Assembly (NCBI RefSeq): GCF_003856835.1
Contig: NZ_CP034145.1
Coordinates: 1,922,001 to 1,986,000 of the forward strand
Direction: 5' to 3'
DNA length: 64,000 nucleotides
From: Haloplanus aerogenes
Lineage (GTDB): Archaea > Halobacteriota > Halobacteria > Halobacteriales > Haloferacaceae
Shown: positions 1 through 64,000 of the stretch, piece by piece
How the letters are laid out: the number at the start of each line of letters is the position of its first letter
How positions within the stretch are numbered: the stretch's first letter is position 1
Notes under the pieces: model-generated
Told to the model about the DNA's origin: nothing
What the model saw: only the letters and a program-made list of their open reading frames with translations
Database searches by the model: none
Program-made: the position numbers and the translations under genes

Positions 1-1
1 C

Positions 2-379
2 GTCCTGACGCTCGCCGGCCTCTACGCTCTGGCGCCCGGCCTCCAGCCGGTGATGCGCTCGCCGCTCGTCCTCGGCCTCGTCGGTCTGACGCTCGTTTTC
101 GCCGCTGGCTACGCGCTGGCGACGCACGCCGACCGGTACTACGCCGCCTTCGCTGCGGTCGCCGGCCTCGTCTTCGCCCTCGTCGGCGTCGTCGCCCGTC
201 TGCTCTACCCCGCTATCGACCCCGCGACGGGACTGACCGTCGAGACGGCCGTCGTGCCCACGCTCTCGCTCAACCTCATGTCCATCGGCGCCGCGCTCCT
301 GCTTCCCCTCGTGTTCGTCTACTTTATCGTCCTCTACTCGGCGTTCAGCGGGCCAATCGAGGCGGGGGAGGCGTACTGA
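2..379 (+). CDS. cydB: Cytochrome bd ubiquinol oxidase subunit II, C-terminal part (partial)
   Basis: The frame is open from the window edge, so this is the 3' end of a longer gene. About 125 residues are visible, with three or four hydrophobic segments and a short polar C-terminus ending in GPIEAGEAY. The last segment (SLNLMSIGAALLLPLVFVYF) resembles the final helix of CydB proteins, where a serine and a TM run precede a short cytoplasmic tail. CydB pairs with haem-binding CydA in a quinol-oxidising terminal oxidase of the membrane. The stop overlaps the next start by one base, so the two are probably co-translated. The call rests on overall pattern; another polytopic respiratory protein is possible. 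Confidence 0.6.
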   Translation, partial: VLTLAGLYALAPGLQPVMRSPLVLGLVGLTLVFAAGYALATHADRYYAAFAAVAGLVFALVGVVARLLYPAIDPATGLTVETAVVPTLSLNLMSIGAALLLPLVFVYFIVLYSAFSGPIEAGEAY

Positions 380-666
380 TGGGTGACGCGGACGCCGGCG
401 AGGATGTGGACTCGGGGGTACCGGATGGCGACGACACTGCGGACGCCGGTGCCGGCGGCGACGACCCGAGCCCTCGGCTCGGTTCCCGTATCCTGGTGAC
501 GTGGATCGAACTCACGGTCGTCGGCATCACCGGCGGCCTCGTCGGGGGCACGCTCGGCGGTCCGCCCGGGTTCGTCGTCTACCTCTTCACGACGCTGCTC
601 ACCGTCGCCATCCTCTTTTACAACGTGAACGACCTGATCGCGTGGTGGGTGCAGGCGGCGGCGTGA
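379..666 (+). CDS. Small membrane protein downstream of cydB-like gene
   Basis: A 95-residue protein with an acidic, Asp/Gly/Ala-rich N-terminal 35 residues, then two hydrophobic helices around residues 40-62 and 65-88. Its ATG overlaps the upstream stop (TGATG), implying translational coupling. Small hydrophobic accessory subunits are common beside bd oxidases, so a role in oxidase assembly or stability is a reasonable inference. No family is recognised. Confidence 0.6.
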   Translation: MGDADAGEDVDSGVPDGDDTADAGAGGDDPSPRLGSRILVTWIELTVVGITGGLVGGTLGGPPGFVVYLFTTLLTVAILFYNVNDLIAWWVQAAA

Positions 667-699
667 GCGGGGAGTTCCCGCGAGACGGAAACGTACTCC

Positions 700-709
700 G
701 GATATTTGA
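700..709 (+). promoter_or_regulatory. TATA box of the phosphoribosyltransferase gene
   Basis: GGATATTTGA is centred about 28 bp upstream of the ATG at 733. This spacing is expected for a leaderless haloarchaeal transcript and is the reason for choosing 733 over the in-frame codon at 706. Confidence 0.5.
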
Positions 710-732
710 GTCTCGTCGGCGTAGGAACAAGT

Positions 733-1371
733 ATGTCTGACAGATTCGCGGATCGGACCGACGCGGGCGAACAGCTCGCCGGCGAACTCCTCGACCGCGG
801 GGTCGACGCCGACTTCGTGCTGGCGATTCCGCGCGGCGGACTCCCGCTGGGTCGGGCTGTTGCCGACGCTCTCGATGCCCCGCTCGACATCGTCGTCGCC
901 TCCAAAATCGGGGCGCCCGGCAACCCGGAGTACGCCATCGGCGCCGTCGCCAGCGACGGGAGCGTGTGGCTCGACGACGAGGCAATCGGCCGTCTGGGCG
1001 TGAGCGACGCGTACGTCGAGCGAGAACGAGCGGCCGAAATCGAGGCGGCCCGGGAGAAGGCGTCGCGCTACCGGGGCGACCGGACGGCACCCGACCTGAC
1101 CGGGAAGACGGTCGTCGTCGTCGACGACGGTGTCGCCACGGGATCGACTGCCCTCGCCGCCCTCCGTCTCGTCCGCGAGGGCGGCGCCGAGCGGGTCGTC
1201 CTCGCGATACCCGTCGGACCGCCGGATACCGTCGCGGAACTGGAAACGGTCGCGGACGCGGTGGTCGTGCTCCAGACGCCGGCGACGTTCGGCGCCGTCG
1301 GGGCGTTCTACGACCGGTTCGATCAGGTGAGCGACGAGGAGGCGATGGCGTATCTGGACGACGCGGACTGA
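733..1371 (+). CDS. Phosphoribosyltransferase family protein
   Basis: A 212-residue type I phosphoribosyltransferase-fold protein. The PRPP-binding loop is VVVVDDGVATGST near residue 123: two acidic residues followed by the T/S-containing loop that holds the 5-phosphate of PRPP. An upstream IPRGG stretch near residue 36 is typical of the family's first substrate loop. It belongs to the broad 'predicted phosphoribosyltransferase' group often found near stress genes in haloarchaea; the base or other acceptor cannot be read from the sequence. It is followed by Hsp20 after about 95 bp. Confidence 0.85.
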   Translation: MSDRFADRTDAGEQLAGELLDRGVDADFVLAIPRGGLPLGRAVADALDAPLDIVVASKIGAPGNPEYAIGAVASDGSVWLDDEAIGRLGVSDAYVERERAAEIEAAREKASRYRGDRTAPDLTGKTVVVVDDGVATGSTALAALRLVREGGAERVVLAIPVGPPDTVAELETVADAVVVLQTPATFGAVGAFYDRFDQVSDEEAMAYLDDAD

Positions 1372-1466
1372 CGGGGGACACCCCTGCATGAACGACCAGT
1401 ATATTTCTCAGCTATCAGGAACGACTGGGAGTATTTTCAGGGAGGAACACCCTACATCTAGCTGTC

Positions 1467-1910
1467 ATGTCCAAGCGAAACCCGTTCGACGAACTGGACG
1501 AGTTGTTCGACCGGATGCAGGCGAACATGGAGAAGGCGGCCCGGATGTGGGATCCCGAGTCGCTGGGAAGCGAGTTGCCGGGCGCCTCCGCGATGAGCAT
1601 CGACCTCGAAGATCGGGGTGACGAACTCGTGTTGACGGGTGATCTCCCCGGCTTCGAAACCGAGGATATCGACGTGCGGGTGAAAGAGCGGACGCTCCAC
1701 ATCGCGGCCGAACGCGACGAGACGGCGGAAGAGGAGTCGGGAGAGTACGTCCGCCGCGAGCGCCGTCGGACCTCGGTGTCGCGGTCGATCCCGCTCCCGA
1801 GCGCCATCGACACCGACGGGATCGCCGCCACGTACAACAACGGCGTCCTGACGGTGCGGATGCCGAAAACCGAGCCGAGTTCCGAAGGCACGCGCATCGA
1901 CGTGAACTAA
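1467..1910 (+). CDS. Hsp20/alpha-crystallin small heat-shock protein
   Basis: A 147-residue protein. Residues 1-35 form a variable N-terminal arm. An alpha-crystallin domain follows (about residues 40-140), containing the LTGDLPGF strand, a VKERTLHIAAE core and the family signature YNNGVLTVRMPK near the end. Such proteins form oligomers that hold unfolded proteins in an ATP-independent way. The usual I-x-I/V tail motif is weak (ends RIDVN). A TATA-like GTATTTTC lies about 33 bp upstream. The next gene starts 7 bp after the stop, suggesting an operon. Confidence 0.93.
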   Translation: MSKRNPFDELDELFDRMQANMEKAARMWDPESLGSELPGASAMSIDLEDRGDELVLTGDLPGFETEDIDVRVKERTLHIAAERDETAEEESGEYVRRERRRTSVSRSIPLPSAIDTDGIAATYNNGVLTVRMPKTEPSSEGTRIDVN

Positions 1911-1917
1911 CGCTCCC

Positions 1918-2970
1918 ATGACGACTGTCCCTCGACCGTTCACGCCGGACCTTCCCCCGGGCTACGCCATTCGGCGCGCCCACGAGGGGGACGCCCCGGC
2001 CATCGCGCGGGTGTACGCGGCGGCGTATCCGCCGGACACCGACTACCCGCTGGTCGAGGCGGCAGCCGTGCGTTCGCTGCTCGACGACGGGACGACGGCG
2101 ACGTTCGTCGCCCGGCGGGAGGGACAGGTCGTCGGCGTCGCCGCCGTCGAGTACGATTCGTTCGACGAGGGCAACGCCCAGATCTGTAAACTCGCGGTTC
2201 ATCCCGACCACCAGGGGCAGGGACTGGGGCGTGAACTCCTGAAACACCGGCTGAACGTCCTCCGCACCGACCCCACCTTCGACGGCCTGATCTACTCGGC
2301 CGCCGTCACCTCCCATCCCGCTTCCCAGCACAACCTGATCGCCCGCGGGTTCGAACCCTACTCCATCCACAAACTGTTCCAGGGCGGCTACTTCGGGCCG
2401 GACGCCGAGAGCGAGGCGATCATGCTCTACACGCCGAGCATCGAGTACGACGAGCGCGACGTGTACGTGCCCGAGCGCTACCGCCACATCGTCGAGCGAA
2501 CGCTGGCGCAGGCGTCGCTCGACCTCCTCGGGCGGCGCATCCGCACGGTCAACACCGTCACTTACCCCACCGCGGATCAGTTACGGATGGCGCTGTCCCA
2601 CGAGGCGGGCTTCCTCTGGGAGGTGACGCCGGGAGGAAGCGAGTCGTGGGCGGAGACCAAGTCGGAACTGCTGGCGGCCGTGCGCGACGACGACGAACAC
2701 CTGATGGTGCCAATCGACGCCAACGCGCGACAACTGCTCGCGCTGTACGAACCGCTCGAACGTGTCGGCTTCTACCCCGCGGGCTTCATCCCCGACTGGC
2801 TGACTCGTGACGGTGAGAACCGCGACGCCTTCGTCTTCCAGCACCCGCCCGAGGAGCGACCGACCACGATGCAGGTCGTCGCCGACGTGAAGGCACTGCT
2901 GGACGTTCTGGATATGGATTACCGCGTCGTGGCGGACCACGACTGGTACTGGGAACTCGAGGTGGCGTAG
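1918..2970 (+). CDS. GNAT family N-acetyltransferase
   Basis: A 350-residue protein. Residues about 18-150 form a GNAT domain: the acetyl-CoA pyrophosphate loop is visible as HPDHQGQGLGRELL near residues 98-112, preceded by the beta-4 strand CKLAV. The C-terminal 180 residues form a second, acidic domain without a recognised motif. It may be a degenerate second GNAT fold or a substrate-binding extension (contains a DANARQLLALYEPLERVGFYP run resembling the GNAT alpha-4/beta-6 region). The acceptor is unknown. It is close behind Hsp20 and probably co-transcribed with it. Confidence 0.85.
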   Translation: MTTVPRPFTPDLPPGYAIRRAHEGDAPAIARVYAAAYPPDTDYPLVEAAAVRSLLDDGTTATFVARREGQVVGVAAVEYDSFDEGNAQICKLAVHPDHQGQGLGRELLKHRLNVLRTDPTFDGLIYSAAVTSHPASQHNLIARGFEPYSIHKLFQGGYFGPDAESEAIMLYTPSIEYDERDVYVPERYRHIVERTLAQASLDLLGRRIRTVNTVTYPTADQLRMALSHEAGFLWEVTPGGSESWAETKSELLAAVRDDDEHLMVPIDANARQLLALYEPLERVGFYPAGFIPDWLTRDGENRDAFVFQHPPEERPTTMQVVADVKALLDVLDMDYRVVADHDWYWELEVA

Positions 2971-2971
2971 G

Positions 2972-4087
2972 TCATTCGTACGGCGCGCCCTCGACGAACG
3001 CCGTCAGCGCCCGGTAGTAGTCGGGGAGGCTGTCGACGACGAGATACTCGTAGCCCTCGTGAGAGCCGTAGGCCTCCGGCCCGAACGCGACGCCGGGGAT
3101 GCCGTGGGTGGCGAAATGTCGCAGGTCGCTCGTGTGGGGCTTGCGGACCAGGTTTACGTCCCGGCCGATCACCCGTTCGGCGTGGCGTTGCAGGCCGCGG
3201 ACGTGCGGGTCGTCGGGGTCGGTGTCGACCGGCGCGCCGTGGCCGACGCTCTCGACGGTGAGGCCGTCGATGCCCCGGAGCGCGGTCAGCACCCGGTCGC
3301 GGGCGTCGGCGTCGGGATACCGCACGTCGAGGCGGAGGCGCGCGCGGTCGGGCACCTGATTGATGGCCGTCCCGCCCTCGATCAGGCCGTAGTTGACGGT
3401 CGTCGGCCAGTCGCCGTCCTCGGCGTCGAACACCGCCCGTATCTCGGGGTGGGCGTCCATGAGGTTCGCGATGGCGTTCTCGCCCTGTTCTGGCGTCGCG
3501 GCGTGGGCCGAGGCACCCGTCGCGGTCAGATCGATCCGGATCACCCCCTTCTGCCGGTAGACGATATCCAGATAGCCGTCGAGGTTGTTGGGTTCGCCCG
3601 TGATGCAGAAGGCGGGGTCGTAGCCTCCTTCTTCCAGCAAGTAGCGCGCGCCGTGGTGGCCGCCGCGTTCCTCGTCGGTGACGACCATCAGCGCGAGCGA
3701 CGGCGGCGACTCGTGACGCGAGCAGTCGCGCACGACGTGCATCATCGTCGCGAGACCGCCTTTCATGTCCGCGGTCCCACGGCCGGAGAGTTCGCCCGCG
3801 TCGACGTACCGCGGCGTGAACATGGAGTCGGCGGCGGGCACCACGTCGAGGTGGCCGTGGAAAACGATCTCCGGCGACCGTGACCCGTCGAGCGACACCA
3901 CGAGCGAGGAGACACCCTCGTGGTCGAAGCGCTCGATATCGACCGCCTCGTCGGCGAAGAAGTCGATGACGTACGACAGGGCGGCTTCGATTTCGGCCGG
4001 GCGGTCCTCGGTCGTGCGGTACTCGACGAGATCGGCAGTCGTGGCCGCCACCCGATCCCGGAGTTCGGACTCCCCGGCGTGCGCCAT
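2972..4087 (-). CDS. M20 family metallopeptidase (ArgE/DapE/ACY1-type deacylase)
   Basis: A 371-residue zinc hydrolase. The first metal motif is HGHLDVV near residue 78, with the bridging aspartate in GRGTADMKGG. The catalytic glutamate pair is in TDEERGG, and a later ligand in GEPNN. A lid domain begins around residue 175 (QKGVIRIDL...GASAHAA), and SHEGYEY near the end supplies the last histidine. Family members remove N-acyl groups from amino acids or cleave dipeptides; specificity cannot be set here. ATG 4087 is preferred over GTG 4096 because ATACAAATA lies about 27 bp upstream. It converges on the GNAT gene with one base between the stops. Confidence 0.88.
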   Translation of the reverse strand: MAHAGESELRDRVAATTADLVEYRTTEDRPAEIEAALSYVIDFFADEAVDIERFDHEGVSSLVVSLDGSRSPEIVFHGHLDVVPAADSMFTPRYVDAGELSGRGTADMKGGLATMMHVVRDCSRHESPPSLALMVVTDEERGGHHGARYLLEEGGYDPAFCITGEPNNLDGYLDIVYRQKGVIRIDLTATGASAHAATPEQGENAIANLMDAHPEIRAVFDAEDGDWPTTVNYGLIEGGTAINQVPDRARLRLDVRYPDADARDRVLTALRGIDGLTVESVGHGAPVDTDPDDPHVRGLQRHAERVIGRDVNLVRKPHTSDLRHFATHGIPGVAFGPEAYGSHEGYEYLVVDSLPDYYRALTAFVEGAPYE

Positions 4088-4134
4088 CGTCTCCACTTCT
4101 CGACTGTCCTATTTGTATCTGTTCCGGAGACGGG

Positions 4135-5073
4135 TCACCGTTCGCCCGCCTGGAACGCCCGCACCGCGTCGAGCGTCGGGACACCGTTGCGCGCCCCCGA
4201 TTCCCGCGTCGCCATCGATCCCGCGACGACCGCCGTCTCGACGGCCTCCCGGAGCGACGCGCCCGCGGCGAGGCGCGCCGCCAGAAACCCGTTGAGCGCG
4301 TCGCCGGCACCGGTCGTGTCGACCGGCTCGACGGCCGGCGGATCGACCGTGAACCGTCCGTCCGGCGTCTCCACGATCAGCGTGTCGCCGCCGCGTTTGC
4401 GGACGAGGGCGCCGTCGTAGTCGTCGAGGTCGATGGCCGCGTACTCGTGTTCGTTCGGGGTGAGTACGTCGACGGCGTCGCACGCGAGGAGCGGATCGAC
4501 GCCCTCGGGCGGCGCGGGATCGAGGACGACCGTCGGCCGGTCGGGATCGTCCGCGAGATCCGTGAGCAGGGACGCGATCGGTTCGACGGGAATCTCGTTC
4601 TGCAGGAGGAGACAGTCCGCGTCGCGGACGACAGCGCGCACCGCGGCCACGTACGCGTCGTCGACGGTGCCGTTGGCTCCGGGGTGGACGACGATCCGGT
4701 TGTCGCCACCCGCCTCGACGAACACGTAGGCTGAGCCGGTCGGTGCGTCCGCGGTGCCGACGTGGGCGGCGTCGACGCCGGCGGCCGCGAGAGTGGGGAG
4801 CACGTCGTAGTCGTCGTGGTCGGCGCCGACCTTGCCGAGCATCGTCGCGTCGGCGCCGGCCCGAGCCGCGGCGACGGCCTGATTCGCGCCTTTGCCGCCG
4901 TGTCGGGTCTCGTCGGCGTCGACCGAGAAGCCGCCCGGGAGCGTGTCGACCCTGACGGTGTGCCCCTGCTCGGGGAACCAGTCGTAACACTCCGCGAACG
5001 ACGTAATCTCGGCGTCGGTCGCGTGAACGACGTGGTCGACGTTGATGCTTCCGAGGCTGACGACGCGGCCCAT
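4135..5073 (-). CDS. PfkB-family carbohydrate kinase (ribokinase-like)
   Basis: A 312-residue sugar kinase. It opens with the family's SLGSINVDHV strand and has the GGKGANQAVAAARAG signature near residue 50. The C-terminal catalytic signature DTTGAGDALNGFLAARLA near residue 250 contains the base aspartate and the anion hole. An asparagine-rich APTGSAYVFVEAGGDNRI strand is typical of ribokinases. It phosphorylates a sugar or nucleoside 5'-hydroxyl using ATP. Ribose is plausible but not proven. It lies about 45 bp upstream of the M20 gene on the same strand. Confidence 0.85.
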   Translation of the reverse strand: MGRVVSLGSINVDHVVHATDAEITSFAECYDWFPEQGHTVRVDTLPGGFSVDADETRHGGKGANQAVAAARAGADATMLGKVGADHDDYDVLPTLAAAGVDAAHVGTADAPTGSAYVFVEAGGDNRIVVHPGANGTVDDAYVAAVRAVVRDADCLLLQNEIPVEPIASLLTDLADDPDRPTVVLDPAPPEGVDPLLACDAVDVLTPNEHEYAAIDLDDYDGALVRKRGGDTLIVETPDGRFTVDPPAVEPVDTTGAGDALNGFLAARLAAGASLREAVETAVVAGSMATRESGARNGVPTLDAVRAFQAGER

Positions 5074-5298
5074 CGTCTCCTCGTCGCGGCCGGCAGCCAC
5101 CTATACGTTCGGGTCGTCGCCGACGGGCCAGTGCAGTCGCGCGCGACATCGGATATCGGACGGGAAAGGGCTTCGGATAACAGTAGTGTGTCTGACAGTT
5201 GGGCACGCCCCGGCACGTCGGCAGCGACGGGCGCCAACCCGGAGTGATGTGTACCCACCCGCCAAAACATTCTCCAAGATTGACAATCATCACCAACG

Positions 5299-5309
5299 TT
5301 TATTTAAAT
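5299..5309 (+). promoter_or_regulatory. TATA box of uspA-like gene
   Basis: TTTATTTAAAT is centred 28 bp before the ATG at 5332. This predicts transcription starting at or next to the start codon (leaderless mRNA). Confidence 0.65.
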
Positions 5310-5331
5310 CCCGATACGACAGTGCCATGCC

Positions 5332-5706
5332 ATGTCAATCCTGGCTGCGGTCGACGACGACGACGAAACCGATGTCGTACAGCGAGGCTACGAATTAGCG
5401 CAGGCTTTCGGCGAAGACCTAGTGGTACTGAACATCCAGCCCGAGACGGGGAGTGTCGAGACGGCCGAGGAGGTGGCCAGCAACGCCATCCGACTGGCGC
5501 TCGACGACCCCGAGAACGTGACGGCGGCGGGAGCGCTCGGCGACCCGGCCCCGCGCATCCTCCACGAGGCCGAGGAGCGCAACGCCTCGTACATCGTTCT
5601 CGGGCCCCGAAAGCAGACCCCCATCGGGAAGGCCCTCATGGGCAGCGTCTCCCAACTCGTCCTGCTGAACGCCGACTGCACCGTGGCGTTTGTCGCTGGC
5701 GAGTAA
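5332..5706 (+). CDS. UspA-family universal stress protein
   Basis: A 124-residue single-domain Usp protein. It starts with the SILAAVDD strand, where the aspartate contacts adenine in ATP-binding members. The ATP-binding glycine motif is visible late in the protein as G-P-R...G-K-A-L-M-G-S-V. It is a little shorter than the usual 140 residues because the alpha-2/beta-2 connection is compact. Usp proteins are soluble dimers linked to stress survival; the exact role is unknown. Confidence 0.9.
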   Translation: MSILAAVDDDDETDVVQRGYELAQAFGEDLVVLNIQPETGSVETAEEVASNAIRLALDDPENVTAAGALGDPAPRILHEAEERNASYIVLGPRKQTPIGKALMGSVSQLVLLNADCTVAFVAGE

Positions 5707-5787
5707 CGGGACCGACGACCGGCCGACGATTTTTACCGCCGCTTGCGGCCGTCCCGTCGAGCGATGCTTTCGACACCCACACCAAGA

Positions 5788-5796
5788 TAGCTATAC
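5788..5796 (+). promoter_or_regulatory. TATA box of nosL
   Basis: TAGCTATAC is centred about 28 bp before ATG 5820. This supports that start over the longer open frame that extends through the uspA region. Confidence 0.55.
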
Positions 5797-5819
5797 GTGG
5801 GAATCGCTTACGGCAGGTT

Positions 5820-6389
5820 ATGACACGACGCGTATCCGCCGGCCTCTCCCGTCGGCGGTTCGTCCTCGGTGCGGCGTCGGCAGCCGCCATCGGCCTCGCG
5901 GGCTGTACGGGATCGACGGATCGACCGGAGCCAATCGCACTGACGGGCGACAAGAGCTGCGACCAGTGTGGGATGATAATCGACCAGCACCCGGGGCCGT
6001 CCGGGCAGACGTACTACCGGGACAACAGCCCCGAGGATCACGACCCTCCGGCCTGGTTCTGTAGCACGGTGTGTACCTACCGCCACCGGTTCGAGACCAG
6101 CAACCGGGGCTGGCAACCGCAGGTGACGTATCTCACCGACTACGCCATCGTCGACTACAGCGTCGACCGGGAGGGTGGCACGCAGGTCCTCTCGGCGCAT
6201 CTGGCCGCCGAGAACTTCGCCGCCACCGACGGCTTGGAGGTAGTGATCGGATCGGAGGTCGAGGGCGCGATGGGGCCAGCGATCGTACCCTTCAGCGACA
6301 CCGACGCGGCCGAGGAGTTCGCGTCGACGTACGGCGGCGAGATCGTCGCCGCCGAGAACATCTCCAGAGAACTCGTCGCCCAGCAGTGA
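5820..6389 (+). CDS. nosL: Nitrous oxide reductase accessory protein NosL (Tat lipoprotein)
   Basis: A 189-residue exported protein. The N-terminus has a twin-arginine motif (SRRRF), a hydrophobic stretch and a lipobox ending in GLAGC, so it should be a membrane-anchored extracytoplasmic lipoprotein. The mature part opens with CDQCGM, the NosL copper(I)-binding motif. The remainder contains the paired NosL repeats (VTYLTDYA, VVIGSEVEG, FSDTDAAEEFASTYGG). NosL is a copper chaperone for the copper sites of NosZ. Divergence from nosDFY with a regulator between suggests joint control. Confidence 0.9.
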   Translation: MTRRVSAGLSRRRFVLGAASAAAIGLAGCTGSTDRPEPIALTGDKSCDQCGMIIDQHPGPSGQTYYRDNSPEDHDPPAWFCSTVCTYRHRFETSNRGWQPQVTYLTDYAIVDYSVDREGGTQVLSAHLAAENFAATDGLEVVIGSEVEGAMGPAIVPFSDTDAAEEFASTYGGEIVAAENISRELVAQQ

Positions 6390-6453
6390 CCGTCGTTCCC
6401 AAACCCTGGGAACCGGCAGGATAGTATTGTTATTCAGGTACAAGATAGTGGGT

Positions 6454-6978
6454 ATGAGCGACGTTCGCCGTCAGGTGCGCGAGCACGTCCGGACGAACCC
6501 CGGCGTCCACTTCAACGAACTCGCACGCAACCTCGATATCGCGACCGGTCAGGCGCAGTACCACCTCCGGCGACTCGGTCGAAGTGACGAGGTCGTCGCC
6601 GAGCACATTCGGGGGCGGACCCACTACTTCGATCCCGAGTACGACGCCTGGGAGCGCCGGACGCTCGCGCTCTACCGCCGCGAGACGGCGCGCGATATCA
6701 TTACGCTCCTCCTCGAGGCGGGAACGCTCTCGGCGGCCGCGATCGCCGAGCGGCTTGAGCTCGCCCGGAGCACCGTCTCCTGGCACGTCGACACGCTGGC
6801 GGACGCCGACATCGTCGACCAGTCGTACGGCGCTCGCGGTCAGGTCGAGGTGACGCTGGCCCACCCCGAGGAGACGATCCAGTTTCTGGAGACGGTCACG
6901 CCCTCCCTCGCGGACACGCTCGTCGACCGGTTCGTTCGGCTCGTCGACGGCGGCCTCCACAGCCCCGCCGACGATTAG
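6454..6978 (+). CDS. Two-domain winged-helix transcriptional regulator
   Basis: A 174-residue protein with two winged-helix domains. The first (about residues 5-60, HFNELARNLDIATGQAQYHL) and second (about 75-135, AAAIAERLELARSTVSWHV) are both MarR/ArsR-like. This duplicated layout is a common haloarchaeal regulator type. It lies between nosL and the convergent nosY, so it may control the nos genes, perhaps in response to oxygen or nitrogen oxides. No cysteine cluster for metal or NO sensing is visible. Confidence 0.82.
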   Translation: MSDVRRQVREHVRTNPGVHFNELARNLDIATGQAQYHLRRLGRSDEVVAEHIRGRTHYFDPEYDAWERRTLALYRRETARDIITLLLEAGTLSAAAIAERLELARSTVSWHVDTLADADIVDQSYGARGQVEVTLAHPEETIQFLETVTPSLADTLVDRFVRLVDGGLHSPADD

Positions 6979-7030
6979 ACTGAACCGGGTCGCACACGCG
7001 ACCCGGTGGGCGGCGACGTTCGACCGCTAC

Positions 7031-7116
7031 TCATACGGATTATTGTAACTGTGTACCGGTGGTTCGCCAAGATGGCCCGGCGAACCACCGGTGCTGACTT
7101 ACAATAAACCGTATCA
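7031..7116. repeat. Long intergenic palindrome (family A), 38-bp arms
   Basis: The left arm 7031-7068 and right arm 7079-7116 are reverse complements with only a few mismatches, around a 10-bp loop. The outer part reads ATACGG-A/T-TTATTGTAA and the inner 14 bp (ACCGGTGGTTCGCC) are perfect. It sits between two convergent genes, and its right arm contains the nosY stop codon. It could act as a bidirectional terminator or be a non-autonomous mobile palindrome. Two related elements are at 30492 and 55390. Confidence 0.85.
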
Positions 7117-7932
7117 GGCCCGACGCGCCCGAACCGCGAGCGTCGCGACCAGCAGGGAGACGCCGGCCCACACGACGAGTCCCGCCGCCGCGATGGGTGT
7201 GGCAATAAAGCCGGAGCGCCCCGCGAACGCGACGTACAGCACCGTCTCGAACACCAGTCCGCGGTAGGCGCTCGCGGGCGACAGCCCGAGCAGGGCGTCG
7301 AGGCCCACGTCGAGGCCACCGGTCATCGCCCGGAAGACGGTCACGTCGGCGCCGACGACCACGACCAGCAGGCCGACGAGCGCGAGCAGGATCGCCCGGC
7401 GGCGGGAGTCCGCGAGCGCCGAGATGGCGACGGCGATGGCGAGCGTCGTGAGTGCGAAGACGCCCGTGAGTGCCAGAAAGCGGACGAACAGGAGCGGCGA
7501 GTCGACGCCGCGGTGCGTAGCGAACACCGTCGTCGCCGGGCCGGCGGACACCGCCACGACCCCGCCGAGGACGGTGAGTGGCACCAGCACGACCGCGAGC
7601 AGGGCGACTGCGCGCCCGGCGTAGACGCCGACGACGTACGCCCACGGCGGAAGGGGGTAGGTGGCGAGAACGTCGAGCGTCCCGCGGACGGCGTCGTCGG
7701 CGATGGCGCGGTAGCCGACGGCGAAAGCCACTGCCGGGACCAGCACCTCGACGACGAGCAACACGTCGACCACCGTCGGGATGTAGCCAGCGGACGGCCC
7801 GTTCCCCGCCTGTGCGAGGCCGAAGACGACGAGCGTCATGGCGAGCGCGAGGAGGAGATACGTCCGACTCCGGGTGGCGCCGCGAACCTCGCGCGCGAAG
7901 ACGGCCCAGAACGCGCCGACTCGACTCGTCAT
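7114..7932 (-). CDS. nosY: ABC transporter permease, NosY type
   Basis: A 272-residue integral membrane protein with six hydrophobic helices spread along the chain (about residues 22-42, 53-78, 108-140, 153-178, 185-205 and 240-268). This is the ABC-2/NosY layout. Its start overlaps the stop of nosF by four bases (ATGA), so it belongs to the nosDFY unit. NosY is thought to form the membrane channel of the NosDFY machine that delivers sulfur or copper for the CuZ centre of nitrous oxide reductase. The stop lies inside the palindrome at 7031-7116. Confidence 0.85.
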   Translation of the reverse strand: MTSRVGAFWAVFAREVRGATRSRTYLLLALAMTLVVFGLAQAGNGPSAGYIPTVVDVLLVVEVLVPAVAFAVGYRAIADDAVRGTLDVLATYPLPPWAYVVGVYAGRAVALLAVVLVPLTVLGGVVAVSAGPATTVFATHRGVDSPLLFVRFLALTGVFALTTLAIAVAISALADSRRRAILLALVGLLVVVVGADVTVFRAMTGGLDVGLDALLGLSPASAYRGLVFETVLYVAFAGRSGFIATPIAAAGLVVWAGVSLLVATLAVRARRA

Positions 7933-8654
7933 CGCGTCGCCTCCGTGCGGATGGCCACGCTGTCGTCGGCCTCGACGAGGCTCGTGAACGTCTCGTGGAG
8001 CGGGCCGCCCGTCCGTTCACGCAACGCCGCTGGCGTGTCGGCCGCGACGACTTCGCCCCGGTCGAGGACGACGACCCGGTCCGCCGCGCGTTCGACGAGC
8101 GGGAGGTCGTGTGAGGTGACGACGACCGAGTGGCCGTCCTCGGCCAGTGCCTCGACGATGTCGAACACCCGTCGGCTCATCCCCGGGTCCAGCCCGCTCG
8201 CCGGTTCGTCGAGTGCGAGTACCGGCGGATCGCCGGCCAGCGCCTGCGCGATGCCGAGCAGTCGCGTCATGCCGCCGGAGAGTGCCTCGACGCGGCGGTC
8301 CGGCACCCGGTCGAGGCCGACCCGGTCGAGCAGTTCGTCCGGATCGTCGTCGACCAGGCGAGCGTAGAACGCGATCGTCTCGCGCGTGCTAAATCCGGGG
8401 CGGAAGGTCGGTGCCTGCGGTAGGTAGCCGAGCGGGCGTGTCGCGTCCGGCCCGTCGTAGGTCACCTCGCCGTCGCTAGGGGCGAGGAGGCCGGCCAGAA
8501 TCCGCAGGAGCGTCGTCTTGCCCGAGCCGTTGGGGCCGATCAGGGCGACGACGCTGCCCGCCGGAATGTCGATCGATACGTCAGAAAGCGCAGTCACGTC
8601 GCCGAACGTGCGGTGCACGTCCGTCGCGTGGAGGTAGGTGTTCTTGTCCGTCAT
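7929..8654 (-). CDS. nosF: ABC transporter ATP-binding protein, NosF type
   Basis: A 241-residue ABC ATPase. It has Walker A GPNGSGKTT near residue 39, signature LSGGM near 128, Walker B VLALDEPASGLD near 150 and the switch histidine in VVTSHDL. Motif order and length fit the NosF/CcmA group. ATP hydrolysis would drive conformational change in NosY and NosD. The ATG at 8654 overlaps the nosD stop by four bases. The open frame extends far upstream but within nosD, and no ABC motif lies there, so the short form is right. Confidence 0.9.
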   Translation of the reverse strand: MTDKNTYLHATDVHRTFGDVTALSDVSIDIPAGSVVALIGPNGSGKTTLLRILAGLLAPSDGEVTYDGPDATRPLGYLPQAPTFRPGFSTRETIAFYARLVDDDPDELLDRVGLDRVPDRRVEALSGGMTRLLGIAQALAGDPPVLALDEPASGLDPGMSRRVFDIVEALAEDGHSVVVTSHDLPLVERAADRVVVLDRGEVVAADTPAALRERTGGPLHETFTSLVEADDSVAIRTEATR

Positions 8655-10567
8655 GCAGCTCGTCTTTCCGTGTCCGTCTCGTTGCGGGCCTGCGCGAGAC
8701 GCTCCGGGTTCGCCGGGCGTCGGAGCGGTGCGAGGTCGATGATACTGGCCTTCCGGAACCCGGGCGTGGTCCCGCGGAACGCCCGCAGGCCGCGAATCGT
8801 CGGTGCGGCGCTCAGCGTGACCGCCGCGTCGGTCCGGTGGAGGCGGCGGTCGAGTTCGTCGGTGGGCGAGTACGGACGCGACAGCGTGCCGTCCCCACCA
8901 TCGGGCGCCATATCGTAGGCCCCGTCCCAGTAGTTGCCACGACCGTCCTCGGTGTAGATTCGAAGCGGTCCGGGGCCGGCGGTAGCGTGGCGGTCGTTGT
9001 CGACGAAGTCGTTGGCGACGACCCGATTCGACGGCACCACCGTCGAGGCGGCGAAGCCCACTTCGTTCTCGTAGAGGACGTTGTGTTCGTAGGTGGTCTG
9101 CGTGGCGTACGCCACCATCCCGCGGTCGGTGTCGACGACGACGTTTTCGGCCACGTAGCTCTGTGCCCCGCCGACGAAGATGCCGCCGTTGGCGTGGCGC
9201 ACGTCGTTCCCGACGATGGCGTTGGCCGTCGGGCGTGTCATGACGACGACGCCGCTCCCCTCCTGCCCGCGGGCGACGTTGTCCGCGACCAGCGTATCGG
9301 AGGTGTACATGAGGTGGACGCCGAAGCGGTGATCGAGGAACGTGTTGTTCCGGACGACGGTGCCGTGAGCGCGGTGGAGGTAGACGCCGTCGCGACCGCC
9401 TTCGACGTACGAGTTCTGGACGACGACCGCGTCGTTCATCGCGATGACGCCCATGAATCCGTCGAGCCACTCCTCGGAGCCGTACACCCGGAGGTCGTCG
9501 ACGACGGCGCCGGGTGCCCGCCGGACCAACACCCCGTTTGCTGGGGTGTGGATCGTCACGTCGTGGACGTAGAGGCCGGAGACGTTCCGCGCGTCGATGC
9601 CCGCGTCGCCACCGCCGTACCCCTGCTGGATCGGGGCGTCCCAGTCGCCGCTCCCGGACGCGTTCTCGGCGCGGGTCGCGTTGCCGACGCCGCGGATCGT
9701 GACCCCGGTCACCGCCACGTCGTCCGCCCGCACGTCGATCACCGTCCCCTCACCCCCGCCGTCGAGGGTCGCGTTCTCGCCTCGGAGGGTGAGCGGCTTG
9801 TCGACCGTGACGTGCTCCGCGTAGGTCCCCGACGGGACGACGACGGTCGTGTTCGGCGGCGCCGCGGCAACCGCCGCCTCGATCGTCGGCGCGTCGCGGC
9901 CGACCACCACCGATTCCTCGCGGTCGAGGAGAGGGTCGACGGCGGCGACCTGTCGATCCGCCCGTGCCCGGCGGTCGTCGACCTGTGATTTTACGCCGGC
10001 CGCACTCGGGACGGGTGGCGGATTGCGGCGGAGTTCGTCCCAGTTCACGACACGTCCGCCACAGGCGTCGGCGAAGGCTGCCGCGTCGTCGCCCGACGAG
10101 AAGGGAACGACGACCGACTCGCCGGCCAGCGTCGCCCGACTTCCGACCACGAACTGCGCGTCCGTCACCGACACCCAGTCGGGGTTGGTGGCGGCGGTGA
10201 GCGTGCCGTTCGCGCATCCCGGCGACCGCCCGGCGTAGTCGGAGGCGTAGACGGCGAGCGGGTAGCCGAACTGCTGTTCGCGTCCGGGTTCGTCGAGCGC
10301 CGACACCGCCTGAGCGACGCCCGCGTAGCCGACCACGTAGCGATACTGCGAGTAGAAGACTTCGACACGGGGGATGGAGGCGCCGCGGTGTTCGGCCGCC
10401 TGTTCGATCTCCTCGGTGACGCCGAGTTTCACCGTGTCCTCGAACGGAACCGGGTCGGGGCGTGCGGCGCCGAGATCGACGGCGAACGCGCTGATCGCCG
10501 TCGTGATCAGCAGGAGGACACACACTCCGGCGACGACCTGCCATCTTCGCGTTGCCCCGTCACTCAT
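8651..10567 (-). CDS. nosD: NosD maturation protein with an N-terminal NosL-like domain
   Basis: A 638-residue exported protein: hydrophobic signal or anchor at residues 10-30, a domain at about 45-190, then a right-handed beta-helix of parallel repeats (about 225-600; NosD/PbH1 type with many N-x-F and V-x-N ladder positions). The first domain resembles NosL from the same locus: YASDYA, VVGSRATLAG, VPFSSGDDAAAFADACGG match YLTDYA, VIGSEVEGAM, VPFSDTDAAEEFASTYGG. It lacks the CxxC copper motif. NosD works with NosF and NosY in maturing NosZ. First gene of the nosDFY overlap chain, 48 bp after the HiPIP-like gene. Confidence 0.9.
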   Translation of the reverse strand: MSDGATRRWQVVAGVCVLLLITTAISAFAVDLGAARPDPVPFEDTVKLGVTEEIEQAAEHRGASIPRVEVFYSQYRYVVGYAGVAQAVSALDEPGREQQFGYPLAVYASDYAGRSPGCANGTLTAATNPDWVSVTDAQFVVGSRATLAGESVVVPFSSGDDAAAFADACGGRVVNWDELRRNPPPVPSAAGVKSQVDDRRARADRQVAAVDPLLDREESVVVGRDAPTIEAAVAAAPPNTTVVVPSGTYAEHVTVDKPLTLRGENATLDGGGEGTVIDVRADDVAVTGVTIRGVGNATRAENASGSGDWDAPIQQGYGGGDAGIDARNVSGLYVHDVTIHTPANGVLVRRAPGAVVDDLRVYGSEEWLDGFMGVIAMNDAVVVQNSYVEGGRDGVYLHRAHGTVVRNNTFLDHRFGVHLMYTSDTLVADNVARGQEGSGVVVMTRPTANAIVGNDVRHANGGIFVGGAQSYVAENVVVDTDRGMVAYATQTTYEHNVLYENEVGFAASTVVPSNRVVANDFVDNDRHATAGPGPLRIYTEDGRGNYWDGAYDMAPDGGDGTLSRPYSPTDELDRRLHRTDAAVTLSAAPTIRGLRAFRGTTPGFRKASIIDLAPLRRPANPERLAQARNETDTERRAA

Positions 10568-10615
10568 CGCCTCGTCGTAGTCCGGGGACGTATTTACGTC
10601 GTCTGGTGTGGCTAT

Positions 10616-10996
10616 CTAACCCTGGTACTCCGCGTAACTCACGCAGTAGGCCTCGGGGGCGATCGTCCCCTCGACGATGGCACACGCGCCCATCCCGTCG
10701 CCGTTCTTGTCCTCGATGTAGAACTGGCAGTTCGAACACTGCTGGCCGTCGTTCGGCTGTTCCTGGTAGTTCACCGCGGACTTCGCGGAGAGGCTGTCGG
10801 GGTTGCGCTGGGTGCCGCCCAGACTGGTCGCCGTCTCGTACTCGGCAGGGACACCGCCGTCGCCACCGCCGCCGCCACCGCCGCCACCGCCGCCGCCACC
10901 GCCGCCGCCACCACAACCGGCCAGTCCCGCGGTGAGTCCACTTCCGAGCAGTGCGAGCATTCGGCGTCGATCGGCGGTCGTCAGTCGCTTGCTCAT
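10616..10996 (-). CDS. HiPIP-like iron-sulfur lipoprotein with a poly-glycine linker
   Basis: A 126-residue protein. The N-terminus has a Tat-like DRRRM, hydrophobic segment and lipobox LAGC, followed at once by a run of about 17 glycines. The C-terminal 75 residues carry four cysteines in the high-potential iron-sulfur pattern: CSNC, a single Cys in GACAIV, and YCVSYAEY at the end. HiPIPs hold a 4Fe-4S cluster and donate electrons. Here it is in line with nosDFY, so it may supply NosZ or another denitrification enzyme outside the cell. The glycine run would be a flexible tether from the lipid anchor. Confidence 0.75.
   Translation of the reverse strand: MSKRLTTADRRRMLALLGSGLTAGLAGCGGGGGGGGGGGGGGGGGDGGVPAEYETATSLGGTQRNPDSLSAKSAVNYQEQPNDGQQCSNCQFYIEDKNGDGMGACAIVEGTIAPEAYCVSYAEYQG
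10857..10916. repeat. GCC/ACC trinucleotide tract coding poly-glycine
   Basis: About 60 bp of alternating gccgcc/gccacc triplets in the HiPIP-like gene. Such a tract can change length by slippage, which would lengthen or shorten the tether without breaking the frame. Confidence 0.85.
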
Positions 10997-11107
10997 GAAC
11001 GTCCCTTATGTTATCCGTACTGAATAAACTCTGGTGTATGCGTCGAAATCTGTGCGGAGTGCGCGTAGATACCGACCTTTTTGGTGGCCTCCCGTTTATC
11101 CCCGGCA

Positions 11108-11181
11108 GGGCGTGTGGCCTAGCGGACTAGGGCAAGAGGTTCCTAACCTCTAGATCGCGGGTTCGAATCCCGCCACGCCCG
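11108..11181 (+). tRNA. tRNA-Arg(CCT)
   Basis: The 74 bases fold as a tRNA: acceptor GGGCGTG pairing with CACGCCC, anticodon stem AGAGG/CCTCT around loop TTCCTAA (anticodon CCT, codon AGG), and T-arm GCGGG-TTCGAAT-CCCGC. No intron and no encoded CCA. The 3' end is the attachment site of the element that follows: the last 22 bases and four more are duplicated at 26321-26346. Confidence 0.95.
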
Positions 11182-11185
11182 TCTC
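11160..11185 (+). repeat. attL: 26-bp direct repeat at the tRNA 3' end
   Basis: The sequence from GGTTCGAATCCCGCCACG through CGTCTC (11160-11185) is repeated exactly at 26321-26346. The flanks beyond differ. Integration into the T-arm/3' end of a tRNA by a tyrosine recombinase leaves exactly this arrangement, and the integrase lies beside the distal copy. Confidence 0.9.
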
Positions 11186-11594
11186 GTTCAGTAGCGATTC
11201 GAATTGACCGGACGGCGTCGGGGCGTTCAGTCTTTCTTTATATACTCCCGCTTTACCGAGCAGCGAGAGTTGAACCCGCGTCGAGTCGGGGGTCGGCTCC
11301 GTCTGGCGTTCGTATTGAATCATGCGTGCCAGATGGTTATGTTTTGTTACCCCACATGATTCTCAGCCCATGTGTAGTATGAACTGATTATTCGCTGTAT
11401 AACGACAGGCTTCGGTTGACCGTCGTGAGACCGCCTCCACAAATCTCTAGAGGAAACCAAGTGGTTTGGATCGTAATCAGCTCGCATCTGCTCGAAACGG
11501 GGCAGAGACGGTGTCACAGGTAATAGGATGAGTTATACTGAAGTCCCGTAATCAGGGATCTATTGAGATAGCGAGGGGAACGTAGAACATGAGT
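11186..11594. other. Non-coding stretch at the left end of the element
   Basis: No convincing gene was found in these ~410 bases. A TTTATATA run at about 11237-11244 is promoter-like, but no credible start codon follows. The stretch lies between attL and the stop of a leftward gene. Confidence 0.5.
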
Positions 11595-12677
11595 TCACCT
11601 CCCACCGATGGTATATCCCTTTCCTTCCGCCTGCGAGACCTCTGCCTCCAGATCCTTACGAACATCATCGAAGGCAGCCACAACTTCGTGTATCAGCTTG
11701 GATAGAGATGTGGAAACGAGTTTCCATTCGAGTTCATCTTCCGCCGACAAGAGGGCATCAGTCACTTCTACCAATGCTAGAGCACTAAATTGAGCGGGGT
11801 CGGTGAATCCAGTATTCGACGGTCCCGACAGCATCACTTCGCTCTGCGTTTCCTCTGTCAACCCCATCCGGAACAGCGTCCCTTTTGAGCCACCATGGAC
11901 TGTATTACTGGCAAACGCAAAGAACGGTTCATACCTATCTAGATCGACATCCTCTGCGATTGTACGTCTCGATGGATTTTTGTCTAACTCCGGAGCTGCC
12001 CACCCGTAGGAAGTTTTGAAAACGCCTCCGTACTCCTCGACCTTACTCTCGAATCGTTCTTTTAACGCTGCCCACTCCTCTTCCGGTACTGGTGCGAACC
12101 CGAGCTCCTCACGGTGATCTCGATATAATTCAATCTCTCGATAATCGTCAACGATTTTGTGTTCAAGAAAGCGCCTCGCTATGTCTTCTCCATACTTTTC
12201 GATAAATCGGGATGATACCGCTATTTCGTAGAGTGCCCGCCACCGGGCAAATGCCCCATCTGCATATCCGGTGCGCATCAGAGAAAGTACCTCCCGAGCT
12301 ACTTGACAGGCCCGAGCGTGCAGTCTCATCAGTGCGGAGAAGAGCGGATCATCCTCTGGTACCTCATTTTCAATGAGCTGTTGTTTCAGCGCAACTCCAG
12401 ATTGATGGTTCAGAATAATAAGGTATTCAAACAGGTTGAAAGCGTCTCCCCACCGTTTGTGTAACCGCTCTTCGAATCCTCCGCGTGTTTCTGCCTCCTC
12501 GTTTATTACTGCAGGATATTTTTCTGCATACTCAGTAAGGAGGCGATCAGTGTACTCACGTACGAGCCATTCCACCCCAGTCACATCTTTGGGGATATCT
12601 GGATCAGAGTCTAAGGCCTTCTCAACAGCCTCTGCAAACCAGTCTGGGTGGACCATTGGAGAGTGTTTGAAAAGCAA
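11595..12677 (-). CDS. DUF5677-like protein
   Basis: A soluble, mostly helical protein of about 353-360 residues (a start at 12656, MVHPDWF, is also possible). The central stretch RLHARACQVAREVLSLMRTG followed by ADGAFARWRALYEIAV fits the DUF5677 core, a helical family of unknown function found on mobile elements. A later AFASNTVHGGSKG carries a conserved-looking histidine. It is the leftmost gene of the element. A defence or abortive-infection role is possible from context only. Confidence 0.65.
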   Translation of the reverse strand: MLFKHSPMVHPDWFAEAVEKALDSDPDIPKDVTGVEWLVREYTDRLLTEYAEKYPAVINEEAETRGGFEERLHKRWGDAFNLFEYLIILNHQSGVALKQQLIENEVPEDDPLFSALMRLHARACQVAREVLSLMRTGYADGAFARWRALYEIAVSSRFIEKYGEDIARRFLEHKIVDDYREIELYRDHREELGFAPVPEEEWAALKERFESKVEEYGGVFKTSYGWAAPELDKNPSRRTIAEDVDLDRYEPFFAFASNTVHGGSKGTLFRMGLTEETQSEVMLSGPSNTGFTDPAQFSALALVEVTDALLSAEDELEWKLVSTSLSKLIHEVVAAFDDVRKDLEAEVSQAEGKGYTIGGR

Positions 12678-12960
12678 CCTGTGTAACTTTTCGCACTCGA
12701 TGAAAGTCTGTATGGATTGATAGATTGTGGTGCCAATATCGATCAGTCCATATCCAACTTCACAGCGGTCGTGGTCAATCGTTGTTCTTCAGCTCACTCT
12801 AACAGATTCGTTCTCAGGTCATGCAAATCCCTGTAGCCACCACTAACTGGTCTCGAAATCTCGTTGGAGTGTTTCTCTCAGTCGTTCGCTCAAATCTCAC
12901 TCAGCCGTCCCAGTGACAGCGTCGACAATCCTTGCGTCGAGAGTGATCATCGTTCCCCGC

Positions 12961-13317
12961 TCAGAAGTCGTCGAGGGTGTAGCTACCCGTCTCATTGTCT
13001 CTGTTCCAATTAACATTTGTATCCCCACGGGTTCCCTCGTTCGAATCCGTAGTCGCCCTGCTGCCTCCATCAACCTCCTCGTCGTCAATCAATTCCTCGA
13101 CAGTCTCTTCGTCGAATTTTTCCAGAGCGTGCTTCTTATTCCAGACTTCGGCGTGAGCGAGAATGTGCGACTCCTCCGTAGAATATCCCTCACGCTCGGC
13201 AGCGTTGAACGCCTCACGGTACTCGGGGTTGCTTACCATCGTGTCCCAGTTCGGGTCTACGTTCAGATCCTTCCCTTTCCGTTCGAACTCCTCGTCACTT
13301 GCTCTATGATCTACCAT
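12961..13317 (-). CDS. Acidic hypothetical protein
   Basis: A 118-residue protein (GTG at 13329 would add four residues). It is strongly acidic with haloarchaeal composition. Residues 15-85 are helix-rich (NPEYREAFNAAEREGYSTEE, then ILAHAEVWNKKHALEKFDEE) and the last 40 residues are low complexity. No family recognised. It stands alone with about 280 bp of empty sequence downstream. Confidence 0.6.
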   Translation of the reverse strand: MVDHRASDEEFERKGKDLNVDPNWDTMVSNPEYREAFNAAEREGYSTEESHILAHAEVWNKKHALEKFDEETVEELIDDEEVDGGSRATTDSNEGTRGDTNVNWNRDNETGSYTLDDF

Positions 13318-13507
13318 TCTTGTATTCACTCCCTTGCTGCGGGATTCGCTAGATGTCTGGACTATCTCGCCCTGCTGACGGCTACGGTACGCTAATTCCG
13401 TTATTCTCGTCTCTCTAGTACTAACCCAGACTACTTGTTAGTTTTCGCTGACCTATCAGAGAATCCTGTTCTATCACTTTCCATGCCATCGGTCAGAGAT
13501 TTCTGTG

Positions 13508-13744
13508 ATGGGATTGGTGCCGGAGACGAAGGTTCGAATCTTGGAGGCGTTGGACGAGGAGCAAGCGCATGGGTATCTCCTCGCCGAGCGTCTCGATCTC
13601 TCCCACGGGTACATCTACACTCACCTGAAGGAGCTTCGTCAAGAGGGCATGATCGAGGTCGTCGACGAATCCGAGGGAAAGAAGATCTACGGGCTGACGG
13701 AAAACGGCGAGTACCTGTTGAAAGCGCTCATCGATCGAAATTGA
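13508..13744 (+). CDS. Small winged-helix DNA-binding protein
   Basis: A 78-residue single winged-helix domain: helix-turn-helix at residues 13-45 (YLLAERLDLSHGYIYTHLKE), then a wing and the YGLTENGEYLLKAL tail seen in PadR/MarR-like haloarchaeal regulators. A GTG codon directly upstream (13505) could also start it. It lies on the element, facing a 650-bp non-coding stretch with three copies of a 12-bp palindrome, so it is a candidate element regulator. Confidence 0.8.
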   Translation: MGLVPETKVRILEALDEEQAHGYLLAERLDLSHGYIYTHLKELRQEGMIEVVDESEGKKIYGLTENGEYLLKALIDRN

Positions 13745-13870
13745 GACACTACTTCTCGTTCGACTACCCACCCCGCGAAATAGCAGAGAATCACTCCCGC
13801 TCTCTGGACGAATGCCTTTTGAGAGCGCTGCACGGGAGTTTCAGGTTTCGGTATCGATTGGGTGCTTTGC

Positions 13871-13882
13871 CTGAAGGTTCAG
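13871..13882 (+). repeat. Palindromic motif CTGAAGGTTCAG, copy 1
   Basis: A near-perfect 12-bp dyad (5-bp arms around GG). Identical or reverse-complement copies occur at 14088, 20991 and 22910, all within the integrated element and outside genes. Confidence 0.7.
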
Positions 13883-14087
13883 CCCATGGGAGCTATCACT
13901 CCGAAGTCGAATGGGGGCTTATCAAGAGATCAACCTGACACAACCTGACATCCCCTTGATGTTGTTTTTACCCGTCTGAACCCTCAGTGAGTTCGTATGC
14001 TATCCGTGGTGAATGGGTAGTGTCCGTTTGAGCCATCAGATACCTTCGGGAGGTGCTCCGGTGACTTGCCTCCCCGTGACATCCTGA

Positions 14088-14099
14088 CTGAACCTTCAG
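14088..14099 (-). repeat. Palindromic motif CTGAAGGTTCAG, copy 2 (inverted)
   Basis: Reads CTGAACCTTCAG on the plus strand, the exact reverse complement of copy 1. It is 217 bp from copy 1 in the same non-coding stretch. Confidence 0.7.
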
Positions 14100-14390
14100 C
14101 CAGACCAGTGCGATACTCCGATCGACGTGTGCTGACTGCTTCCCGTATCGAAGGGCGATTCCGATGAAATCGGAGATAGCTCTCGTCGTCTCGATCAGAG
14201 TGCATCCCACGTCGCTCAGATGCGCTCAAATCTCTGAGAAGCCGAGCTACTCCGGTTTCTCACACCTCGATCACTAATCTACGTGGTTTCCATCGTTCCC
14301 ATCGAAGTCTGCTGTAGAAGGCCCTTGGAACGCCTCCAGAGACCCAAATGAGGACTTGACCGTGATTCGAGAAGACTCACGGAAGACTAC

Positions 14391-14789
14391 CTACGTCTGG
14401 ACGTTGAACTCCCCAGCATACCACCCGGCACCTTCTTGATCGATACTCCCACCGAAGATCGTGATGAGGCGGATGTCCGTATCGTCGATCGGGAGCACCC
14501 CGCCGTTCCACGTCTCCACGTCCTCGACCACGAACTGGATCACGGGACTCTGGTTCATGATGAAGTTGACGCGATCGCGGAGAAGTTCGTGGACGTGCTC
14601 GGCAGCATCCTTGGGATCGTCCGAAGCCGCGAGGTAGTCGTCCAGTCCGGTGACGGTCACGTCGAGCGGGAGTTCTTCCTGCTGGTCGACGTGCCGGAGG
14701 AACTCAACGATGCTCAGTTCGTCGTCGTAGACACCGTGCTTCGAAGCGGCGTCCTGCGACATCACGTGGTAGCCGATTTCCAGCGTCAT
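14391..14789 (-). CDS. Small acidic protein at the end of the BREX-like operon
   Basis: A 132-residue acidic protein with no recognised family. Visible features are an N-terminal strand (TLEIGYHVMSQ), a helix-rich middle with an AAEHVHELLRDRVNFIM segment and a beta-rich C-terminal third (IRLITIFGGSIDQ). It starts 49 bp after the methylase stop on the same strand, so it is the fourth gene of the operon. It could be a regulator, inhibitor or specificity factor; nothing in the sequence decides. Confidence 0.65.
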   Translation of the reverse strand: MTLEIGYHVMSQDAASKHGVYDDELSIVEFLRHVDQQEELPLDVTVTGLDDYLAASDDPKDAAEHVHELLRDRVNFIMNQSPVIQFVVEDVETWNGGVLPIDDTDIRLITIFGGSIDQEGAGWYAGEFNVQT

Positions 14790-14838
14790 CGATCAGTTGG
14801 CTGATACTGTGTCGGTTTGGTTCATAAACCTGTGCCGC

Positions 14839-17505
14839 TCAGAAGTCGTCGAGGTCGAGCTGTTCGTCGGTTCGCTCCTCGACGTAGTCGGCGATGTCCG
14901 CGTACTCGTCGTCGTTCTCGATCTCCGCGAGCCGTCGAAGCGCGGCGATCGACTCGCTGTCGCTCCACTTCCCGAACTCCTGTGCGAGGCGATCAGCCTC
15001 GTAGAGATATCGGAGATAGTGCGCCCGATCGATCGCCAGCGGATCGCGCTTCCCTTCGATGGCTTCGGCTCGCTTCTCGGGGGAGAGCACGGCCAACTGA
15101 TTCCCCTCCTGCTGGAGCAGGTGCTCCGTGACGAGTTCGGCGACATCGACACCCCTCGTCCGGAGATCCTTGTTCAGCGAGTTGTAGGAGACGGTGTCGC
15201 CCCGTCCGAGCACGTAGGTCAGATAGACGGCACTGAGGGCGTCCATCTCGTCGCTGAGGGTCTGGATACGCTCTTCCATCAACTGCTCGTCGACGATGTC
15301 GCGGATCGTCCCTACTGCGTCGTCGACCGACATCTCGCTCCCCTCGTGGGTGACGTTCGGGAAGTGCCGGGAGTACACTTCGAGGCACTTGCCCATCGTC
15401 ACGGCGAAGATGTCCCCCTGTGTGAGCCGCGAGCCACTCTCTTCGAGGCGGGTGATCTCCTCCTCGGCCCGGAAGTAGATCTCGTCCTCCAGCGAGCGCC
15501 AACTGACCGTTTCGGGGTCGTCAACCCGATCCCGACACACCACGATCATGTCGTACTCGATGTTGGCCTTGTCGTGGATGTGCGTCGATCCGCGCATCTC
15601 TCCACGAATGGGATATAGCGCGGTGATGTAGAAGCCCGCTTCGAGCACGGACTTGAGTACCGTGCTCCACCCTTCCGGATCTTTGTGGTGGAAGGTGAAG
15701 GCCATGATCCCGTCGTCCTTGAGCTTCTGATTCGCCTGATTGAAGACGTTCGTCAGTCCCGTGACGAAGTGATCCTCGTCGCGGTAGGTGTCGACGCTGT
15801 CCTCGCCTGCGGGGTCGCTTACCACTTCGCTGGCCTTCGGAGTGAGCTCAGCGGTGAAGTGATCGTACTCGTCTTCGAGCACCTGCTTGAGCCAGACGTA
15901 GTAGAAGTCCGCCGTCTCGGAGTACATCACGTTGTCAAAGTACGGTGGGTCGGTGATGACAGCGTCAACGCTGTCGTCCTTGACGGGGAGGTACTCCGAA
16001 GTCCCACAGCGGAGGTGGACGTTGTAGGTCGCGTCCTCTCGACCCTCGACGGGGTCGCCGATCCGGTCGGGATCGTCGGTCACAAAGCCCTCGATCTTGC
16101 CGACGCCGTCGCGCTGTTTCGTCTCGCCGTCTTCGACGTATTTCTCGTAGGGGTTCTGGCAGAACTCTTTGCCCGCTCGCATCTTGTCGAACTCGCCAGA
16201 GAACGTTCCCCGACCATACTCCGTACCCCAGATGTTGTTTTCGATCGGCGTAGGCCGGGCAGTTATCGTATGCCGCTTGTAGATTCCTTCAAGCTTGTTT
16301 GCCGTCCGATTGTACTCGCACAGAATGTTGTTGAACTCTAACGAACTAGAGAATGCGAGCAGCAGGAACTCCTTGACGTTCTGATTTTCGAGGCTATCGA
16401 TCTCACTCAGAAGCTTCGAGAGACAGATCAACTGCCGGGCGTTGAACATCTGATCGTACCGCTCGAAGCCATGATTGCGGATTCGATCTGAACTTCCCCG
16501 ATACCGTTCCGTTGTCGGAATTGGGAGTTCGTCCTGCTTTGCTTCGAGTTCCGCCTCTGCCTCGGCGAACAGGTCGCGGTCAAATTCGGTAGCCGGCTTG
16601 TATCCTTTCTCGTCTGTCTCGGGACAGTAGTATTCGACCGCAAAGAGCGACTTCTCGGCCTTGCCGAATCGTTCGACGCTCTCGATGATCGACATTTCGG
16701 GGTGCTCGTCGCAGTGGGGACAGGTGTAGCTCCCACGAGAGATGTTACCAGCGTCTTTTGGAACGTATTCGTGTGTGCATTCGGGACAGGTGGTGTCCGT
16801 TCGGTAATCGTCGGTCTCGAAGACGTGCCAGCAGTCCGGACAGACGACGTTGTAATGGTCATCCTTTGACGACCGAGCGTTCGAGAGACGGTAGTCCTTG
16901 AACAGCGCGACATCCTCGCCGCAGTTCCGACAGGGGAGTTCGTCCACCCAGAAGTAGTACATCGCGTCGGCGTACTCGTCGCAGTGGGGACACTCAGTCC
17001 GGTAGTAGTCCTGAATTTCCTCGCCAACGCTCGCTTCGAGTTCCTCGAACGCAGCGTCGAGGTCGTCCAGATCGACCGGCTCGACTTCCTTCTTGACGAC
17101 GAACCACGCGACGGGGTTCAGTTCGCTCCCGATGGCGTTACATCCCAGACGAAGCGACTCGACGATGCTCGTTCCGCCGCCCATGAACGGATCGAGCACG
17201 GTCTTGCCGTCGAAGTCGACATCTTCGAGATAGTAGTCCCAGAGCGCGTCCGGGTTCTCCCAGTCGATCTCCGGAAGTCCATTACCCTCTTTGAACGTCG
17301 ACTGTCGCTCGCCTCCGACGGACATCTCTTCGTCGGCGAGGGAGTAGAGCAGCATCGTCCGGAAGACCGAGCCGAGCCGCCGCGCCCACCACTTGTGCAT
17401 GGTGTAGACGGGGCGGTAGTACCGCTTGGCGTGGGCTTCCCTCTCCGCGATTTCGTTCACCTGATCGATGGGGAACGAGATTTCGATTGGGCGTCGATCC
17501 GTCAT
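14839..17505 (-). CDS. DUF1156 zinc-ribbon DNA adenine methylase (PglX-like role)
   Basis: An 888-residue protein. The N-terminal DUF1156 region has the family's YTMHKWWARRLGSVFR run. The SAM-binding motif is DPFMGGGTS near residue 105. Five CxxC pairs between about residues 175 and 280 (CPHC, CRNC, CPDC, CPEC, CPHC) form zinc ribbons. The catalytic motif is TDPPYFDNV near residue 520, and the C-terminal 250 residues are helical. The order and DPPY motif indicate N6-adenine methylation of DNA. In the operon it would fill the self-marking role PglX has in BREX. The start at 17505 overlaps the upstream stop (ATGA) and has GGAGG eight bases before it. Confidence 0.88.
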   Translation of the reverse strand: MTDRRPIEISFPIDQVNEIAEREAHAKRYYRPVYTMHKWWARRLGSVFRTMLLYSLADEEMSVGGERQSTFKEGNGLPEIDWENPDALWDYYLEDVDFDGKTVLDPFMGGGTSIVESLRLGCNAIGSELNPVAWFVVKKEVEPVDLDDLDAAFEELEASVGEEIQDYYRTECPHCDEYADAMYYFWVDELPCRNCGEDVALFKDYRLSNARSSKDDHYNVVCPDCWHVFETDDYRTDTTCPECTHEYVPKDAGNISRGSYTCPHCDEHPEMSIIESVERFGKAEKSLFAVEYYCPETDEKGYKPATEFDRDLFAEAEAELEAKQDELPIPTTERYRGSSDRIRNHGFERYDQMFNARQLICLSKLLSEIDSLENQNVKEFLLLAFSSSLEFNNILCEYNRTANKLEGIYKRHTITARPTPIENNIWGTEYGRGTFSGEFDKMRAGKEFCQNPYEKYVEDGETKQRDGVGKIEGFVTDDPDRIGDPVEGREDATYNVHLRCGTSEYLPVKDDSVDAVITDPPYFDNVMYSETADFYYVWLKQVLEDEYDHFTAELTPKASEVVSDPAGEDSVDTYRDEDHFVTGLTNVFNQANQKLKDDGIMAFTFHHKDPEGWSTVLKSVLEAGFYITALYPIRGEMRGSTHIHDKANIEYDMIVVCRDRVDDPETVSWRSLEDEIYFRAEEEITRLEESGSRLTQGDIFAVTMGKCLEVYSRHFPNVTHEGSEMSVDDAVGTIRDIVDEQLMEERIQTLSDEMDALSAVYLTYVLGRGDTVSYNSLNKDLRTRGVDVAELVTEHLLQQEGNQLAVLSPEKRAEAIEGKRDPLAIDRAHYLRYLYEADRLAQEFGKWSDSESIAALRRLAEIENDDEYADIADYVEERTDEQLDLDDF

Positions 17506-18401
17506 CGCTGAACCTCCAGACGAGGGGTAAGACATTCCATGAGACTCAGACCACCGTGTTGGTAGACGCTGTATTTCCCGCGAACCGGCCACGTGTACCG
17601 ACCGACCGGCATATAGTAGCCGTCCGCCTCGACCGCCAGCCGATCCTCGACGAGGTCGTCGGCGTCCGCTTGGTCGACGCCGACGAATCGCTGACCGCCG
17701 AAGGTGTCTCGAAGCCTGTTCTTCTCGTGCTCGCTGATGGCAAATGAGTAGCCTGACTCCTCCCGGACGTAGCCGTGATCCGCCCCGACGATGATCCGAT
17801 CCGTGTCGAGTTGGTCGAGGATCGATCGGAACACGCGAAGGGAGTCGTCGTAGGCGTCCTCGACGGACGACAACTCGGTCTTCCCCTCCTGAATGTTCTC
17901 CAGCAGGGCGTCGGGATACCGACTCCAGACGAGGCGTTCATCGCCCGAGAGCGAGGGATCAAGGTCTCGCACCGTCGCGGAGGGATACTCCCGATCCATA
18001 TCCGCGTATCCGACGCGCTTCTTGTACGGCGTCGTCTCCGAGGGCACCGTCGCATACGAGTAACTCACCTTCACGTCGTATCCATCCGACTCTAGTGCGG
18101 CGGCGAACAGTGACGCCTCGCGGACGCTCATCGCGTCCATGACGAGGAAGGCTCCGTCGTCGGGTATCTCGATCGATGCCTCGTTAACACAGCGCCACGG
18201 AAGCACCTCGCTGTAGAACTCCCAGTAGATGTCGACCAGCGTCCGCTCCAGTTCGACCGATGCCCACTCTCTGTCGTGGTCGTAGTGATCGCTTGGACCT
18301 TCAGACGGTGGCCACCAGATGTCCCAGAGGGCATCCCAGACGACATCCACGGGATCGTCCGCCTCGACCAGCGACTTCGGCCACTCACTCGTCAGCGTCA
18401 C
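17502..18401 (-). CDS. Short PglZ-like (alkaline-phosphatase-fold) protein
   Basis: A 299-residue protein starting at GTG 18401, 17 bp inside the 3' end of the ATPase gene. Three hallmarks of the PglZ/alkaline-phosphatase superfamily appear in order: VMDAMS near residue 90 (metal aspartate and nucleophile serine), VGADHGYV near 215 (metal-binding DHG) and QHGGLSLMECLTPRL near 283 (the family's C-terminal GG-S-x-x-E-x-x-x-P). PglZ proteins are essential, mechanistically unclear components of BREX. This one is much shorter than the usual 650-850 residues and seems to keep only the catalytic core. Middle gene of the operon. Confidence 0.68.
   Translation of the reverse strand: MTLTSEWPKSLVEADDPVDVVWDALWDIWWPPSEGPSDHYDHDREWASVELERTLVDIYWEFYSEVLPWRCVNEASIEIPDDGAFLVMDAMSVREASLFAAALESDGYDVKVSYSYATVPSETTPYKKRVGYADMDREYPSATVRDLDPSLSGDERLVWSRYPDALLENIQEGKTELSSVEDAYDDSLRVFRSILDQLDTDRIIVGADHGYVREESGYSFAISEHEKNRLRDTFGGQRFVGVDQADADDLVEDRLAVEADGYYMPVGRYTWPVRGKYSVYQHGGLSLMECLTPRLEVQR
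17511..17522 (-). promoter_or_regulatory. Ribosome-binding site of the DUF1156 methylase
   Basis: On the minus strand the sequence before the ATG at 17505 reads TCTGGAGGTTCAGCG. GGAGG is a strong Shine-Dalgarno at normal spacing, inside the 3' end of the PglZ-like gene. It decides the start at 17505 against the in-frame codon at 17592. Confidence 0.65.
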
Positions 18402-20886
18402 GCTCGATCACCACCGTTGCCTCGATCTTCTCGCCGTCCGGAAGTCCCTCGACGAACTCGATGAGTTCCGACTTCGAGAGGTCGTCGACATCGTAGGACA
18501 GTCGGACGTGCTTTACAGTGTCCCTCGTTTCGTTGATCCGCGACTCCGCAGTGCTCCGAAGCACTCGCGGGGAGTTACCTTCGAGAGATACCTCGACAGT
18601 TTCGGTGACGCGATCGGGCTCATCCGGTTCGTCGGGACCGGTCTCTCCCCTTTCGTCCGATTTCTCTTCACCTCCCTCGTCGTCGCGGTCGCTGCCCCAG
18701 TCGGTGATTCCGCCACCCGAGTCATCACCGCCTGTCTCGTCCTCGTCGTCCGTCTCTTCGCGGAACACGGAGTCGGGAAGGTTGTCGGGGTGACGGATGG
18801 TCATCTCGTCCTCGATCTCCGAAGGATACTGGCCGAGATCACCGACGTAGAAGTTGGCCCGATTGCCTTCGAGCACGATGTCTCCCTTTCGCTGGAGTTC
18901 GCTTACAGCCGAGTAGAACACCCCTTCGTCGAGGAGTACGGGAAGCCGCCGGAACTGGAGAAAGTCGTTGAGCAGCGATCCAACGCGGATGCCGCCCTCG
19001 TTCTCCTTGACTCGGCCAACGATCTCCTCGCCGACGTAGGTTGTGTCCCTGCCGATCCGCTCCTTGACCGCTTCGATGTCGGGGTCGACCGTGATCCGAC
19101 GCATTCGGAGCTCACCATCCGACGTGCCACTCCACTTGACCCACTTTCCGTAGCGATCCTCCAGTTCCTTGCGTAGCTGCCTGTACTCGTCCCGGATCAG
19201 TGGCTCCAGTTCTCCCTGATCGTCGTCGACTTTGCCACGAAGGTTCTCGGCTCCGAACACCCGTGCGGCCTTGCTGACGATGTCGTCGTCTTCGAGGACT
19301 CGCTGCTTCGGCGTTATGAACTGGACGGTGTTCTGATACCGTCGCTCCTCGAAGAATTCACTCAGTTCCGAGGTAAGCGTCCCGTTGGAGATGTTCTCAA
19401 GCGTCACCACGAACGTCTGCTGTTTCTCGTCCGGCACGTCGTCGTAGCCGTAGACGTAGACTTCGCCGTCGAACACCTCGTCTCGGACAACATCGACGAG
19501 CTTCCCGATCGCTTGATCCCGATTCTCTTCGAGGATGCGTTCCTGCTCCCGGGTGATCAGCGCGGTCAACTTCGGGTCTTCGGTGATGAAGTAGCTCCCA
19601 TCCTGCTTGTCGAGATAGTGAGCCGTGCCGTACAGTCCCTCCAGCGTCATGTGAAGCCGGTCGACGGTCGTCTCGTCGGGCTTGAACGTCCCAAGTAGGC
19701 ACTGGGTTGTCGACGCCATTTGAGAGCGGTCGTCGAGCGTGTAGAGCAGGATCACCTGAAGCAGGTCGACTCCGTTTTCGGTCTCTCCAAGCTCTGCCTT
19801 GTCCGATGTGAATCGGTCGAACAGCGTTCGGTTGATTCCCCGGAATGCTCGCGGATTGACATCCGAGGTGACGACGAGATCCGTCTCGTCGTGTACCTGA
19901 CGGACGGTGTCGGCGAGGACGTTCATCACGCCACGGACGTTCTGTCGCTCGCGGGCCGCTTCGTAGATACTGTCGAGCAGGTCGAGCAACGCCGGATGGA
20001 AGGGATAGGTCTCGACCATCCGATTCTCGTAGCGTTTCGGCTCGTCAATCTCGATCGGATACTCGTAGCTGTCGACGTATCGCTCGACGACTGACCGAAC
20101 CGCGCTCTCGTCGATGTCATCTGGCGTCCCCTCGAACAAGCGATGGATGATGATCCGCTCGCGGTCACCCGTGGCGTTCAGGTCTTCGGCGTGTGGGTTC
20201 GTCCGGTCGAGGATCTCCTTCAGCCGGTCGCTTCTGTCGAGGAGCGTGATGAAAGCGAACAGGTTCTCGTTGGGATCGTTGGCGACTTCGAGGAGATTCT
20301 GGAGGAAGAAGCGATTGCGTTCGAGTAGGTCCCGATCGGCATCCTCGGAGAACGATTCCCACCACGATTCAATCTCGTCGAAGAACACGCCGAAGGTGCC
20401 GTCCTCAACTAGCTTCTCGACGTGATCGGTCGTGGGATACCGATCTATCTCCTCCAGTACGTCCTCTCGACCGGCACTACGGTAGATCGGTTCCCAGATC
20501 AGATCGGCGTCGGTCTCGCTCGTCGAGATGATGGCGGCATCTGAGTCACTCGGTAGATCGATCGGGATGTCCCACTCGTCGGCCCACGACTGAGCGACAG
20601 TCGGGTGGTTGAACATATGGTAGAGCACGAGTAGCCCGTGGGACTTCCCGGAGCCATACGGCCCGGTGAGCATGATCCCGCCTTGACTGTCTCGACCGTC
20701 GATCTTGTCGGCGACTCGGTCGAAGACGTTTCGGAGTGCATTCGAGGGGTACGTGGCGGCGAGCAGTCGGTTCGGATCGTTTTCGAGGCGCTCGTCGTCA
20801 CCAGTGACCTTGTGGGCTTGGAGGACTCCTTGGAATCGACCTTCGAGGACTTCGGCACGAGGAGTGAGAAGTTCGGAGATTTGCAT
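18385..20886 (-). CDS. DUF499-type P-loop ATPase (BrxC/PglY-like)
   Basis: An 833-residue protein. The N-terminal AAA+-like module has Walker A TGPYGSGKSHG near residue 78 and Walker B VFFDEIESWW near 168. The opening lines up with DUF499/BrxC proteins (LTPRAEVLEGRFQ). Further winged-helix-like segments follow, and residues about 690-770 form an acidic low-complexity linker (DEDETGGDDSGGG) before a small C-terminal domain. Typical BrxC/PglY proteins are about 1,200 residues, so this is compact. First gene of the operon; a divergent small RHH gene and palindrome copy 3 lie upstream. Confidence 0.85.
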   Translation of the reverse strand: MQISELLTPRAEVLEGRFQGVLQAHKVTGDDERLENDPNRLLAATYPSNALRNVFDRVADKIDGRDSQGGIMLTGPYGSGKSHGLLVLYHMFNHPTVAQSWADEWDIPIDLPSDSDAAIISTSETDADLIWEPIYRSAGREDVLEEIDRYPTTDHVEKLVEDGTFGVFFDEIESWWESFSEDADRDLLERNRFFLQNLLEVANDPNENLFAFITLLDRSDRLKEILDRTNPHAEDLNATGDRERIIIHRLFEGTPDDIDESAVRSVVERYVDSYEYPIEIDEPKRYENRMVETYPFHPALLDLLDSIYEAARERQNVRGVMNVLADTVRQVHDETDLVVTSDVNPRAFRGINRTLFDRFTSDKAELGETENGVDLLQVILLYTLDDRSQMASTTQCLLGTFKPDETTVDRLHMTLEGLYGTAHYLDKQDGSYFITEDPKLTALITREQERILEENRDQAIGKLVDVVRDEVFDGEVYVYGYDDVPDEKQQTFVVTLENISNGTLTSELSEFFEERRYQNTVQFITPKQRVLEDDDIVSKAARVFGAENLRGKVDDDQGELEPLIRDEYRQLRKELEDRYGKWVKWSGTSDGELRMRRITVDPDIEAVKERIGRDTTYVGEEIVGRVKENEGGIRVGSLLNDFLQFRRLPVLLDEGVFYSAVSELQRKGDIVLEGNRANFYVGDLGQYPSEIEDEMTIRHPDNLPDSVFREETDDEDETGGDDSGGGITDWGSDRDDEGGEEKSDERGETGPDEPDEPDRVTETVEVSLEGNSPRVLRSTAESRINETRDTVKHVRLSYDVDDLSKSELIEFVEGLPDGEKIEATVVIERDADE

Positions 20887-20990
20887 GGCGGTGTATGCTT
20901 GGTCTGTCGATAAGAGCGAGGATGAATAATAGGTGGGGTTGGCTTCGAATGCGAGAAATTCGAATCTTTATCAGAATTTGATAGGTGTGT

Positions 20991-21002
20991 CTGAAGGTTC
21001 AG
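20991..21002 (+). repeat. Palindromic motif CTGAAGGTTCAG, copy 3
   Basis: This copy extends to a 16-bp dyad, GTCTGAAGGTTCAGAC (20989-21004). It lies in the 199-bp divergent region between the BREX-like operon and the small RHH gene, a natural operator position. Confidence 0.75.
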
Positions 21003-21085
21003 ACGCCTCTGTGCGGCGTTTGAACCCGTATGGGGGTAAGATTTGTACGCATAACTGATAAGTTGAATCATACCCAAGGGGTGAT

Positions 21086-21232
21086 ATGGGTAATCCAGAG
21101 GGATACACGACGATCCGCGCCCATCGAGACGCCCGTGACGAGGCTCGCCACATAAAATCGCGGCTCGACCTGTCGTGGAACGAGTTTCTGCAACAGGCGG
21201 CCGATGCACTCGATCCCGATAGTAACGACTGA
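21086..21232 (+). CDS. Small ribbon-helix-helix-like protein (48 aa)
   Basis: A 48-residue frame, MGNPEGYTTIRAHRD..., ending DALDPDSND. A short strand (GYTTIRAH) is followed by a helix (DARDEARHIKSRL), the turn DLSWNEF and a second helix, which is the ribbon-helix-helix layout of small haloarchaeal plasmid regulators. AAGGGGTGAT just before the ATG is a possible ribosome-binding site. It is divergent from the BREX-like operon and precedes the replication protein. Confidence 0.7.
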   Translation: MGNPEGYTTIRAHRDARDEARHIKSRLDLSWNEFLQQAADALDPDSND

Positions 21233-21360
21233 GCAAATAACACAAAAGCCGAGGGAAGACCCCCGACGGACAGGCTGAGGGTGGGATGCCTCATCCTGTT
21301 CTTCGAATCCATGTCGGTTAAACAGCATGGTTGGTCGACCCTCGTCTGCACCCCCAGACG

Positions 21361-22842
21361 ATGTCTACCACAACACCAAGTGAACAAGAGGCACAGAACG
21401 CAAAGGAAGCTATCGAAGGACACCTACGGTCAGCAGGGGTAGGGCATACTCGGAGCGCTACTATCCCTGACGGAAGCAAGTCCTGTTACGATCACGACGA
21501 CCAGCATTATCCATCTGCTATCTCCGGCAATTACGCAGTCTTTGGCGGTGATAACCTCGTTCTTCTTGATATTGATGTCTCAACAGACACCCTTCCAAAA
21601 TGGGTCAAGGAGCTTCCGCAGACGTTTGTCGTCGAGACCCCTCACGGCGGCTATCATCGTTACTACATTGTGGAGGACAGTGTGAAAATTACTAACTCTG
21701 TACTTGAGTGGGGGAGTGTACGGTATGAAGGTCAATACGTAGTTGGTCCCGGCTCAGTTATCGATCATTCCGAGTGTAACGACCGAAAGTCTGACTGTCC
21801 CGGTAACGGTGTCGGAAGATACGAAATCAGGGCTGATCGACCGATAGCGACACTTTCTGAAGACCAACTTGAAGCTCTTCGAGATGTTTGTCACTCCGAC
21901 AGTGGTAGCGACAGTACGCGGACAGAATATGGTAACACGAGGGTTGATCTTCCTGACGAGACCGTTGCTGATGAGGGCGAAAAGTACCTCTGCACTGACT
22001 TCGCGCGACGAGCAACGGAACTCGCTGTTGAGGACGTGATGGACCTCCTTCGAGGGGGAACCGGCTCATATGAACTCAGACGCGATGATGAGACTGGGAT
22101 AGACCAGAGTGCGGCCGACTATTATGCTCTGGAGATGCTCTATGGTGCGTTCCAATTTGAGGGAAAAGATGAGGACGATGCTCGACGCTTCACACTAGCA
22201 GTATTCAAGCGGTACTGCATCAAGAACCGATTCGACAAAGCTGGGAATCTCCGTAAGTGGCTCCGAAAGGGAGAAAGGTACCTCCTGGAACAGATGGACG
22301 CTGTTCAGCAAAAGTTCGATATAGGGAAATGGACCCGTTGGAAGCGGCGCAAAAACGAAGATGGATTCGACGTTAATGACAACAGACCGTGGATTGATCC
22401 AACTGTCGATGGCTCTCCGAGCGACATCACTGAAGATACTGTTATCGTATCACTCCACTATTTAACCAGCGACGCAAGCCTCGAAGTACTCGCTCAATTG
22501 TACGAGATTGATCTTTCCGCAGCCCCTCCTGTGGGGAAATGTGTACCCCCTTCGAACCGCTCGATGGGCCCGGAGAGCGTTCAGGGGGATACCTCGCGCT
22601 ATCCTACTGCGAAGGAGATCGGCGCATTTGCTGCAAAAATTAATCCAGAGCGAAAGGCATCATATTTCGAGGAGACGGTCAAGAAACTCTCACGTGAGAC
22701 AAGAGTGGTTGCACACGCATACTGTCCAAACAGGGACAACGGAGAACGTCACGTCTATTATCCGAGTTCGGATGACGATCCTGAAGATGCTCGGTGGATA
22801 AAGATCAAAGGTCAGAAGCAGATCATGGGGAAAGACGTTTGA
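21361..22842 (+). CDS. Primase-polymerase (AEP)-like replication protein
   Basis: A 493-residue protein. The N-terminal 180 residues match the bifunctional primase/polymerase fold: NYAVFGGDNLVLLDIDV (metal-binding D-x-D), ETPHGGYHRYYIV and GQYVVGPGSVI, in the order seen in plasmid and viral Prim-Pol proteins. The remainder is helical with a WLRKGERYL stretch; no helicase Walker motif is visible. It likely primes or initiates replication of the element when excised. ATG 21361 is chosen over 21331 because Prim-Pol similarity begins later. AT-richer than the flanking chromosome. Confidence 0.8.
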   Translation: MSTTTPSEQEAQNAKEAIEGHLRSAGVGHTRSATIPDGSKSCYDHDDQHYPSAISGNYAVFGGDNLVLLDIDVSTDTLPKWVKELPQTFVVETPHGGYHRYYIVEDSVKITNSVLEWGSVRYEGQYVVGPGSVIDHSECNDRKSDCPGNGVGRYEIRADRPIATLSEDQLEALRDVCHSDSGSDSTRTEYGNTRVDLPDETVADEGEKYLCTDFARRATELAVEDVMDLLRGGTGSYELRRDDETGIDQSAADYYALEMLYGAFQFEGKDEDDARRFTLAVFKRYCIKNRFDKAGNLRKWLRKGERYLLEQMDAVQQKFDIGKWTRWKRRKNEDGFDVNDNRPWIDPTVDGSPSDITEDTVIVSLHYLTSDASLEVLAQLYEIDLSAAPPVGKCVPPSNRSMGPESVQGDTSRYPTAKEIGAFAAKINPERKASYFEETVKKLSRETRVVAHAYCPNRDNGERHVYYPSSDDDPEDARWIKIKGQKQIMGKDV

Positions 22843-22909
22843 ATCCACTCTTTGGATACGTCTGAACTTCAGGTGAAATGCTCTCTGTTGCCGTCGAGTT
22901 GGGTTCTCG

Positions 22910-22921
22910 CTGAAGGTTCAG
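22910..22921 (+). repeat. Palindromic motif CTGAAGGTTCAG, copy 4
   Basis: An exact copy between the convergent ends of the replication gene and the EVE-like gene. A shortened variant, CTGAACTTCAG, lies 38 bp upstream at 22862-22872. Confidence 0.7.
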
Positions 22922-22926
22922 ACGAG

Positions 22927-23394
22927 TCAAATCTCGAATTGTCGAATCGCCCGTTCTGTCGGTCGGTTATCTGATACCCGCCAGAGCCCTTGCGGCCAGA
23001 AGTTGCTCTCGTAGCCGAGAACATTGTTGACATCTTCACGATCGACATCTATCTCTTCGTATTCTTCAACGGCGAACACATCGATAGCAGGGCCTCCATT
23101 CCAAAATTCGTCGCGAACGTATTCCGTGTGCCAAAACGGACCAACTTGGCCTTTCGCTTGGTATCTGCTCGTACTGTTGCGGTAGATCAATAGGGGGTCT
23201 CCAGTCTCCATGCGTTCGAGATTCCTCCGGTTACGCTCCCAGATACCTTGTTCTGGATCAGTTCGCACACCCCAGACACGTGCTCTGTCAGGAAACTCGT
23301 CGGGCTTCTGTGTTTGGTTACTGAGATTGATCGGTTCGGCGAGTGTCTGTTGAAACGACCGCTCGTCAACGGGGACAAGCCAGAGTTGAGTCAT
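22927..23394 (-). CDS. EVE/PUA-like domain protein
   Basis: A 155-residue protein with the PUA-superfamily (EVE/YTH/ASCH-like) pattern. A basic strand begins TQLWLVPV; then comes a W-x3-R-N-L-E-R-M-E-x-GD segment (WERNRRNLERMETGDPLLIY) and later WPQGLWRVSD. Such domains bind modified bases in DNA or RNA and occur alone or fused to restriction enzymes. On this element, beside a DNA methylase, a modified-DNA reader is plausible but unproven. It converges on the replication gene. Confidence 0.55.
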   Translation of the reverse strand: MTQLWLVPVDERSFQQTLAEPINLSNQTQKPDEFPDRARVWGVRTDPEQGIWERNRRNLERMETGDPLLIYRNSTSRYQAKGQVGPFWHTEYVRDEFWNGGPAIDVFAVEEYEEIDVDREDVNNVLGYESNFWPQGLWRVSDNRPTERAIRQFEI

Positions 23395-23474
23395 AGTTGA
23401 GTAGACTATGCTGTCGAACTTTAATTTCGAGGCTCTGTTGAGCTCCTCAATCGGAGATCGGTTTCAGTAGTCCT

Positions 23475-23494
23475 GCTGAATACAGAGCGCGAGT
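23475..23494 (+). repeat. Dispersed repeat GCTGAATACAGAGCGCGAGT, copy 1
   Basis: 20 bp identical to 40334-40353. The 15-bp core ATACAGAGCGCGAGT also occurs at 41722. Shorter GCTGAATACAG copies lie nearby at 23691 (inverted) and 23743. In both full copies GGCTCTGTYGA lies about 45 bp upstream (23430, 40290), as if both were remnants of one element. Confidence 0.75.
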
Positions 23495-23497
23495 CGG

Positions 23498-23821
23498 TCA
23501 ACGATACCGTCCGGACGCCGCCACAGCAACACCGATGCCAACAACGAACACTGCCGGGAGACTCATCCCGGAGAAGCCCTGTGTCGTCGCTATCGAGCCG
23601 ATAACGAGTCCGACCCCGATAGCGAGGATACCGACTGCCTCTATCCGATTCACGCCTGAATTCGCGTCTCTATACTCGTAAATGCATCCTCTGTATTCAG
23701 CACGCAGTTCCTGACACTGTCTGGGTAGTTCGTCGGATCTCTGCTGAATACAGGGAGCGAATTCAGCACTAACCACTATTAGTGTCTCACGAGATGTATG
23801 TGGCAAATTGTGTGAAAACAA
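23498..23821 (-). CDS. Possible small membrane protein (doubtful)
   Basis: An open frame of up to 107 residues with two hydrophobic segments at the C-terminal end (GILAIGVGLVIGSIA and AVFVVGIGVAVAA). Its 5' part overlaps the start of the rightward DUF2971-like gene and includes GCTGAATACAG repeat copies, so the true start is likely further in or the frame may be a remnant. No family recognised. Confidence 0.35.
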   Translation of the reverse strand: MFSHNLPHTSRETLIVVSAEFAPCIQQRSDELPRQCQELRAEYRGCIYEYRDANSGVNRIEAVGILAIGVGLVIGSIATTQGFSGMSLPAVFVVGIGVAVAASGRYR

Positions 23822-24618
23822 TTAATGACCTCAAGAGGAGATTGAGGTCAATGCCGTATATCGAGGACATACAACAGCTGGAGTTGGAGAATACATTTGA
23901 CATTGAGATTTCGGCTGATAAGACAATATGGCGGTACGTGTCATTTGAAAAGTTTTTGTCGTTGGTAAACTCGAGGGCCATCCATTTCCGTCAAGCCGAA
24001 CTCCTCAGTGATGAATACGAAGGTGAAATCCCTCCCAGAGAGGTCATACCCCACCCAGGGCTTGCTGAGTTATATGATGCGAACTCCTTGATAACACACA
24101 TCTCCAGTTGGTACATAGGTGACTCAGAATCTCAAGAGATGTGGGACGAATATGAAGAAGCAGATTTGTTGATCAAATCAGATTATCAGAGCTTCAGAGA
24201 TTCAATTAGTATTGACGATGAATTTGGTGTTCAGTTTGTTGAGGTAGATTATATCGACTGGACAGATGAAGAGTTAGGGTTGGTATCAGAACAGGATGGC
24301 ACCCTCTCAGGAGGCCTCCTAGATCCGTTTAAATACAAACGCGAAAAATTTGCCTTTGAGAGCGAGTTCAGAGCAATAGCCACCACAATAGGCACTCTGA
24401 GTGATATGGAGGAAAACAAAGGTGAGGTTGATTTCGGTGAGATGGTGGACAAATACCGTGAGCCAAACATCTTCGTGAGATCTGAGTTAGATACCCTAAT
24501 TGATGAAATCAGAGTTTCTCCCGAGTTAGGGGGATGGGTTGTGGAAGAAGTTAGTGAGTGGATGGACAGGGAATTTGGAATCGGAAATCAAGTCCGCCAC
24601 TCCAACCTCGCTGATTAA
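23794..24618 (+). CDS. DUF2971-like protein
   Basis: A 274-residue protein (a GTG at 23782 would add four residues). The middle has the DUF2971 pattern: WRYVSFEKFLSLVNSRAIHF then LLSDEYEGEIP, SSWYIGDSESQEMWDEY, and KREKFAFESEFRA. This family of unknown function is common on mobile and defence islands. The gene is markedly AT-richer than almost everything else in the window, suggesting recent acquisition from another source. Confidence 0.6.
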   Translation: MYVANCVKTINDLKRRLRSMPYIEDIQQLELENTFDIEISADKTIWRYVSFEKFLSLVNSRAIHFRQAELLSDEYEGEIPPREVIPHPGLAELYDANSLITHISSWYIGDSESQEMWDEYEEADLLIKSDYQSFRDSISIDDEFGVQFVEVDYIDWTDEELGLVSEQDGTLSGGLLDPFKYKREKFAFESEFRAIATTIGTLSDMEENKGEVDFGEMVDKYREPNIFVRSELDTLIDEIRVSPELGGWVVEEVSEWMDREFGIGNQVRHSNLAD

Positions 24619-24926
24619 TCAGGCACGGTTCTGTATTCTTTAGCAGTACTTCAAGCGTGAACGTGTGGGGTGCAGATCGACACTCTTGGATAACCCAGCA
24701 CTCACAAGGAAAGACCTGAAGCATCACGTTTGTATCAACAACCGAGTATTTCAGCAAAGCCATTTCTGACTGCCCGAATATTTAGTATCCGCTGCCATTT
24801 GAAAGAGTCCTCAATAATTGATCTGAGGCCCCATCGAATCAGAGAAAATTGTGTTCGCACTCTGAACGACTTACTTCGGCGAGGTCGGGGTCAGTCATTT
24901 CGGGTTTTGGTACTGGACACTGTCGG
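24619..24926. other. Non-coding stretch, nothing recognised
   Basis: About 308 bp between the DUF2971-like gene and a small leftward gene. Short open frames exist on both strands, but none has haloarchaeal composition or a recognisable domain. Confidence 0.5.
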
Positions 24927-25085
24927 CTACAGTTCGCCCACGAGGCGGGCCTGAGCAAGAATCAATTCTGCGTGTTCCTCTGCCCATTCCTTCCCTCTTC
25001 GCTCCGCAACTTGATCGATTACGCGCTGTTCATCGGCGCTTCGATCAGGATCGTCCTCGGAGTGAGTGGAATTGCCTTCAGTCAT
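24927..25085 (-). CDS. Small acidic helical protein (52 aa) preceding the integrase
   Basis: A 52-residue frame: MTEGNSTHSEDDPDRSADEQ, then a helix RVIDQVAERRGKEWAEEH and a closing helix LILAQARLVGEL. Composition and the acidic N-terminus are typical of haloarchaeal proteins. GGTTTATCAGA lies about 30 bp upstream, which suits a leaderless start. Function unknown. It faces the same way as the integrase but lies downstream of it. Confidence 0.6.
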   Translation of the reverse strand: MTEGNSTHSEDDPDRSADEQRVIDQVAERRGKEWAEEHAELILAQARLVGEL

Positions 25086-25210
25086 GATTTGCTCTGTGGT
25101 ATCTGATAAACCGTGCTCAGGGTGGTATGCGGGACGTGGTCTGAGACACGAGGGGCAATCATCTAAGTCTATTCCAAGTCTCGCAGAAGGGCGATAGCGG
25201 GCCTTTCAGA

Positions 25211-26221
25211 CTACATCTCGTCGAGATACTCCCGACGCTGTTCCACCTTCACCTCCTCGCTCCGTCTGTCGTAGTGCTGGTCCAGCACCTCCTGACTGAC
25301 GTTCATACGGTCACTGACGACCTTCTCTGGCACGTCCTCGGTCAGGAAATGTGTGATCGCCCCGCGACGGACGGCGTGCGATGAAACCGACGATGGACAC
25401 TTGCTCGCGTGCCCGTGCTTCTCGGCTTCGCATTCGTCGGGGTCGCGGTCGTGGGGACAACCGCTTCCGTACTGACAGGGTCGCGTCCAGCGGTACACGA
25501 TGTCCCGTACCGTCGAGATGTGGGGACGGCCTTGCTTGGTCGCCAGTAGCGGCTCTCGCCCCTCGTCGTCGATAACGTCTGGACGTTCATACGCGAGCCA
25601 ATCTTCGACGACGGTGCAGGTCTCGGTGGTCAGCGCGATGTATCGCTCGCCGTCGTCCTTGTTCTTCAGCGGCGTAGCCTCTCTGTGCTGGACCTTCAGA
25701 CGCTCTTCGTCGGAGTCGTAGTCGTCGACATCGAGTGCCCGAACGCCGCCCGCCCTGACGCCCGTGCGCCAGAGAAGCCGGAGGAGGATGTGCTCCAGCG
25801 AGGCGTACTCGAAGCGCCGCAGGTGGCCGAGAATCTCCTCGGCTCGCTCGCTTTCGAGCATCACGTCCCGCTGGTTGTCGCTGCCCGAGAGCGTTGGCGA
25901 GAGCACCTTCTCGTGTAGGTCGGGCACGACGGCGTCGATGGACTCGCAGAAGCGAACGAACACCCGCACCGTGTCCATCTGGGTCTTCAGACTCGCCTTA
26001 GTCAGATCGCCGTCTTCCTGTCGCCAGAGCTTGTAGCGGTGCAGGTCACGCCCAGACAGTTCGTTGAGGTTATCAACATCTTCCTGCTGGCACCATCGGA
26101 GGAGGTGCTTGAGGCGATATTCGTGGGACTGGAGCGTCGATGATGCGACTTCGGGACGACGCTCGTGCAGGTACATCTGTACGGCTTCATCGGGTTCGAT
26201 GGGTTCGAGTTCGTCGGACAT
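25211..26221 (-). CDS. Tyrosine recombinase/integrase of the element
   Basis: A 336-residue integrase. Residues 10-100 form a SAM-like core-binding domain. The catalytic domain has the first arginine in WRTGVRAGGVRALDV near residue 158, H-x-x-R in SSHAVRRGAITHF near 290, and the nucleophile tyrosine in LDQHYDRRSEEV near 322. A cysteine/histidine-rich insertion precedes the HxxR box (CQYGSGCPHDRDPDECEAEK), typical of haloarchaeal plasmid and virus integrases. ATG 26221 is preferred, because the frame upstream runs into a hairpin region. It ends near attR and should catalyse recombination between the 26-bp repeats. Confidence 0.92.
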   Translation of the reverse strand: MSDELEPIEPDEAVQMYLHERRPEVASSTLQSHEYRLKHLLRWCQQEDVDNLNELSGRDLHRYKLWRQEDGDLTKASLKTQMDTVRVFVRFCESIDAVVPDLHEKVLSPTLSGSDNQRDVMLESERAEEILGHLRRFEYASLEHILLRLLWRTGVRAGGVRALDVDDYDSDEERLKVQHREATPLKNKDDGERYIALTTETCTVVEDWLAYERPDVIDDEGREPLLATKQGRPHISTVRDIVYRWTRPCQYGSGCPHDRDPDECEAEKHGHASKCPSSVSSHAVRRGAITHFLTEDVPEKVVSDRMNVSQEVLDQHYDRRSEEVKVEQRREYLDEM

Positions 26222-26268
26222 GGTTTGATCCCGTCGAACGCCAGACGAGCCGCCTCCTCTCGATCGCG

Positions 26269-26316
26269 CCACCGCGAGCGAAGCGAGCGGTGGTCAGTCG
26301 GGCCGTTAGGCCCGAC
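26269..26316. repeat. Two adjacent hairpins next to attR
   Basis: CCACCGC (26269-26275) pairs with GCGGTGG (26287-26293), and GTCGGGCC (26297-26304) pairs with GGCCCGAC (26309-26316) around GTTA. They sit immediately inside attR, upstream of the integrase. They could be recombination-directing or transcription-blocking structures. Confidence 0.6.
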
Positions 26317-26320
26317 GCGA

Positions 26321-26346
26321 GGTTCGAATCCCGCCACGCCCGTCTC
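26321..26346 (+). repeat. attR: duplicate of the tRNA-Arg 3' end
   Basis: An exact 26-bp copy of 11160-11185 (T-loop through discriminator base plus four bases). Only this part of the tRNA is present, so it is not a functional tRNA gene. Confidence 0.9.
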
Positions 26347-26492
26347 ACTCACGGTGTTCGTTTGACGGCCGTGGCGTAGTCCCCCTCGCTCCCTACGGTC
26401 GCTCGCGGGACTCCCGCCACGCCAATCCACCGCCGGCACCACCGACCCCGCAGCGGTATCGTCATACCCGTCCGGCCCCAACCCCGTGACAC

Positions 26493-28067
26493 ATGCCCTC
26501 CCTCGACGAAGTTCTCCTCGCGCTTCGTGACTGGTTAGGCGAACAGCGTGCCCGGCGTCCACGGGCGGTGGCGGGCGCGGCTGTCGTCTCAGCTGTCGTC
26601 CTCCTCGTCCTCGCCTGGTACTTCCGGCCCTGGCTTCACACGACCGTCTACGGGGTGTACACGACACCGGTGATTCCGCTGGCCGCCGCCATCGGCCTCG
26701 TCCTCGCAGGCGTCGCCCGCCGATACCTCGGGCCGTTCGTGAGTGGGCAGATCGGGGTGTTCGTCTTCATCGTCGTCCTCGTGGCGAGCGTGAGTGTCAC
26801 CGGTTTGCTGGCGGGCGAGGAGTTGGGGAAGGCGACGATGGAGAGCGTGGGGACGGCAAGCAGTCTGAGCGAGACGGATCCCGGAAAACCGCGGGTCGTG
26901 ACGAAGGCCGTCGCATCGCGATACGCCTCGAACACGCTCAACTTCCCGCAGTATCGGATCGAAGGCGGTGATATCACCGTCCGCGACGGCACTCCCTACT
27001 GGTCCTACGCGCTCGCGCCCGACGGCGCCTTCAACTACTACACCAAACGACAGCACGGAACGGTGCTGGTCGACATGACGCGGCAGAACGCCGAGGTGGA
27101 TACGGTCGTCGGCGACCTCAAGAAGGGTGTCGGCCCCGCCTTCTACAACAACTACCGGTTCGCGATGTTCAAACAGGCGAACTATCTGGTCGCGTACGAC
27201 GACCCGTTCATGGTGGTTCACGAGGGCGACCAGCACATCGCCGTCCCGTACACGAAACCGGAGTTCCACTGGTTCCCCCTGCCGTACACGACGCCGGAGT
27301 GGGGTGGCGTGGTGTTGATCGACAGCGACGGCCGTATCGAGGACCTCTCGCCCACCGAGGCGCGTGAGCATCCCGTCCTGCAGGACCAGAAGCTCTACCC
27401 CTTCGAGCTGACCCGACAGAAGGTGGCCGCGACGAAGTATCGAAACGGCATCGTCAACACGTTCACGAGCCACGAGGACGAGATCGAGGTCGCACCGGTT
27501 CCCGGCGAGGGTAACGACCAGCCCTTCCTCGTGTTCACCGAGGACGGACCGGAGTACGTCGTCGCCGTCGAACCGTACGGGCAGGCACAGGGACTCAAGG
27601 AGGTCTGGACGGTCGACGCCCGCACGGGCGAGTACGAAATCTACACCCCGTCTCGGTCGCTGTTCGGGGCCCGCAAGGCGACGGACTACGTCAGGCAGGC
27701 CGCGCGGACGACGGACTGGAACCGATTCCGGCCCTCCGAACCCATCCCCGTCGTCGTCGACGGGCAACTGTACTGGCAGGTCAGGGTCGTCCCCAGCGAC
27801 AGTAGCGGGATCGCGTACACGGCGTTCGTCAACGCCCGGTCCACCGACGTCCACGAGGTGAGTACGACGGCCGAGGTGGCCGCATTCCTGCGTGGCGACC
27901 CCGTCGCTACGGGGCGAGACGACGAACCCGCACCGGGGGATCGGACACCGACCATCGTCGTCCAGCGAGTGGCGCCGAACGGAACCGTCATCGAGACGCT
28001 CGAAGTCTACGGCAACGAGACGGTGCGTGTCGTACAGGGCAACACCACCGCGACGGCCAGCGGCTGA
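26493..28067 (+). CDS. Large membrane-anchored protein of unknown function
   Basis: A 524-residue protein. Three hydrophobic helices lie at about residues 26-46, 54-75 and 85-110, followed by a 400-residue domain predicted to face outside. That domain is rich in tyrosine and paired aromatic strands (GTPYWSYAL, FYNNYRFAMFKQANYLVAY, QPFLVFTEDGPEYVVAVEPYG), and its C-terminus is Thr/Gly-rich. The aromatic strands recur at intervals, suggesting a repeated beta structure. No family recognised. It begins about 150 bp beyond attR, so it belongs to the chromosome, and it has normal high-GC codon use. Confidence 0.8.
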   Translation: MPSLDEVLLALRDWLGEQRARRPRAVAGAAVVSAVVLLVLAWYFRPWLHTTVYGVYTTPVIPLAAAIGLVLAGVARRYLGPFVSGQIGVFVFIVVLVASVSVTGLLAGEELGKATMESVGTASSLSETDPGKPRVVTKAVASRYASNTLNFPQYRIEGGDITVRDGTPYWSYALAPDGAFNYYTKRQHGTVLVDMTRQNAEVDTVVGDLKKGVGPAFYNNYRFAMFKQANYLVAYDDPFMVVHEGDQHIAVPYTKPEFHWFPLPYTTPEWGGVVLIDSDGRIEDLSPTEAREHPVLQDQKLYPFELTRQKVAATKYRNGIVNTFTSHEDEIEVAPVPGEGNDQPFLVFTEDGPEYVVAVEPYGQAQGLKEVWTVDARTGEYEIYTPSRSLFGARKATDYVRQAARTTDWNRFRPSEPIPVVVDGQLYWQVRVVPSDSSGIAYTAFVNARSTDVHEVSTTAEVAAFLRGDPVATGRDDEPAPGDRTPTIVVQRVAPNGTVIETLEVYGNETVRVVQGNTTATASG

Positions 28068-28171
28068 GGGCCCACATCCTCGTCACCCGACGGGTGGCAC
28101 GGACACACCGCGGTCTACGCAACGACGGTCGACGGCGAGCACTCCTGCGGCGTCGATCGCGGCGGGGCGAA

Positions 28172-28290
28172 TCAGCCCTCGTCGTACAGTACTGCCACCT
28201 CGCTCGCCGACAGAGGACGAGAGTAGATATGTACGTCGCTGCTTCGGCCTCGGAATCGGCGGTCTGCCTCCCCACTTCCGTCCGCCGACC
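28172..28290 (-). pseudogene. Remnant of a LamG/concanavalin-like domain gene
   Basis: On the minus strand a short frame ends in SSDVHIYSRPLSASEVAVLY followed by DEG and a stop. That is the characteristic C-terminal strand of LamG-type laminin-G/concanavalin domains (D-D-V-x-I-Y-x-R-A-L-S-A-S-E). Upstream the frame runs into the tRNA-Arg gene without a usable start, so only the last 30-40 residues of a secreted protein survive. Confidence 0.5.
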
Positions 28291-28352
28291 ACGCCGCCGT
28301 TCGCCCCCGATCAATAGGTATATACGTCGTTCCGGCCAACCCCGGAACGCAA

Positions 28353-28425
28353 GTCCCGATAGGGTAGTGGACTATCCTCTTGGCTTCCGGAGCCAGGGAC
28401 CGGAGTTCAAATCTCCGTCGGGACG
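28353..28425 (+). tRNA. tRNA-Arg(CCG)
   Basis: 73 bases: acceptor GTCCCGA paired with TCGGGAC, anticodon arm TGGC-TTCCGGA-GCCA (anticodon CCG, codon CGG), T-arm CGGAG-TTCAAAT-CTCCG, discriminator G. No intron, CCA not encoded. Its last bases are repeated 66 bp downstream. Confidence 0.93.
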
Positions 28426-28478
28426 TTCGTTCCACTCACGACCCGACGTGCCCCACGATCACGTCCGTTCGCGTGGGA

Positions 28479-28494
28479 CTCCGTCGGGACGTTC
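28479..28494 (+). repeat. Partial copy of the tRNA-Arg(CCG) 3' end
   Basis: CTCCGTCGGGACGTTC repeats 28413-28428 exactly. A second tRNA-end copy close downstream is the footprint left when an integrated element is deleted or shrinks. Confidence 0.7.
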
Positions 28495-28601
28495 CTTTCA
28501 GCGCAACGCGACGAGCAGAGCGAGGAGTGTCCGCTGAAAGTGTCGCGTCTCGCGGAGATTTGAGCAGCGAACGAGCGAAGCGAAGTGAGCGCGTCCCCTC
28601 C

Positions 28602-29036
28602 TCAGGCATCTCCGAGCAACTCCAGCGTCTTCGGATCGGGGTCGCCGTCGTAATACTGTTGTAAGGCGGTGCTGAACGGCGTCGGATCGTCCGCAACCGC
28701 ATCGAAGAGAGTCATGGAGGAACGAAACTTCAGGTCGTCCGGTGATCCGAAAATCTCGGTCGCCGAGCGTCCGTCCACAGCGTTCACGATCTCCGTGCAG
28801 TCGCGCAGGCGTGGTCCAAGTATCGCGTGACGCAGGTACGCCTCGGCTTCGTCCCGCGACGAGATTGCGTAGCGCCGGGACATCTCGCTGCGACCGAGCC
28901 CGGCCATCTGTGGGAAGACGAACCACATCCAGTGGGTTCGCTTGCGTCCGGACCGCAGTTCCCGCTTCACCTCGTCTATGACCGGATCCTGTGCCTCGAC
29001 GAATCGTTCCAGATTGTGTGGGTCGTCGTGTGCCAT
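28602..29036 (-). CDS. DUF1810 family protein
   Basis: A 144-residue protein matching DUF1810 across its length: N-terminal NLERFVEAQDPVIDEVKREL, the signature HWMWFVFPQMAGLG near residue 35, and a later DDLKFRSSMTLFDAV. The family is structurally related to the YbiA/NADAR clan in some schemes, but its reaction is unknown. ATG 29036 is chosen because the family begins with the N-L-x-R-F helix; the open frame upstream has no family similarity. Divergent from the LLM oxidoreductase. Confidence 0.88.
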   Translation of the reverse strand: MAHDDPHNLERFVEAQDPVIDEVKRELRSGRKRTHWMWFVFPQMAGLGRSEMSRRYAISSRDEAEAYLRHAILGPRLRDCTEIVNAVDGRSATEIFGSPDDLKFRSSMTLFDAVADDPTPFSTALQQYYDGDPDPKTLELLGDA

Positions 29037-29206
29037 GCGTTCCGTCCAGTCCGTGTTCGACGTGAGGCCGGACTTTGAAATGGTTACTGGGGGGCAGGCT
29101 GGCGTCTCCCGGTCCCGCCGCGTGACTGGCGTTCGCCACGAAGCCGCGCCGACCGGTGGTCGACTCCAATCCGAGTGCAGATGTGTCTCGACCGAGAAGC
29201 ACACCC

Positions 29207-30130
29207 ATGACTGGAGCCGATCACGAGACGGACGGCTATCGACGGTTGTTCGACGGGTCGGGGCTCTCGTTCGGAGTCAGTTTTCCGCTCACGGGTGAGC
29301 GAGAGGCGACACCGGTCGTCGAGGACGAACTGCGCCTCGCGAGACACGCCGAATCGGTCGGCTTCGACGGACTGTGGGTGCGGGACGTGCCGACGTACTG
29401 GCCGCGGTTCGGTGACGCCGGCGGCGCGTTCGACACGTGGCCGTTGCTCTCGTATCTGGCCGCTGAGACGGAAGAAATCGCCCTCGGAACCGCGAGCGTC
29501 GTCCTCACGCTCCGGCATCCGATTCACGTCGCGAAGGCGGCCGCGACGGTCGATCGGCTCTCGGACGGTCGGCTCGTCCTCGGCGTCGCCTCCGGTGACC
29601 GAGACCCGGAATATCCCGCGTTCGGTGTCGATCCCGACGAGCGTGGACAGTTGGTCCGCGAGAGCGTCGACGCGTTGCGAACGCTCTGGCGCGAGGACTA
29701 TCCGACGCTCGACGGTTCGTGGGGCCAACTCGATGGTGAGTTAGACGTGCTCCCGAAGCCGACGACCGACACGCTCCCGCTCCTGCCCACCGGGCACGCG
29801 CGGCAGTCTATCGAGTGGATCGCCGAGCACGGCGACGGCTGGCTGTTTTACCACCTCCCCGACGACACCCTGCAGACCTATCTCGACGAGTGGCGAGCGC
29901 TCGCTGGCGACAAGCCGTTCGTGATCGCGGTTCGGGTCGAACTCGTGGACGACCCGACGGCAGATCCCGAACACCTCCATCTCGGCTATCGCGCTGGCGT
30001 CGATTGGTTTCGGACGTACTTTCGACGGCTGGAGGAGTACGGACTCGATCACGTCATCGTCAGTCTCCAAGCCGACGATCCGGAGCGAGCGATGACGACG
30101 TTCGCCAACGAGATCGTCGACCAGCTCTGA
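29207..30130 (+). CDS. LLM class (luciferase-like, F420/flavin-dependent) oxidoreductase
   Basis: A 307-residue TIM-barrel protein of the bacterial luciferase superfamily. Family marks are SFGVSFPLTG at the first strand, VGFDGLWVRDVPTYWP, LGTASVVLTLRHP near residue 105, KAAATVDRLSDGRLVLGVASGD near 122 and LPTGHARQSIEWIAEHGDGW near 200. Archaeal members generally use coenzyme F420 or FMN. The substrate is not predictable; TIGR03571-type haloarchaeal proteins look alike. ATG 29207 is the first start consistent with the family N-terminus. Confidence 0.88.
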   Translation: MTGADHETDGYRRLFDGSGLSFGVSFPLTGEREATPVVEDELRLARHAESVGFDGLWVRDVPTYWPRFGDAGGAFDTWPLLSYLAAETEEIALGTASVVLTLRHPIHVAKAAATVDRLSDGRLVLGVASGDRDPEYPAFGVDPDERGQLVRESVDALRTLWREDYPTLDGSWGQLDGELDVLPKPTTDTLPLLPTGHARQSIEWIAEHGDGWLFYHLPDDTLQTYLDEWRALAGDKPFVIAVRVELVDDPTADPEHLHLGYRAGVDWFRTYFRRLEEYGLDHVIVSLQADDPERAMTTFANEIVDQL

Positions 30131-30211
30131 ACCGTCGCGACGGTTCTGCCGACGACGAGCGAGCGCACCGTCGACTCAACCTATTTTTACATTGAGCGCC
30201 AAGGTGGGTGC

Positions 30212-30490
30212 ATGAGAACGCTCCGTGAGGTGAACAGACAGCTCCTGAAAGCCATCGAAGCGCCACCGGACACGGGCGAAGAAGAGCGGTTGGATCAGCT
30301 CGCGGCGAGCTTCTGGGAGCGCACCCGACACGAGGACCACCCGCTCGATCCGGGGACCCTCTGTCGCCTGCGCTACAAACTCCGGCGTATCGCGGAAGGG
30401 ACCCACGAAGAGCGTGCGCGACACCTGTGGCGCGCCCGCGAGTTGCTCGACGAGTACGTCGCCGAGAACCCGCCGCGGCGACACACGTGA
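30212..30490 (+). CDS. Conserved haloarchaeal small protein (DUF7553-like)
   Basis: A 92-residue, charged, all-helical protein: helix TLREVNRQLLKAIEA, then ERLDQLAASFWERT, LCRLRYKLRRIAE and ARELLDEYVAENPP. It resembles small helical proteins conserved across haloarchaea with no known role. The palindrome at 30492 begins just after the stop. Confidence 0.7.
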   Translation: MRTLREVNRQLLKAIEAPPDTGEEERLDQLAASFWERTRHEDHPLDPGTLCRLRYKLRRIAEGTHEERARHLWRARELLDEYVAENPPRRHT

Positions 30491-30491
30491 C

Positions 30492-30530
30492 ACTGCCGGC
30501 TGTAAGTCGATACAGGTACAGCCGACAGTA
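30492..30530. repeat. Intergenic palindrome (family B), short form
   Basis: ACTGCCGGCTGTA (30492-30504) pairs with TACAGCCGACAGT (30517-30529), with one mismatch around a 12-bp loop. The left arm TGCCGGCTGTAAGTCGAT is identical over 18 bp to the (reverse-complemented) right arm of the element at 55390-55467. Confidence 0.8.
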
Positions 30531-30592
30531 CGAGTCCCCACGCCCGCGTGTAGTGAGGTTTATGCAGGCGTAGGGGTGAGGACGGAGCAAGA

Positions 30593-32491
30593 ATGCTCTC
30601 ATCTACGAGACGCGGGCTCGTCGAGGGGCTCCGCGTCGCGGTCAACGAGGCGGGCTACGACCACGCGGTCGACGCCTCGGCCGTCGAACTGGAGGACTTC
30701 GACGACGAGGAGAAAGGAGAGTTCTCGTCTGCACTCTCGTTTGCCATTGGCGCTGCTGCCGGCGAGAATCCGATGGAAGTCGCCGAAGCCATCGCGGACG
30801 CCCACCGCGCCCACGGGTTGCCCGAGGGCGTCGCGTCGGTCTCCGTCGAGAACGGCCACATCAACTACCACCTCGACGCGGCAGCGATGGCTCGCCTGAC
30901 GCTCTCGGAGATCGGTGACGGGGGGATGGACTACGGCTCGCGCGACCTCGCCGATCCCGACACCATAATCGCGGACGTGTCCTCGCCGAACATCGCCAAA
31001 CCGCTCCACGTCGGTCACCTGCGAAACACCATCCTCAGCGACGCGCTGATGAATATTCTGGAGGAGCGCGGCCACGACGTGACCCGCGACAACCACCTCG
31101 GGGACTGGGGAACGCAGTTCGGCAACCTGCTCCACGAGTACGTCGAGTTCGGCGACGAGGACGCGTTCGAGGACGATCCCATCGCCCACCTGCTCCACCT
31201 CTACCAGCAGTTCGAACAGCGGGACGGTATGCTGGAGGACGTGTCGGAGTTCGGCGCGCTGACCGACGGGTTCGAGGCTGCCATCGAGGAGGAACGCGCG
31301 TACCACACGGCACAGGGCAAGGAGTGGTTCGCCCGGCTCGAACGCGGTGACGAGGCGGCCGTCGAGCGCTGGGAGCGGTTCCGCGAGGCGAGCATCGAGC
31401 GCTTCGAAGCCATCTACGCCGAACTCGGCGTCGACTTCGACTGCTGGCTTGGCGAGAGCTTCTACGCTCGCGAGGGGTGGACGGACGCCGTCGTCGAGAA
31501 GGCGCTGGACGAAGACGTGGCGATGCGTGGCCCGGACGAGTCGGTGTTCATCCCCATCTACGACGACGACTACGACGACGCCGGCGATCCGGAGACGGCC
31601 GACGTGGACCCGTCGCTGGATCGTGCCCGCGAGATGCTCGACGAGGCCGGCTCTGTCGAGGACGCCGACTTCGACGCCTTCTACATCGTCAAGTCGGACG
31701 GCTCGACGGTCTACGGCACGCGCGACCTGGCGACCATCGAGTACCGGATCCGGGAGTTCGACGCCGACCAGTCGGTGTACGTCGTCGCGAGCGAGCAGAA
31801 TCGGTACTTCCAGCAGTTGTTCGTCGCGGCGCGGAAGATGGGCTACGCCGACATCCACCTCGAACACATCGACTACGGGATGATCAGCCTGCCCGAGGGG
31901 AGCATGTCGACCCGCGGGGGCCAGATCGTCACGGTCCGGGAGGTGCTCGATGCCGCCGACGAACGCGCCCGCGATATCGTCCGCGAGAAGGGGCGCAACG
32001 TCGCCGAGGAGGAGGTCGAGGCCATCGCGCGGAAGATCGCGCTCGCCACGGTCAAATACGGGATGGTGGGCGCGAACCGCGGGAAAGATATCACCTTCGA
32101 CATCGACGAGGCGGTGTCGCTGGAGGGGGATACGGGCCCGTACGTCCAGTACGCGACGACGCGGGCGTACAGCATCCTCGACGCGGCGGAGTCGGTCCCG
32201 GCGGTAGCGGACATCGACCCCGCGGCGTTCAACGACACCGACTACGATCTGATCTACCACCTCGGTCGCTACCCGCTCGTCCTCGACCGGTGTGAGGAGC
32301 GCTACGACGCCGCACCGCTCGCTCACTACCTCCTCGAACTGGCGCACGTGTTCAACTCCTTTTACCACAAGAACCGCGTGCTGGACGCGGAGACGGCCGC
32401 CGCCGAGCGACTCGTGCTGACCGAGGCCACCGCGCAGGTGTTCGAGAACGGTCTGGGCCTCCTCGGCATCGAGACGCTGGCGGAGATGTAG
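30593..32491 (+). CDS. argS: Arginyl-tRNA synthetase
   Basis: A 632-residue class Ia synthetase. The N-terminal tRNA-binding domain covers about residues 1-110. The ATP-binding HIGH motif is HVGH in SPNIAKPLHVGHLRNT near residue 137, followed by the ArgRS signature NHLGDWGTQFG. The KMSKS position is MSTRGG near 440, a relaxed form usual in this enzyme. The C-terminal DALR anticodon domain (about 525-632) includes HLGRYPLVLDRCEE and ends NGLGLLGI. It charges tRNA-Arg; two tRNA-Arg genes lie upstream in this window. Residues 200-340 contain an acidic insertion. Confidence 0.97.
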   Translation: MLSSTRRGLVEGLRVAVNEAGYDHAVDASAVELEDFDDEEKGEFSSALSFAIGAAAGENPMEVAEAIADAHRAHGLPEGVASVSVENGHINYHLDAAAMARLTLSEIGDGGMDYGSRDLADPDTIIADVSSPNIAKPLHVGHLRNTILSDALMNILEERGHDVTRDNHLGDWGTQFGNLLHEYVEFGDEDAFEDDPIAHLLHLYQQFEQRDGMLEDVSEFGALTDGFEAAIEEERAYHTAQGKEWFARLERGDEAAVERWERFREASIERFEAIYAELGVDFDCWLGESFYAREGWTDAVVEKALDEDVAMRGPDESVFIPIYDDDYDDAGDPETADVDPSLDRAREMLDEAGSVEDADFDAFYIVKSDGSTVYGTRDLATIEYRIREFDADQSVYVVASEQNRYFQQLFVAARKMGYADIHLEHIDYGMISLPEGSMSTRGGQIVTVREVLDAADERARDIVREKGRNVAEEEVEAIARKIALATVKYGMVGANRGKDITFDIDEAVSLEGDTGPYVQYATTRAYSILDAAESVPAVADIDPAAFNDTDYDLIYHLGRYPLVLDRCEERYDAAPLAHYLLELAHVFNSFYHKNRVLDAETAAAERLVLTEATAQVFENGLGLLGIETLAEM

Positions 32492-32526
32492 GATAGCCTT
32501 TTCCCGAATCGCGCCCACGGACGGAC

Positions 32527-33096
32527 GTGCCCCGCCGCGACCGCTGGCTTCTCGTCGCACTCTGTTGTCTCGCCGTGAGCGCCGGGTGTCTCTCCGTGAG
32601 CGTCGGTAGCGACACCGACGCGGCCACGACGGCGACGCCCCAGTCCGGCACGACGGTCCGCGTCACCGACGTGGTCGACGGCGACACCGTCGACGTACGC
32701 TTCCCCGACGGCCGTGCCGACACGGTCCGACTACTCGGCGTCGACACGCCGGAGGTCCACGTCGAGAACGACCCCGCGGAGTTCGAGGGGATTCCCGACA
32801 CCGAGGCGGGTCGGTCGTGTCTGCGCCGGTACGGTGAGCGTGCGAGCGGATTCGCGGTCGAGCGACTCGCGGACCGTCGGGTGACACTGCGGTTCGATGC
32901 GGCCGCGGGTAGACGCGGCGGCTACGACCGTCTCCTCGCGTACGTCGTCGTCGACGACCGGTCGTTCAACGCGGCGTTGCTCGAACGTGGCTACGCCCGC
33001 CTCTACGACTCCTCGTTCCGGGAGCGTGACCGCTACGCGACGCTCGAACACGAGGCGCGCGAGACAGGCCGCGGTGTCTGGTCCTGTGCGTCCTAG
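32527..33096 (+). CDS. Thermonuclease (SNase)-family lipoprotein
   Basis: A 189-residue protein from a GTG start. The signal sequence ends in the lipobox VSAGC, followed by a Thr-rich spacer. The SNase domain covers about residues 45-185: VVDGDTVDVRF with the metal aspartate, VRLLGVDTPEV with the catalytic arginine and aspartate, GERASGFAVERL and the closing NAALLERGYARLY with LEHEARETGRGVW. All main catalytic positions appear intact. It should act outside the cell on DNA or RNA, perhaps for nutrient scavenging. It lies 35 bp after argS. Confidence 0.9.
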   Translation: MPRRDRWLLVALCCLAVSAGCLSVSVGSDTDAATTATPQSGTTVRVTDVVDGDTVDVRFPDGRADTVRLLGVDTPEVHVENDPAEFEGIPDTEAGRSCLRRYGERASGFAVERLADRRVTLRFDAAAGRRGGYDRLLAYVVVDDRSFNAALLERGYARLYDSSFRERDRYATLEHEARETGRGVWSCAS

Positions 33097-33230
33097 AAGG
33101 GGAGTGGGGGTAGTGGAGCGTGTGACCCCCGTCAGACGTACGGCTGCCAGTCATATGAGTTGCTTGGCGGACCACATTACTACTGTGCATTCACAAAGAC
33201 TTTAGTATAACCGGAGAATATTCGACGAGG

Positions 33231-33305
33231 ATGACACCCACACGGTCCCGCGCTACGGAGAAGCCACACGGACGGACGCCGTGGGTCGGCAGGGTGGTGC
33301 GATGA
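33231..33305 (+). CDS. Possible 24-codon upstream ORF overlapping the METTL5-like start
   Basis: The frame from ATG 33231 (MTPTRSRATEKPHGRTPWVG...) ends in a TGA that overlaps the methyltransferase ATG as ATGA. TTTAGTATAA lies at 33201-33210, about 25 bp before this first ATG and 95 bp before the main gene, so the mRNA probably starts at the short frame. It may be a leader peptide or chance. Confidence 0.35.
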   Translation: MTPTRSRATEKPHGRTPWVGRVVR

Positions 33306-33928
33306 CGGCGACGAAAGCCGGTCTCGCCGGGCAGTTGGCAGTCGTCGCCGGCTTCGAGAACCCGCAGGCGGCCCTCGAACAGTATCCGACGCCGCCGGAA
33401 CTGGCGGCGCACGTCGTCCACGTCGCCGACCTGAACGGCGACGTGGAGGGCCGGACGGTCGTCGATCTGGGGGCGGGCACGGGCATGTTCACGCTCGGCG
33501 CCGCGCTCCGCGGGCCGAAGCGAGCCGTCGGCGTCGAGATCGACCGCGATGCCTTGGAGATCGCCCGCGAGAACCAACGTCGGGTCGGCACCCGGACGCA
33601 GATCCACTGGGTGCAGGCCGACGCCACGCGCGCCCCGCTCTGTCCGGACGGCCCCACGACGGTCGTCATGAACCCACCGTTCGGGGCGCAGGACGGCAAC
33701 GAACACGCCGACCGCGCCTTTCTCGCCACCGCCGCCGACATCGCCGACGTGTCCTACTCCGTCCACAACGCCGGGAGTCGGGAGTTCGTCGAGGCCTTCG
33801 CCGACGACAACGACGGCGAGGTGACCCACGCCTTCGCCGCGCAGTTCGACCTCGGCCGGCAGTTCGACCACCACGCGGCCGACCGGAAAGAGATCGACAC
33901 GGAAGTCTTCCGGATCGTCTGGGACTAG
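33302..33928 (+). CDS. METTL5-like SAM-dependent methyltransferase
   Basis: A 208-residue methyltransferase. The start matches the METTL5 family: LEQYPTPPELAAHVV near residue 27, SAM motif VVDLGAGTGMFTLGAAL near 56, acidic ribose loop VGVEIDRDAL and catalytic NPPFGAQ near 124, the adenine-N6 type. Eukaryotic METTL5 modifies an adenine of 18S rRNA; archaeal homologues probably act on small-subunit rRNA. No TRMT112-like partner is nearby. Its stop codon overlaps that of the convergent rhomboid gene within CTAG. Confidence 0.88.
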   Translation: MTATKAGLAGQLAVVAGFENPQAALEQYPTPPELAAHVVHVADLNGDVEGRTVVDLGAGTGMFTLGAALRGPKRAVGVEIDRDALEIARENQRRVGTRTQIHWVQADATRAPLCPDGPTTVVMNPPFGAQDGNEHADRAFLATAADIADVSYSVHNAGSREFVEAFADDNDGEVTHAFAAQFDLGRQFDHHAADRKEIDTEVFRIVWD

Positions 33929-35589
33929 TTGTACGTCTCCGCCTGAGCGACGCGGACCCGCGTCGCGCCGTTGATCGCGTAGATCCGCCCGTCCGAGTTG
34001 GTGAACTCTAGCCCGCCGATAGAGGTCGTCTCGTTGACGGCGGGGATGGGACCGGTGGCGGACCGGTTGCCAAGCGAGACGTTGAGCCGGAAACCTGCCG
34101 GGGCGGCTTCGACGGAGACGTTCCGCCCGGCGACCACGGGATCGGCCTGCACGGGTGCGGAGGTGAACGCCGTCACGTTCCGGTCGCCGTAGACGAGGTT
34201 GACTTTGTAGACGGTGCCGCCGCCGATGGCGTTCCAGCCCCGGCGCTCGACGCGAACCGTCTCCCGCCAGCCCACGCCGCCGACGCGGACGAACGTCGTG
34301 CCGGTGAAGTCGAGTCGACCTTTCGAGACGGCGGTCATCCAGATGCCCCGCTCCCGGTTCCTGACGATCACCCCCGACGTGTTGACCTGTGTCGTCTCGC
34401 CGAACGCCTCCACGTCGATGATCGACACCATTCCGTTCGGGACGTTCTCGGCGTAGGTCACCTCGTACCCGCGGACCTGGATCGGGTCGCTCTGACTCGG
34501 GAGGTCGTCGCTCGTCGTCGTCGTCAGGTTGACGGGGACGGCCGGACCGGCGAGCGCGGCCGTACAGAGGAGTAGGACCGTCGCGCCGATCCGCCACCGC
34601 GGGACCGCCCGGACGGCGTCGGGGCGGTCAGGCACCGGAATCAATGGACTGGCGGACGTGGCGACCGTCGCCGCGACCAGCGTGGCAAGGAGGACCACGA
34701 GTGCGAGGCCGGCGGCCCGGTAGAGGACGTACGTCTCGCCCCCGCGATACCAGTACACCGCCCACAGCGACTGCGCGACGCCGAACAGCACGACGCCGAT
34801 GGCGACGCGTGCCGCCGAGGGCCGATCATCGCCACGGCCGCGGAGCACCCACACGCCGAGGAGGAAGCCGGCGAGGAGGCCGATGGCGTGTCCCTGAATC
34901 GCGATGTCGGCCCACCACGGGGAGGAGTAGGAGGGGCCGGCACTGGCCGATATGGTCGGGTTCTGGAGCGCGCCGTAGAGCGTCCGCAGGGTGTTGCCGG
35001 CGACGACGGCGACGACGGTCACGATGGGATACCGCACCAGCGCGAATCCGGCGAACGCGAAGACGACGCCGGAGAAGCCGATGACGGGGCCGAGCGCGAA
35101 GAAGGCGGTGAACAGGCCGACGGCGACGACGGCGGCCGGAAACACGACGAACGCTCGCACGTACGGGTTCGTCAACGGCGACGTGAACGTCTGCACGCCG
35201 CGTTCGCGGGGGAAGTGCCCCCACGCGTACTCGGCGATGGGGGCGAGGACGAGCGTCCCGACGAGGTTGCCGATCAGGTGGCCCGACCCGGAGTGGGCAA
35301 AGGCGGCCGTCGCCATCCCCAGCGGGTAGAAGTACGACCACGCCCGAAACGGGATGGTGACCGGTGCGTTCCAGTGGGCCCAGCCACCCTGAACGAACAG
35401 ATACACCGCGAGAACGCCGCCGGCGGAGACGAGCGTCCCCCACGGGAGACCCATCACGAACCGCGAGCGGAGGTGCGCGCCCCAGCGACCACGGGGCCGG
35501 TCGAGCGCGAGGATGGCGACCACCGCCCCGAGGAGGGAACACAGAACCGCTAGCCGAAAGAGCGTCTCCGCATCCGGAACGCCGAGCAT
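33925..35589 (-). CDS. Rhomboid-family intramembrane serine protease
   Basis: A 554-residue membrane protein. The rhomboid core spans about residues 40-260: the N-terminal HLIGN in GSGHLIGNLVGTLV, the nucleophile serine in GFSGVVFAFAGFAL near 175 and the catalytic histidine in IQGHAIGLLAGF near 235. Further TM helices follow to about residue 365. The last 190 residues form an extracellular beta-rich domain with Thr/Val strands, an addition not found in minimal rhomboids. Such proteases cleave TM segments of surface proteins. Both catalytic residues are present, so it is probably active. Confidence 0.9.
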   Translation of the reverse strand: MLGVPDAETLFRLAVLCSLLGAVVAILALDRPRGRWGAHLRSRFVMGLPWGTLVSAGGVLAVYLFVQGGWAHWNAPVTIPFRAWSYFYPLGMATAAFAHSGSGHLIGNLVGTLVLAPIAEYAWGHFPRERGVQTFTSPLTNPYVRAFVVFPAAVVAVGLFTAFFALGPVIGFSGVVFAFAGFALVRYPIVTVVAVVAGNTLRTLYGALQNPTISASAGPSYSSPWWADIAIQGHAIGLLAGFLLGVWVLRGRGDDRPSAARVAIGVVLFGVAQSLWAVYWYRGGETYVLYRAAGLALVVLLATLVAATVATSASPLIPVPDRPDAVRAVPRWRIGATVLLLCTAALAGPAVPVNLTTTTSDDLPSQSDPIQVRGYEVTYAENVPNGMVSIIDVEAFGETTQVNTSGVIVRNRERGIWMTAVSKGRLDFTGTTFVRVGGVGWRETVRVERRGWNAIGGGTVYKVNLVYGDRNVTAFTSAPVQADPVVAGRNVSVEAAPAGFRLNVSLGNRSATGPIPAVNETTSIGGLEFTNSDGRIYAINGATRVRVAQAETYN

Positions 35590-35696
35590 ACCCCTCGTTC
35601 ACGGGGCACCGGTAATGAATCCGATGGGCGACAGCGCGACAGCGGAACGGACCCGTGGCTACCGGCGGGTGGTGAACGAGACGGACGATTCGCCGT

Positions 35697-35975
35697 TCAG
35701 AGCTTGTTTTCGGCGTCTTCGGCGAGTTCGGCCATCCGCTTACCGACCCGGCCGGCGTCCGAGAATTCGTCTTCGCTCATCGCCGTCGCCAGCGCGTTGC
35801 CGAGGACGAACACCGCGTGTTTGTGTTCGCTTTTCGACTTGTGAACGTGCGACGGGTCGACACTGAGCGACTCGTAGGGCTCGAAGATGCTCTCGTCGAC
35901 CGACTCCTGACTTCGGAAGTAGTTCATGATCGCTACCATCTGCTCGTGCAGTTCGAGGAGTTCTTCCTTGTGCAT
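35697..35975 (-). CDS. UPF0058 family protein
   Basis: A 92-residue protein with the UPF0058 signature MHKEELLELHEQMVAIMNYF at the start and HVHKSKSEHKHAVFVLGNAL near residue 43. The clustered histidines suggest metal binding. The family is archaeal and widespread, and its role is unknown. It stands alone between rhomboid and a CopG-type gene. Confidence 0.9.
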   Translation of the reverse strand: MHKEELLELHEQMVAIMNYFRSQESVDESIFEPYESLSVDPSHVHKSKSEHKHAVFVLGNALATAMSEDEFSDAGRVGKRMAELAEDAENKL

Positions 35976-36081
35976 GCGGCTGTGTACGAATTTACACCGG
36001 TTAAGGATTATTGCGTTTCTCTCTCACACCGAACGTCGTCTTTGGCGCGCGACCGTCCGACGGTGCCACCCGTCCCCGACG

Positions 36082-36294
36082 TTAGAAAACGTACTCGTCT
36101 TCGTGTCCCATCATCCCCTCGTCTTCGAATCCCGGTTCCTCCTCCTCGATCGGTCCGCTCGTCTTGTAGGCTCGTAGCCCGGTCGAGAGCAGTTCCTGAA
36201 TCGCCTCCTCCCGGTTGACGAACTCCCCTTGCTCGATCAACTGGGCGATCTGCATCTCGAGATGTTCCGGGACGGTTATTTCCACTTTCGGCAT
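36082..36294 (-). CDS. CopG/ribbon-helix-helix-type protein (DUF7120-like)
   Basis: A 70-residue protein. The first 45 residues are a ribbon-helix-helix domain (strand MPKVEITVPEHL, helix MQIAQLIEQGEF, turn VNREEAIQELLSTGL). The acidic tail EEEEPGFEDEGMMGHEDEY is typical of haloarchaea. It is probably a dimeric transcription factor. TATTTAAATT at 36323-36332 is its TATA box, giving a very short leader. Confidence 0.82.
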   Translation of the reverse strand: MPKVEITVPEHLEMQIAQLIEQGEFVNREEAIQELLSTGLRAYKTSGPIEEEEPGFEDEGMMGHEDEYVF

Positions 36295-36322
36295 TTGAAC
36301 GTCCGACGGTTTGGAAGGGGCG

Positions 36323-36332
36323 TATTTAAATT
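36323..36332 (-). promoter_or_regulatory. TATA box of the CopG-type gene
   Basis: The AT-rich box TATTTAAATT (plus-strand reading) is centred about 33 bp before the leftward ATG at 36294. It rules out the longer in-frame extension to 36537. Confidence 0.55.
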
Positions 36333-36486
36333 CTGCGGGGCGGATTCCGATTTCGGCAACTCTCCCTTTGATCATACGAGTAAATTCCTGTTGAGGGCAA
36401 ATTCCAGTTCGGAAATCGAGTATTCGGCCGATGTCTGCGGGATATCGGCCGTCGGCCACTGCGCTCGGGGTGTCGGGCACGGACCC

Positions 36487-36496
36487 CATACTATAC
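36487..36496 (+). promoter_or_regulatory. TATA box of the molybdoenzyme gene
   Basis: CATACTATAC is centred about 29 bp before ATG 36521, which supports a leaderless start there. Confidence 0.5.
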
Positions 36497-36520
36497 GTCC
36501 GTTGGGCCGTCACCGTCCGT

Positions 36521-37117
36521 ATGGTCAAGGACGTCACCGGCCTCTACCGCGAGTACGGGGACGAGCGACTCCCGCCCGGCCAACACCGTACGGAGTCGTT
36601 TCCGGTCCTCTCGAAGGGGAATATTCCTCGGATCGACCGCGACGAGTGGACGCTCTCGGTGCGCGGTGCGGTCGAGAATCCGGTCACGCTCGACTGGGAC
36701 GACTTTCGCGCCCTCGGCGTCGAGACGCAGCGACAGGACTTCCACTGTGTCACCGGCTGGAGCAAGTTCGACTGCGAGTTCACCGGCGTCCCCCTCACCA
36801 CGCTCGCGGAGCACGTCGGCGTCGCCGACGAGGCCGTACACGTCATGTTCGCGGCCGCGGACGACTACACGACCGACTTACCGCTCGACGCCGGCCTGCG
36901 CCCCGAGACGTTGCTCGCCGTCGAGTTCGACGGCGACCCCCTCCCGCGCGACCACGGCGGCCCCGTTCGCGTCGTGACGCCCCACCGGTACGCCTACAAG
37001 GGGGCGAAGTGGGTGACGGGCGTCGAGTTCCTGACCGAACCGGAGCGGGGCTTCTGGGAGCGCCGTGGCTACTCCGTCAGCGCGAACCCGTGGAACGAGG
37101 AGCGATACAGCGGATAG
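36521..37117 (+). CDS. Sulfite-oxidase-like molybdopterin oxidoreductase (MsrP/YedY-like domain)
   Basis: A 198-residue protein consisting of one oxidoreductase molybdopterin-binding domain. The Mo-ligand cysteine is in FHCVTGWSKFDCEF near residue 70. Other marks are TLSVRGAVENPVTLDWDDF, GGPVRVVTPHRYAYKGAKWV and the closing RGYSVSANPWNEERYS, where the W-x-x-R-G-Y/N end is typical of the family. No signal peptide, so unlike bacterial MsrP it seems cytoplasmic. The substrate is unknown (sulfite, methionine sulfoxide or another oxide). Confidence 0.88.
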   Translation: MVKDVTGLYREYGDERLPPGQHRTESFPVLSKGNIPRIDRDEWTLSVRGAVENPVTLDWDDFRALGVETQRQDFHCVTGWSKFDCEFTGVPLTTLAEHVGVADEAVHVMFAAADDYTTDLPLDAGLRPETLLAVEFDGDPLPRDHGGPVRVVTPHRYAYKGAKWVTGVEFLTEPERGFWERRGYSVSANPWNEERYSG

Positions 37118-37183
37118 GGATCGCCGGATACGATGGCCCCTAATAGTTAGGTAAAAGAGTACGGCGCCCCGAGGGAGTTTATA

Positions 37184-38524
37184 ATGGGTATCTCGCGAAG
37201 TGACGAGACCGGTTCGCGTCTCGTCAGTCGATCGGTTCGGGCGTCGGTCCCCTCGCTCCGTGCCGCCCTCGACGCCATGCCCGCCCCCCGTACGTTCTGG
37301 ACAGCGCCCGACGAGGCGACGGTGGTCGCCGGCGGCGCCGCCGCGACCCTCACCGCCGACGGCCGCGACCGCTTCACTGCGATCAAGGACGGTATCGACC
37401 GCGTGTTGCGCGCCGGCGACGTCCACGCCGGCACCGAGGCCGCCTGTCCCCGCCTGTTCGGCGGCTTCGCCTTCCACGACGAGGGCACCGAGGACGAGAC
37501 GTGGGCCGATTTCCCCGGCGCGCGGTTCGTCCTCCCGCGGGTGCAGGTGACTGACACCGACCGGGGGATGTGGGTGACGGTAAACGCCGTCGGCCCCGAC
37601 GCCACCGCCGAGGCGGTCGAGGCACGTCTCGAATCGGAGCGCGAGCGCTTCGAATCGCTCGACGTGCCAGACCCCAGTCCGCCGCCGGGCATCGTCTCGC
37701 GGACGCGAACGACGCCACGGGACGCGTGGTGTGACTCGGTCGACGCCGCCGTCTCCCGCATCCGCGCGGGCGACCTGCAGAAGGTCGTTCTCGCGCAGGC
37801 GCTCGACGTGACGCTCGACCGCCCGCTCTCGGTGCCCGATGTGCTCGCTCGCCTCGGCGACACCTACCCCGACTGCTACCGCTTCCTCGTCGAACCGACC
37901 GACGGCGACGCGCCCCGTCCGGGCTTCTTCGGTGCGACGCCCGAGCGCCTCGTCACGCGTCACGGCCGGACGGTCACCACGGGTGCGCTCGCGGGAACGA
38001 CCGGCCGCGGCGATACTCCCGCCGAAGACGACTGGCTGGCCGAGGAACTGCTCGGCGACGAGAAGAACGTCCACGAACACGAACTCGTCGCGGAGACCAT
38101 TCGCGAACAGCTCGACCCGTTCGCGTCGACGATCACCGCCGGCCAGCGCCGCGTCCGCCGACTGGCGACCGTCCAGCACCTCTTTACGCCCATCACCGCC
38201 ACCCTCGACAGCGACACGCACGTCCTCGACCTCGTCGAGGCGCTCCACCCGACGCCCGCCGTCGGCGGCCTGCCGCCGGAGAAAGCGCTCGCGACCATCC
38301 GTGAGACGGAGCCGTTCGACCGGGGCTGGTACGCCGCGCCGGTCGGGTGGATCGACGCCGCCGGCAACGGCACGTTCGCCGTCGCCATCCGCTCCGCGCT
38401 CTCCCGCGGGACGAAGACGACGCTCTTCGCCGGTGTCGGCGTCGTCGCCGACTCCGACCCCGACCGCGAGTGGGACGAAGTACAGCTCAAGTACCGGCCG
38501 ATCCTCGACGAACTGGAGCGATGA
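37184..38524 (+). CDS. menF: Isochorismate synthase
   Basis: A 446-residue chorismate-utilising enzyme converting chorismate to isochorismate, the first step to menaquinone. The C-terminal half has the catalytic core: KVVLAQALDVTL near residue 198, GFFGATPERLVTRHG near 245, TGALAGTTGRGDT, the KNVHEHELVAETI helix and HPTPAVGGLPPEKAL near 350, ending VADSDPDREWDEVQLKYRPIL. Overlap with menD (ATGA) marks a menFD operon. It could also serve catecholate synthesis, but the neighbours point to menaquinone. Confidence 0.95.
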   Translation: MGISRSDETGSRLVSRSVRASVPSLRAALDAMPAPRTFWTAPDEATVVAGGAAATLTADGRDRFTAIKDGIDRVLRAGDVHAGTEAACPRLFGGFAFHDEGTEDETWADFPGARFVLPRVQVTDTDRGMWVTVNAVGPDATAEAVEARLESERERFESLDVPDPSPPPGIVSRTRTTPRDAWCDSVDAAVSRIRAGDLQKVVLAQALDVTLDRPLSVPDVLARLGDTYPDCYRFLVEPTDGDAPRPGFFGATPERLVTRHGRTVTTGALAGTTGRGDTPAEDDWLAEELLGDEKNVHEHELVAETIREQLDPFASTITAGQRRVRRLATVQHLFTPITATLDSDTHVLDLVEALHPTPAVGGLPPEKALATIRETEPFDRGWYAAPVGWIDAAGNGTFAVAIRSALSRGTKTTLFAGVGVVADSDPDREWDEVQLKYRPILDELER

Positions 38525-40287
38525 GCGCGCCGAATCGCAACGTCCTCTGGGGGCGAGCGCTGGCCGACGAACTCGCGCGCGGCGGCGTCGATAGCGTCGT
38601 CGTCTCGCCCGGGAGTCGTTCGACGCCGCTCGTCACGGCCGTCGAGGAACACGACGACCTGCACGTCTTCTCGGTCCTCGACGAGCGCTCGGCTGCCTAC
38701 TTCGCACTCGGCCGCGCCCGGCGAACGGGGACGGTGACGCCCCTGATCTGCACCTCCGGCACCGCCGCCGCGAACTACCACCCCGCTGTGATCGAGGCGA
38801 GTCAGAGCCGCGTCCCCCTCCTCCTTCTCACCGCCGACCGCCCACCCGAACTCCGGGACAGCGGCGCCAACCAGACCGTCGATCAGGAGAAACTCTACGG
38901 CGACGCCGTCCGGTGGTACAAGGACCTCCCCGAACCCGAAGCCGAGGCGCGCAAACTCCGGTCGCTCCGAACGACCGTCGCCCGGGCGCTTACGGAAGCA
39001 ACGGGCACCCCGTCGGGACCGGTCCACCTCAACTGCCCGTTCCGCAAACCGCTCGAACCGACGCCAGTCGCAGGCGACGTGCCCGCGGACCTCGACCCCC
39101 TCGCCGCCGTCGGCCGCGACGACGGCCGACCGTTCGTGGCGACGACGGCCGGGACGCCGCAACTCGACCGGCGGGACCTGCAACGACTGGCGGAGTCGCT
39201 GTCCGTCGAACGCGGCCTGATCGTCGCCGGTCCGGCCGACCCGCCGGGCGTCGATCCGCAGGCCGTCACCGCCCTCGCCCACGCCACCGGCTTCCCTATC
39301 GTCGCGGACCCCCTCTCCGGCCTCCGTTTCGGCGGCCACACCCGCGTCACCACCACCGTCGGCGGCTACGACGGCTACCTCGATCCACGGGTGACCGACG
39401 ACTGGCCCGACCCCGACGCGGTCCTGCGGATCGGCGCCTCGCCTACCTCCAAACGCCTCCGCAAGTACCTCGCGCGGACCGACGCCCGGCAGTTCGTCGT
39501 CGACCCCGCGGGCGCGTGGCGCGAGGCGGAGTTCACGGCGACGGATCTGGTCGTCGCGGACCCGTCACGGCTGGCCGGCCGCCTCGCCGAACTCGTCGGC
39601 GGCCCCGATGCGCCCGACTGGCGGGAACGCTGGGCCGACGCCGACCGCACCCACCGCGAGGTCGTTGGGGACGCGACGGGCGACGGCGCCGGTGGCTACT
39701 TCGAGGGGACCGTCCTCGCGGACGTGGCGGACCTCGCGCCCGAACCCGCGACGCTCGTCGTCTCGAACTCGAACCCCGTCCGCGACGCCGACCGCTATAT
39801 GCCCCCCGCCGCGGCCGGGTACACCGTCCTCGGCAACCGCGGCGCGTCGGGCATCGACGGCGTCGTCTCCACCGCCCTCGGCGCCGGCAGCGCCACGACC
39901 GACCACCTGACGCTCGTGATCGGTGATCTGGCGTACTACCACGACAGCAACGGCCTGCTGTCGGTACTTCGGTGCGGCGTCGACGCGACCATCGTCCTGA
40001 TCGGCAACGACGGCGGCGGCATCTTCTATCGCCTCCCCATCGAGTCGTTCGATCCGCCGTTCACCGAGGCGTTCAAAACGCCGCACGGCCTCGATTTCGA
40101 ACCCACAGCCGACCTCTACGCCCTCGGCTACACGGCGGTCGACGACCGCGAGGCGTTCTGCGACGCCTACGCCGACTCGGTCGCGAGCGAGGGGACGGAC
40201 GTGATCGACGTGCGCACCAACGGCGAGGCGAGTCAGCGGACGCGGGAGCGACTGGTCGAGGAGACGGTCGCGGAACTGGCCGAGTAG
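38521..40287 (+). CDS. menD: SEPHCHC synthase MenD (ThDP-dependent)
   Basis: A 588-residue enzyme joining isochorismate and 2-oxoglutarate. The N-terminus has VVSPGSRSTPL and CTSGTAAANYHPAV near residues 38-85 with the active-site region. Pyrimidine-domain marks are RPPELRDSGANQTVDQ. The ThDP-binding C-terminal domain has LGNRGASGIDGVVSTALG near 435 and VLIGNDGGGIFY near 495 (GDG-like motif starting at GDLAYYHDSNGL). The ATG overlaps the menF stop by four bases. Length and motif order are normal for MenD. Confidence 0.96.
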   Translation: MSAPNRNVLWGRALADELARGGVDSVVVSPGSRSTPLVTAVEEHDDLHVFSVLDERSAAYFALGRARRTGTVTPLICTSGTAAANYHPAVIEASQSRVPLLLLTADRPPELRDSGANQTVDQEKLYGDAVRWYKDLPEPEAEARKLRSLRTTVARALTEATGTPSGPVHLNCPFRKPLEPTPVAGDVPADLDPLAAVGRDDGRPFVATTAGTPQLDRRDLQRLAESLSVERGLIVAGPADPPGVDPQAVTALAHATGFPIVADPLSGLRFGGHTRVTTTVGGYDGYLDPRVTDDWPDPDAVLRIGASPTSKRLRKYLARTDARQFVVDPAGAWREAEFTATDLVVADPSRLAGRLAELVGGPDAPDWRERWADADRTHREVVGDATGDGAGGYFEGTVLADVADLAPEPATLVVSNSNPVRDADRYMPPAAAGYTVLGNRGASGIDGVVSTALGAGSATTDHLTLVIGDLAYYHDSNGLLSVLRCGVDATIVLIGNDGGGIFYRLPIESFDPPFTEAFKTPHGLDFEPTADLYALGYTAVDDREAFCDAYADSVASEGTDVIDVRTNGEASQRTRERLVEETVAELAE

Positions 40288-40333
40288 TCGGCTCTGTCGA
40301 AACCCTCCACTGCTGATCGTTTGGTGAAACCGC

Positions 40334-40353
40334 GCTGAATACAGAGCGCGAGT
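40334..40353 (+). repeat. Dispersed repeat GCTGAATACAGAGCGCGAGT, copy 2
   Basis: Identical to 23475-23494 over 20 bp, again preceded about 45 bp earlier by GGCTCTGTYGA (40290). It lies in the gap after menD. Copy 3, core only, is at 41722-41736. Confidence 0.75.
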
Positions 40354-40476
40354 GGGTCACTTCGATACTATCAGAACTCGAGTGATTGGGTCGGTGGAGG
40401 CACGCATCGTACCCGACGGAGACCGAAATTGCGGCGGTGTGTTGGATACTCCACGAAAGTCCAGCAACCGATGGAC

Positions 40477-40487
40477 GGCTTATATGA
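40477..40487 (+). promoter_or_regulatory. TATA box of the gene at 40511
   Basis: GGCTTATATGA is centred about 28 bp before ATG 40511, which supports a leaderless transcript. Confidence 0.55.
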
Positions 40488-40510
40488 GCGGTCCAGCGAG
40501 AGGTACACCA

Positions 40511-41671
40511 ATGACTGACGCGTTCGCAGACAGGACTCTCGCTGAGCACCGACGCGTTTTCGAGAGGATATGGTGGCAAAACCCCGAGCGACAGAACGGG
40601 ACGTCATCATCTTGGTGGTTCTTCATCCTGTTTCCAGAGGGCGAGGAGGGCTACGGGCCGAAACAGCTCATGTTCTCGATAGCGGCCTGTGTGGGCGACG
40701 AGAGCCGTGTGAACGACCTCCCGCCCCATGGAATGGACGCTAACCGCACCGTCGTCGACGGTGTGGACAGATTCAACGCGACGACGGTCGGCTGGACCGG
40801 CGACGACGAAGTGGTCCACGACCACGTCGTCAGGCAACCAGCCGAAGCGGTGCTCTCTCGCAAGGATCAGCGTCTCGAAGCCTGGGCAGACCGCGAGGAC
40901 GGCACCAGACGCGGAAGCGAAGTGGCCGCGCTCTCGGACCGTCCCATCGGTCTGAGAGCCCACGTCGTCGGTGACGACGTTGAGGCGGAGTTCGAGGCGT
41001 GGGGCGACCTCGATTCGAAGATGACCTCACCACACCACACACTGGATATCGACACACCGCTGGGTGGCGCCGAGGTCGTGGCTTGGCGCCGGATGGAGTT
41101 CGAAGGGGAGGTGGATCTGCCCGACGGCCCCGAGACGCTCTCCGGGTCGTGTTACTTCCAGCGCGTGTGTTTCGACATGCCGCTGTTTCCCTGGAAGTGG
41201 GTATGGGCGATGTTCCCGGACGGGACCTCGTTTTCGGTGTTGATCCCGTTTATCGGGCCACAACTGTTCCGACGGGGGTACAAGTTCTTCTCCTCGAACA
41301 GACTCGAACGCCTGACGATACCCCTTCGACAAGACGGATTCTGGAACTGGGGATCGAAAGATGGGCACGTCGAGTTCGATACGGTTACTGTCGAACCCCT
41401 TCTAGGCACTGGCGAGCACCCTGACTTCGACGTTCGCGTCGAGAACGAGGAGGGAGATTATGTGCGGTTCGTTGCCCGAACCTATGGCCATGCGCGAAAC
41501 TGGCTCGACCGTCCGAGACTCGGTGGTCGGCTTGCATCTCACTGGAGTTACAACGAGTTCATGTTCCGGATGACCGGACTCGCCGGACACGTCGGCGGCA
41601 CGTCGATCGACGCCGAGTCGATGGGTACCGGATTCGGAACGTTGGAATATAGTACCGGACTGGGACTGTGA
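40511..41671 (+). CDS. Uncharacterised protein, possibly CrtC/AttH lipocalin-like
   Basis: A 386-residue soluble protein rich in Trp, Phe and beta strands: SSWWFFILFPEGEEGYG near residue 27, RRMEFEGEVDL, FDMPLFPWKWVWAMFPDG near 220 and the closing GGRLASHWSYNEFMFRMTG with GTLEYSTGLG. Two similar halves of aromatic strands recall the double-barrel AttH/hydroxyneurosporene-synthase-like (CrtC) fold, but no diagnostic motif was found, so this is a weak guess. It is a single gene flanked by two copies of the GCTGAATACAG-type repeat (40334, 41722), suggesting it could have moved in. Confidence 0.7.
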   Translation: MTDAFADRTLAEHRRVFERIWWQNPERQNGTSSSWWFFILFPEGEEGYGPKQLMFSIAACVGDESRVNDLPPHGMDANRTVVDGVDRFNATTVGWTGDDEVVHDHVVRQPAEAVLSRKDQRLEAWADREDGTRRGSEVAALSDRPIGLRAHVVGDDVEAEFEAWGDLDSKMTSPHHTLDIDTPLGGAEVVAWRRMEFEGEVDLPDGPETLSGSCYFQRVCFDMPLFPWKWVWAMFPDGTSFSVLIPFIGPQLFRRGYKFFSSNRLERLTIPLRQDGFWNWGSKDGHVEFDTVTVEPLLGTGEHPDFDVRVENEEGDYVRFVARTYGHARNWLDRPRLGGRLASHWSYNEFMFRMTGLAGHVGGTSIDAESMGTGFGTLEYSTGLGL

Positions 41672-41721
41672 GCCACCGAACGTTCCACAAGTTCGACAAG
41701 AAGGTTCGATATCCGTGCAAG

Positions 41722-41736
41722 ATACAGAGCGCGAGT
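41722..41736 (+). repeat. Dispersed repeat core ATACAGAGCGCGAGT, copy 3
   Basis: 15 bp shared with the copies at 23475 and 40334, followed by a similar -C/G-GTCA. It lies just after the stop of the 386-residue gene, which is thus bracketed by direct repeats. Confidence 0.65.
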
Positions 41737-41795
41737 CTGTCATCACGTGAGTCGGGGCGGTGGCTGTGTCGGAACCATTACACGGAGACCCTATT

Positions 41796-41978
41796 ATGCC
41801 ACCAGTGATGGATGTTCAACGGGCAATTATTGTCGAGTTGTTCGCATTGGTTCTGATCACATTTGGAGGATTTTACTGGCTCGTCGAGCCCGGAAACAGT
41901 TTCCAGCTGGTGGTCAATCTGGGACTGCTCGTCGGTGTGGTTGGGGTGATTGCAGGGCTTGTAGGCGAAAGGGAGTGA
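41796..41978 (+). CDS. Small two-helix membrane protein
   Basis: A 60-residue protein (an earlier ATG at 41760 is in frame) with two hydrophobic helices, AIIVELFALVLITFGGFYWL and LVVNLGLLVGVVGVIAGLV, and a short charged end GERE. Function unknown. Confidence 0.55.
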   Translation: MPPVMDVQRAIIVELFALVLITFGGFYWLVEPGNSFQLVVNLGLLVGVVGVIAGLVGERE

Positions 41979-42113
41979 ATCACCCGTTCACCGAGCAAAC
42001 TCGGCCTCTCAGGCGAGAGTGGAAGGAAGCCCGCTTTCTGCTGACTGCACTCCCTGTATGTGTCACACAACTTCTATCAGATTATACGTCGTTCAACCGA
42101 ACCGAGTAGTCGG

Positions 42114-42122
42114 GATTTATTG
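42114..42122 (+). promoter_or_regulatory. TATA box of the gene at 42147
   Basis: GATTTATTG is centred about 29 bp before ATG 42147, which favours that start over the in-frame codon at 42060. Confidence 0.5.
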
Positions 42123-42146
42123 ACACCCGACCGCCAGTCAGAGGCG

Positions 42147-42491
42147 ATGCCCTCCACGTACTGGGAGCGAGTCGGACTCGTTCTCGCCGCCCTGATCCTC
42201 GCCTACGCCGTCGTCGTCGCGCAGAACGTCCTCTTCGGCATCTTCCTCGCCGCCGTGGTCTACTTCCTCGCGTGGCTGATCCACCACGTCTCACCGGGCC
42301 GCCCGCTCGACGACATGAGTCGGGAACGGACGATAGCGACCGGCGTCGTCGTCCTCGTCGTCCTCGCGTACTCGGTGCTGATCGCGGCGAACGTCCTCCT
42401 CGGTATCGTCGTCGCGGTGACGGTGTGTTTCGTCGCGTGGGTCACCAACCCGTACGGTCCCGTCGCGCGGTGGCTCGACCGACGGACGTGA
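42147..42491 (+). CDS. Four-helix membrane protein with an internal duplication
   Basis: A 114-residue protein with four hydrophobic helices. The two halves are alike: LILAYAVVVAQNVLFGIFLAA followed by VVYFLAWLIHH, and LVVLAYSVLIAANVLLGIVVA followed by VTVCFVAWVTN. It therefore looks like a duplicated two-helix unit joined by a charged loop (PGRPLDDMSRERTI). No transport or catalytic motif seen. It precedes menB by 33 bp and may share its transcript. Confidence 0.75.
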   Translation: MPSTYWERVGLVLAALILAYAVVVAQNVLFGIFLAAVVYFLAWLIHHVSPGRPLDDMSRERTIATGVVVLVVLAYSVLIAANVLLGIVVAVTVCFVAWVTNPYGPVARWLDRRT

Positions 42492-42524
42492 ATCTTTTTG
42501 CGCGCGCCCCGCGGTGTCGGAGAC

Positions 42525-43460
42525 ATGGTTTCCGAGCTTTTCGACCCCGAGCGGTGGACGGCCGTCACCGAGGCGTTCGAGGACGTGACCTACCACCGCG
42601 CGGACGACGTGCCCGCGGTCCGTATCGCCATCGACCGACCCGAGGTTCGTAACGCCTTCCGCCCCCGCACCGTCGACGAACTCTACGCGGCGCTGGATCA
42701 CGCCCGCCAGCAGGCCGACGTGGGTGCAGTCCTCCTGACCGGTAACGGCCCGTCGCCGAAAGACGGTGGGTGGGCGTTCTCCGCCGGCGGCGATCAGGCC
42801 ATCCGCGGCGAATCGGGGTACGAGTACCGTGACGACGAGGGTGACACCGCGGACGACGACGGCGCGGAGACCGGCGACACCGAACTCGACACCGACACCC
42901 CGACCGTCGGCCGCCTCCACATCCTCGAAGTCCAGCGGCTCATTCGCTTCATGCCCAAACCGGTCGTCGCCGTCGTTCCGGGGTGGGCCGTCGGCGGCGG
43001 TCACTCCCTGCACGTCATCTGTGATCTGACGCTCGCGAGCGAGGAGCACGCGAAGTTCCTCCAGACCGACCCCGACGTGGCCTCCTTCGACGGCGGGTTC
43101 GGGTCCGCCTACCTCGCCCGGCAGGTGGGACAGAAGAAGGCGCGCGAGATTTTCTTCCTCGGGAAGACCTACGACGCCGCGGAGGCGGCCGACATGGGTA
43201 TGGTCAACGAGGCGGTGCCTCACGAGGAGTTAGAGACCACCGCGCTGGAGTGGGCGGAGACGATGACGGGAAAGAGCCCGACGGCCATGCGGATGCTCAA
43301 GTACGCGTTCAACCTCGCGGACGACGGCATGGTCGGCCAGCAGGTGTTCTCGGGGGAGGCGACCCGGCTCGCGTACATGACCGACGAGGCGAGCGAGGGC
43401 CGGGACGCCTTCCTCGACGGGCGGGAGCCGGACTTCTCGGACGTGCCGTGGCACTACTGA
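42525..43460 (+). CDS. menB: 1,4-dihydroxy-2-naphthoyl-CoA synthase
   Basis: A 311-residue crotonase-fold enzyme that closes the second ring of o-succinylbenzoyl-CoA. Motifs include RIAIDRPEVRNAFRPRTVDE near residue 27, the oxyanion region AFSAGGDQAIRGESGY near 85, PKPVVAVVPGWAVGGGHSLH near 148 and FDGGFGSAYLARQVGQKKA. MenB's TPTAMRMLKYAFN-like helix appears as KSPTAMRMLKYAFN, and the C-terminus ends FLDGREPDFSDVPWHY. An acidic insertion (about residues 103-128, DDDGAETGDTEL) is a haloarchaeal addition. Confidence 0.95.
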   Translation: MVSELFDPERWTAVTEAFEDVTYHRADDVPAVRIAIDRPEVRNAFRPRTVDELYAALDHARQQADVGAVLLTGNGPSPKDGGWAFSAGGDQAIRGESGYEYRDDEGDTADDDGAETGDTELDTDTPTVGRLHILEVQRLIRFMPKPVVAVVPGWAVGGGHSLHVICDLTLASEEHAKFLQTDPDVASFDGGFGSAYLARQVGQKKAREIFFLGKTYDAAEAADMGMVNEAVPHEELETTALEWAETMTGKSPTAMRMLKYAFNLADDGMVGQQVFSGEATRLAYMTDEASEGRDAFLDGREPDFSDVPWHY

Positions 43461-43530
43461 GGCCGCGGACGTGGGCGCGAACAGGAGGTAGTATATGTCC
43501 GGGGACTCAAATCAGAGTACGTGGTGATCT

Positions 43531-44019
43531 ATGAATCCGAATCGCGTTGACTTCTTCGTCGACTTGGCGTACGGCGTGGTCATCCTGCTCTCCGTGGCGC
43601 TCATTCTTCTCGTCGGCACGGGCGTCGGCGTCGCGTTCGGTATCGGGACGCTCGTCTCGTACGCGATTCACGTCGTGTGGAAGATGGCCCGGTTCGATCC
43701 CGAGTGGATGAGCCGCGAAGTCACCGAGAAAGTCGAAGAGACGCTCACCGAAGAGGTGACCGAAGAGGTGACCGAGAGCGTCGAACAGACGGTCACCGAA
43801 GAAGTTACCGAGGAAGTCACCGAGAAGGTCGAACAGACGGTCACCGAGGAAGTTACCGAAAACGTCGAACGTACCATCTCCGACGAGATGAACGACATCA
43901 TCGAGCAGTTGGAGCAGGTGAACCAGCGCGTCGATCGCCGTCCACGAACCGACGAAATCGACGATATGCAGCGCGAACTAACGACCGAAGACGACGACAC
44001 CGACGAGGCGAAGCGATGA
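43531..44019 (+). CDS. Membrane-anchored coiled-coil protein with TEEVTE repeats
   Basis: A 162-residue protein. Residues 8-50 hold two hydrophobic helices. Residues about 62-118 are tandem 4-8-residue repeats of the type VTEKVEETLTEEVTEEV, forming a long acidic helix or coiled coil. A second helical stretch, DEMNDIIEQLEQVNQRVD, follows, then an acidic tail. GTATATG at 43491-43497 is a possible TATA box. Function unknown; it could tether or organise membrane complexes. Confidence 0.8.
   Translation: MNPNRVDFFVDLAYGVVILLSVALILLVGTGVGVAFGIGTLVSYAIHVVWKMARFDPEWMSREVTEKVEETLTEEVTEEVTESVEQTVTEEVTEEVTEKVEQTVTEEVTENVERTISDEMNDIIEQLEQVNQRVDRRPRTDEIDDMQRELTTEDDDTDEAKR
43720..43880 (+). repeat. Internal tandem repeats GTSACCGARGARGT
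   Basis: Several direct repeats of 12-24 bp (GTCACCGA-GGAAGTTACCGA and near copies) code the V-T-E-E run. They can expand or contract in frame. Confidence 0.7.
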
Positions 44020-44065
44020 GCGGTGTGTCGACGACCGATCCACGGACGACTCACGACGACCACGC

Positions 44066-45241
44066 ATGATCGGCGCCTTCCTGCTCGTCGGCTTCGCCGT
44101 CGCGCTGTTCGTCGGGTTCAACATCGGCGGCTCGAACACCGGCCCCGCGTTCGGCCCGGCAGTCGGCGCCGGCGTCATGTCCAAACTGTTCGCCGGGGCG
44201 CTCATGTCCGTCTTCTTCTTCGTGGGTGCGTGGACCATCGGTCGGCGCGTGGTGAACACGCTGGGGCGCGAACTGGTGACGGATCCCGGCATCTTCACCG
44301 TCGAAACGAGCATCGTCGTCCTCTTTTTCATCGGCGGCGCGCTCTTCATCGGCAACTACGCCGGCGTGCCGGCGTCCACGTCGATGACGGCAGTGGGAGC
44401 CATCGCCGGCCTCGGCGTCGCCGCCGGCGAACTCAACTGGGTCGTCATGGGCGAAATCGCGGTCTGGTGGATCGTCGCCCCCCTCGTCGGCTTCTGGGTC
44501 TCGGGCGTCGTCGGCCGCTACTTCTACCCGACGATCAACCGCTGGGTCGCCATCGAACAGACCGACGGGGCGCTCCTGACCCTCGATCGATCCGGGTCGA
44601 TCCCACAGCCGACGGCCGGCCCGAACACCACCCGCCGAGAGGTCGTCGGGTCGGTCGTCGTCATCAGCATCGGCTGTCTGATGGCGTTCTCTTCCGGCAC
44701 CTCGAACATCGCCAACGCTATCGCGCCGCTGTACGGTGCCGGCGTCGACCTGAACCTCCTGATCCTGCTCGGGTGTGGGTCCGTCGCGATCGGCGCGCTC
44801 ACCATCGCCCGCCGCACCCTCGACACCCTCGGCAACGACATCACTGACCTGCCGCTCACCGCGGCCATCGTCGTCGCCGTCATCTCCTCCGGCATCGTCA
44901 TCGGCCTCTCCGCCATCGGCATCCCCGCCTCCTTCGTCATCATCGCGACCATGTCCATCGTCGGGCTGGGGTGGGGGCGGGCCACCCGGTCGATCACCGT
45001 CTCCGAAGGGGTGCGCGGCAAAAAGAAACCGAACGTCTCCGTCGGCGCCCTGACAGCCGAGGAACCCGGTGAGGAGGCGCCAGGGATCGGCGAGGAGGAC
45101 CCGGCCGAGACGCCCAGCGCCGCCGAACTGTTCAACCCCGAGACGACGGGCCGGGTCGTCCTCATGCAGAACGTGGTGCCGCTGCTCTCGACGGTCGGCG
45201 CGTATCTCACCTTCCGGCTCCTGTTCGCCGTCGTGTGGTGA
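44066..45241 (+). CDS. PiT-family inorganic phosphate transporter
   Basis: A 391-residue protein with about ten TM helices. Two inverted PiT signatures are visible: GFNIGGSNTGPAFGPAVGAG near residue 17 and SSGTSNIANAIAPLYGAG near 213, the duplicated PD001131-type motifs that bind phosphate. A cytoplasmic acidic loop lies at about residues 330-365. PiT carriers move phosphate with Na+ or H+. The gene sits inside the men region, 47 bp after the coiled-coil gene, which may be its partner. Confidence 0.93.
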   Translation: MIGAFLLVGFAVALFVGFNIGGSNTGPAFGPAVGAGVMSKLFAGALMSVFFFVGAWTIGRRVVNTLGRELVTDPGIFTVETSIVVLFFIGGALFIGNYAGVPASTSMTAVGAIAGLGVAAGELNWVVMGEIAVWWIVAPLVGFWVSGVVGRYFYPTINRWVAIEQTDGALLTLDRSGSIPQPTAGPNTTRREVVGSVVVISIGCLMAFSSGTSNIANAIAPLYGAGVDLNLLILLGCGSVAIGALTIARRTLDTLGNDITDLPLTAAIVVAVISSGIVIGLSAIGIPASFVIIATMSIVGLGWGRATRSITVSEGVRGKKKPNVSVGALTAEEPGEEAPGIGEEDPAETPSAAELFNPETTGRVVLMQNVVPLLSTVGAYLTFRLLFAVVW

Positions 45242-45293
45242 GGCGGCGCTGGATCGACGACCTTTACGACGCTGGAGTCCCGACGAGCGGATA

Positions 45294-46235
45294 ATGAGCG
45301 CACAGGAGATCAGTCGCTCGAAGGCGTGGCTGATGGCCGCGCGTCCGCAGACGCTCCCGGCCGCGGCTGCGCCCGTCGCCGTCGGCACCGGCCTCGCCGT
45401 CGGCCGCGGCGTCGACCACGCACTCGCCGCGCTCGCGGCCTTCGTCGGCGCTGCCCTCATCCAGATCGGCACCAATTTCGCCAACGACTACTACGACGCC
45501 GTCAAGGGTGCCGACACCGAGGACCGCGAGGGGTTCACCCGCGTCACGCAGTCGGGGCTCATCGCTCCCGAAGCGGTGAAACGGGCTACCTACCTCACCT
45601 TCGCCGCCGCCGTCCTCGTCGGCACGACGCTAGTGTACGTCGGCGGCCTCCCCATCCTGATCGTCGGCCTCCTCTCCGTGGTGGCCGGCCTCGCCTACAC
45701 CGGCGGCCCCTACCCGCTCGGCTACCACGGCCTCGGCGACGTGTTCGTCTTCCTGTTTTTCGGCGTCGTCGCCGTCGCCGGCACCTACTACGTGCAGGCG
45801 GCCGCCGTCCTCGCCGGGCCCCTGCCGCTCACGATTCCGCCCGGCACCTTGCCGCCCATCGCTCTCGTCGCCAGCCTCCCCGTCGCCGCTATCTCGACGA
45901 ACATCCTCGTCGTGAACAACGTCCGCGACCTGGAGACGGACGCGGCGACGGGGAAACGGACGCTCGCGGTCCGCATCGGCTACCGCTGGAGCCGCGTCCA
46001 GTACGTCGCGCTCCTCGCACTCGCCTATCTCGTGCCGGTCGGCCTGTGGCTGGCCGGCCCGGCGTCGGTCGTCGTCTGCCTCCCGCTCCTGACGATCCCG
46101 CTCTCCGTCGCCGTCTCGCGCACCGTCTGCACCCGGACCGACGGCGACGCGCTCAACCCCGCACTCGAACGCACCGGCAAACTGCTCGCCGCCCACGCCG
46201 GCCTGTTCGCCGTGGGTCTCGCCGTGGGACTGTGA
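45294..46235 (+). CDS. menA: 1,4-dihydroxy-2-naphthoate polyprenyltransferase
   Basis: A 313-residue UbiA-type membrane prenyltransferase with eight or nine TM helices. The first aspartate-rich motif is NFANDYYDAVKGADTEDREG near residue 62 (N-x3-D), and the second is NNVRDLETDAATGKRTLAVRIG near 205 (D-x3-D). The start AWLMAARPQTLPAA is the MenA form. It joins the prenyl chain to DHNA to make demethylmenaquinone. Its stop overlaps the menC start by two bases. Confidence 0.95.
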   Translation: MSAQEISRSKAWLMAARPQTLPAAAAPVAVGTGLAVGRGVDHALAALAAFVGAALIQIGTNFANDYYDAVKGADTEDREGFTRVTQSGLIAPEAVKRATYLTFAAAVLVGTTLVYVGGLPILIVGLLSVVAGLAYTGGPYPLGYHGLGDVFVFLFFGVVAVAGTYYVQAAAVLAGPLPLTIPPGTLPPIALVASLPVAAISTNILVVNNVRDLETDAATGKRTLAVRIGYRWSRVQYVALLALAYLVPVGLWLAGPASVVVCLPLLTIPLSVAVSRTVCTRTDGDALNPALERTGKLLAAHAGLFAVGLAVGL

Positions 46236-47311
46236 TCGACCGCCGCCCGTTCACGCTCGACCTCGCGCGGCCCCTCACCACTGCGAACGGGACGATCAGC
46301 CGGCGCGAGGGCGACCTCGTCCGGATCACGGCCGACGGCGTCCGGGGCGTCGGCGAGGCGACGCCGCTCCCGGGCTGGACCGAGTCGCTCGCGAACTGCC
46401 GGACGGCACTGGACGTGGTGGCGGACGCCGGCGCCGACACGCTCCTCGCCGCCGCCGCGGCGTCGCCGCGTGAGCCATTGGCCGCGGCGACGACGACCCT
46501 GACCGACGCTCTCGCCGACGCGCCTGCGGCCCGGCACGCCGTCGAATCCGCCGCCCTCGATGCCCTCGGACGGCGCGAGGGCCGCCCACTCGCTGCGTTG
46601 CTCACCGACGACCCAGCCGCTCGCGTTCCCGTCAACGCAACGATTGGCGACGCGTCCCCCGAGGAGACGGCCGACGCGGCACAGGCGGCCGTCGACGCCG
46701 GCTTCTCCTGCCTGAAGGTGAAGGTCGGCGCCGGCAAGCTGGATCGCGACGTGACACGCCTGCGCGTGGTCCGCGAGGCGGTCGGCCCCGACGTGACGCT
46801 CCGCGCCGACGCCAACGGTGCATGGGCCCGCGAGACGGCGCGCACGGCGGTCGACGCGTTCGCGTCGCTCGACCTCGCCTACCTCGAACAGCCACTCGCC
46901 GCGGACGACCTGTCGGGACACGCCACGCTGCGGAGTCGTGGCGTCGCCATCGCGCTCGACGAGACGCTGGCAGCGGTGGGGGTAGACGACGTGTTCGACG
47001 CGGACGCCGCGGACGTACTGATCCTGAAGCCGATGGCGCTCGGCGGTCCGGCACGCGCCCACGCCGTCGCGCGGCGGGCACGGCGGGCGGGCGTCGATCC
47101 CGTCGTGACCACCACCGTCGACGCCGCGCCGGCGCGGACGGCGGCCGTCCACGTCGCCGCCGCGATTCCCGACGTGCGCCCCTGTGGGCTGGCGACTGGC
47201 GACGCGCTTGACGAGGATCTGGCGCCCGATCCGGCCCCCGTCGAGGCGGGATCGGTGACCGTCCCCGCCGGGCCGGGCGTCGCCGGCGCCGCCTTCGACG
47301 GGCTGTTTTGA
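46232..47311 (+). CDS. menC: o-Succinylbenzoate synthase
   Basis: A 359-residue enolase-superfamily enzyme starting at a GTG that overlaps the menA stop. Motifs are the capping-domain GVGEATPLPGW near residue 37, the catalytic lysine pair in CLKVKVGAG near 165, metal ligands RADANGAW near 190, LEQPLAADDL near 217, ALDETL near 240 and the final lysine in LILKPMALGG near 263. It dehydrates SHCHC to o-succinylbenzoate. The menE-type CoA ligase needed next is not in the window. Confidence 0.93.
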   Translation: MIDRRPFTLDLARPLTTANGTISRREGDLVRITADGVRGVGEATPLPGWTESLANCRTALDVVADAGADTLLAAAAASPREPLAAATTTLTDALADAPAARHAVESAALDALGRREGRPLAALLTDDPAARVPVNATIGDASPEETADAAQAAVDAGFSCLKVKVGAGKLDRDVTRLRVVREAVGPDVTLRADANGAWARETARTAVDAFASLDLAYLEQPLAADDLSGHATLRSRGVAIALDETLAAVGVDDVFDADAADVLILKPMALGGPARAHAVARRARRAGVDPVVTTTVDAAPARTAAVHVAAAIPDVRPCGLATGDALDEDLAPDPAPVEAGSVTVPAGPGVAGAAFDGLF

Positions 47312-47359
47312 CCCCCACGGCACCGTGGAAACTATACCACACGCATCCGTAGCGCCGCC

Positions 47360-47461
47360 ATGACGACGGGGCGGATGCTCTACGTACTCGCACTGTTCGC
47401 AGTCCTCGTGTTCTGTGCCGGCTTCGTGGTGATCTGGGCGCTCTCGTACGGGCCGCTCTAG
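47360..47461 (+). CDS. Single-helix membrane micropeptide (33 aa)
   Basis: A 33-residue frame starting MTTGRMLYVLALFAV, with one TM helix running to about residue 28 and ending SYGPL. It starts 48 bp after menC on the same strand. Its TAG overlaps the stop of the convergent gene in CTAG. Composition fits a real small membrane protein; function unknown. Confidence 0.55.
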   Translation: MTTGRMLYVLALFAVLVFCAGFVVIWALSYGPL

Positions 47462-48294
47462 GTATCGCCGTGGCTGACGCCCTCCTGCCGGTCGGCCCGC
47501 AGGCGCCGGATCGTCGCCACGGCGTTGCTCGCGTCGTAGCCGAAGTAGACGGCGTCGGCGTACGCCTCCGCGACCTCCGTCGCGTGCGCGAGAGCGTCGA
47601 CGTCCACCTCGACGGCGTAGAGTTCGATGCCTAGGCGGGTGTCCACGTCCGCCAGCCGGCTCTCGAACCCCTTTCCGATCACTTCCAGCCAGTAGGTCGT
47701 CCCGTACGCGGTGTCGTACAGCGGGACGACGAACTCGTCGACGAGGGGCGCGAGCGCCTCGATATCGACGCCGCTCCGTGTCCGGAGGTGGCCGGGGTAG
47801 GGGTCGGGATACAGGGTGAGATAGAGGTCGCCGGGCACGCGCTCGCGCACGTCCGTCACGAAGTCGGTGACGACCGACGCTCGCCAGTCTGCGCGGTCGT
47901 CGAACTCGCTCGCCGCGAACAGGCGGTCACAGCGATCACAGCGACAGTAGCCGTCGCGGGGGAAGCCAACGTCGTCGAGACGGAGATCCGCCCGTTCGGC
48001 CACGCAGTCGTCGACGATCTCCAGCAAGCCCTCGCGGTAGCGCTCGTGTGTGGGGCAGACGTACGACCAGTCGAAGTAGGGGCGCTCGCGGGTCGCGGGG
48101 CGACCCTCGGCGTCGACGGCGGCGAGGGCGGGGTCGTCACCGACGGCGGCGTTGTCACCGAACAGGGAGACCATGTTGACGCCGGTCGCGAGCGGCGCCG
48201 CCGCGCGGCCGGTCACGTCTTTCACCTCGTAGAAGCCGGCGTCGAACGCCGACCACTCCAGTTCCTCGGCGTTGCGGGTGACGACGCCGTACAT
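47458..48294 (-). CDS. Haloarchaeal hypothetical protein, possibly TIM-barrel glycosidase-like
   Basis: A 278-residue soluble protein. A WSYVCPTHERYREGLLEIV segment near residue 76 is followed by RLDDVGFPRDGYCRCDRCDR, with a C-x-C-x2-C cluster, then LYLTLYPDPYPGHL and VDEFVVPLYDTAYGTTYW. Aspartates at strand ends and the regular strand/helix order suggest a TIM barrel like glycoside-hydrolase-type proteins of haloarchaea. No confident family. Confidence 0.65.
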   Translation of the reverse strand: MYGVVTRNAEELEWSAFDAGFYEVKDVTGRAAAPLATGVNMVSLFGDNAAVGDDPALAAVDAEGRPATRERPYFDWSYVCPTHERYREGLLEIVDDCVAERADLRLDDVGFPRDGYCRCDRCDRLFAASEFDDRADWRASVVTDFVTDVRERVPGDLYLTLYPDPYPGHLRTRSGVDIEALAPLVDEFVVPLYDTAYGTTYWLEVIGKGFESRLADVDTRLGIELYAVEVDVDALAHATEVAEAYADAVYFGYDASNAVATIRRLRADRQEGVSHGDT

Positions 48295-48366
48295 ACCCGT
48301 CGGTAAGAGGGTGTGACGCCTAAGAATGACGGTTGGAGGGCGCTGTGCTTGTCGGCGAGTCCGTAG

Positions 48367-48471
48367 CTACTCGTCCACGTCCACTTCGACCGGTTCCTTG
48401 TCGCCGGAGAGCAGGACGTAGCCGATTGCGATCAGTGCGAGCACCAGGATGAACTTCGTTTTCCCTGACAT
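48367..48471 (-). CDS. Small single-helix membrane protein (34 aa)
   Basis: A 34-residue frame: MSGKTKFILVLALIAIGYVL, then SGDKEPVEVDVDE. One TM helix with a positively charged N-terminus and an acidic C-terminus, suggesting the tail lies outside the positive-inside end. It lies directly downstream of pyrI on the same strand. Confidence 0.55.
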   Translation of the reverse strand: MSGKTKFILVLALIAIGYVLLSGDKEPVEVDVDE

Positions 48472-48492
48472 GGGCACTCGTTGGGCCACCGG

Positions 48493-48978
48493 TCACAAAG
48501 CGGTTTCGCCTGCTCCCCGTGCGTCGATGTGTTCGGCCACGTCGTGTTCACGGATGATGGTGTCGCAGTACGCGCACCGAACGCCGTCGTCAAGCACTTC
48601 GAACTCCGTCCGGACGGGTTCGTCGGCGTTCGTGATGCAGTTGCGGTTGGGGCAGACGAGGATGCCCCGGACGGTGTCGGTTCGCTCCACGCGATTCTTC
48701 TCTATGACGTCGAAATCGCGGATGATGTTGATCGTCGCCTCGGGGGCGATCAGCGAGAGCACGTCCACCTCGGACTGGCTGAGTTCGCGCCCCTCCACCT
48801 TCACCACGTCCTTCTGGCCCACCTTGTCGCTGGGGACGTTCATGCCGATGCTGACACTCTCACCGCCGCTGCCGTCGATACCGAGGATGGCGAGGACGTT
48901 GAGCGCCTGCCCGGCGGTGACGTGGTCGATGACGGTGCCGTCGCGAATCTTGCTGACGCGGAGTTCTTTGTCGGTCAT
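48493..48978 (-). CDS. pyrI: Aspartate carbamoyltransferase regulatory chain
   Basis: A 161-residue regulatory subunit. The N-terminal allosteric domain ([19 protein letters not shown] near residue 8) binds nucleotides. The C-terminal zinc domain has the four cysteines in CPNRNC near 109 and CAYC near 135. It assembles with PyrB and gives feedback control of pyrimidine synthesis by CTP/ATP. The start overlaps the pyrB stop (ATGA). Confidence 0.97.
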
Positions 48979-49889
48979 TCGTTCCCTCCGAGGAGAATGT
49001 CGAGCAGGGCCATCCGAACGGGGACGCCGTTGTGCGCCTGTTCGAAGTACTTCGCACGCTTCGTCTCGTCCACCTCCGGCGCGATTTCGTCGACGCGCGG
49101 GAGCGGGTGCATCACCGTCAGGTCGTCGGAGGCGTCCGAAAGCACCTCGTTGTCGATGCGGTACTCGCCGGCGACTTCGAGGTACTCCCGTTCTTCGGGG
49201 AAGCGCTCTCGCTGGATGCGCGTGACGTAGAGTACGTCGAGTTCGGGGAGCACCTCGTCGAGGTCGGTGTGTTCGCGCACCTGCGCGCCCGCTTCGTGCA
49301 GGTCGTAGCGGACGTTCCGGGGCAGGCGCAGGCTCTCGGGGCTGATGAAGTGCTGGCGCACGTCGAAATTGGTGAGTGCCTGTGCCAGCGAGTGGACCGT
49401 CCGGCCGTACTTCAGGTCGCCCATGATCCCGATGGTGATGTCGTCGAGGCCGGCGTTCTCGCGGATGGTGTAGAGGTCCAGCAAGGTCTGGCTCGGGTGC
49501 TGGCCAGCGCCGTCGCCGGCGTTGACGAGGGGAACGTCCACGAACTCCGAGGCGAGTTTCGCGGAGCCCTCGCTCGGGTGCCGGAGGACCATCGCGTCGG
49601 CGTAGCCTTCGATCACCCGTACCGTGTCCGCGAGGCTCTCCCCTTTCTTTACCGACGACGACTCGACGGATCCCATGTCGATGGTCTCGCCGCCGAGGCG
49701 CTTCATGGCCGACTCGAAACTCATCTTCGTCCGCGTACTCGGCTCGAAGAAACACAGCGCGAGCACGCGCCCGGCGTGCCGGTCCCGGACGAGGTCGGGG
49801 TCGGCGTCGACCGCCGCCGCGTGGTCGAGCACCGCCTCGATGTCGTCCCGAGAGAGGTGGGCCGCGCTGATGAGGTGGTCCTGCAACAT
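48975..49889 (-). CDS. pyrB: Aspartate carbamoyltransferase catalytic chain
   Basis: A 304-residue transcarbamylase making N-carbamoyl-aspartate, the first committed step of UMP synthesis. The carbamoyl-phosphate motif is [11 protein letters not shown] near residue 49, then [13 protein letters not shown] near 77 with the loop lysine, [12 protein letters not shown] near 130 and HPLPRVDEI near 262. All catalytic residues are present. ATG 49889 begins the family's usual N-terminus ([14 protein letters not shown]). Co-translated with pyrI. Confidence 0.97.
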
Positions 49890-49975
49890 TACGTGTGTGA
49901 GCCACCCGTGGCGTCTTGAATCCCTCGGCATCTCGGTTCCGGTGGTGCGGGGTCGGCGTCCGAGGACCGCCGCGC

Positions 49976-50605
49976 TCATCCCACGATCTGATCGAGGAGT
50001 TTCGCCTGTGCCGTCGCGAGGTGTTCCGCCAGCGTCGACGGGTGGATGTCGAGTTCCGCGGCCACCCGTTCGGCGTTGGTCGCTCGCGGATACTCGAAGT
50101 AGCCCATCTCGTAGGCCGTCTCGACGACTTCCGCCTGTCGTTCGGTCAGCGTGTCGCGGTCGACGAACGTTGCGGCGCTCTCGTCGGCGGCGCCGACGGT
50201 CCGACACAGTCCTTGGACCGACGCGTCGAATCCGCGGTCGTGCAGCCGCTCGATCACCTCGCGGACGCGGTCGGCAGACGGGAGATGCACCGTCACGTAC
50301 AGCGATCCGTCGGCGGCGCGCACGTCACCGGTCGGGACGTTGAGCCCCTCTATCACCTCGCAAGGACACCGCCCGTCCCCGGTGCGTTCGATCTGATAGA
50401 CCGACTCGTTTCGGTACTCGAACACGCGGTCGACGTCCGGCGGATCGGCGTCGGACGCGTCGCCGCGGAACTCTTCGACGACCGTCCCGCCGTCGCCGGT
50501 CCACGTCACGTCGCGGAACTCGGCCCCGGCACGCTCCGAGAACGCGGCCACGGGACACTCCGCGGCCGCGTCGATGCGTAGCTCCGCCCGAAGGCCCGTG
50601 GTCAT
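49976..50605 (-). CDS. Bacterio-opsin-activator (HTH_10) type transcriptional regulator
   Basis: A 209-residue regulator. The N-terminal two thirds form a sensing domain with beta strands and a CPCEVIEGL segment near residue 81. The C-terminal 50 residues are the Bat-type [23 protein letters not shown] then [20 protein letters not shown]. Haloarchaea have many such regulators, with unknown ligands. An in-frame ATG at 50632 is an alternative start. The regulator's targets may include the dehydrogenase genes that follow upstream. Confidence 0.9.
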
Positions 50606-50654
50606 GGTCGAACGTTGTCGTGCATCGGTCATTAACGTTCGCGAGGTGGGTCGC

Positions 50655-52310
50655 TCAGACCCACTCGGTCGCGATTTCCTCGGCGGTACGGAAGGCGAGA
50701 GCGTAGATCGTCTCGGTTGGGTTGTACCCCGCGGACGTGACGAACGGGCTCCCGTCGACGACGAACAGGTTGTCCACGTCGTGGGCGCGGCCGTAACTGT
50801 CAACGACGGACGTGGCGGGGTCGGTCCCCATCCGACAGGTGCCCATCAGGTGGGAACTCCCGCGGTGGTGGACGCCGGTGCCGGCGCTCCAGACCTCGGA
50901 CGCGCCCGCGGCCTCGAAGATCTCTTTGCACCGCTCGACGACGTACGACTGCGCCTTGAAATCCTGCGGGTGGTTCTCGAACGTCACGTCGACGCCGGGG
51001 ATTCCCCACTCGTCCCGGTTGTTCGGATCGGGACGGACTCGGTTGCGCTCTCGGGGAACGTCCTCGACGGGCGCCCACACCCAGACGAGGTTCTCGAAGT
51101 CGCCCATCTCCTCCATGAAGCCGTCACCCCAGGTCGGCGTGTTCGGCGGGGTCTTCCCGCCGGCGTACAGCTGTTTCCAGTTCCCGCCGTACAGCATCGG
51201 GGCGTTGATCGACGCCAGCTGGAGGTTGCTCCCCGTGACGAAGTCGACGTCCTCGTCGATACGGTTCGAGAGGATGAAGTCGTCGACGGCCTTGTTGCTC
51301 CAGGTGCCCCGGTTCTGCTTGGTCGGCTCGTCGAATTTGGCGAAGATCTGGGTGTAGTCCATGTGGAACATCAGGTTCCGGCCGACCTGTCCGCTGCTGT
51401 TCGCCAGCCCGTCGGGATGGTGTTCGGACGCCGAGTTGAGCAACAGTCGGGGCGTCTCGATGGAGTTCCCGCTGACGACGACGGCGTCCGCGGTGATGTC
51501 GTGTTCCGTGCCGTCAGCCTTGTCCACGTATCGGACGCCGGTGACCTGTCCCTCGCCGTCGACGAGGACACGCTTCGCGAGACACTCGTCCCGGAGGTCG
51601 AAGTTGTCGGCGTTGATCACCGACGACAGTTTCGCCACGAGCGAGTTGGATTTCGCCCCTCGGACGTAACAGCCGTAGAAACAGCAGTGGCCACAGTACG
51701 TGCAGGACGGCCGCCCGTCGTACTGCTCGGTCAGGACCGCCTGTGGCGAGGGGAACGCCTCGTAGCCGAGTTCGTCGGCGCCGCCGGCCAGGAGTTCCCC
51801 GCTCCGCGATTCGGGGACGGGGTCCATCGGATACGACCACGAGTCGGGGTGGGTCGGCTGGCCGCCGTCGGGACCACAGATGCCGATTTCCTGCTCGGCG
51901 CGCTCGTAGTACGGCGCCATGTCCCCGTAGTCGACCGGCCAGTCGGCCATATTCGCACCGTCGAGCTCTCCGAACTCCGATTTCATGTTGAAGTGTTCGG
52001 GGAGGAGCCTCCACATCACGCCGCAGTAGTGGACGCTACTGCCGCCGACACAGCGGCCGTAGAGGTTGAACTTGCCCGTGTTGCCCGCAGTCGCGCCCGT
52101 GTCGTCGTACTGGCGGTACCGCTCCGGCGTGTCGTGGACGGTGTTGCTCAGGCGCGCGTTGATCACGTTCCGGAGTTCGTCCTGATCGTGTGTCCCCGGC
52201 ATCGGTCCGGCCTCGATGCCGATCACGTCCATCCCCTCGGCGACGAGTTCGCTGGCGACGACGCCGCCCGCGGCGCCCAGTCCGACCACGATCACCTCGG
52301 CGTCGGGCAT
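50655..52310 (-). CDS. GMC family oxidoreductase (gluconate dehydrogenase-like large subunit)
   Basis: A 551-residue FAD enzyme. The N-terminal dinucleotide motif is VVGLGAAGGVVASELVAEG near residue 7. GMC features include GRCVGGSSVHYCGVMW near 88 and the cysteine-rich CTYCGHCCFYGC near 200. The C-terminal catalytic region has HHRGSSHLMGTCRMG near 490 (catalytic histidine) and the closing FVTSAGYNPTETIYALA. It resembles the flavoprotein subunit of membrane sugar-acid dehydrogenases. The start overlaps the stop of the small-subunit gene (TGATG), so they form a complex. No signal of its own; it may be exported with its Tat partner. Confidence 0.88.
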   Translation of the reverse strand: MPDAEVIVVGLGAAGGVVASELVAEGMDVIGIEAGPMPGTHDQDELRNVINARLSNTVHDTPERYRQYDDTGATAGNTGKFNLYGRCVGGSSVHYCGVMWRLLPEHFNMKSEFGELDGANMADWPVDYGDMAPYYERAEQEIGICGPDGGQPTHPDSWSYPMDPVPESRSGELLAGGADELGYEAFPSPQAVLTEQYDGRPSCTYCGHCCFYGCYVRGAKSNSLVAKLSSVINADNFDLRDECLAKRVLVDGEGQVTGVRYVDKADGTEHDITADAVVVSGNSIETPRLLLNSASEHHPDGLANSSGQVGRNLMFHMDYTQIFAKFDEPTKQNRGTWSNKAVDDFILSNRIDEDVDFVTGSNLQLASINAPMLYGGNWKQLYAGGKTPPNTPTWGDGFMEEMGDFENLVWVWAPVEDVPRERNRVRPDPNNRDEWGIPGVDVTFENHPQDFKAQSYVVERCKEIFEAAGASEVWSAGTGVHHRGSSHLMGTCRMGTDPATSVVDSYGRAHDVDNLFVVDGSPFVTSAGYNPTETIYALAFRTAEEIATEWV

Positions 52311-53083
52311 CAGGACTCACCCCCGCCCTCGAACTCGCCGTACAGATCCGGCGGCCGCGTCTTCGCCGCTTCGTGTTCGTCGAACGACTTCCACGGCGGC
52401 TTGAGTTCGTCGGGCGTGTAGCCTTCAATGAAGGGACCGACGTACCTTGCCTGGCGCCAGCCACCCAGGTCGACGTTCCCGCCGTACTTCGGCTGGGCGT
52501 AGTAGCCCTCGACGGCGTGATCCCGGAGGAGCGAGACGAAGGCGGTCGACGGGATAGTCATCGTGACGGGGCTCGGGGTGGGAATGTCCTCCCACCCCGG
52601 CGCCGACCGCTCCTGGATCTGCGAGAGCAGGTCGTCGACCTCCGACTCGTCGAGGTCGGTCACCGGCCGGTCGAACAGTTGCTGGGCGGTGTCTTGGAGG
52701 CGAGCGATGCCGTCCTCGTAAGCCGACTGGAACCGGCGGTCGTCGTGTGCCGTCTCGTAGAATGGCTCCCGCTGGAGGGCGCGGTCGATGTACCTGACGA
52801 CCGAAAGCTCCGTCGCAGACGGCCGGTCGTCGCTCCCGGGTAGCAACCGGTCGACGAGGGTCGAGACGACGGCGGCTTGCGCCGCGTCGAAGAATTCGTA
52901 CGTTTCTGCCGCCGGCGTCTCCGTCGCCGTCTCCGTCGTAGTCTCCGTGGCCGTCGCCGTCTCCGTGGCTGCCGCCGTGTCGGTGCCGTCTCCCGACCCG
53001 TCGGAACCACAGCCAGCGGTACTCGCTACGGCGCCGGCGCCGGCCAGTCGAACGAACGTTCGTCGGTCGAGTTTTTTCGTCAT
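52310..53083 (-). CDS. Gluconate 2-dehydrogenase subunit 3-like Tat lipoprotein
   Basis: A 257-residue protein with a Tat signal (DRRTFVRLAGAGAVASTAGC, lipobox cysteine), a Thr/Glu/Ala-rich spacer of repeated TETAT units and a domain of the gluconate 2-dehydrogenase subunit 3 family (FFDAAQAAVVSTLVDRLLPG near residue 78; GYYAQPKYGGNVDLGGW near 208). Such subunits carry the GMC flavoprotein across the membrane as a hitch-hiker. ATG 53083 starts directly before the twin arginine. Confidence 0.85.
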   Translation of the reverse strand: MTKKLDRRTFVRLAGAGAVASTAGCGSDGSGDGTDTAAATETATATETTTETATETPAAETYEFFDAAQAAVVSTLVDRLLPGSDDRPSATELSVVRYIDRALQREPFYETAHDDRRFQSAYEDGIARLQDTAQQLFDRPVTDLDESEVDDLLSQIQERSAPGWEDIPTPSPVTMTIPSTAFVSLLRDHAVEGYYAQPKYGGNVDLGGWRQARYVGPFIEGYTPDELKPPWKSFDEHEAAKTRPPDLYGEFEGGGES

Positions 53084-53236
53084 GTGTGCCCCCGTTGTGA
53101 ATCGAACGACGATGTCACGGTCCACGCGACGCGACCGTCGCGCGGGACGAGAGTGACATTGTCACACACATATCTGACGGCCAGCTGGCTAAGTTCGGTC
53201 CCGTGTTATTCGGGGATTTTTAACCGCCGCCCCAGT

Positions 53237-54490
53237 TCAGGGCCAGTTCCCGCTGTCGTCGAACGCGTCCGCCACCCGCTCGATGGCGACGACGTACGCC
53301 GCCGTCCGGAAGTTCGGCACGTCGTAGTCCTCGAACGTGTCGACCAGTCGGTCGAACGCGTCGGTGATGATCCGTTCGAGTTCGTCGTTGACGCGCTCCT
53401 CGGTCCACGAGAAGCGCTGGCGGTTCTGCACCCACTCGAAGTAGGAGACGGTGACGCCGCCCGCGTTCGCCAGAATGTCGGGGAAGACGTACACGTCGCG
53501 GTCGGTGAGCACGTCGTCGGCGTTGGGCGTCAACGGACCGTTCGCCGCCTCGACGATCACGTCCGCCTGTACGTCGCGAGCGATGTCGGCGTCGACGGCG
53601 TTCTCCAGTGCCGCCGGCACCAGCAGGTCCACCTCGGCAGTGAGCAGTTCCTCGTTCGTCAGTTCCGCCTCCGCGTCGGCGTAGCCGACGACCGATCCCG
53701 TCTCGCGCTTGTGCGCTTTCACCGCGGCCACGTCGAGGCCGTCAGCGGCGTAGACGCCGCCCTGCGAGTCGCTGACGGCGACGACGGTGGCGCCCTGATC
53801 GGCGAGCAACTGCGCGGCGACCGACCCGGCGTTGCCGAAGCCCTGCACGGCGACCGTCGCGCCCTCGATACCGCTGCCGAGGTAGGCGAAGGCCTCGCGC
53901 GCGGTGAGCATCACGGATCGGCCCGTCGCCTCGACTCGGCCGGCACTGCCGCCAGAAGAGGGCGCCTTGCCGGTGACCACGCCGGGTTCCGTCGTCCGCT
54001 CTAGCGTCTCGTAGGTGTCCTTGATCCAGTTCATCTCCCGCTGCCCGGTGTTCACGTCCGGGGCGGGGATGTCGCGGTCCGCACCGATGATCGGCCGAAG
54101 TTCGGCCGCGAAGGAGCGCGTGATCCGTTCGAGTTCGCCCTCCGAATACTGACGGGGATCGAACGCGATGCCGCCTTTCGCGCCGCCGTAGGGGATGTCG
54201 ACCACGGCGCACTTGTACACCATCCACCCCGAGAGCGCCTTCACCTCGTCGCGGGTGACGTTGGGGTGGTAGCGGATGCCACCCTTGTACGGCCCCCGAT
54301 CACCGTTGAACTGGGAGCGGTAGGCGCGAAACTGCTCGATGGAGCCGTCGTCCATGTCGACCGAGAGGGTCGTCGACAGCACGCGCTCGGGGTGTTTGAG
54401 CCGCTCGATCACGTCACCGTCCACGTCGGAGTAGGCCGCCGCGTCGTCGATCTGTTCCTGGAGGCTCTCGAACGGATTGATGTCCGCCAT
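53237..54490 (-). CDS. gdhA: Glutamate dehydrogenase (Glu/Leu/Phe/Val family)
   Basis: A 417-residue NAD(P)-dependent enzyme interconverting glutamate and 2-oxoglutarate plus ammonia. Motifs are [13 protein letters not shown] near residue 74, [16 protein letters not shown] near 105 with the catalytic lysine, and [10 protein letters not shown] near 148. The Rossmann motif is [17 protein letters not shown] near 213, and [11 protein letters not shown] near 315 contacts the substrate. Length is normal. ATG 54490 begins the family N-terminus ([10 protein letters not shown]). Downstream of the CitE-like gene on the same strand with a 50-bp gap. Confidence 0.96.
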
Positions 54491-54542
54491 TCCAGGGTGG
54501 GTTCGCCTTCCGGGGATACAGGCTTTTCGACAGCGGTAGGTC

Positions 54543-55361
54543 TCATTCGTCGTCCGGAACCCGCTCCAGAATTCGCTCGGCACGAGCGATCAGCGGTGCG
54601 TCGATCATCTCGCCGTCCACTTCGAAGACGCCGCGACCGTCGGCGTCGTCGCGGGCGTCGAGGACGCGACGCGCCCACGCCACCGCCTCCGCGTCGGGCG
54701 CGAGGGCGTCGTGAACCACGTCCACCTGTGCGGGGTGGACGACCATCTTTCCGTCGTACCCGAGCGTCGCCGCGAATCGAGTTTCGGCACGCAAGCCCTC
54801 GTGGTCGTCGAGGTCCGTATAGACCGTATCCACGGCGTCGACGCCCGCCGCCCGCGCCGACAGCACGACGTGTTCGCGGGCGTACAGCACTTCGGTTCCC
54901 TCGTCGGTCCGGGTCGCACCGAGGTCGGCCGCGAGATCCTCCGCGCCGAAACACAGGGCGTCGACGGCTGGGACGGTCGCCACCTCGCGGGCGTCGAGGA
55001 CGCCGGCCGCCGTCTCGATCAGCGCGAGGATGGGGTGGGAACACAAGTCGGCCACACGCGCGACGCTGTCGGCGTTCGCTTTCGGAACCATCACCGCATC
55101 GAGACGGTTGGCGTCCGCCACCGCGTCGAGATCAGTCGCCGCAGCGTCGGCGTCGGCGGCGACGCGGACCGCCACCTCGACGGCGGGGTCGAAGTCGGGA
55201 TCGGTGAGGAGGTCCGCAACGGCCGCCCGTGCCTCGGCCTTCCGCGCCGGCGCGACGGCGTCTTCGAGGTCGAAGACGACGGTGTCGGCACCGGTCGACG
55301 GCGCCTTCCGGCACATGTCGGGGCGGTCGCCCGGCGAGAACAGGACGGTGCGGCGGGCCAT
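54543..55361 (-). CDS. CitE-like / malyl-CoA lyase family protein
   Basis: A 272-residue HpcH/HpaI-type TIM barrel. Motifs are [15 protein letters not shown] near residue 7, [18 protein letters not shown] near 28 (metal-binding acidic residues), VMVPKAN near 90, [14 protein letters not shown] near 112, and [13 protein letters not shown] near 138. Haloarchaeal homologues act as beta-methylmalyl-CoA or malyl-CoA lyases or thioesterases in the methylaspartate cycle. Proximity to glutamate dehydrogenase, another enzyme of that cycle, is suggestive only. A citrate lyase beta role is unlikely without alpha and gamma subunits nearby. Confidence 0.87.
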
Positions 55362-55389
55362 ACAGGGGGCAGGGCGGCCGAGGAAATGA

Positions 55390-55467
55390 TACTGCCGGCT
55401 GTAACTGTTCCGAGATGGGCGCCATCTCGGGGTGGCGTACATCGTGATCGACTTACAGCCGGCAGCA
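55390..55467. repeat. Intergenic palindrome (family B), long form
   Basis: The outer arms TACTGCCGGCTGTAA (55390-55404) and TTACAGCCGGCAGCA (55453-55467) pair. Inside is a second dyad, CCGAGATGG-GCGCC-ATCTCGG (55410-55430). The right arm is shared with the element at 30492. It lies between two leftward genes, upstream of the CitE-like start. Confidence 0.85.
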
Positions 55468-55491
55468 CGCACCCGGCCCCAGAATCCGGCT

Positions 55492-55881
55492 CTACAGCGC
55501 GAGGCCGACGGCGACGACGTTCATCACCGACGCGACGACCCACGGGAGAGCGAGACCGGCGGGAACCAGCCCCCGGTAGTCGTCGGGCATCACGACCCAC
55601 CCGGCGACGGCGACGCCGACAGCGCCGCCTTTCAGGAGTGCGAGCGCGGAGAGCGCCCCCACGCTGGCGATGAGATCCGCGGCGACGGGGTTGACCTCGG
55701 TCAGCCCGAGGCGAATACCGTAGATCGTGAGGACGCCGTCGGCGACGAGGCTCGCGAGAGCGACGGCCCAGAGCCACGACGCGTGCGCCGTCGTCCGCGT
55801 CGCGACGGCGTCGAGATACGCACTCCCGACGGCCGGTCCGACCGTCTCCCGCGACTGGGACTGTGCAGTATCGGTCGACAT
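55492..55881 (-). CDS. DUF5658-like four-helix membrane protein
   Basis: A 129-residue protein with a polar N-terminal 30 residues, then four TM helices. The signature LVADGVLTIYGIRLGLTEVN with a following PVA near residue 44 matches the DUF5658 type (D-x-x-x-T-x-x-x-L-G...E-x-N-P). Function unknown. ATG 55881 gives the usual start. Confidence 0.8.
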   Translation of the reverse strand: MSTDTAQSQSRETVGPAVGSAYLDAVATRTTAHASWLWAVALASLVADGVLTIYGIRLGLTEVNPVAADLIASVGALSALALLKGGAVGVAVAGWVVMPDDYRGLVPAGLALPWVVASVMNVVAVGLAL

Positions 55882-55967
55882 ACGCGGGGAGAGAACGAGT
55901 AGCCCCGTGAGTATACGCCGCATACACCGAGTAAATGACCGATTATCGACCGGACCGCGCCACTCGG

Positions 55968-56810
55968 TCAGTCCAGCGCCGACTCCAGCCGGTCGATCAG
56001 CGGCCCGTTACCGAGATAGACCGGGGTTCGCTGGTGGAGGTCCTCGGGATCTACGTCGAGGACCGATCCCGTGCCGTCCGAACTCCGGCCGCCGGCCGAT
56101 TCGATGACGTAGCCGACGGGGTTACACTCGAACTGGAGACGGAGTTTGCCCTCCGGGGCCGACTGGAGGGCGGGGTAGGCGAACACGCCGCCGTAGGTGA
56201 GCACCTGATTCACGTCGCCGATCATCGCGCCGCCGTAGCGGAGTTTGAGTTCCGACTCGATTTCGTCGACGTAGGCCGCGAAGTCGTCGGGCCAGTCGGG
56301 GACGCGCCCGCCGAAGCCGTACACCGTCGGGTCGTCGGGCAGGGTCACGTCCTCGTTCAGAACGGTGGCCTCGCCGTCCTCGATCAGATACTCCGTCACG
56401 GTACCCTCGCGGGCGAACGCCATCGTGGTGATCGGGCCGTAGAGGACGTAGCCCGCGGCGACGAGGTCGCGCCCGCTCGCCGGGAGCGGCGCGTCGTAGA
56501 CGCCGACGATGGTCCCCATGACGTTGTTTGGTTTGAGGTTCGACGAGCCGTCGAGGGGGTCGACCGCGATGGCGTAGCCCTCGCCGGCGTCGACGACGCT
56601 CTCGCGCTCCTCGCTGGCGTAGGCGCCGACGCCGTCGATGCGTCCGAGGCGCTCCTCCAGTAACTCGTCGGCGTACTCGTCGGCCGCCAGTCGCTGCTCG
56701 CCGGACGGGTTCTCGGCGCCCGCGGCCTCCCGCCGGCCAGGGAGGCCGGCCCGGATTTCCGGCGCCGCCGCGGCGACGGCGTCACGAATCGCGTCGACAG
56801 TGTCGACCAT
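55968..56810 (-). CDS. fbp: Fructose-1,6-bisphosphatase, class I
   Basis: A 280-residue enzyme hydrolysing fructose 1,6-bisphosphate to fructose 6-phosphate. The metal-binding [20 protein letters not shown] near residue 82 is diagnostic. Sugar-phosphate contacts include [19 protein letters not shown] near 192 and the C-terminal [10 protein letters not shown]. It is a little shorter than bacterial forms (about 330) because N-terminal regulatory residues are lost. The start overlaps the aldolase stop (TGATG), giving a gluconeogenic pair. Confidence 0.95.
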
Positions 56811-57622
56811 CAGTCGCTGGCTTCGAGGCCGGCCGTCGCGCCCAGCGCCTCCTCGACCGACGCGTCGTCGAAGATGACCGCTTCGAGGCCGTCGAGGATG
56901 GCTTCGGGGTTCTCACGCTGGAAGACGTTGCGCCCGACGGCGAGGCCGCTGGCGCCGGCGTCCATCGCCTCACGGACCGTCGAGAGGAACGCCTCGTCGC
57001 TCGTCTTCGACCCGCCGCTCATGACGACCTTCATGTCGCCTGCGCTCTGGACGGCCCAGTTCATCGCGTCCGCCGAGCCGGGATACTTCACTTTCGCGAT
57101 GTCGGCGCCGAGTTCGAGACCCAGACGGGAGGCGTAGGCGATAGTGTCCGGGCTGGTGTCGTCTTTGAGACCCTGCCCACGCGGGTAGGACCACATCACG
57201 ACGCCCATATCGTGTTCGCGGGCCTGCTCCTGTGCCCGCCGGAACTCCTCGGCCATCTCGACCTCGTGGTTCGAACCGCCGTAGAACGTGAAGCCGATGG
57301 CGTCGGCGCCGAGTTCGGCCGCGTAGTCGACGGACCAGTTGACCGCGGAGTCGGGTTCGCCCATCCAGAGGTTGCTCGTGCCGTTCAGCTTCGCCAGCAG
57401 CGTCACGTCGTCCTCGTAGGAGGGGTAGTACGCCTCGGCGACGCCCTTCTGGACGGCGATGGCGGTCACGGCGTCGTGAGTGCCCACGTCGAACACCGTC
57501 GAGGGGTCGGTCGTCTGGGGGACCGGCTCGAAGTCGACCGGGCCGTGTTCGAGACCGTGGTCGTACGCGAGGATCAGTGCCTTACCGTCACGGGTGATCG
57601 CATCGTCAGCACCGGGGATCAT
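56810..57622 (-). CDS. Class I fructose-bisphosphate aldolase (archaeal DhnA type)
   Basis: A 270-residue Schiff-base aldolase. Motifs are [19 protein letters not shown] near residue 17, [16 protein letters not shown] near 105, [16 protein letters not shown] near 140 and [17 protein letters not shown] near 175, which has the Schiff-base lysine. [12 protein letters not shown] and [13 protein letters not shown] close the phosphate site. It cleaves or forms fructose 1,6-bisphosphate. CTTTATGTGG (minus strand, about 57650-57659) lies about 31 bp before the ATG, a TATA box for the aldolase-fbp operon. Confidence 0.95.
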
Positions 57623-57797
57623 GTGTGTAGACTTACCGGCGAAATACCACATAAAGCGTGTGGTCGTGGGCGCAGGTGCGAGGTACTCACGACCGACCGG
57701 ATCTTCGATTCGGCCCGTCGACCGCCACGGACGTGGATTTCGCGTACGGTACTCCTCGTGGAAGCAGTATTGTATCGGGAGCGAGTACTAAACGGGG

Positions 57798-58122
57798 ATG
57801 CAGTTCGAACTCCGGCCCGAGACTGCGGTCGCGTATCTCCGTCGGTCGGGGCGGCTGCCAGCGCGCGCGGACGCGAGAACGACGGCGTACGGCGGCCGTG
57901 CGAACCGGGTCGTCAAGGTGGTGTCCGAGGACGGGTGCGTCGCTCTCAAACAGCCCCGGCCACGACTCGCGGACGAGGTGGGGACACCGGCTGACCCGAA
58001 TCGGATTCACTGGGAAGCGACCGTTCTCCGGTTGCTCGCGCGGATCGCCCGTCGGTCCGACGCGCACGTCGCCGTCCCGGAGGTGCGATTCGAGGATCCC
58101 GACGTGCACGTGATAGAGTTAC
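57798..58122 (+). pseudogene. Methylthioribose-kinase-like gene, N-terminal fragment
   Basis: About 108 residues of a kinase N-lobe: VAYLRRSGRLPARAD, then YGGRANRVVKVVSEDGCVALKQ and PRLADEVGTPADPNRIHWEA, VAVPEVRFEDPDVHVIEL. The order KQxxP, a later E in the alpha-C helix, and VPEV match MtnK (S-methyl-5-thioribose kinase) and related choline-kinase-fold enzymes. The frame is cut at the IS200/IS605 left end (after 58122), where codons no longer resemble the family. The rest resumes at 59957. Confidence 0.75.
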
Positions 58123-58255
58123 GAGCGCATACCCCGTCTTTAGGTGGGGGTCAAGCGGACAATAGCGTACACCACCACCGACGACGACACGGCTGGATTT
58201 TCCACCGTTCTGTTGGTAGTATTAAGCCACCGGCGGTACATAGTGTGCAACACGG

Positions 58256-58645
58256 ATGAAGACCACATGGCACGCGACCTACAACCTCAACTACCACATA
58301 GTGTGGTTGCCGAAGTGCCGTCAATCGGCACTCGTCAACGAGGTCGCAGACCGTGTGCGAACCATCCTCCACGAAATTGCCGACGACAAGGGCCTCGAAA
58401 TACTCGACCTGACCGTTCAGCCCGACCACGTTCACCTGTTCGTCAGTAGCCCACCGAAGCACGCTCCGTCCCTTCTCTCCAACTGGTTCGAGGGGATTTC
58501 CTCACGGAAATACAACCACCGCTACGCTGACCACGACGGTGAGAAGATTCGATGGGCAAGGGGGTACTACGCAGGAACGGCGGGCCACGTATCCAGCGAG
58601 ACGGTCACGAACTACATCCAGCGCCACGAGGAGGACGATTCATGA
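58256..58645 (+). CDS. tnpA: IS200/IS605 Y1 transposase TnpA
   Basis: A 129-residue HUH single-strand transposase. It has HATYNLNYHIVWLPKCRQSA at the start, HUH motif PDHVHLFVS near residue 62 and catalytic tyrosine region YYAGTAGHVSSETVTNYI near 104, followed by QRHEEDDS. All the residues expected of an active Y1 enzyme appear intact. It cuts and joins the hairpin-bounded single-strand ends. The stop overlaps the tnpB start (ATGA). Confidence 0.94.
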   Translation: MKTTWHATYNLNYHIVWLPKCRQSALVNEVADRVRTILHEIADDKGLEILDLTVQPDHVHLFVSSPPKHAPSLLSNWFEGISSRKYNHRYADHDGEKIRWARGYYAGTAGHVSSETVTNYIQRHEEDDS

Positions 58646-59853
58646 CCGAATTCACGAAAACGCTGGAGTTGAAACTGGTTGCCCCGAACGCTCACAAGCG
58701 TCAGAAACTCCGAGAGACCCGAGAGGCGTACCAGAACGCCCTTCATGACGCCTTCGACGCTGGCTGTACCACACAGACCGAAGCGAACGATGTGGTGGTC
58801 AACTACGACCTGAGTGGGTACGCGAAGAACGCGCTCAAAAAGTACGTCCCGCAGTTGACGACGACCGACAACGCGGGCGAACTTCACGACGACCACCCCG
58901 TTCGATTCACCAACGAGGGGCTTCGACTCGACCACAAGCCCGAAAACGCAATCGAGTGGTACGTCAAAATCCCGCACCACGAGGACTACCACCTCTGGAT
59001 GCCAGCACAGCCGAACCCCGAACAACGGGACTGGCTCGAAGCGTTGAACGCTGGTGACGCGGAGATGGGCGAGAGTCGGCTGTTCGAGCGGGACGGGACG
59101 TGGTTTATCCACGTCACCGCCACCCGCGACGTGGAGGACGGTTCCGAGGCGTCCGCCGAGGAACGGACGCCCATCGGTGTCGATATTGGGGAAGCGTCAC
59201 TCGTCACGGTGTGTCACCGCGACGACCACAGTTCTCCGACCGCTCCCGAACTGTGGGCCGATGAGGGGAAGACCGTTCGTCGGCTCCGCAAGACCTACTT
59301 CACCGCCACGAGGCGGCTTCAGACGCGCGGAAGCGAGCGTATCGCAGAGTCGTTCGGTGACGACCTGTGGAACCAGATAGACGACGTGTTCCACCGCGTC
59401 ACCCGCGAAGTCGTGGAATACGCCGAGTCCGTCGAGAATCCCGTTCTCGTTCTGGACGACCTGACGTATATACGGGAGTCGATGGACTACGGCGAGTATA
59501 TGAACCGCCGACTCCACGGATGGGGGTTCGCCAAACTCCACGCGCAGATACGCTACAAGGCCGTCGAGAAGGGTATCCCCGTCGAGACGGTGACCCCGCG
59601 CAACACCTCGAAGGAGTGCCACGCTTGCGGTGAGGTGGGGCATCGCCCGCGACAGGCGACGTTCAAGTGTTCGAACGACGCTTGCTGGGTGGGCGAGTAT
59701 CAAGCGGACGTGAACGGAGCGGTGAACATCGCCGACCGCTACCTCAGCGGAGAGAGTCGTTCCAGAGAACACCCGAACGACGATGACTCGGCTGAGGATG
59801 GGGCGCGTTTGACCGCGCCACAAGACAGCCAAGCCGATGCTGAAGTCCAGTAA
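58642..59853 (+). CDS. tnpB: TnpB RNA-guided nuclease (IS605 OrfB)
   Basis: A 403-residue TnpB. The N-terminal REC/WED part is followed by a RuvC-like nuclease whose acidic residues are in PIGVDIGEAS near residue 188, VLVLDDLTYIRESM near 273 and YQADVNGAVNIADRY near 355. The zinc finger ECHACGEVGHRP and FKCSNDAC lies near 330. The catalytic residues are present. TnpB cuts DNA guided by an RNA from the element's right end, helping the IS persist. An acidic C-terminal tail is halophile-typical. ATG 58642 is chosen because MTEFTKTLELKL begins the family. Confidence 0.93.
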   Translation: MTEFTKTLELKLVAPNAHKRQKLRETREAYQNALHDAFDAGCTTQTEANDVVVNYDLSGYAKNALKKYVPQLTTTDNAGELHDDHPVRFTNEGLRLDHKPENAIEWYVKIPHHEDYHLWMPAQPNPEQRDWLEALNAGDAEMGESRLFERDGTWFIHVTATRDVEDGSEASAEERTPIGVDIGEASLVTVCHRDDHSSPTAPELWADEGKTVRRLRKTYFTATRRLQTRGSERIAESFGDDLWNQIDDVFHRVTREVVEYAESVENPVLVLDDLTYIRESMDYGEYMNRRLHGWGFAKLHAQIRYKAVEKGIPVETVTPRNTSKECHACGEVGHRPRQATFKCSNDACWVGEYQADVNGAVNIADRYLSGESRSREHPNDDDSAEDGARLTAPQDSQADAEVQ

Positions 59854-59957
59854 GAGACGCTTGGAACGTATGCGTCTTGAAACCGTAGGGTCGAGCGAAC
59901 GCTCGGCCTAACATCCCGTGGCGGGATTTCCGCGTCTTCAGGCGCGGGAGGAGGTCA
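59854..59957 (+). ncRNA. Candidate omega-RNA scaffold at the IS right end
   Basis: The ~100 bp after tnpB to the element's right tip can form hairpins (GAGCGAACGCTC at 59895-59906, CATCCCGTGGCGGGAT at 59914-59929 and CGCGTCTTCAGGCGCG at 59932-59947). In TnpB systems the guide RNA is transcribed over the tnpB 3' end and right end, and the adjoining flank acts as guide. Here the guide would be kinase sequence after 59957. Position is by analogy only. Confidence 0.45.
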
Positions 59958-60370
59958 ATCACGGCGACTACAACCCCAAGAACGTCTTCACCACTCGCGA
60001 CGCGACCACGACACTCTGGGTGATCGATCCCGAATTCGCTTGCTGGGGCGATCCCGCCTGGGACGTCGCGTCGCAACTTGCCCACCTGTACGTCGCCGCG
60101 ATTCACGTCGGCGACCGTCCGCGAGAGTATCTCGACGCAGCCACACGGTTCTGGGACGTGTATCGCAGTCGTGTTCCGTGGGAACTCGACACAGCGGTCG
60201 CGACCGAAGTCGCCATTCTGTTGCTCGCCCGAGTCGACGGACGGGCAACACTCGAGTACCTCACAGCATCCGACGTGGAGCGACTCCGTAGGGTCGGTCG
60301 AGCGAGTCTCACCGAACGGTCGCCGACGCTTCCGCTCGTCGAAGGCCACGTCCGAGCAGCGTGCCTCTGA
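59957..60370 (+). pseudogene. Methylthioribose-kinase-like gene, C-terminal fragment
   Basis: About 137 residues of a kinase C-lobe. The catalytic HGDYNPKNV is followed by WVIDPEFACWGDPAWDVASQ, the IDPEF metal motif of MtnK-like kinases, then helices to VEGHVRAACL. It is in frame across the IS edge with no start of its own. Compared with intact relatives, roughly 100 residues between VPEV...VIEL and HGD are missing, so transposition came with a deletion. The two halves cannot produce an active kinase. Confidence 0.75.
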
Positions 60371-60425
60371 CGCCGGGGCACACGGAGAGATGGATTTTTG
60401 GTGTTAGTGATAGATATCTAACGGG

Positions 60426-60980
60426 ATGGGCGGGACGATACTTCCCCCGATCGGCTTCTCCGAACTGCTCGGAGCACTGTTTGGTGTCCTCATCGGACAG
60501 CTGCTGACGATATGGTGGGATCGGACGAAGCGGCGTGCCGACGAGCGGACGCGGCGCCAGCGGACGGCGCGAGCTATCGCGGGCGAGCTTCGGGAGATCA
60601 GCCGTGATCTCGAACGACTGGACGACGATCCGGACACCCAGCCCGATTTTTCGTATCCGACTGCCGCGTATCGAAGTAGCATCGCGAGCGGGCGCTTCTC
60701 GTTACTCGACGAAGCGTACCAGCTCGACATCGCACAGATGTACGAGCGCATCTCGCAGGCTCGCGACGTACAGGAACGCTTTCAGCAGATTCGCCTCCGA
60801 GGCGACCGTAGCGATCGGGAGTATCGTCGACAGCTCCGCTTACAGTTCAACGACTACGTGAAGACGCTCCAGAACGAACTGCCCGAACTCATCGATCGGA
60901 TCGAAACCCACAGCCGCGAGAGGGGTGGCGCTCGCTGGACAGTTGGCCAGTGGAGCGTCGAACAGCTACGACGACCATAG
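60426..60980 (+). CDS. Membrane-anchored helical protein of unknown function
   Basis: A 184-residue protein with one N-terminal TM helix (residues 8-30, SELLGALFGVLIGQLLTIWW), followed by a basic stop-transfer (DRTKRRADERTRRQRTAR). The rest is helical and charged, with a coiled-coil-like REISRDLERLDDD. It resembles membrane-bound DUF-type proteins seen near phage or plasmid genes, but no family is recognised. It lies 8 bp before the RuBisCO-like gene and probably shares its transcript. Confidence 0.7.
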   Translation: MGGTILPPIGFSELLGALFGVLIGQLLTIWWDRTKRRADERTRRQRTARAIAGELREISRDLERLDDDPDTQPDFSYPTAAYRSSIASGRFSLLDEAYQLDIAQMYERISQARDVQERFQQIRLRGDRSDREYRRQLRLQFNDYVKTLQNELPELIDRIETHSRERGGARWTVGQWSVEQLRRP

Positions 60981-60988
60981 GCAAGCCC

Positions 60989-62275
60989 ATGACAGTAGAC
61001 ATCTCGGTCGCGTACGAGGTCATCCCTGCGAAAGGACACGACCTGGCCGAAATCGGAAACAAGATCGCTCAGGAGCAGTCGGTCGGTGGGTACGAGTGGT
61101 CGTTCGACCGTCACTTCGACGTCGCTCCCTATCGCGCGCAGGTTCGTGACCTGTACGACCATCCAGCGTCCGAACGGGGATCGATCATGATCAGTTTCCC
61201 CGCCGACAACATCGTCCCCGAACTCCCACACCTGTTGAACTACGTGGCAGGGGACGTCTTCGGGAGCCAGTACGTCTCCCAGATTCGGATCCGTGATATC
61301 GAATTTCCCCAGTCGTTTCTCGCCAAATTTCCCGGGCCGCAGTTCGGGATCGACGGCATCCGCGAGCGCGCGGGTGTCCGTACAGATCGGCCGCTCCTCG
61401 GGATGATCATCAAGCCGTCGCTCGGTCTCGAACCGAAACGCATCGGGAAGTTGGTTCGGTGCGCGATCAAACCCGACGACGGCCTCCGTGGGGTGGACGT
61501 GATCAAAGAAGACGAGAAACTCGTCGACCCCGCGTACTGCCGATTCGAAGCGCGCCTCGACGAAGTCGTCGACGCGCTACGCTGGATGCAAACGGAGACC
61601 GACCGGACGGCACTGTACGTCGTCAACGTGACTGGGCGCGAGGAGGCGTTCGCGGAGTACGTCGAGCGCAACGATATCGACGACGTACTCGACCGATTCG
61701 TCTGCCTCCAGACGGTGATCTCCAACGGGTTCGGCCAGATGCAACAACTGGCCGACAGCGACCAGTTCGACACGCCGTTGTACGCACATCGCGCTGGCCA
61801 CGCCGCGTATACACGGACGAGCCACGGCATCTCGATGCGGGTCATCGAGAAGCTCTCCCGACTCGCAGGCGCGGATTTCGGTCACTGTGGGGCCGTCGTC
61901 GGCAGCCACGAGCGCCCCCGCGAGAGTGTGATCCGAAACAAGGACGCACTGGTCAACGATCGCTCCGGATGGGCGGACGTTCCCCGCACCTTTCCAGTCA
62001 TCTCCGGTGGCGTCAATCCGATGAACATCTACGACAACATGCACCGGATCACCTACGACGAATTCGAGACGGATCTCCTGTTCATGATCGGATCCGGAAT
62101 CTACGCCCAGAGCGGGGGTTCCTTGGACGGCATCGCCCGCGGCATCGCGGCCAATCGACAGGCGATTCAGGCTGCGATCGACGGCCACAGCGTCGAGGAC
62201 GTCCTCGGCACGTACGGGTCGAAGTACGCCAGAATGCGCGAGTGGATCGAACAGGAGGACGCCAGCGACCGGTAA
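60989..62275 (+). CDS. RuBisCO-like protein (form IV-type)
   Basis: A 428-residue RuBisCO-superfamily large-subunit protein. The barrel has IIKPSLGL (lysine equivalent to K175), GVDVIKEDEKL (K201 and the metal acids D203/E204 kept), and HRAGHAAYTR (H294, R295 kept). Loop 6 reads HCGAVVGSHERP, with serine instead of the K334 needed for carboxylation. The N123 site is GDVFG, not GNVFG. So CO2 fixation is unlikely, but enolase or related chemistry is possible. The neighbouring MtnK-like kinase supports a methylthioribose-type salvage step, as for MtnW enolases. Confidence 0.87.
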   Translation: MTVDISVAYEVIPAKGHDLAEIGNKIAQEQSVGGYEWSFDRHFDVAPYRAQVRDLYDHPASERGSIMISFPADNIVPELPHLLNYVAGDVFGSQYVSQIRIRDIEFPQSFLAKFPGPQFGIDGIRERAGVRTDRPLLGMIIKPSLGLEPKRIGKLVRCAIKPDDGLRGVDVIKEDEKLVDPAYCRFEARLDEVVDALRWMQTETDRTALYVVNVTGREEAFAEYVERNDIDDVLDRFVCLQTVISNGFGQMQQLADSDQFDTPLYAHRAGHAAYTRTSHGISMRVIEKLSRLAGADFGHCGAVVGSHERPRESVIRNKDALVNDRSGWADVPRTFPVISGGVNPMNIYDNMHRITYDEFETDLLFMIGSGIYAQSGGSLDGIARGIAANRQAIQAAIDGHSVEDVLGTYGSKYARMREWIEQEDASDR

Positions 62276-62348
62276 CGTCCCGGGTGGCGCCGACGATTCG
62301 GTCGGCCCGTTCGCTACCCTTACATCCCTCCCACGCACAGGTAGCCAC

Positions 62349-63209
62349 ATGCGAGGATTCGATCAGATCGACACCGTCGGGGTCGTCGGCGCCGGCACGA
62401 TGGGCAGCGGAATCGCACAGGTGGCCGCCACCGCCGGCTACGACGTGGTGATGCGCGACATCGAGGACGACCTCGTCGCCGACGGCTTCGACCGCATCGA
62501 CGACAGCCTCTCGCGGTTCGTCGAGAAGGAACAACTCTCCCGAGAGGAGGCCGACGCCGCGGTGGATCGCATCACCGGCACGACCGACCTCGCCGACCTC
62601 GCGGACTGCGACTACGTCATCGAGGCCGCGGTCGAGAACATGGACATCAAACAGGACATCTTCGCGGATCTCGACGAGGCCGTCGACGACGACGTGATCC
62701 TCGCAACCAACACCTCCACGCTCTCCATCACGACCATCGCGTCGGCGACGGCGCGACCGGAACTCGTCGTGGGCCTGCACTTCATGAACCCCGCGCCGAT
62801 CATGGAGGGCCTCGAACTCGTCGTGGGCGAGAGGACGAGTGACGATGTGGTCGAATGTTCCCACACGCTCGCCGAGGACTTCGGCAAGACGACGTGGGAG
62901 TCCGACGACAAACCCGGCTTCGTCGTCAACCGTGTGCTGATGCCGTGGATCAACGAGGGCATCCGCGCCTACGACGAGGGCGTCGCCAGCAAGGCCGACA
63001 TGGACGCCGGGCTGAAGTTGGGCACGAACGTCCCGATGGGGCCGCTCGAACTCGCGGACCACATCGGTCTCGACGTGTGTCTCGACGCCAGCCAGACGCT
63101 CGCGGAGGAACTCGGCGACCGCTACAAACCTCCGTACCTGCTCAAGCGGAAGGTCGACGCCGGTGACCTCGGCCGCAAGACGGGGCGTGGCTTCTACGAG
63201 TACGAGTAG
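62349..63209 (+). CDS. 3-hydroxyacyl-CoA dehydrogenase (3-hydroxybutyryl-CoA type)
   Basis: A 286-residue NAD-dependent enzyme. The Rossmann motif is VGVVGAGTMGSGIAQVAA near residue 9. The family signature is HFMNPAPIMEGLELVVG near 141 with the catalytic histidine, and the substrate asparagine is in FVVNRVLMPWINEG near 192. The C-terminal helical domain ends KTGRGFYEYE, the expected closing motif. It oxidises 3-hydroxyacyl-CoA in fatty acid oxidation or acetoacetyl-CoA metabolism. Confidence 0.95.
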   Translation: MRGFDQIDTVGVVGAGTMGSGIAQVAATAGYDVVMRDIEDDLVADGFDRIDDSLSRFVEKEQLSREEADAAVDRITGTTDLADLADCDYVIEAAVENMDIKQDIFADLDEAVDDDVILATNTSTLSITTIASATARPELVVGLHFMNPAPIMEGLELVVGERTSDDVVECSHTLAEDFGKTTWESDDKPGFVVNRVLMPWINEGIRAYDEGVASKADMDAGLKLGTNVPMGPLELADHIGLDVCLDASQTLAEELGDRYKPPYLLKRKVDAGDLGRKTGRGFYEYE

Positions 63210-63214
63210 GACCA

Positions 63215-63224
63215 CCTCTTTTTA
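63215..63224 (+). terminator. T-rich terminator candidate
   Basis: CTCTTTTTAC immediately follows the dehydrogenase stop. Archaeal transcription ends at short T runs like this without needing a hairpin. Confidence 0.4.
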
Positions 63225-63248
63225 CGCTTCCCGTCCGCAGAGCAACCG

Positions 63249-63983
63249 ATGGACGTCGCTATCCTCACCGTCGGCGACGAGGTACTCGCAGGCGATACCG
63301 AGAACACGAACGCGACGTGGCTGGCGAGACGGCTCACCGACGCCGGCGTGACCGTCACCCGCATCCTCACCGTCCCCGACGACCGCGACGTGATCCGTGA
63401 GACCGTCGACGAGTGGCGCTCGACGTTCGACGCCGTCGTCGTCACCGGCGGCCTCGGCGGTACTCACGACGACGTGACCGTCGACGCCATCGCGGACGCC
63501 TTCGACCGCGACCTCGTCGTCGATCCGACCGTCCGCGAGGACGTGGTCGAAACCGTGGCGGCCTACCGGGACCGGAACCCCGACCTCGTCGAGGCCCACG
63601 ACCTCGACCTCGACGTGGATGCGTGGGCGGCGCTGCCGGCGGGGAGCCGACCGCTGGTCAATCCGGAAGGGCTGTGTCCCGGCTGTGTCGTCGAGAACGT
63701 CTACGTCTTCCCCGGCGTCCCCGCGGAGATGCAGGCGCTGTTCGACCTCGTCGCGGGCGAGTTCGGTGGCGACGCCGTCTCGACCACACTCTACACTCCA
63801 CAGCCCGAGGGGTCGATGGTCGAGGACATCGCCGGCCTCCGCGAGCGCTTCGACGTGACGGTCGGCAGCTATCCGAGTACGGAGACGCGCAACCGGATCA
63901 AACTGACCGGGACGGACGCCGCCGAGGTGGCACGGGCGGCCGACTGGCTCCGCGAGCGGATCGACATCGTCGACGACCCCTGA
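63249..63983 (+). CDS. CinA-type molybdopterin-binding-domain protein
   Basis: A 244-residue protein. The MoCF/CinA N-terminal domain (about residues 1-170) has TVGDEVLAGDTENTNATWLA near residue 7, VVVTGGLGGTHDDVTVDAI near 63 and VFPGVPAEMQALF near 155. A small C-terminal domain follows. The PncC deamidase domain of full CinA is absent, as in archaeal members. Archaeal CinA-like proteins may act in nucleotide or NAD repair. T-rich CTCTTTTTAC at 63215-63224 separates it from the upstream gene and may be a terminator. Confidence 0.9.
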   Translation: MDVAILTVGDEVLAGDTENTNATWLARRLTDAGVTVTRILTVPDDRDVIRETVDEWRSTFDAVVVTGGLGGTHDDVTVDAIADAFDRDLVVDPTVREDVVETVAAYRDRNPDLVEAHDLDLDVDAWAALPAGSRPLVNPEGLCPGCVVENVYVFPGVPAEMQALFDLVAGEFGGDAVSTTLYTPQPEGSMVEDIAGLRERFDVTVGSYPSTETRNRIKLTGTDAAEVARAADWLRERIDIVDDP

Positions 63984-64000
63984 TTCCCCTATCACGAATG

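What the first reader, a model, noticed from the sequence alone, without database searches (positions are those of the whole stretch)
14391..20886. Compact BREX-like operon: DUF499 ATPase, short PglZ-like protein, DUF1156 methylase and a small acidic protein
Seen: four leftward genes with tight overlaps (17-bp overlap, ATGA overlap, 49-bp gap). The ATPase has Walker A/B of BrxC/PglY type. The 299-residue second protein has D-x-M-S, DHG and the GG-S-x-x-E end typical of PglZ. The third is an N6-adenine methylase with five zinc-ribbon CxxC pairs. Known: ATPase + PglZ + adenine methylase is the conserved core of BREX anti-phage systems, and DUF499/DUF1156 genes recur in defence islands. Inference: this is a reduced BREX-related system with a half-size PglZ and no BrxA, BrxB, BrxL or helicase. 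The fourth small protein is uncharacterised.
Basis: partly seen in the sequence, partly recalled or inferred. Interest (0 to 1): 0.85.

Follow-up and report, generated by a model that had tools for sequence, protein, structure and literature searches.

The report
Helicase-free four-gene BREX-related defence operon
A haloarchaeal mobile island carries a four-gene, probably antiviral set (an ATPase, a small nuclease-like PglZ protein, a DNA methylase and a tiny helper protein) that recurs unchanged across distant archaea and bacteria and looks like the natural minimum of the BREX defence machinery, without the helicase that its described relatives have.

Summary
In detail: four intact leftward genes (ATPase, 299-aa PglZ, DUF1156 methylase, 132-aa acidic protein) with the stated overlaps, on a 15.1-kb island flanked by 31-bp repeats at a tRNA-Arg gene. 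The PglZ reading holds: Foldseek puts a moderate-confidence model next to PorX and BREX PglZ, and catalytic residues are invariant in 44 of 44 relatives. The order ATPase-PglZ-methylase-small recurs in 37 complete loci: two haloarchaeal clades (30 of 391 genomes), other Halobacteriota, Chloroflexota and Fuchsiella. None has a helicase in the operon; there is no conserved fifth gene. The closest described system is the Type-3 'BREX-Related' system (NAR, January 2026: DUF499 ATPase, DUF1156 methylase, standalone PglZ, iSTAND, SNF2 helicase), seen here with its helicase in five bacterial loci. On the PglZ tree the two architectures split with full support. The small protein sits in the iSTAND slot; its model most resembles P-loop folds (no single hit significant) and its profile matches the iSTAND profile above all 200 shuffles. 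Verdict: a new, helicase-free variant of a known kind, equivalent to the BREX B:C:Z:X core. Function is inferred, not shown. The paper's supplement, which may already list these loci, could not be read.

The parts
18385..20886 (-). DUF499-type AAA+ ATPase, 833 aa, with Walker A and B (the 'C' component, HmaC/BrxC-like)
   Evidence: Pfam DUF499 4.1e-11, PADLOC HmaC 1.6e-20, DUF6079 below its cut-off; alignment A3
17502..18401 (-). Standalone PglZ-domain protein, 299 aa (the 'Z' component, candidate nuclease)
   Evidence: Foldseek: PorX 7.6e-6 and BREX PglZ 9zn5 3.4e-5, both prob 1.00; D89, T123, D164, D208, H209 and H282 in 44/44 relatives; Pfam PglZ 18.2 bits, under the 25-bit cut-off
14839..17505 (-). 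DUF1156-type N6-adenine methylase, 888 aa, five CxxC pairs between motif I and DPPY (the 'X' component)
   Evidence: PADLOC HmaB 1e-49; NCBIfam DUF1156_antiphage 3.1e-31, under its cut-off; PHROG methyltransferase 1.3e-210; start set by homologues
14391..14789 (-). Small acidic protein, 132 aa, pI 4.05, no Walker A; probable iSTAND/BrxB-like component ('B')
   Evidence: AlphaFold2 pLDDT 86, pTM 0.81; nearly all top PDB neighbours are P-loop folds, none significant; profile match to Type-3 BR iSTAND above 200/200 shuffles; same operon slot
11108..11181 (+). tRNA-Arg(CCT), integration site of the island
11160..11190 (.). attachment repeat at the left end of the island (tRNA 3' end)
   Evidence: 31-nt direct repeat, 94% identical to 26321-26351
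26321..26351 (.). attachment repeat at the right end of the island
   Evidence: uninterrupted site in the same-genus genomes G334 (L139) and, nearly so, G232 (L135)
25211..26272 (-). Tyrosine recombinase (integrase) of the island carrying the operon
   Evidence: Pfam Phage_integrase 6.6e-10

Best explanation
The operon is a complete, mobile, helicase-free relative of the Type-3 BREX-Related (BR) system. Inferred working: the DUF1156 methylase marks host DNA at a specific site with N6-methyladenine. The DUF499 ATPase, bridged to PglZ by the small iSTAND-like protein, forms a complex that scans DNA and also licenses methylation, as the BrxB-BrxC-PglZ-PglX core does in BREX. On unmarked incoming DNA the ATPase changes state and PglZ, the only nuclease-like protein in the operon, nicks the DNA and blocks the invader. 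Shown here: gene content and order, fold and catalytic residues of PglZ, recurrence as a four-gene unit without a helicase, purifying selection, carriage on an integrated island. Inferred: defence activity, methylation specificity, complex formation, and PglZ as effector.
For: Four-gene order complete in 14 group-A, 16 group-B and 7 other loci in archaea, Chloroflexota and Fuchsiella. No other gene family occurs in more than 5 of these 37 neighbourhoods. Two weak helicase hits lie within the fetched flanks but about 4 kb away and outside the operon. 9 of 32 carrier genomes have no match at E<=1e-20 to the Type-3 BR/BrxHII helicase profile anywhere. PglZ fold and invariant catalytic residues; the aligned residues T538 and H741 of BREX PglZ are needed for full nuclease activity (PMC12205998). 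[quoted passage not shown] Small protein: P-loop-like neighbours, score 23.6 against iSTAND versus 11.4 +/- 1.9 for shuffled columns, 0 of 200 as high. dN/dS 0.09-0.14. Island with att repeats and a site without the island in relatives.
Against: No experiment shows defence or methylation for any helicase-free member. The PglZ model has mean pLDDT 62 and its Pfam score is below the cut-off. hhalign probability for small versus iSTAND is only 9% and no single Foldseek hit is significant. In BREX a PglZ nuclease mutant keeps part of its defence, so PglZ need not be the sole effector. On the ATPase tree the position of the helicase-bearing clade relative to the compact ones is unresolved.
Confidence: 0.68

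Rival explanations
1. It is an ordinary Type-3 BR system already counted in the published set, and the missing helicase has no functional meaning (lost in some lineages, or a dispensable accessory).
For: The paper reports Type-3 BR in 134 archaea, while every archaeal short-PglZ locus sampled here lacks the helicase, so the authors may have included such loci. The ATPase tree does not reject or establish a separate compact clade (p-AU 0.49).
Against: The paper states that Type-3 BR retains all three core components including the helicase. Here the helicase-bearing form is one fully supported side of the PglZ tree, and helicase-free loci span two domains and three phyla, so the absence is stable and not scattered.
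Confidence: 0.35
2. The system works with a helicase supplied in trans, for example by the host's BREX locus.
For: The window's genome has a BrxHII helicase in a separate BREX locus, and six of the 32 carrier genomes have long close matches to the profile.
Against: Nine of the 32 carrier genomes have no match to the helicase profile at E<=1e-20, and several other carriers have only general SNF2-type helicases of other lengths.
Confidence: 0.06
3. It is mainly a self-maintenance or epigenetic module of the mobile island (RM-like addiction or DNA marking), not a virus-restriction system.
For: It is carried on an integrated island and on plasmids in relatives. RM-like modules can stabilise the element that carries them (general knowledge).
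Against: Relatives of the same components (BREX, Type-1 BR/Hma) are experimentally antiviral according to the papers read. The two functions are not exclusive.
Confidence: 0.13
4. PglZ here acts on signalling oligonucleotides (as the PorX PglZ domain does) and tunes the ATPase, while another, unknown activity blocks the invader.
For: The best fold match is PorX in complex with pGpG; BREX PglZ cleaves cyclic and linear oligonucleotides.
Against: No cyclase or second effector is conserved in the neighbourhood; BREX PglZ also cuts double-stranded DNA.
Confidence: 0.08
5. It is a decayed fragment of a larger BREX system.
For: Fewer genes than BREX.
Against: dN/dS 0.09-0.14; identical gene set and order in 37 complete loci; DUF499 and not DUF6079 (BrxC) ATPase.
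Confidence: 0.02

Closest known systems
Type-3 BREX-Related (BR) system (Rakesh and Krishnan, NAR 2026, PMC12839542)
   Same: DUF499 ATPase, standalone PglZ, DUF1156 N6-methylase and a small protein in the iSTAND slot, in the same gene order
   Different: No BrxHII-like SNF2 helicase; shorter methylase (~880 versus ~1070 aa) and small protein (~130 versus ~166 aa)
Hma system / Type-1 BR (helicase-methylase-ATPase)
   Same: ATPase and methylase match HmaC (1.6e-20) and HmaB (1e-49)
   Different: No HmaA helicase-nuclease; has PglZ, which is not part of the described HmaABC set
BREX core (BrxB, BrxC, PglZ, PglX)
   Same: The same four functional roles if the small protein is iSTAND-like; [quoted passage not shown]
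   Different: DUF499 and not DUF6079 ATPase; PglZ has only its phosphodiesterase domain; methylase is not PglX; no BrxA, BrxL or helicase
PorX PglZ domain
   Same: Fold and catalytic residues
   Different: PorX is a response regulator in a two-component system, not in a defence operon

Membership tests
Type-3 BREX-Related system | DUF499 AAA+ ATPase | tested here: met
   Pfam DUF499 41.9 bits against a cut-off of 23
Type-3 BREX-Related system | DUF1156 N6-adenine methylase | tested here: met
   Pfam DUF1156 28.5 bits against 24, N6_N4_Mtase 48.6 against 26.7; DPPY
Type-3 BREX-Related system | Standalone active-type PglZ | tested here: met
   Fold and residues D89, T123, D164, D208, H209, H282; Pfam PglZ score itself is sub-threshold; activity not tested
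Type-3 BREX-Related system | SNF2 (BrxHII-like) helicase in the core locus | tested here: not met
   None in the window and none in the operon of any of 37 complete helicase-free relatives; present in five bacterial Type-3 loci
Type-3 BREX-Related system | iSTAND component | tested here: inconclusive
   Same operon slot; P-loop-like neighbours without a significant hit; profile score above 200/200 shuffles but hhalign probability 9%
BREX (Types 1-6) | BrxC of the DUF6079 type | tested here: not met
   DUF6079 12.1 bits against a cut-off of 23
BREX (Types 1-6) | Long PglZ with N-terminal P-loop-like domain | tested here: not met
   299 aa; profiles match only the C-terminal part of BREX PglZ models
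BREX (Types 1-6) | BrxA, BrxL or BrxH present | tested here: not met
   No PADLOC match to these for the other island proteins tested and no SNF2 helicase in the window
Hma / Type-1 BR | HmaA helicase | tested here: not met
   None in the window; the genome's SNF2 matches lie elsewhere, one in a BREX locus
Any antiviral defence system | Restricts virus or plasmid entry | not testable with these tools
   needs a virus challenge

The most novel reading that the evidence does not exclude
The four-gene set is a distinct, helicase-free BR type, old enough to be shared by archaea and bacteria, and is a naturally occurring minimal B:C:Z:X machine in which PglZ alone is the DNA-cutting effector, with no helicase, BrxL or other nuclease.
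Probability: 0.42. Interest if true: 0.72.

Novelty: new variant of a known kind. Interest (0 to 1): 0.56.

Why it matters
In BREX it is unsettled whether PglZ is the effector, because a nuclease-dead PglZ still leaves part of the defence. A system reduced to ATPase, PglZ, methylase and a BrxB-like bridge would let that question be tested directly. It would also show that neither a helicase nor BrxL is intrinsic to this way of defending. A ready test bed exists: Halorubrum lacusprofundi carries a close relative on pHLAC01, and a laboratory strain that lost this plasmid is sensitive to virus HRTV-DL1 (PMC10544981; confounded there by a CRISPR locus on the same plasmid).

Tried and rejected
Searching viral contigs with the small protein found nothing; the PglZ profile found only weak relatives in viral contigs, and the methylase profile one 31% match, none followed up. 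Phage records hold only 17%-coverage matches to the methylase, in Sulfolobus viruses, so this system was not found in sequenced phages. Helicase in trans was tested and not supported. 'Degraded BREX' was rejected on dN/dS and conservation. A conserved fifth gene was sought and not found. The order of events (helicase lost or gained) could not be resolved: the ATPase data neither reject nor establish one clade of compact systems (p-AU 0.49), and long branches affect the methylase tree. Sequence comparison of the small protein with iSTAND gave a low hhalign probability, so it was supplemented with shuffles and a structure model.
Full report
Observation. The four genes are present exactly as described, leftward on a haloarchaeal chromosome (G000:C1:1922001-1986000), with a 17-bp overlap, an ATGA overlap once the methylase start is set at 17505 by its homologues, and a 49-bp gap. 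The ATPase matches DUF499 and HmaC; the methylase matches DUF1156 and HmaB; the 299-aa protein matches PglZ only weakly by sequence (Pfam 18.2 bits, under the cut-off of 25); the 132-aa protein matches only an uncharacterised PHROG family.

Setting. The operon lies on a 15.1-kb island of 55% G+C in a 67% G+C region. The island is bounded by 31-bp repeats at the 3' end of tRNA-Arg(CCT) and carries a tyrosine recombinase and a primase-polymerase-like protein. In the same-genus genome G334 the tRNA runs directly into the window's right flank, with no island; in G232 they are separated by about 80 bp.

PglZ identity. A model built on seven relatives (pLDDT 62, pTM 0.66) finds PorX first (E 7.6e-6) and BREX PglZ (9zn5, E 3.4e-5), both at probability 1.00, then the phosphodiesterase superfamily. 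A profile of 15 relatives also finds PDB BREX PglZ (E 2.3e-10) and PorX. D89, T123, D164, D208, H209 and H282 are invariant in 44 of 44 short PglZs. By alignment, T123 and H282 correspond to T538 and H741 of E. fergusonii PglZ: the equivalent positions in the aligned PDB chain 9nv3 (T519 and H722) both differ from the published numbers by 19 residues (the mapping is an inference). T538A abolishes and H741A alters the nuclease activity (PMC12205998).

Recurrence. A search of 391 genomes of the class with the PglZ profile gives three tiers: 14 genomes with E<1e-140 (group A, with the window), 16 with E of 1e-42 to 1e-51 (group B), then long BREX PglZs and other proteins at E>1e-7. All 30 short-PglZ loci have ATPase-PglZ-methylase-small in that order; in one (L067) the ATPase frame is broken and genes are inserted. 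Seven more complete loci come from other Halobacteriota (L114, L115), Chloroflexota (L017, L116, L118, L119) and Fuchsiella (L006); two further loci run off their contig. No neighbouring gene family appears in more than 5 of the 37. A slot between PglZ and the methylase sometimes holds extra genes.

Comparison with the described system. In five bacterial loci (a Klebsiella plasmid, Ca. Tenderia, Aminobacter, Ensifer, one genome of the phylum of Fuchsiella) the order is ATPase (~910 aa, shortened in the Klebsiella plasmid copy), PglZ (~330), methylase (~1070-1200), a ~166-173-aa protein, and a SNF2 helicase (~925 aa). This agrees with the Type-3 BR system of Rakesh and Krishnan (PMC12839542), which is defined there by all three core components including a BrxHII-like helicase, a standalone PglZ in 569 taxa (134 archaea), and an iSTAND in 82%. 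The window's operon is the same minus the helicase. The paper's supplement could not be read, so whether its archaeal entries include helicase-free loci is unknown; every archaeal one sampled here is helicase-free.

Helicase in trans. The window's genome has a BrxHII helicase in a separate BREX locus. In 32 carrier genomes, 9 have no match at E<=1e-20 to the Type-3 BR/BrxHII helicase profile, so a helicase of that family is not a general requirement.

Phylogeny. The PglZ tree separates the helicase-bearing loci (plus one truncated Chloroflexota locus of unknown downstream content) from the 38 helicase-free ones with SH-aLRT 100. Groups A and B are single clades for all three genes, and Fuchsiella is next to A for all three, so the genes appear to travel together. 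The relation of the helicase-bearing clade to the compact ones is not resolved by the ATPase and is affected by long branches for the methylase.

The small protein. Its model is confident (pLDDT 86, pTM 0.81). No structural match is individually significant (best E 0.11), but by my reading of the names nearly all of the top 50 PDB matches are P-loop NTPase-like folds: RecA, RadA, KaiC, RFC, DnaA and others, many of them redundant entries. Only one of 20 family members shows a Walker-A-like string, probably by chance. The profile aligns in register with the Type-3 BR iSTAND (S-hh-FL ... LP ... V-GL-hL) and scores 23.6 against 11.4 +/- 1.9 for 200 column shuffles, none as high, although hhalign's own probability is 9%. 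It occupies the iSTAND slot. It is therefore probably the BrxB-like partner; this is an inference.

Mechanism. In BREX, BrxB bridges PglZ to the BrxC ATPase, and B:C:Z:X is needed for both methylation and restriction (PMC13326643). The window's four genes correspond one to one to that module. With no helicase, BrxL or second nuclease in the operon, PglZ is the natural candidate effector. Purifying selection on all four genes (dN/dS 0.09-0.14) shows the set is maintained. Nothing here tests function.

Verdict. A new variant of a known kind: real, intact, mobile, recurrent, and simpler than the described Type-3 BR system. Its interest is as a minimal natural system for asking whether PglZ is the effector.

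Noticed in passing
window 11160-26351: 15.1-kb integrative island at tRNA-Arg with 31-bp att repeats, a tyrosine recombinase, a Prim-Pol-like protein, a DUF5677 protein and a relative of the PADLOC candidate family PDC-S31; a related four-gene operon with a similar integrase (L062) lies near the same tRNA in genome G289.
   Followed up: partly
L022:448-9836 (G000:C1 ~1070447-1079835): The same genome holds a separate BREX locus with PglX (1439 aa), PglZ (716 aa) and a BrxHII helicase (969 aa).
   Followed up: partly
L014:5745-17994, L012:9950-22327, L011:9995-22671: Haloarchaeal DUF499 loci with two DUF1156-type methylases and a protein of the same small family, without PglZ or a recognised helicase; in L014 a McrBC-like pair lies next door. 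This may be a further DUF499 variant.
   Followed up: no
between PglZ and methylase in L017, L085, L116, L056: Recurrent slot for accessory genes: DUF3800, SIR2 plus HerA, Schlafen AlbA_2, an unnamed 148-aa protein.
   Followed up: partly
L063-L066: A D12-class adenine methylase (284 aa) sits beside the small gene in four group-A loci.
   Followed up: no
L085 (Klebsiella michiganensis plasmid pK518_KPC): Helicase-bearing Type-3 BR systems sit on widespread conjugative Klebsiella and related plasmids (28 Klebsiella records), here on a plasmid that also carries blaKPC-2; its DUF499 gene looks shortened at the 5' end.
   Followed up: no
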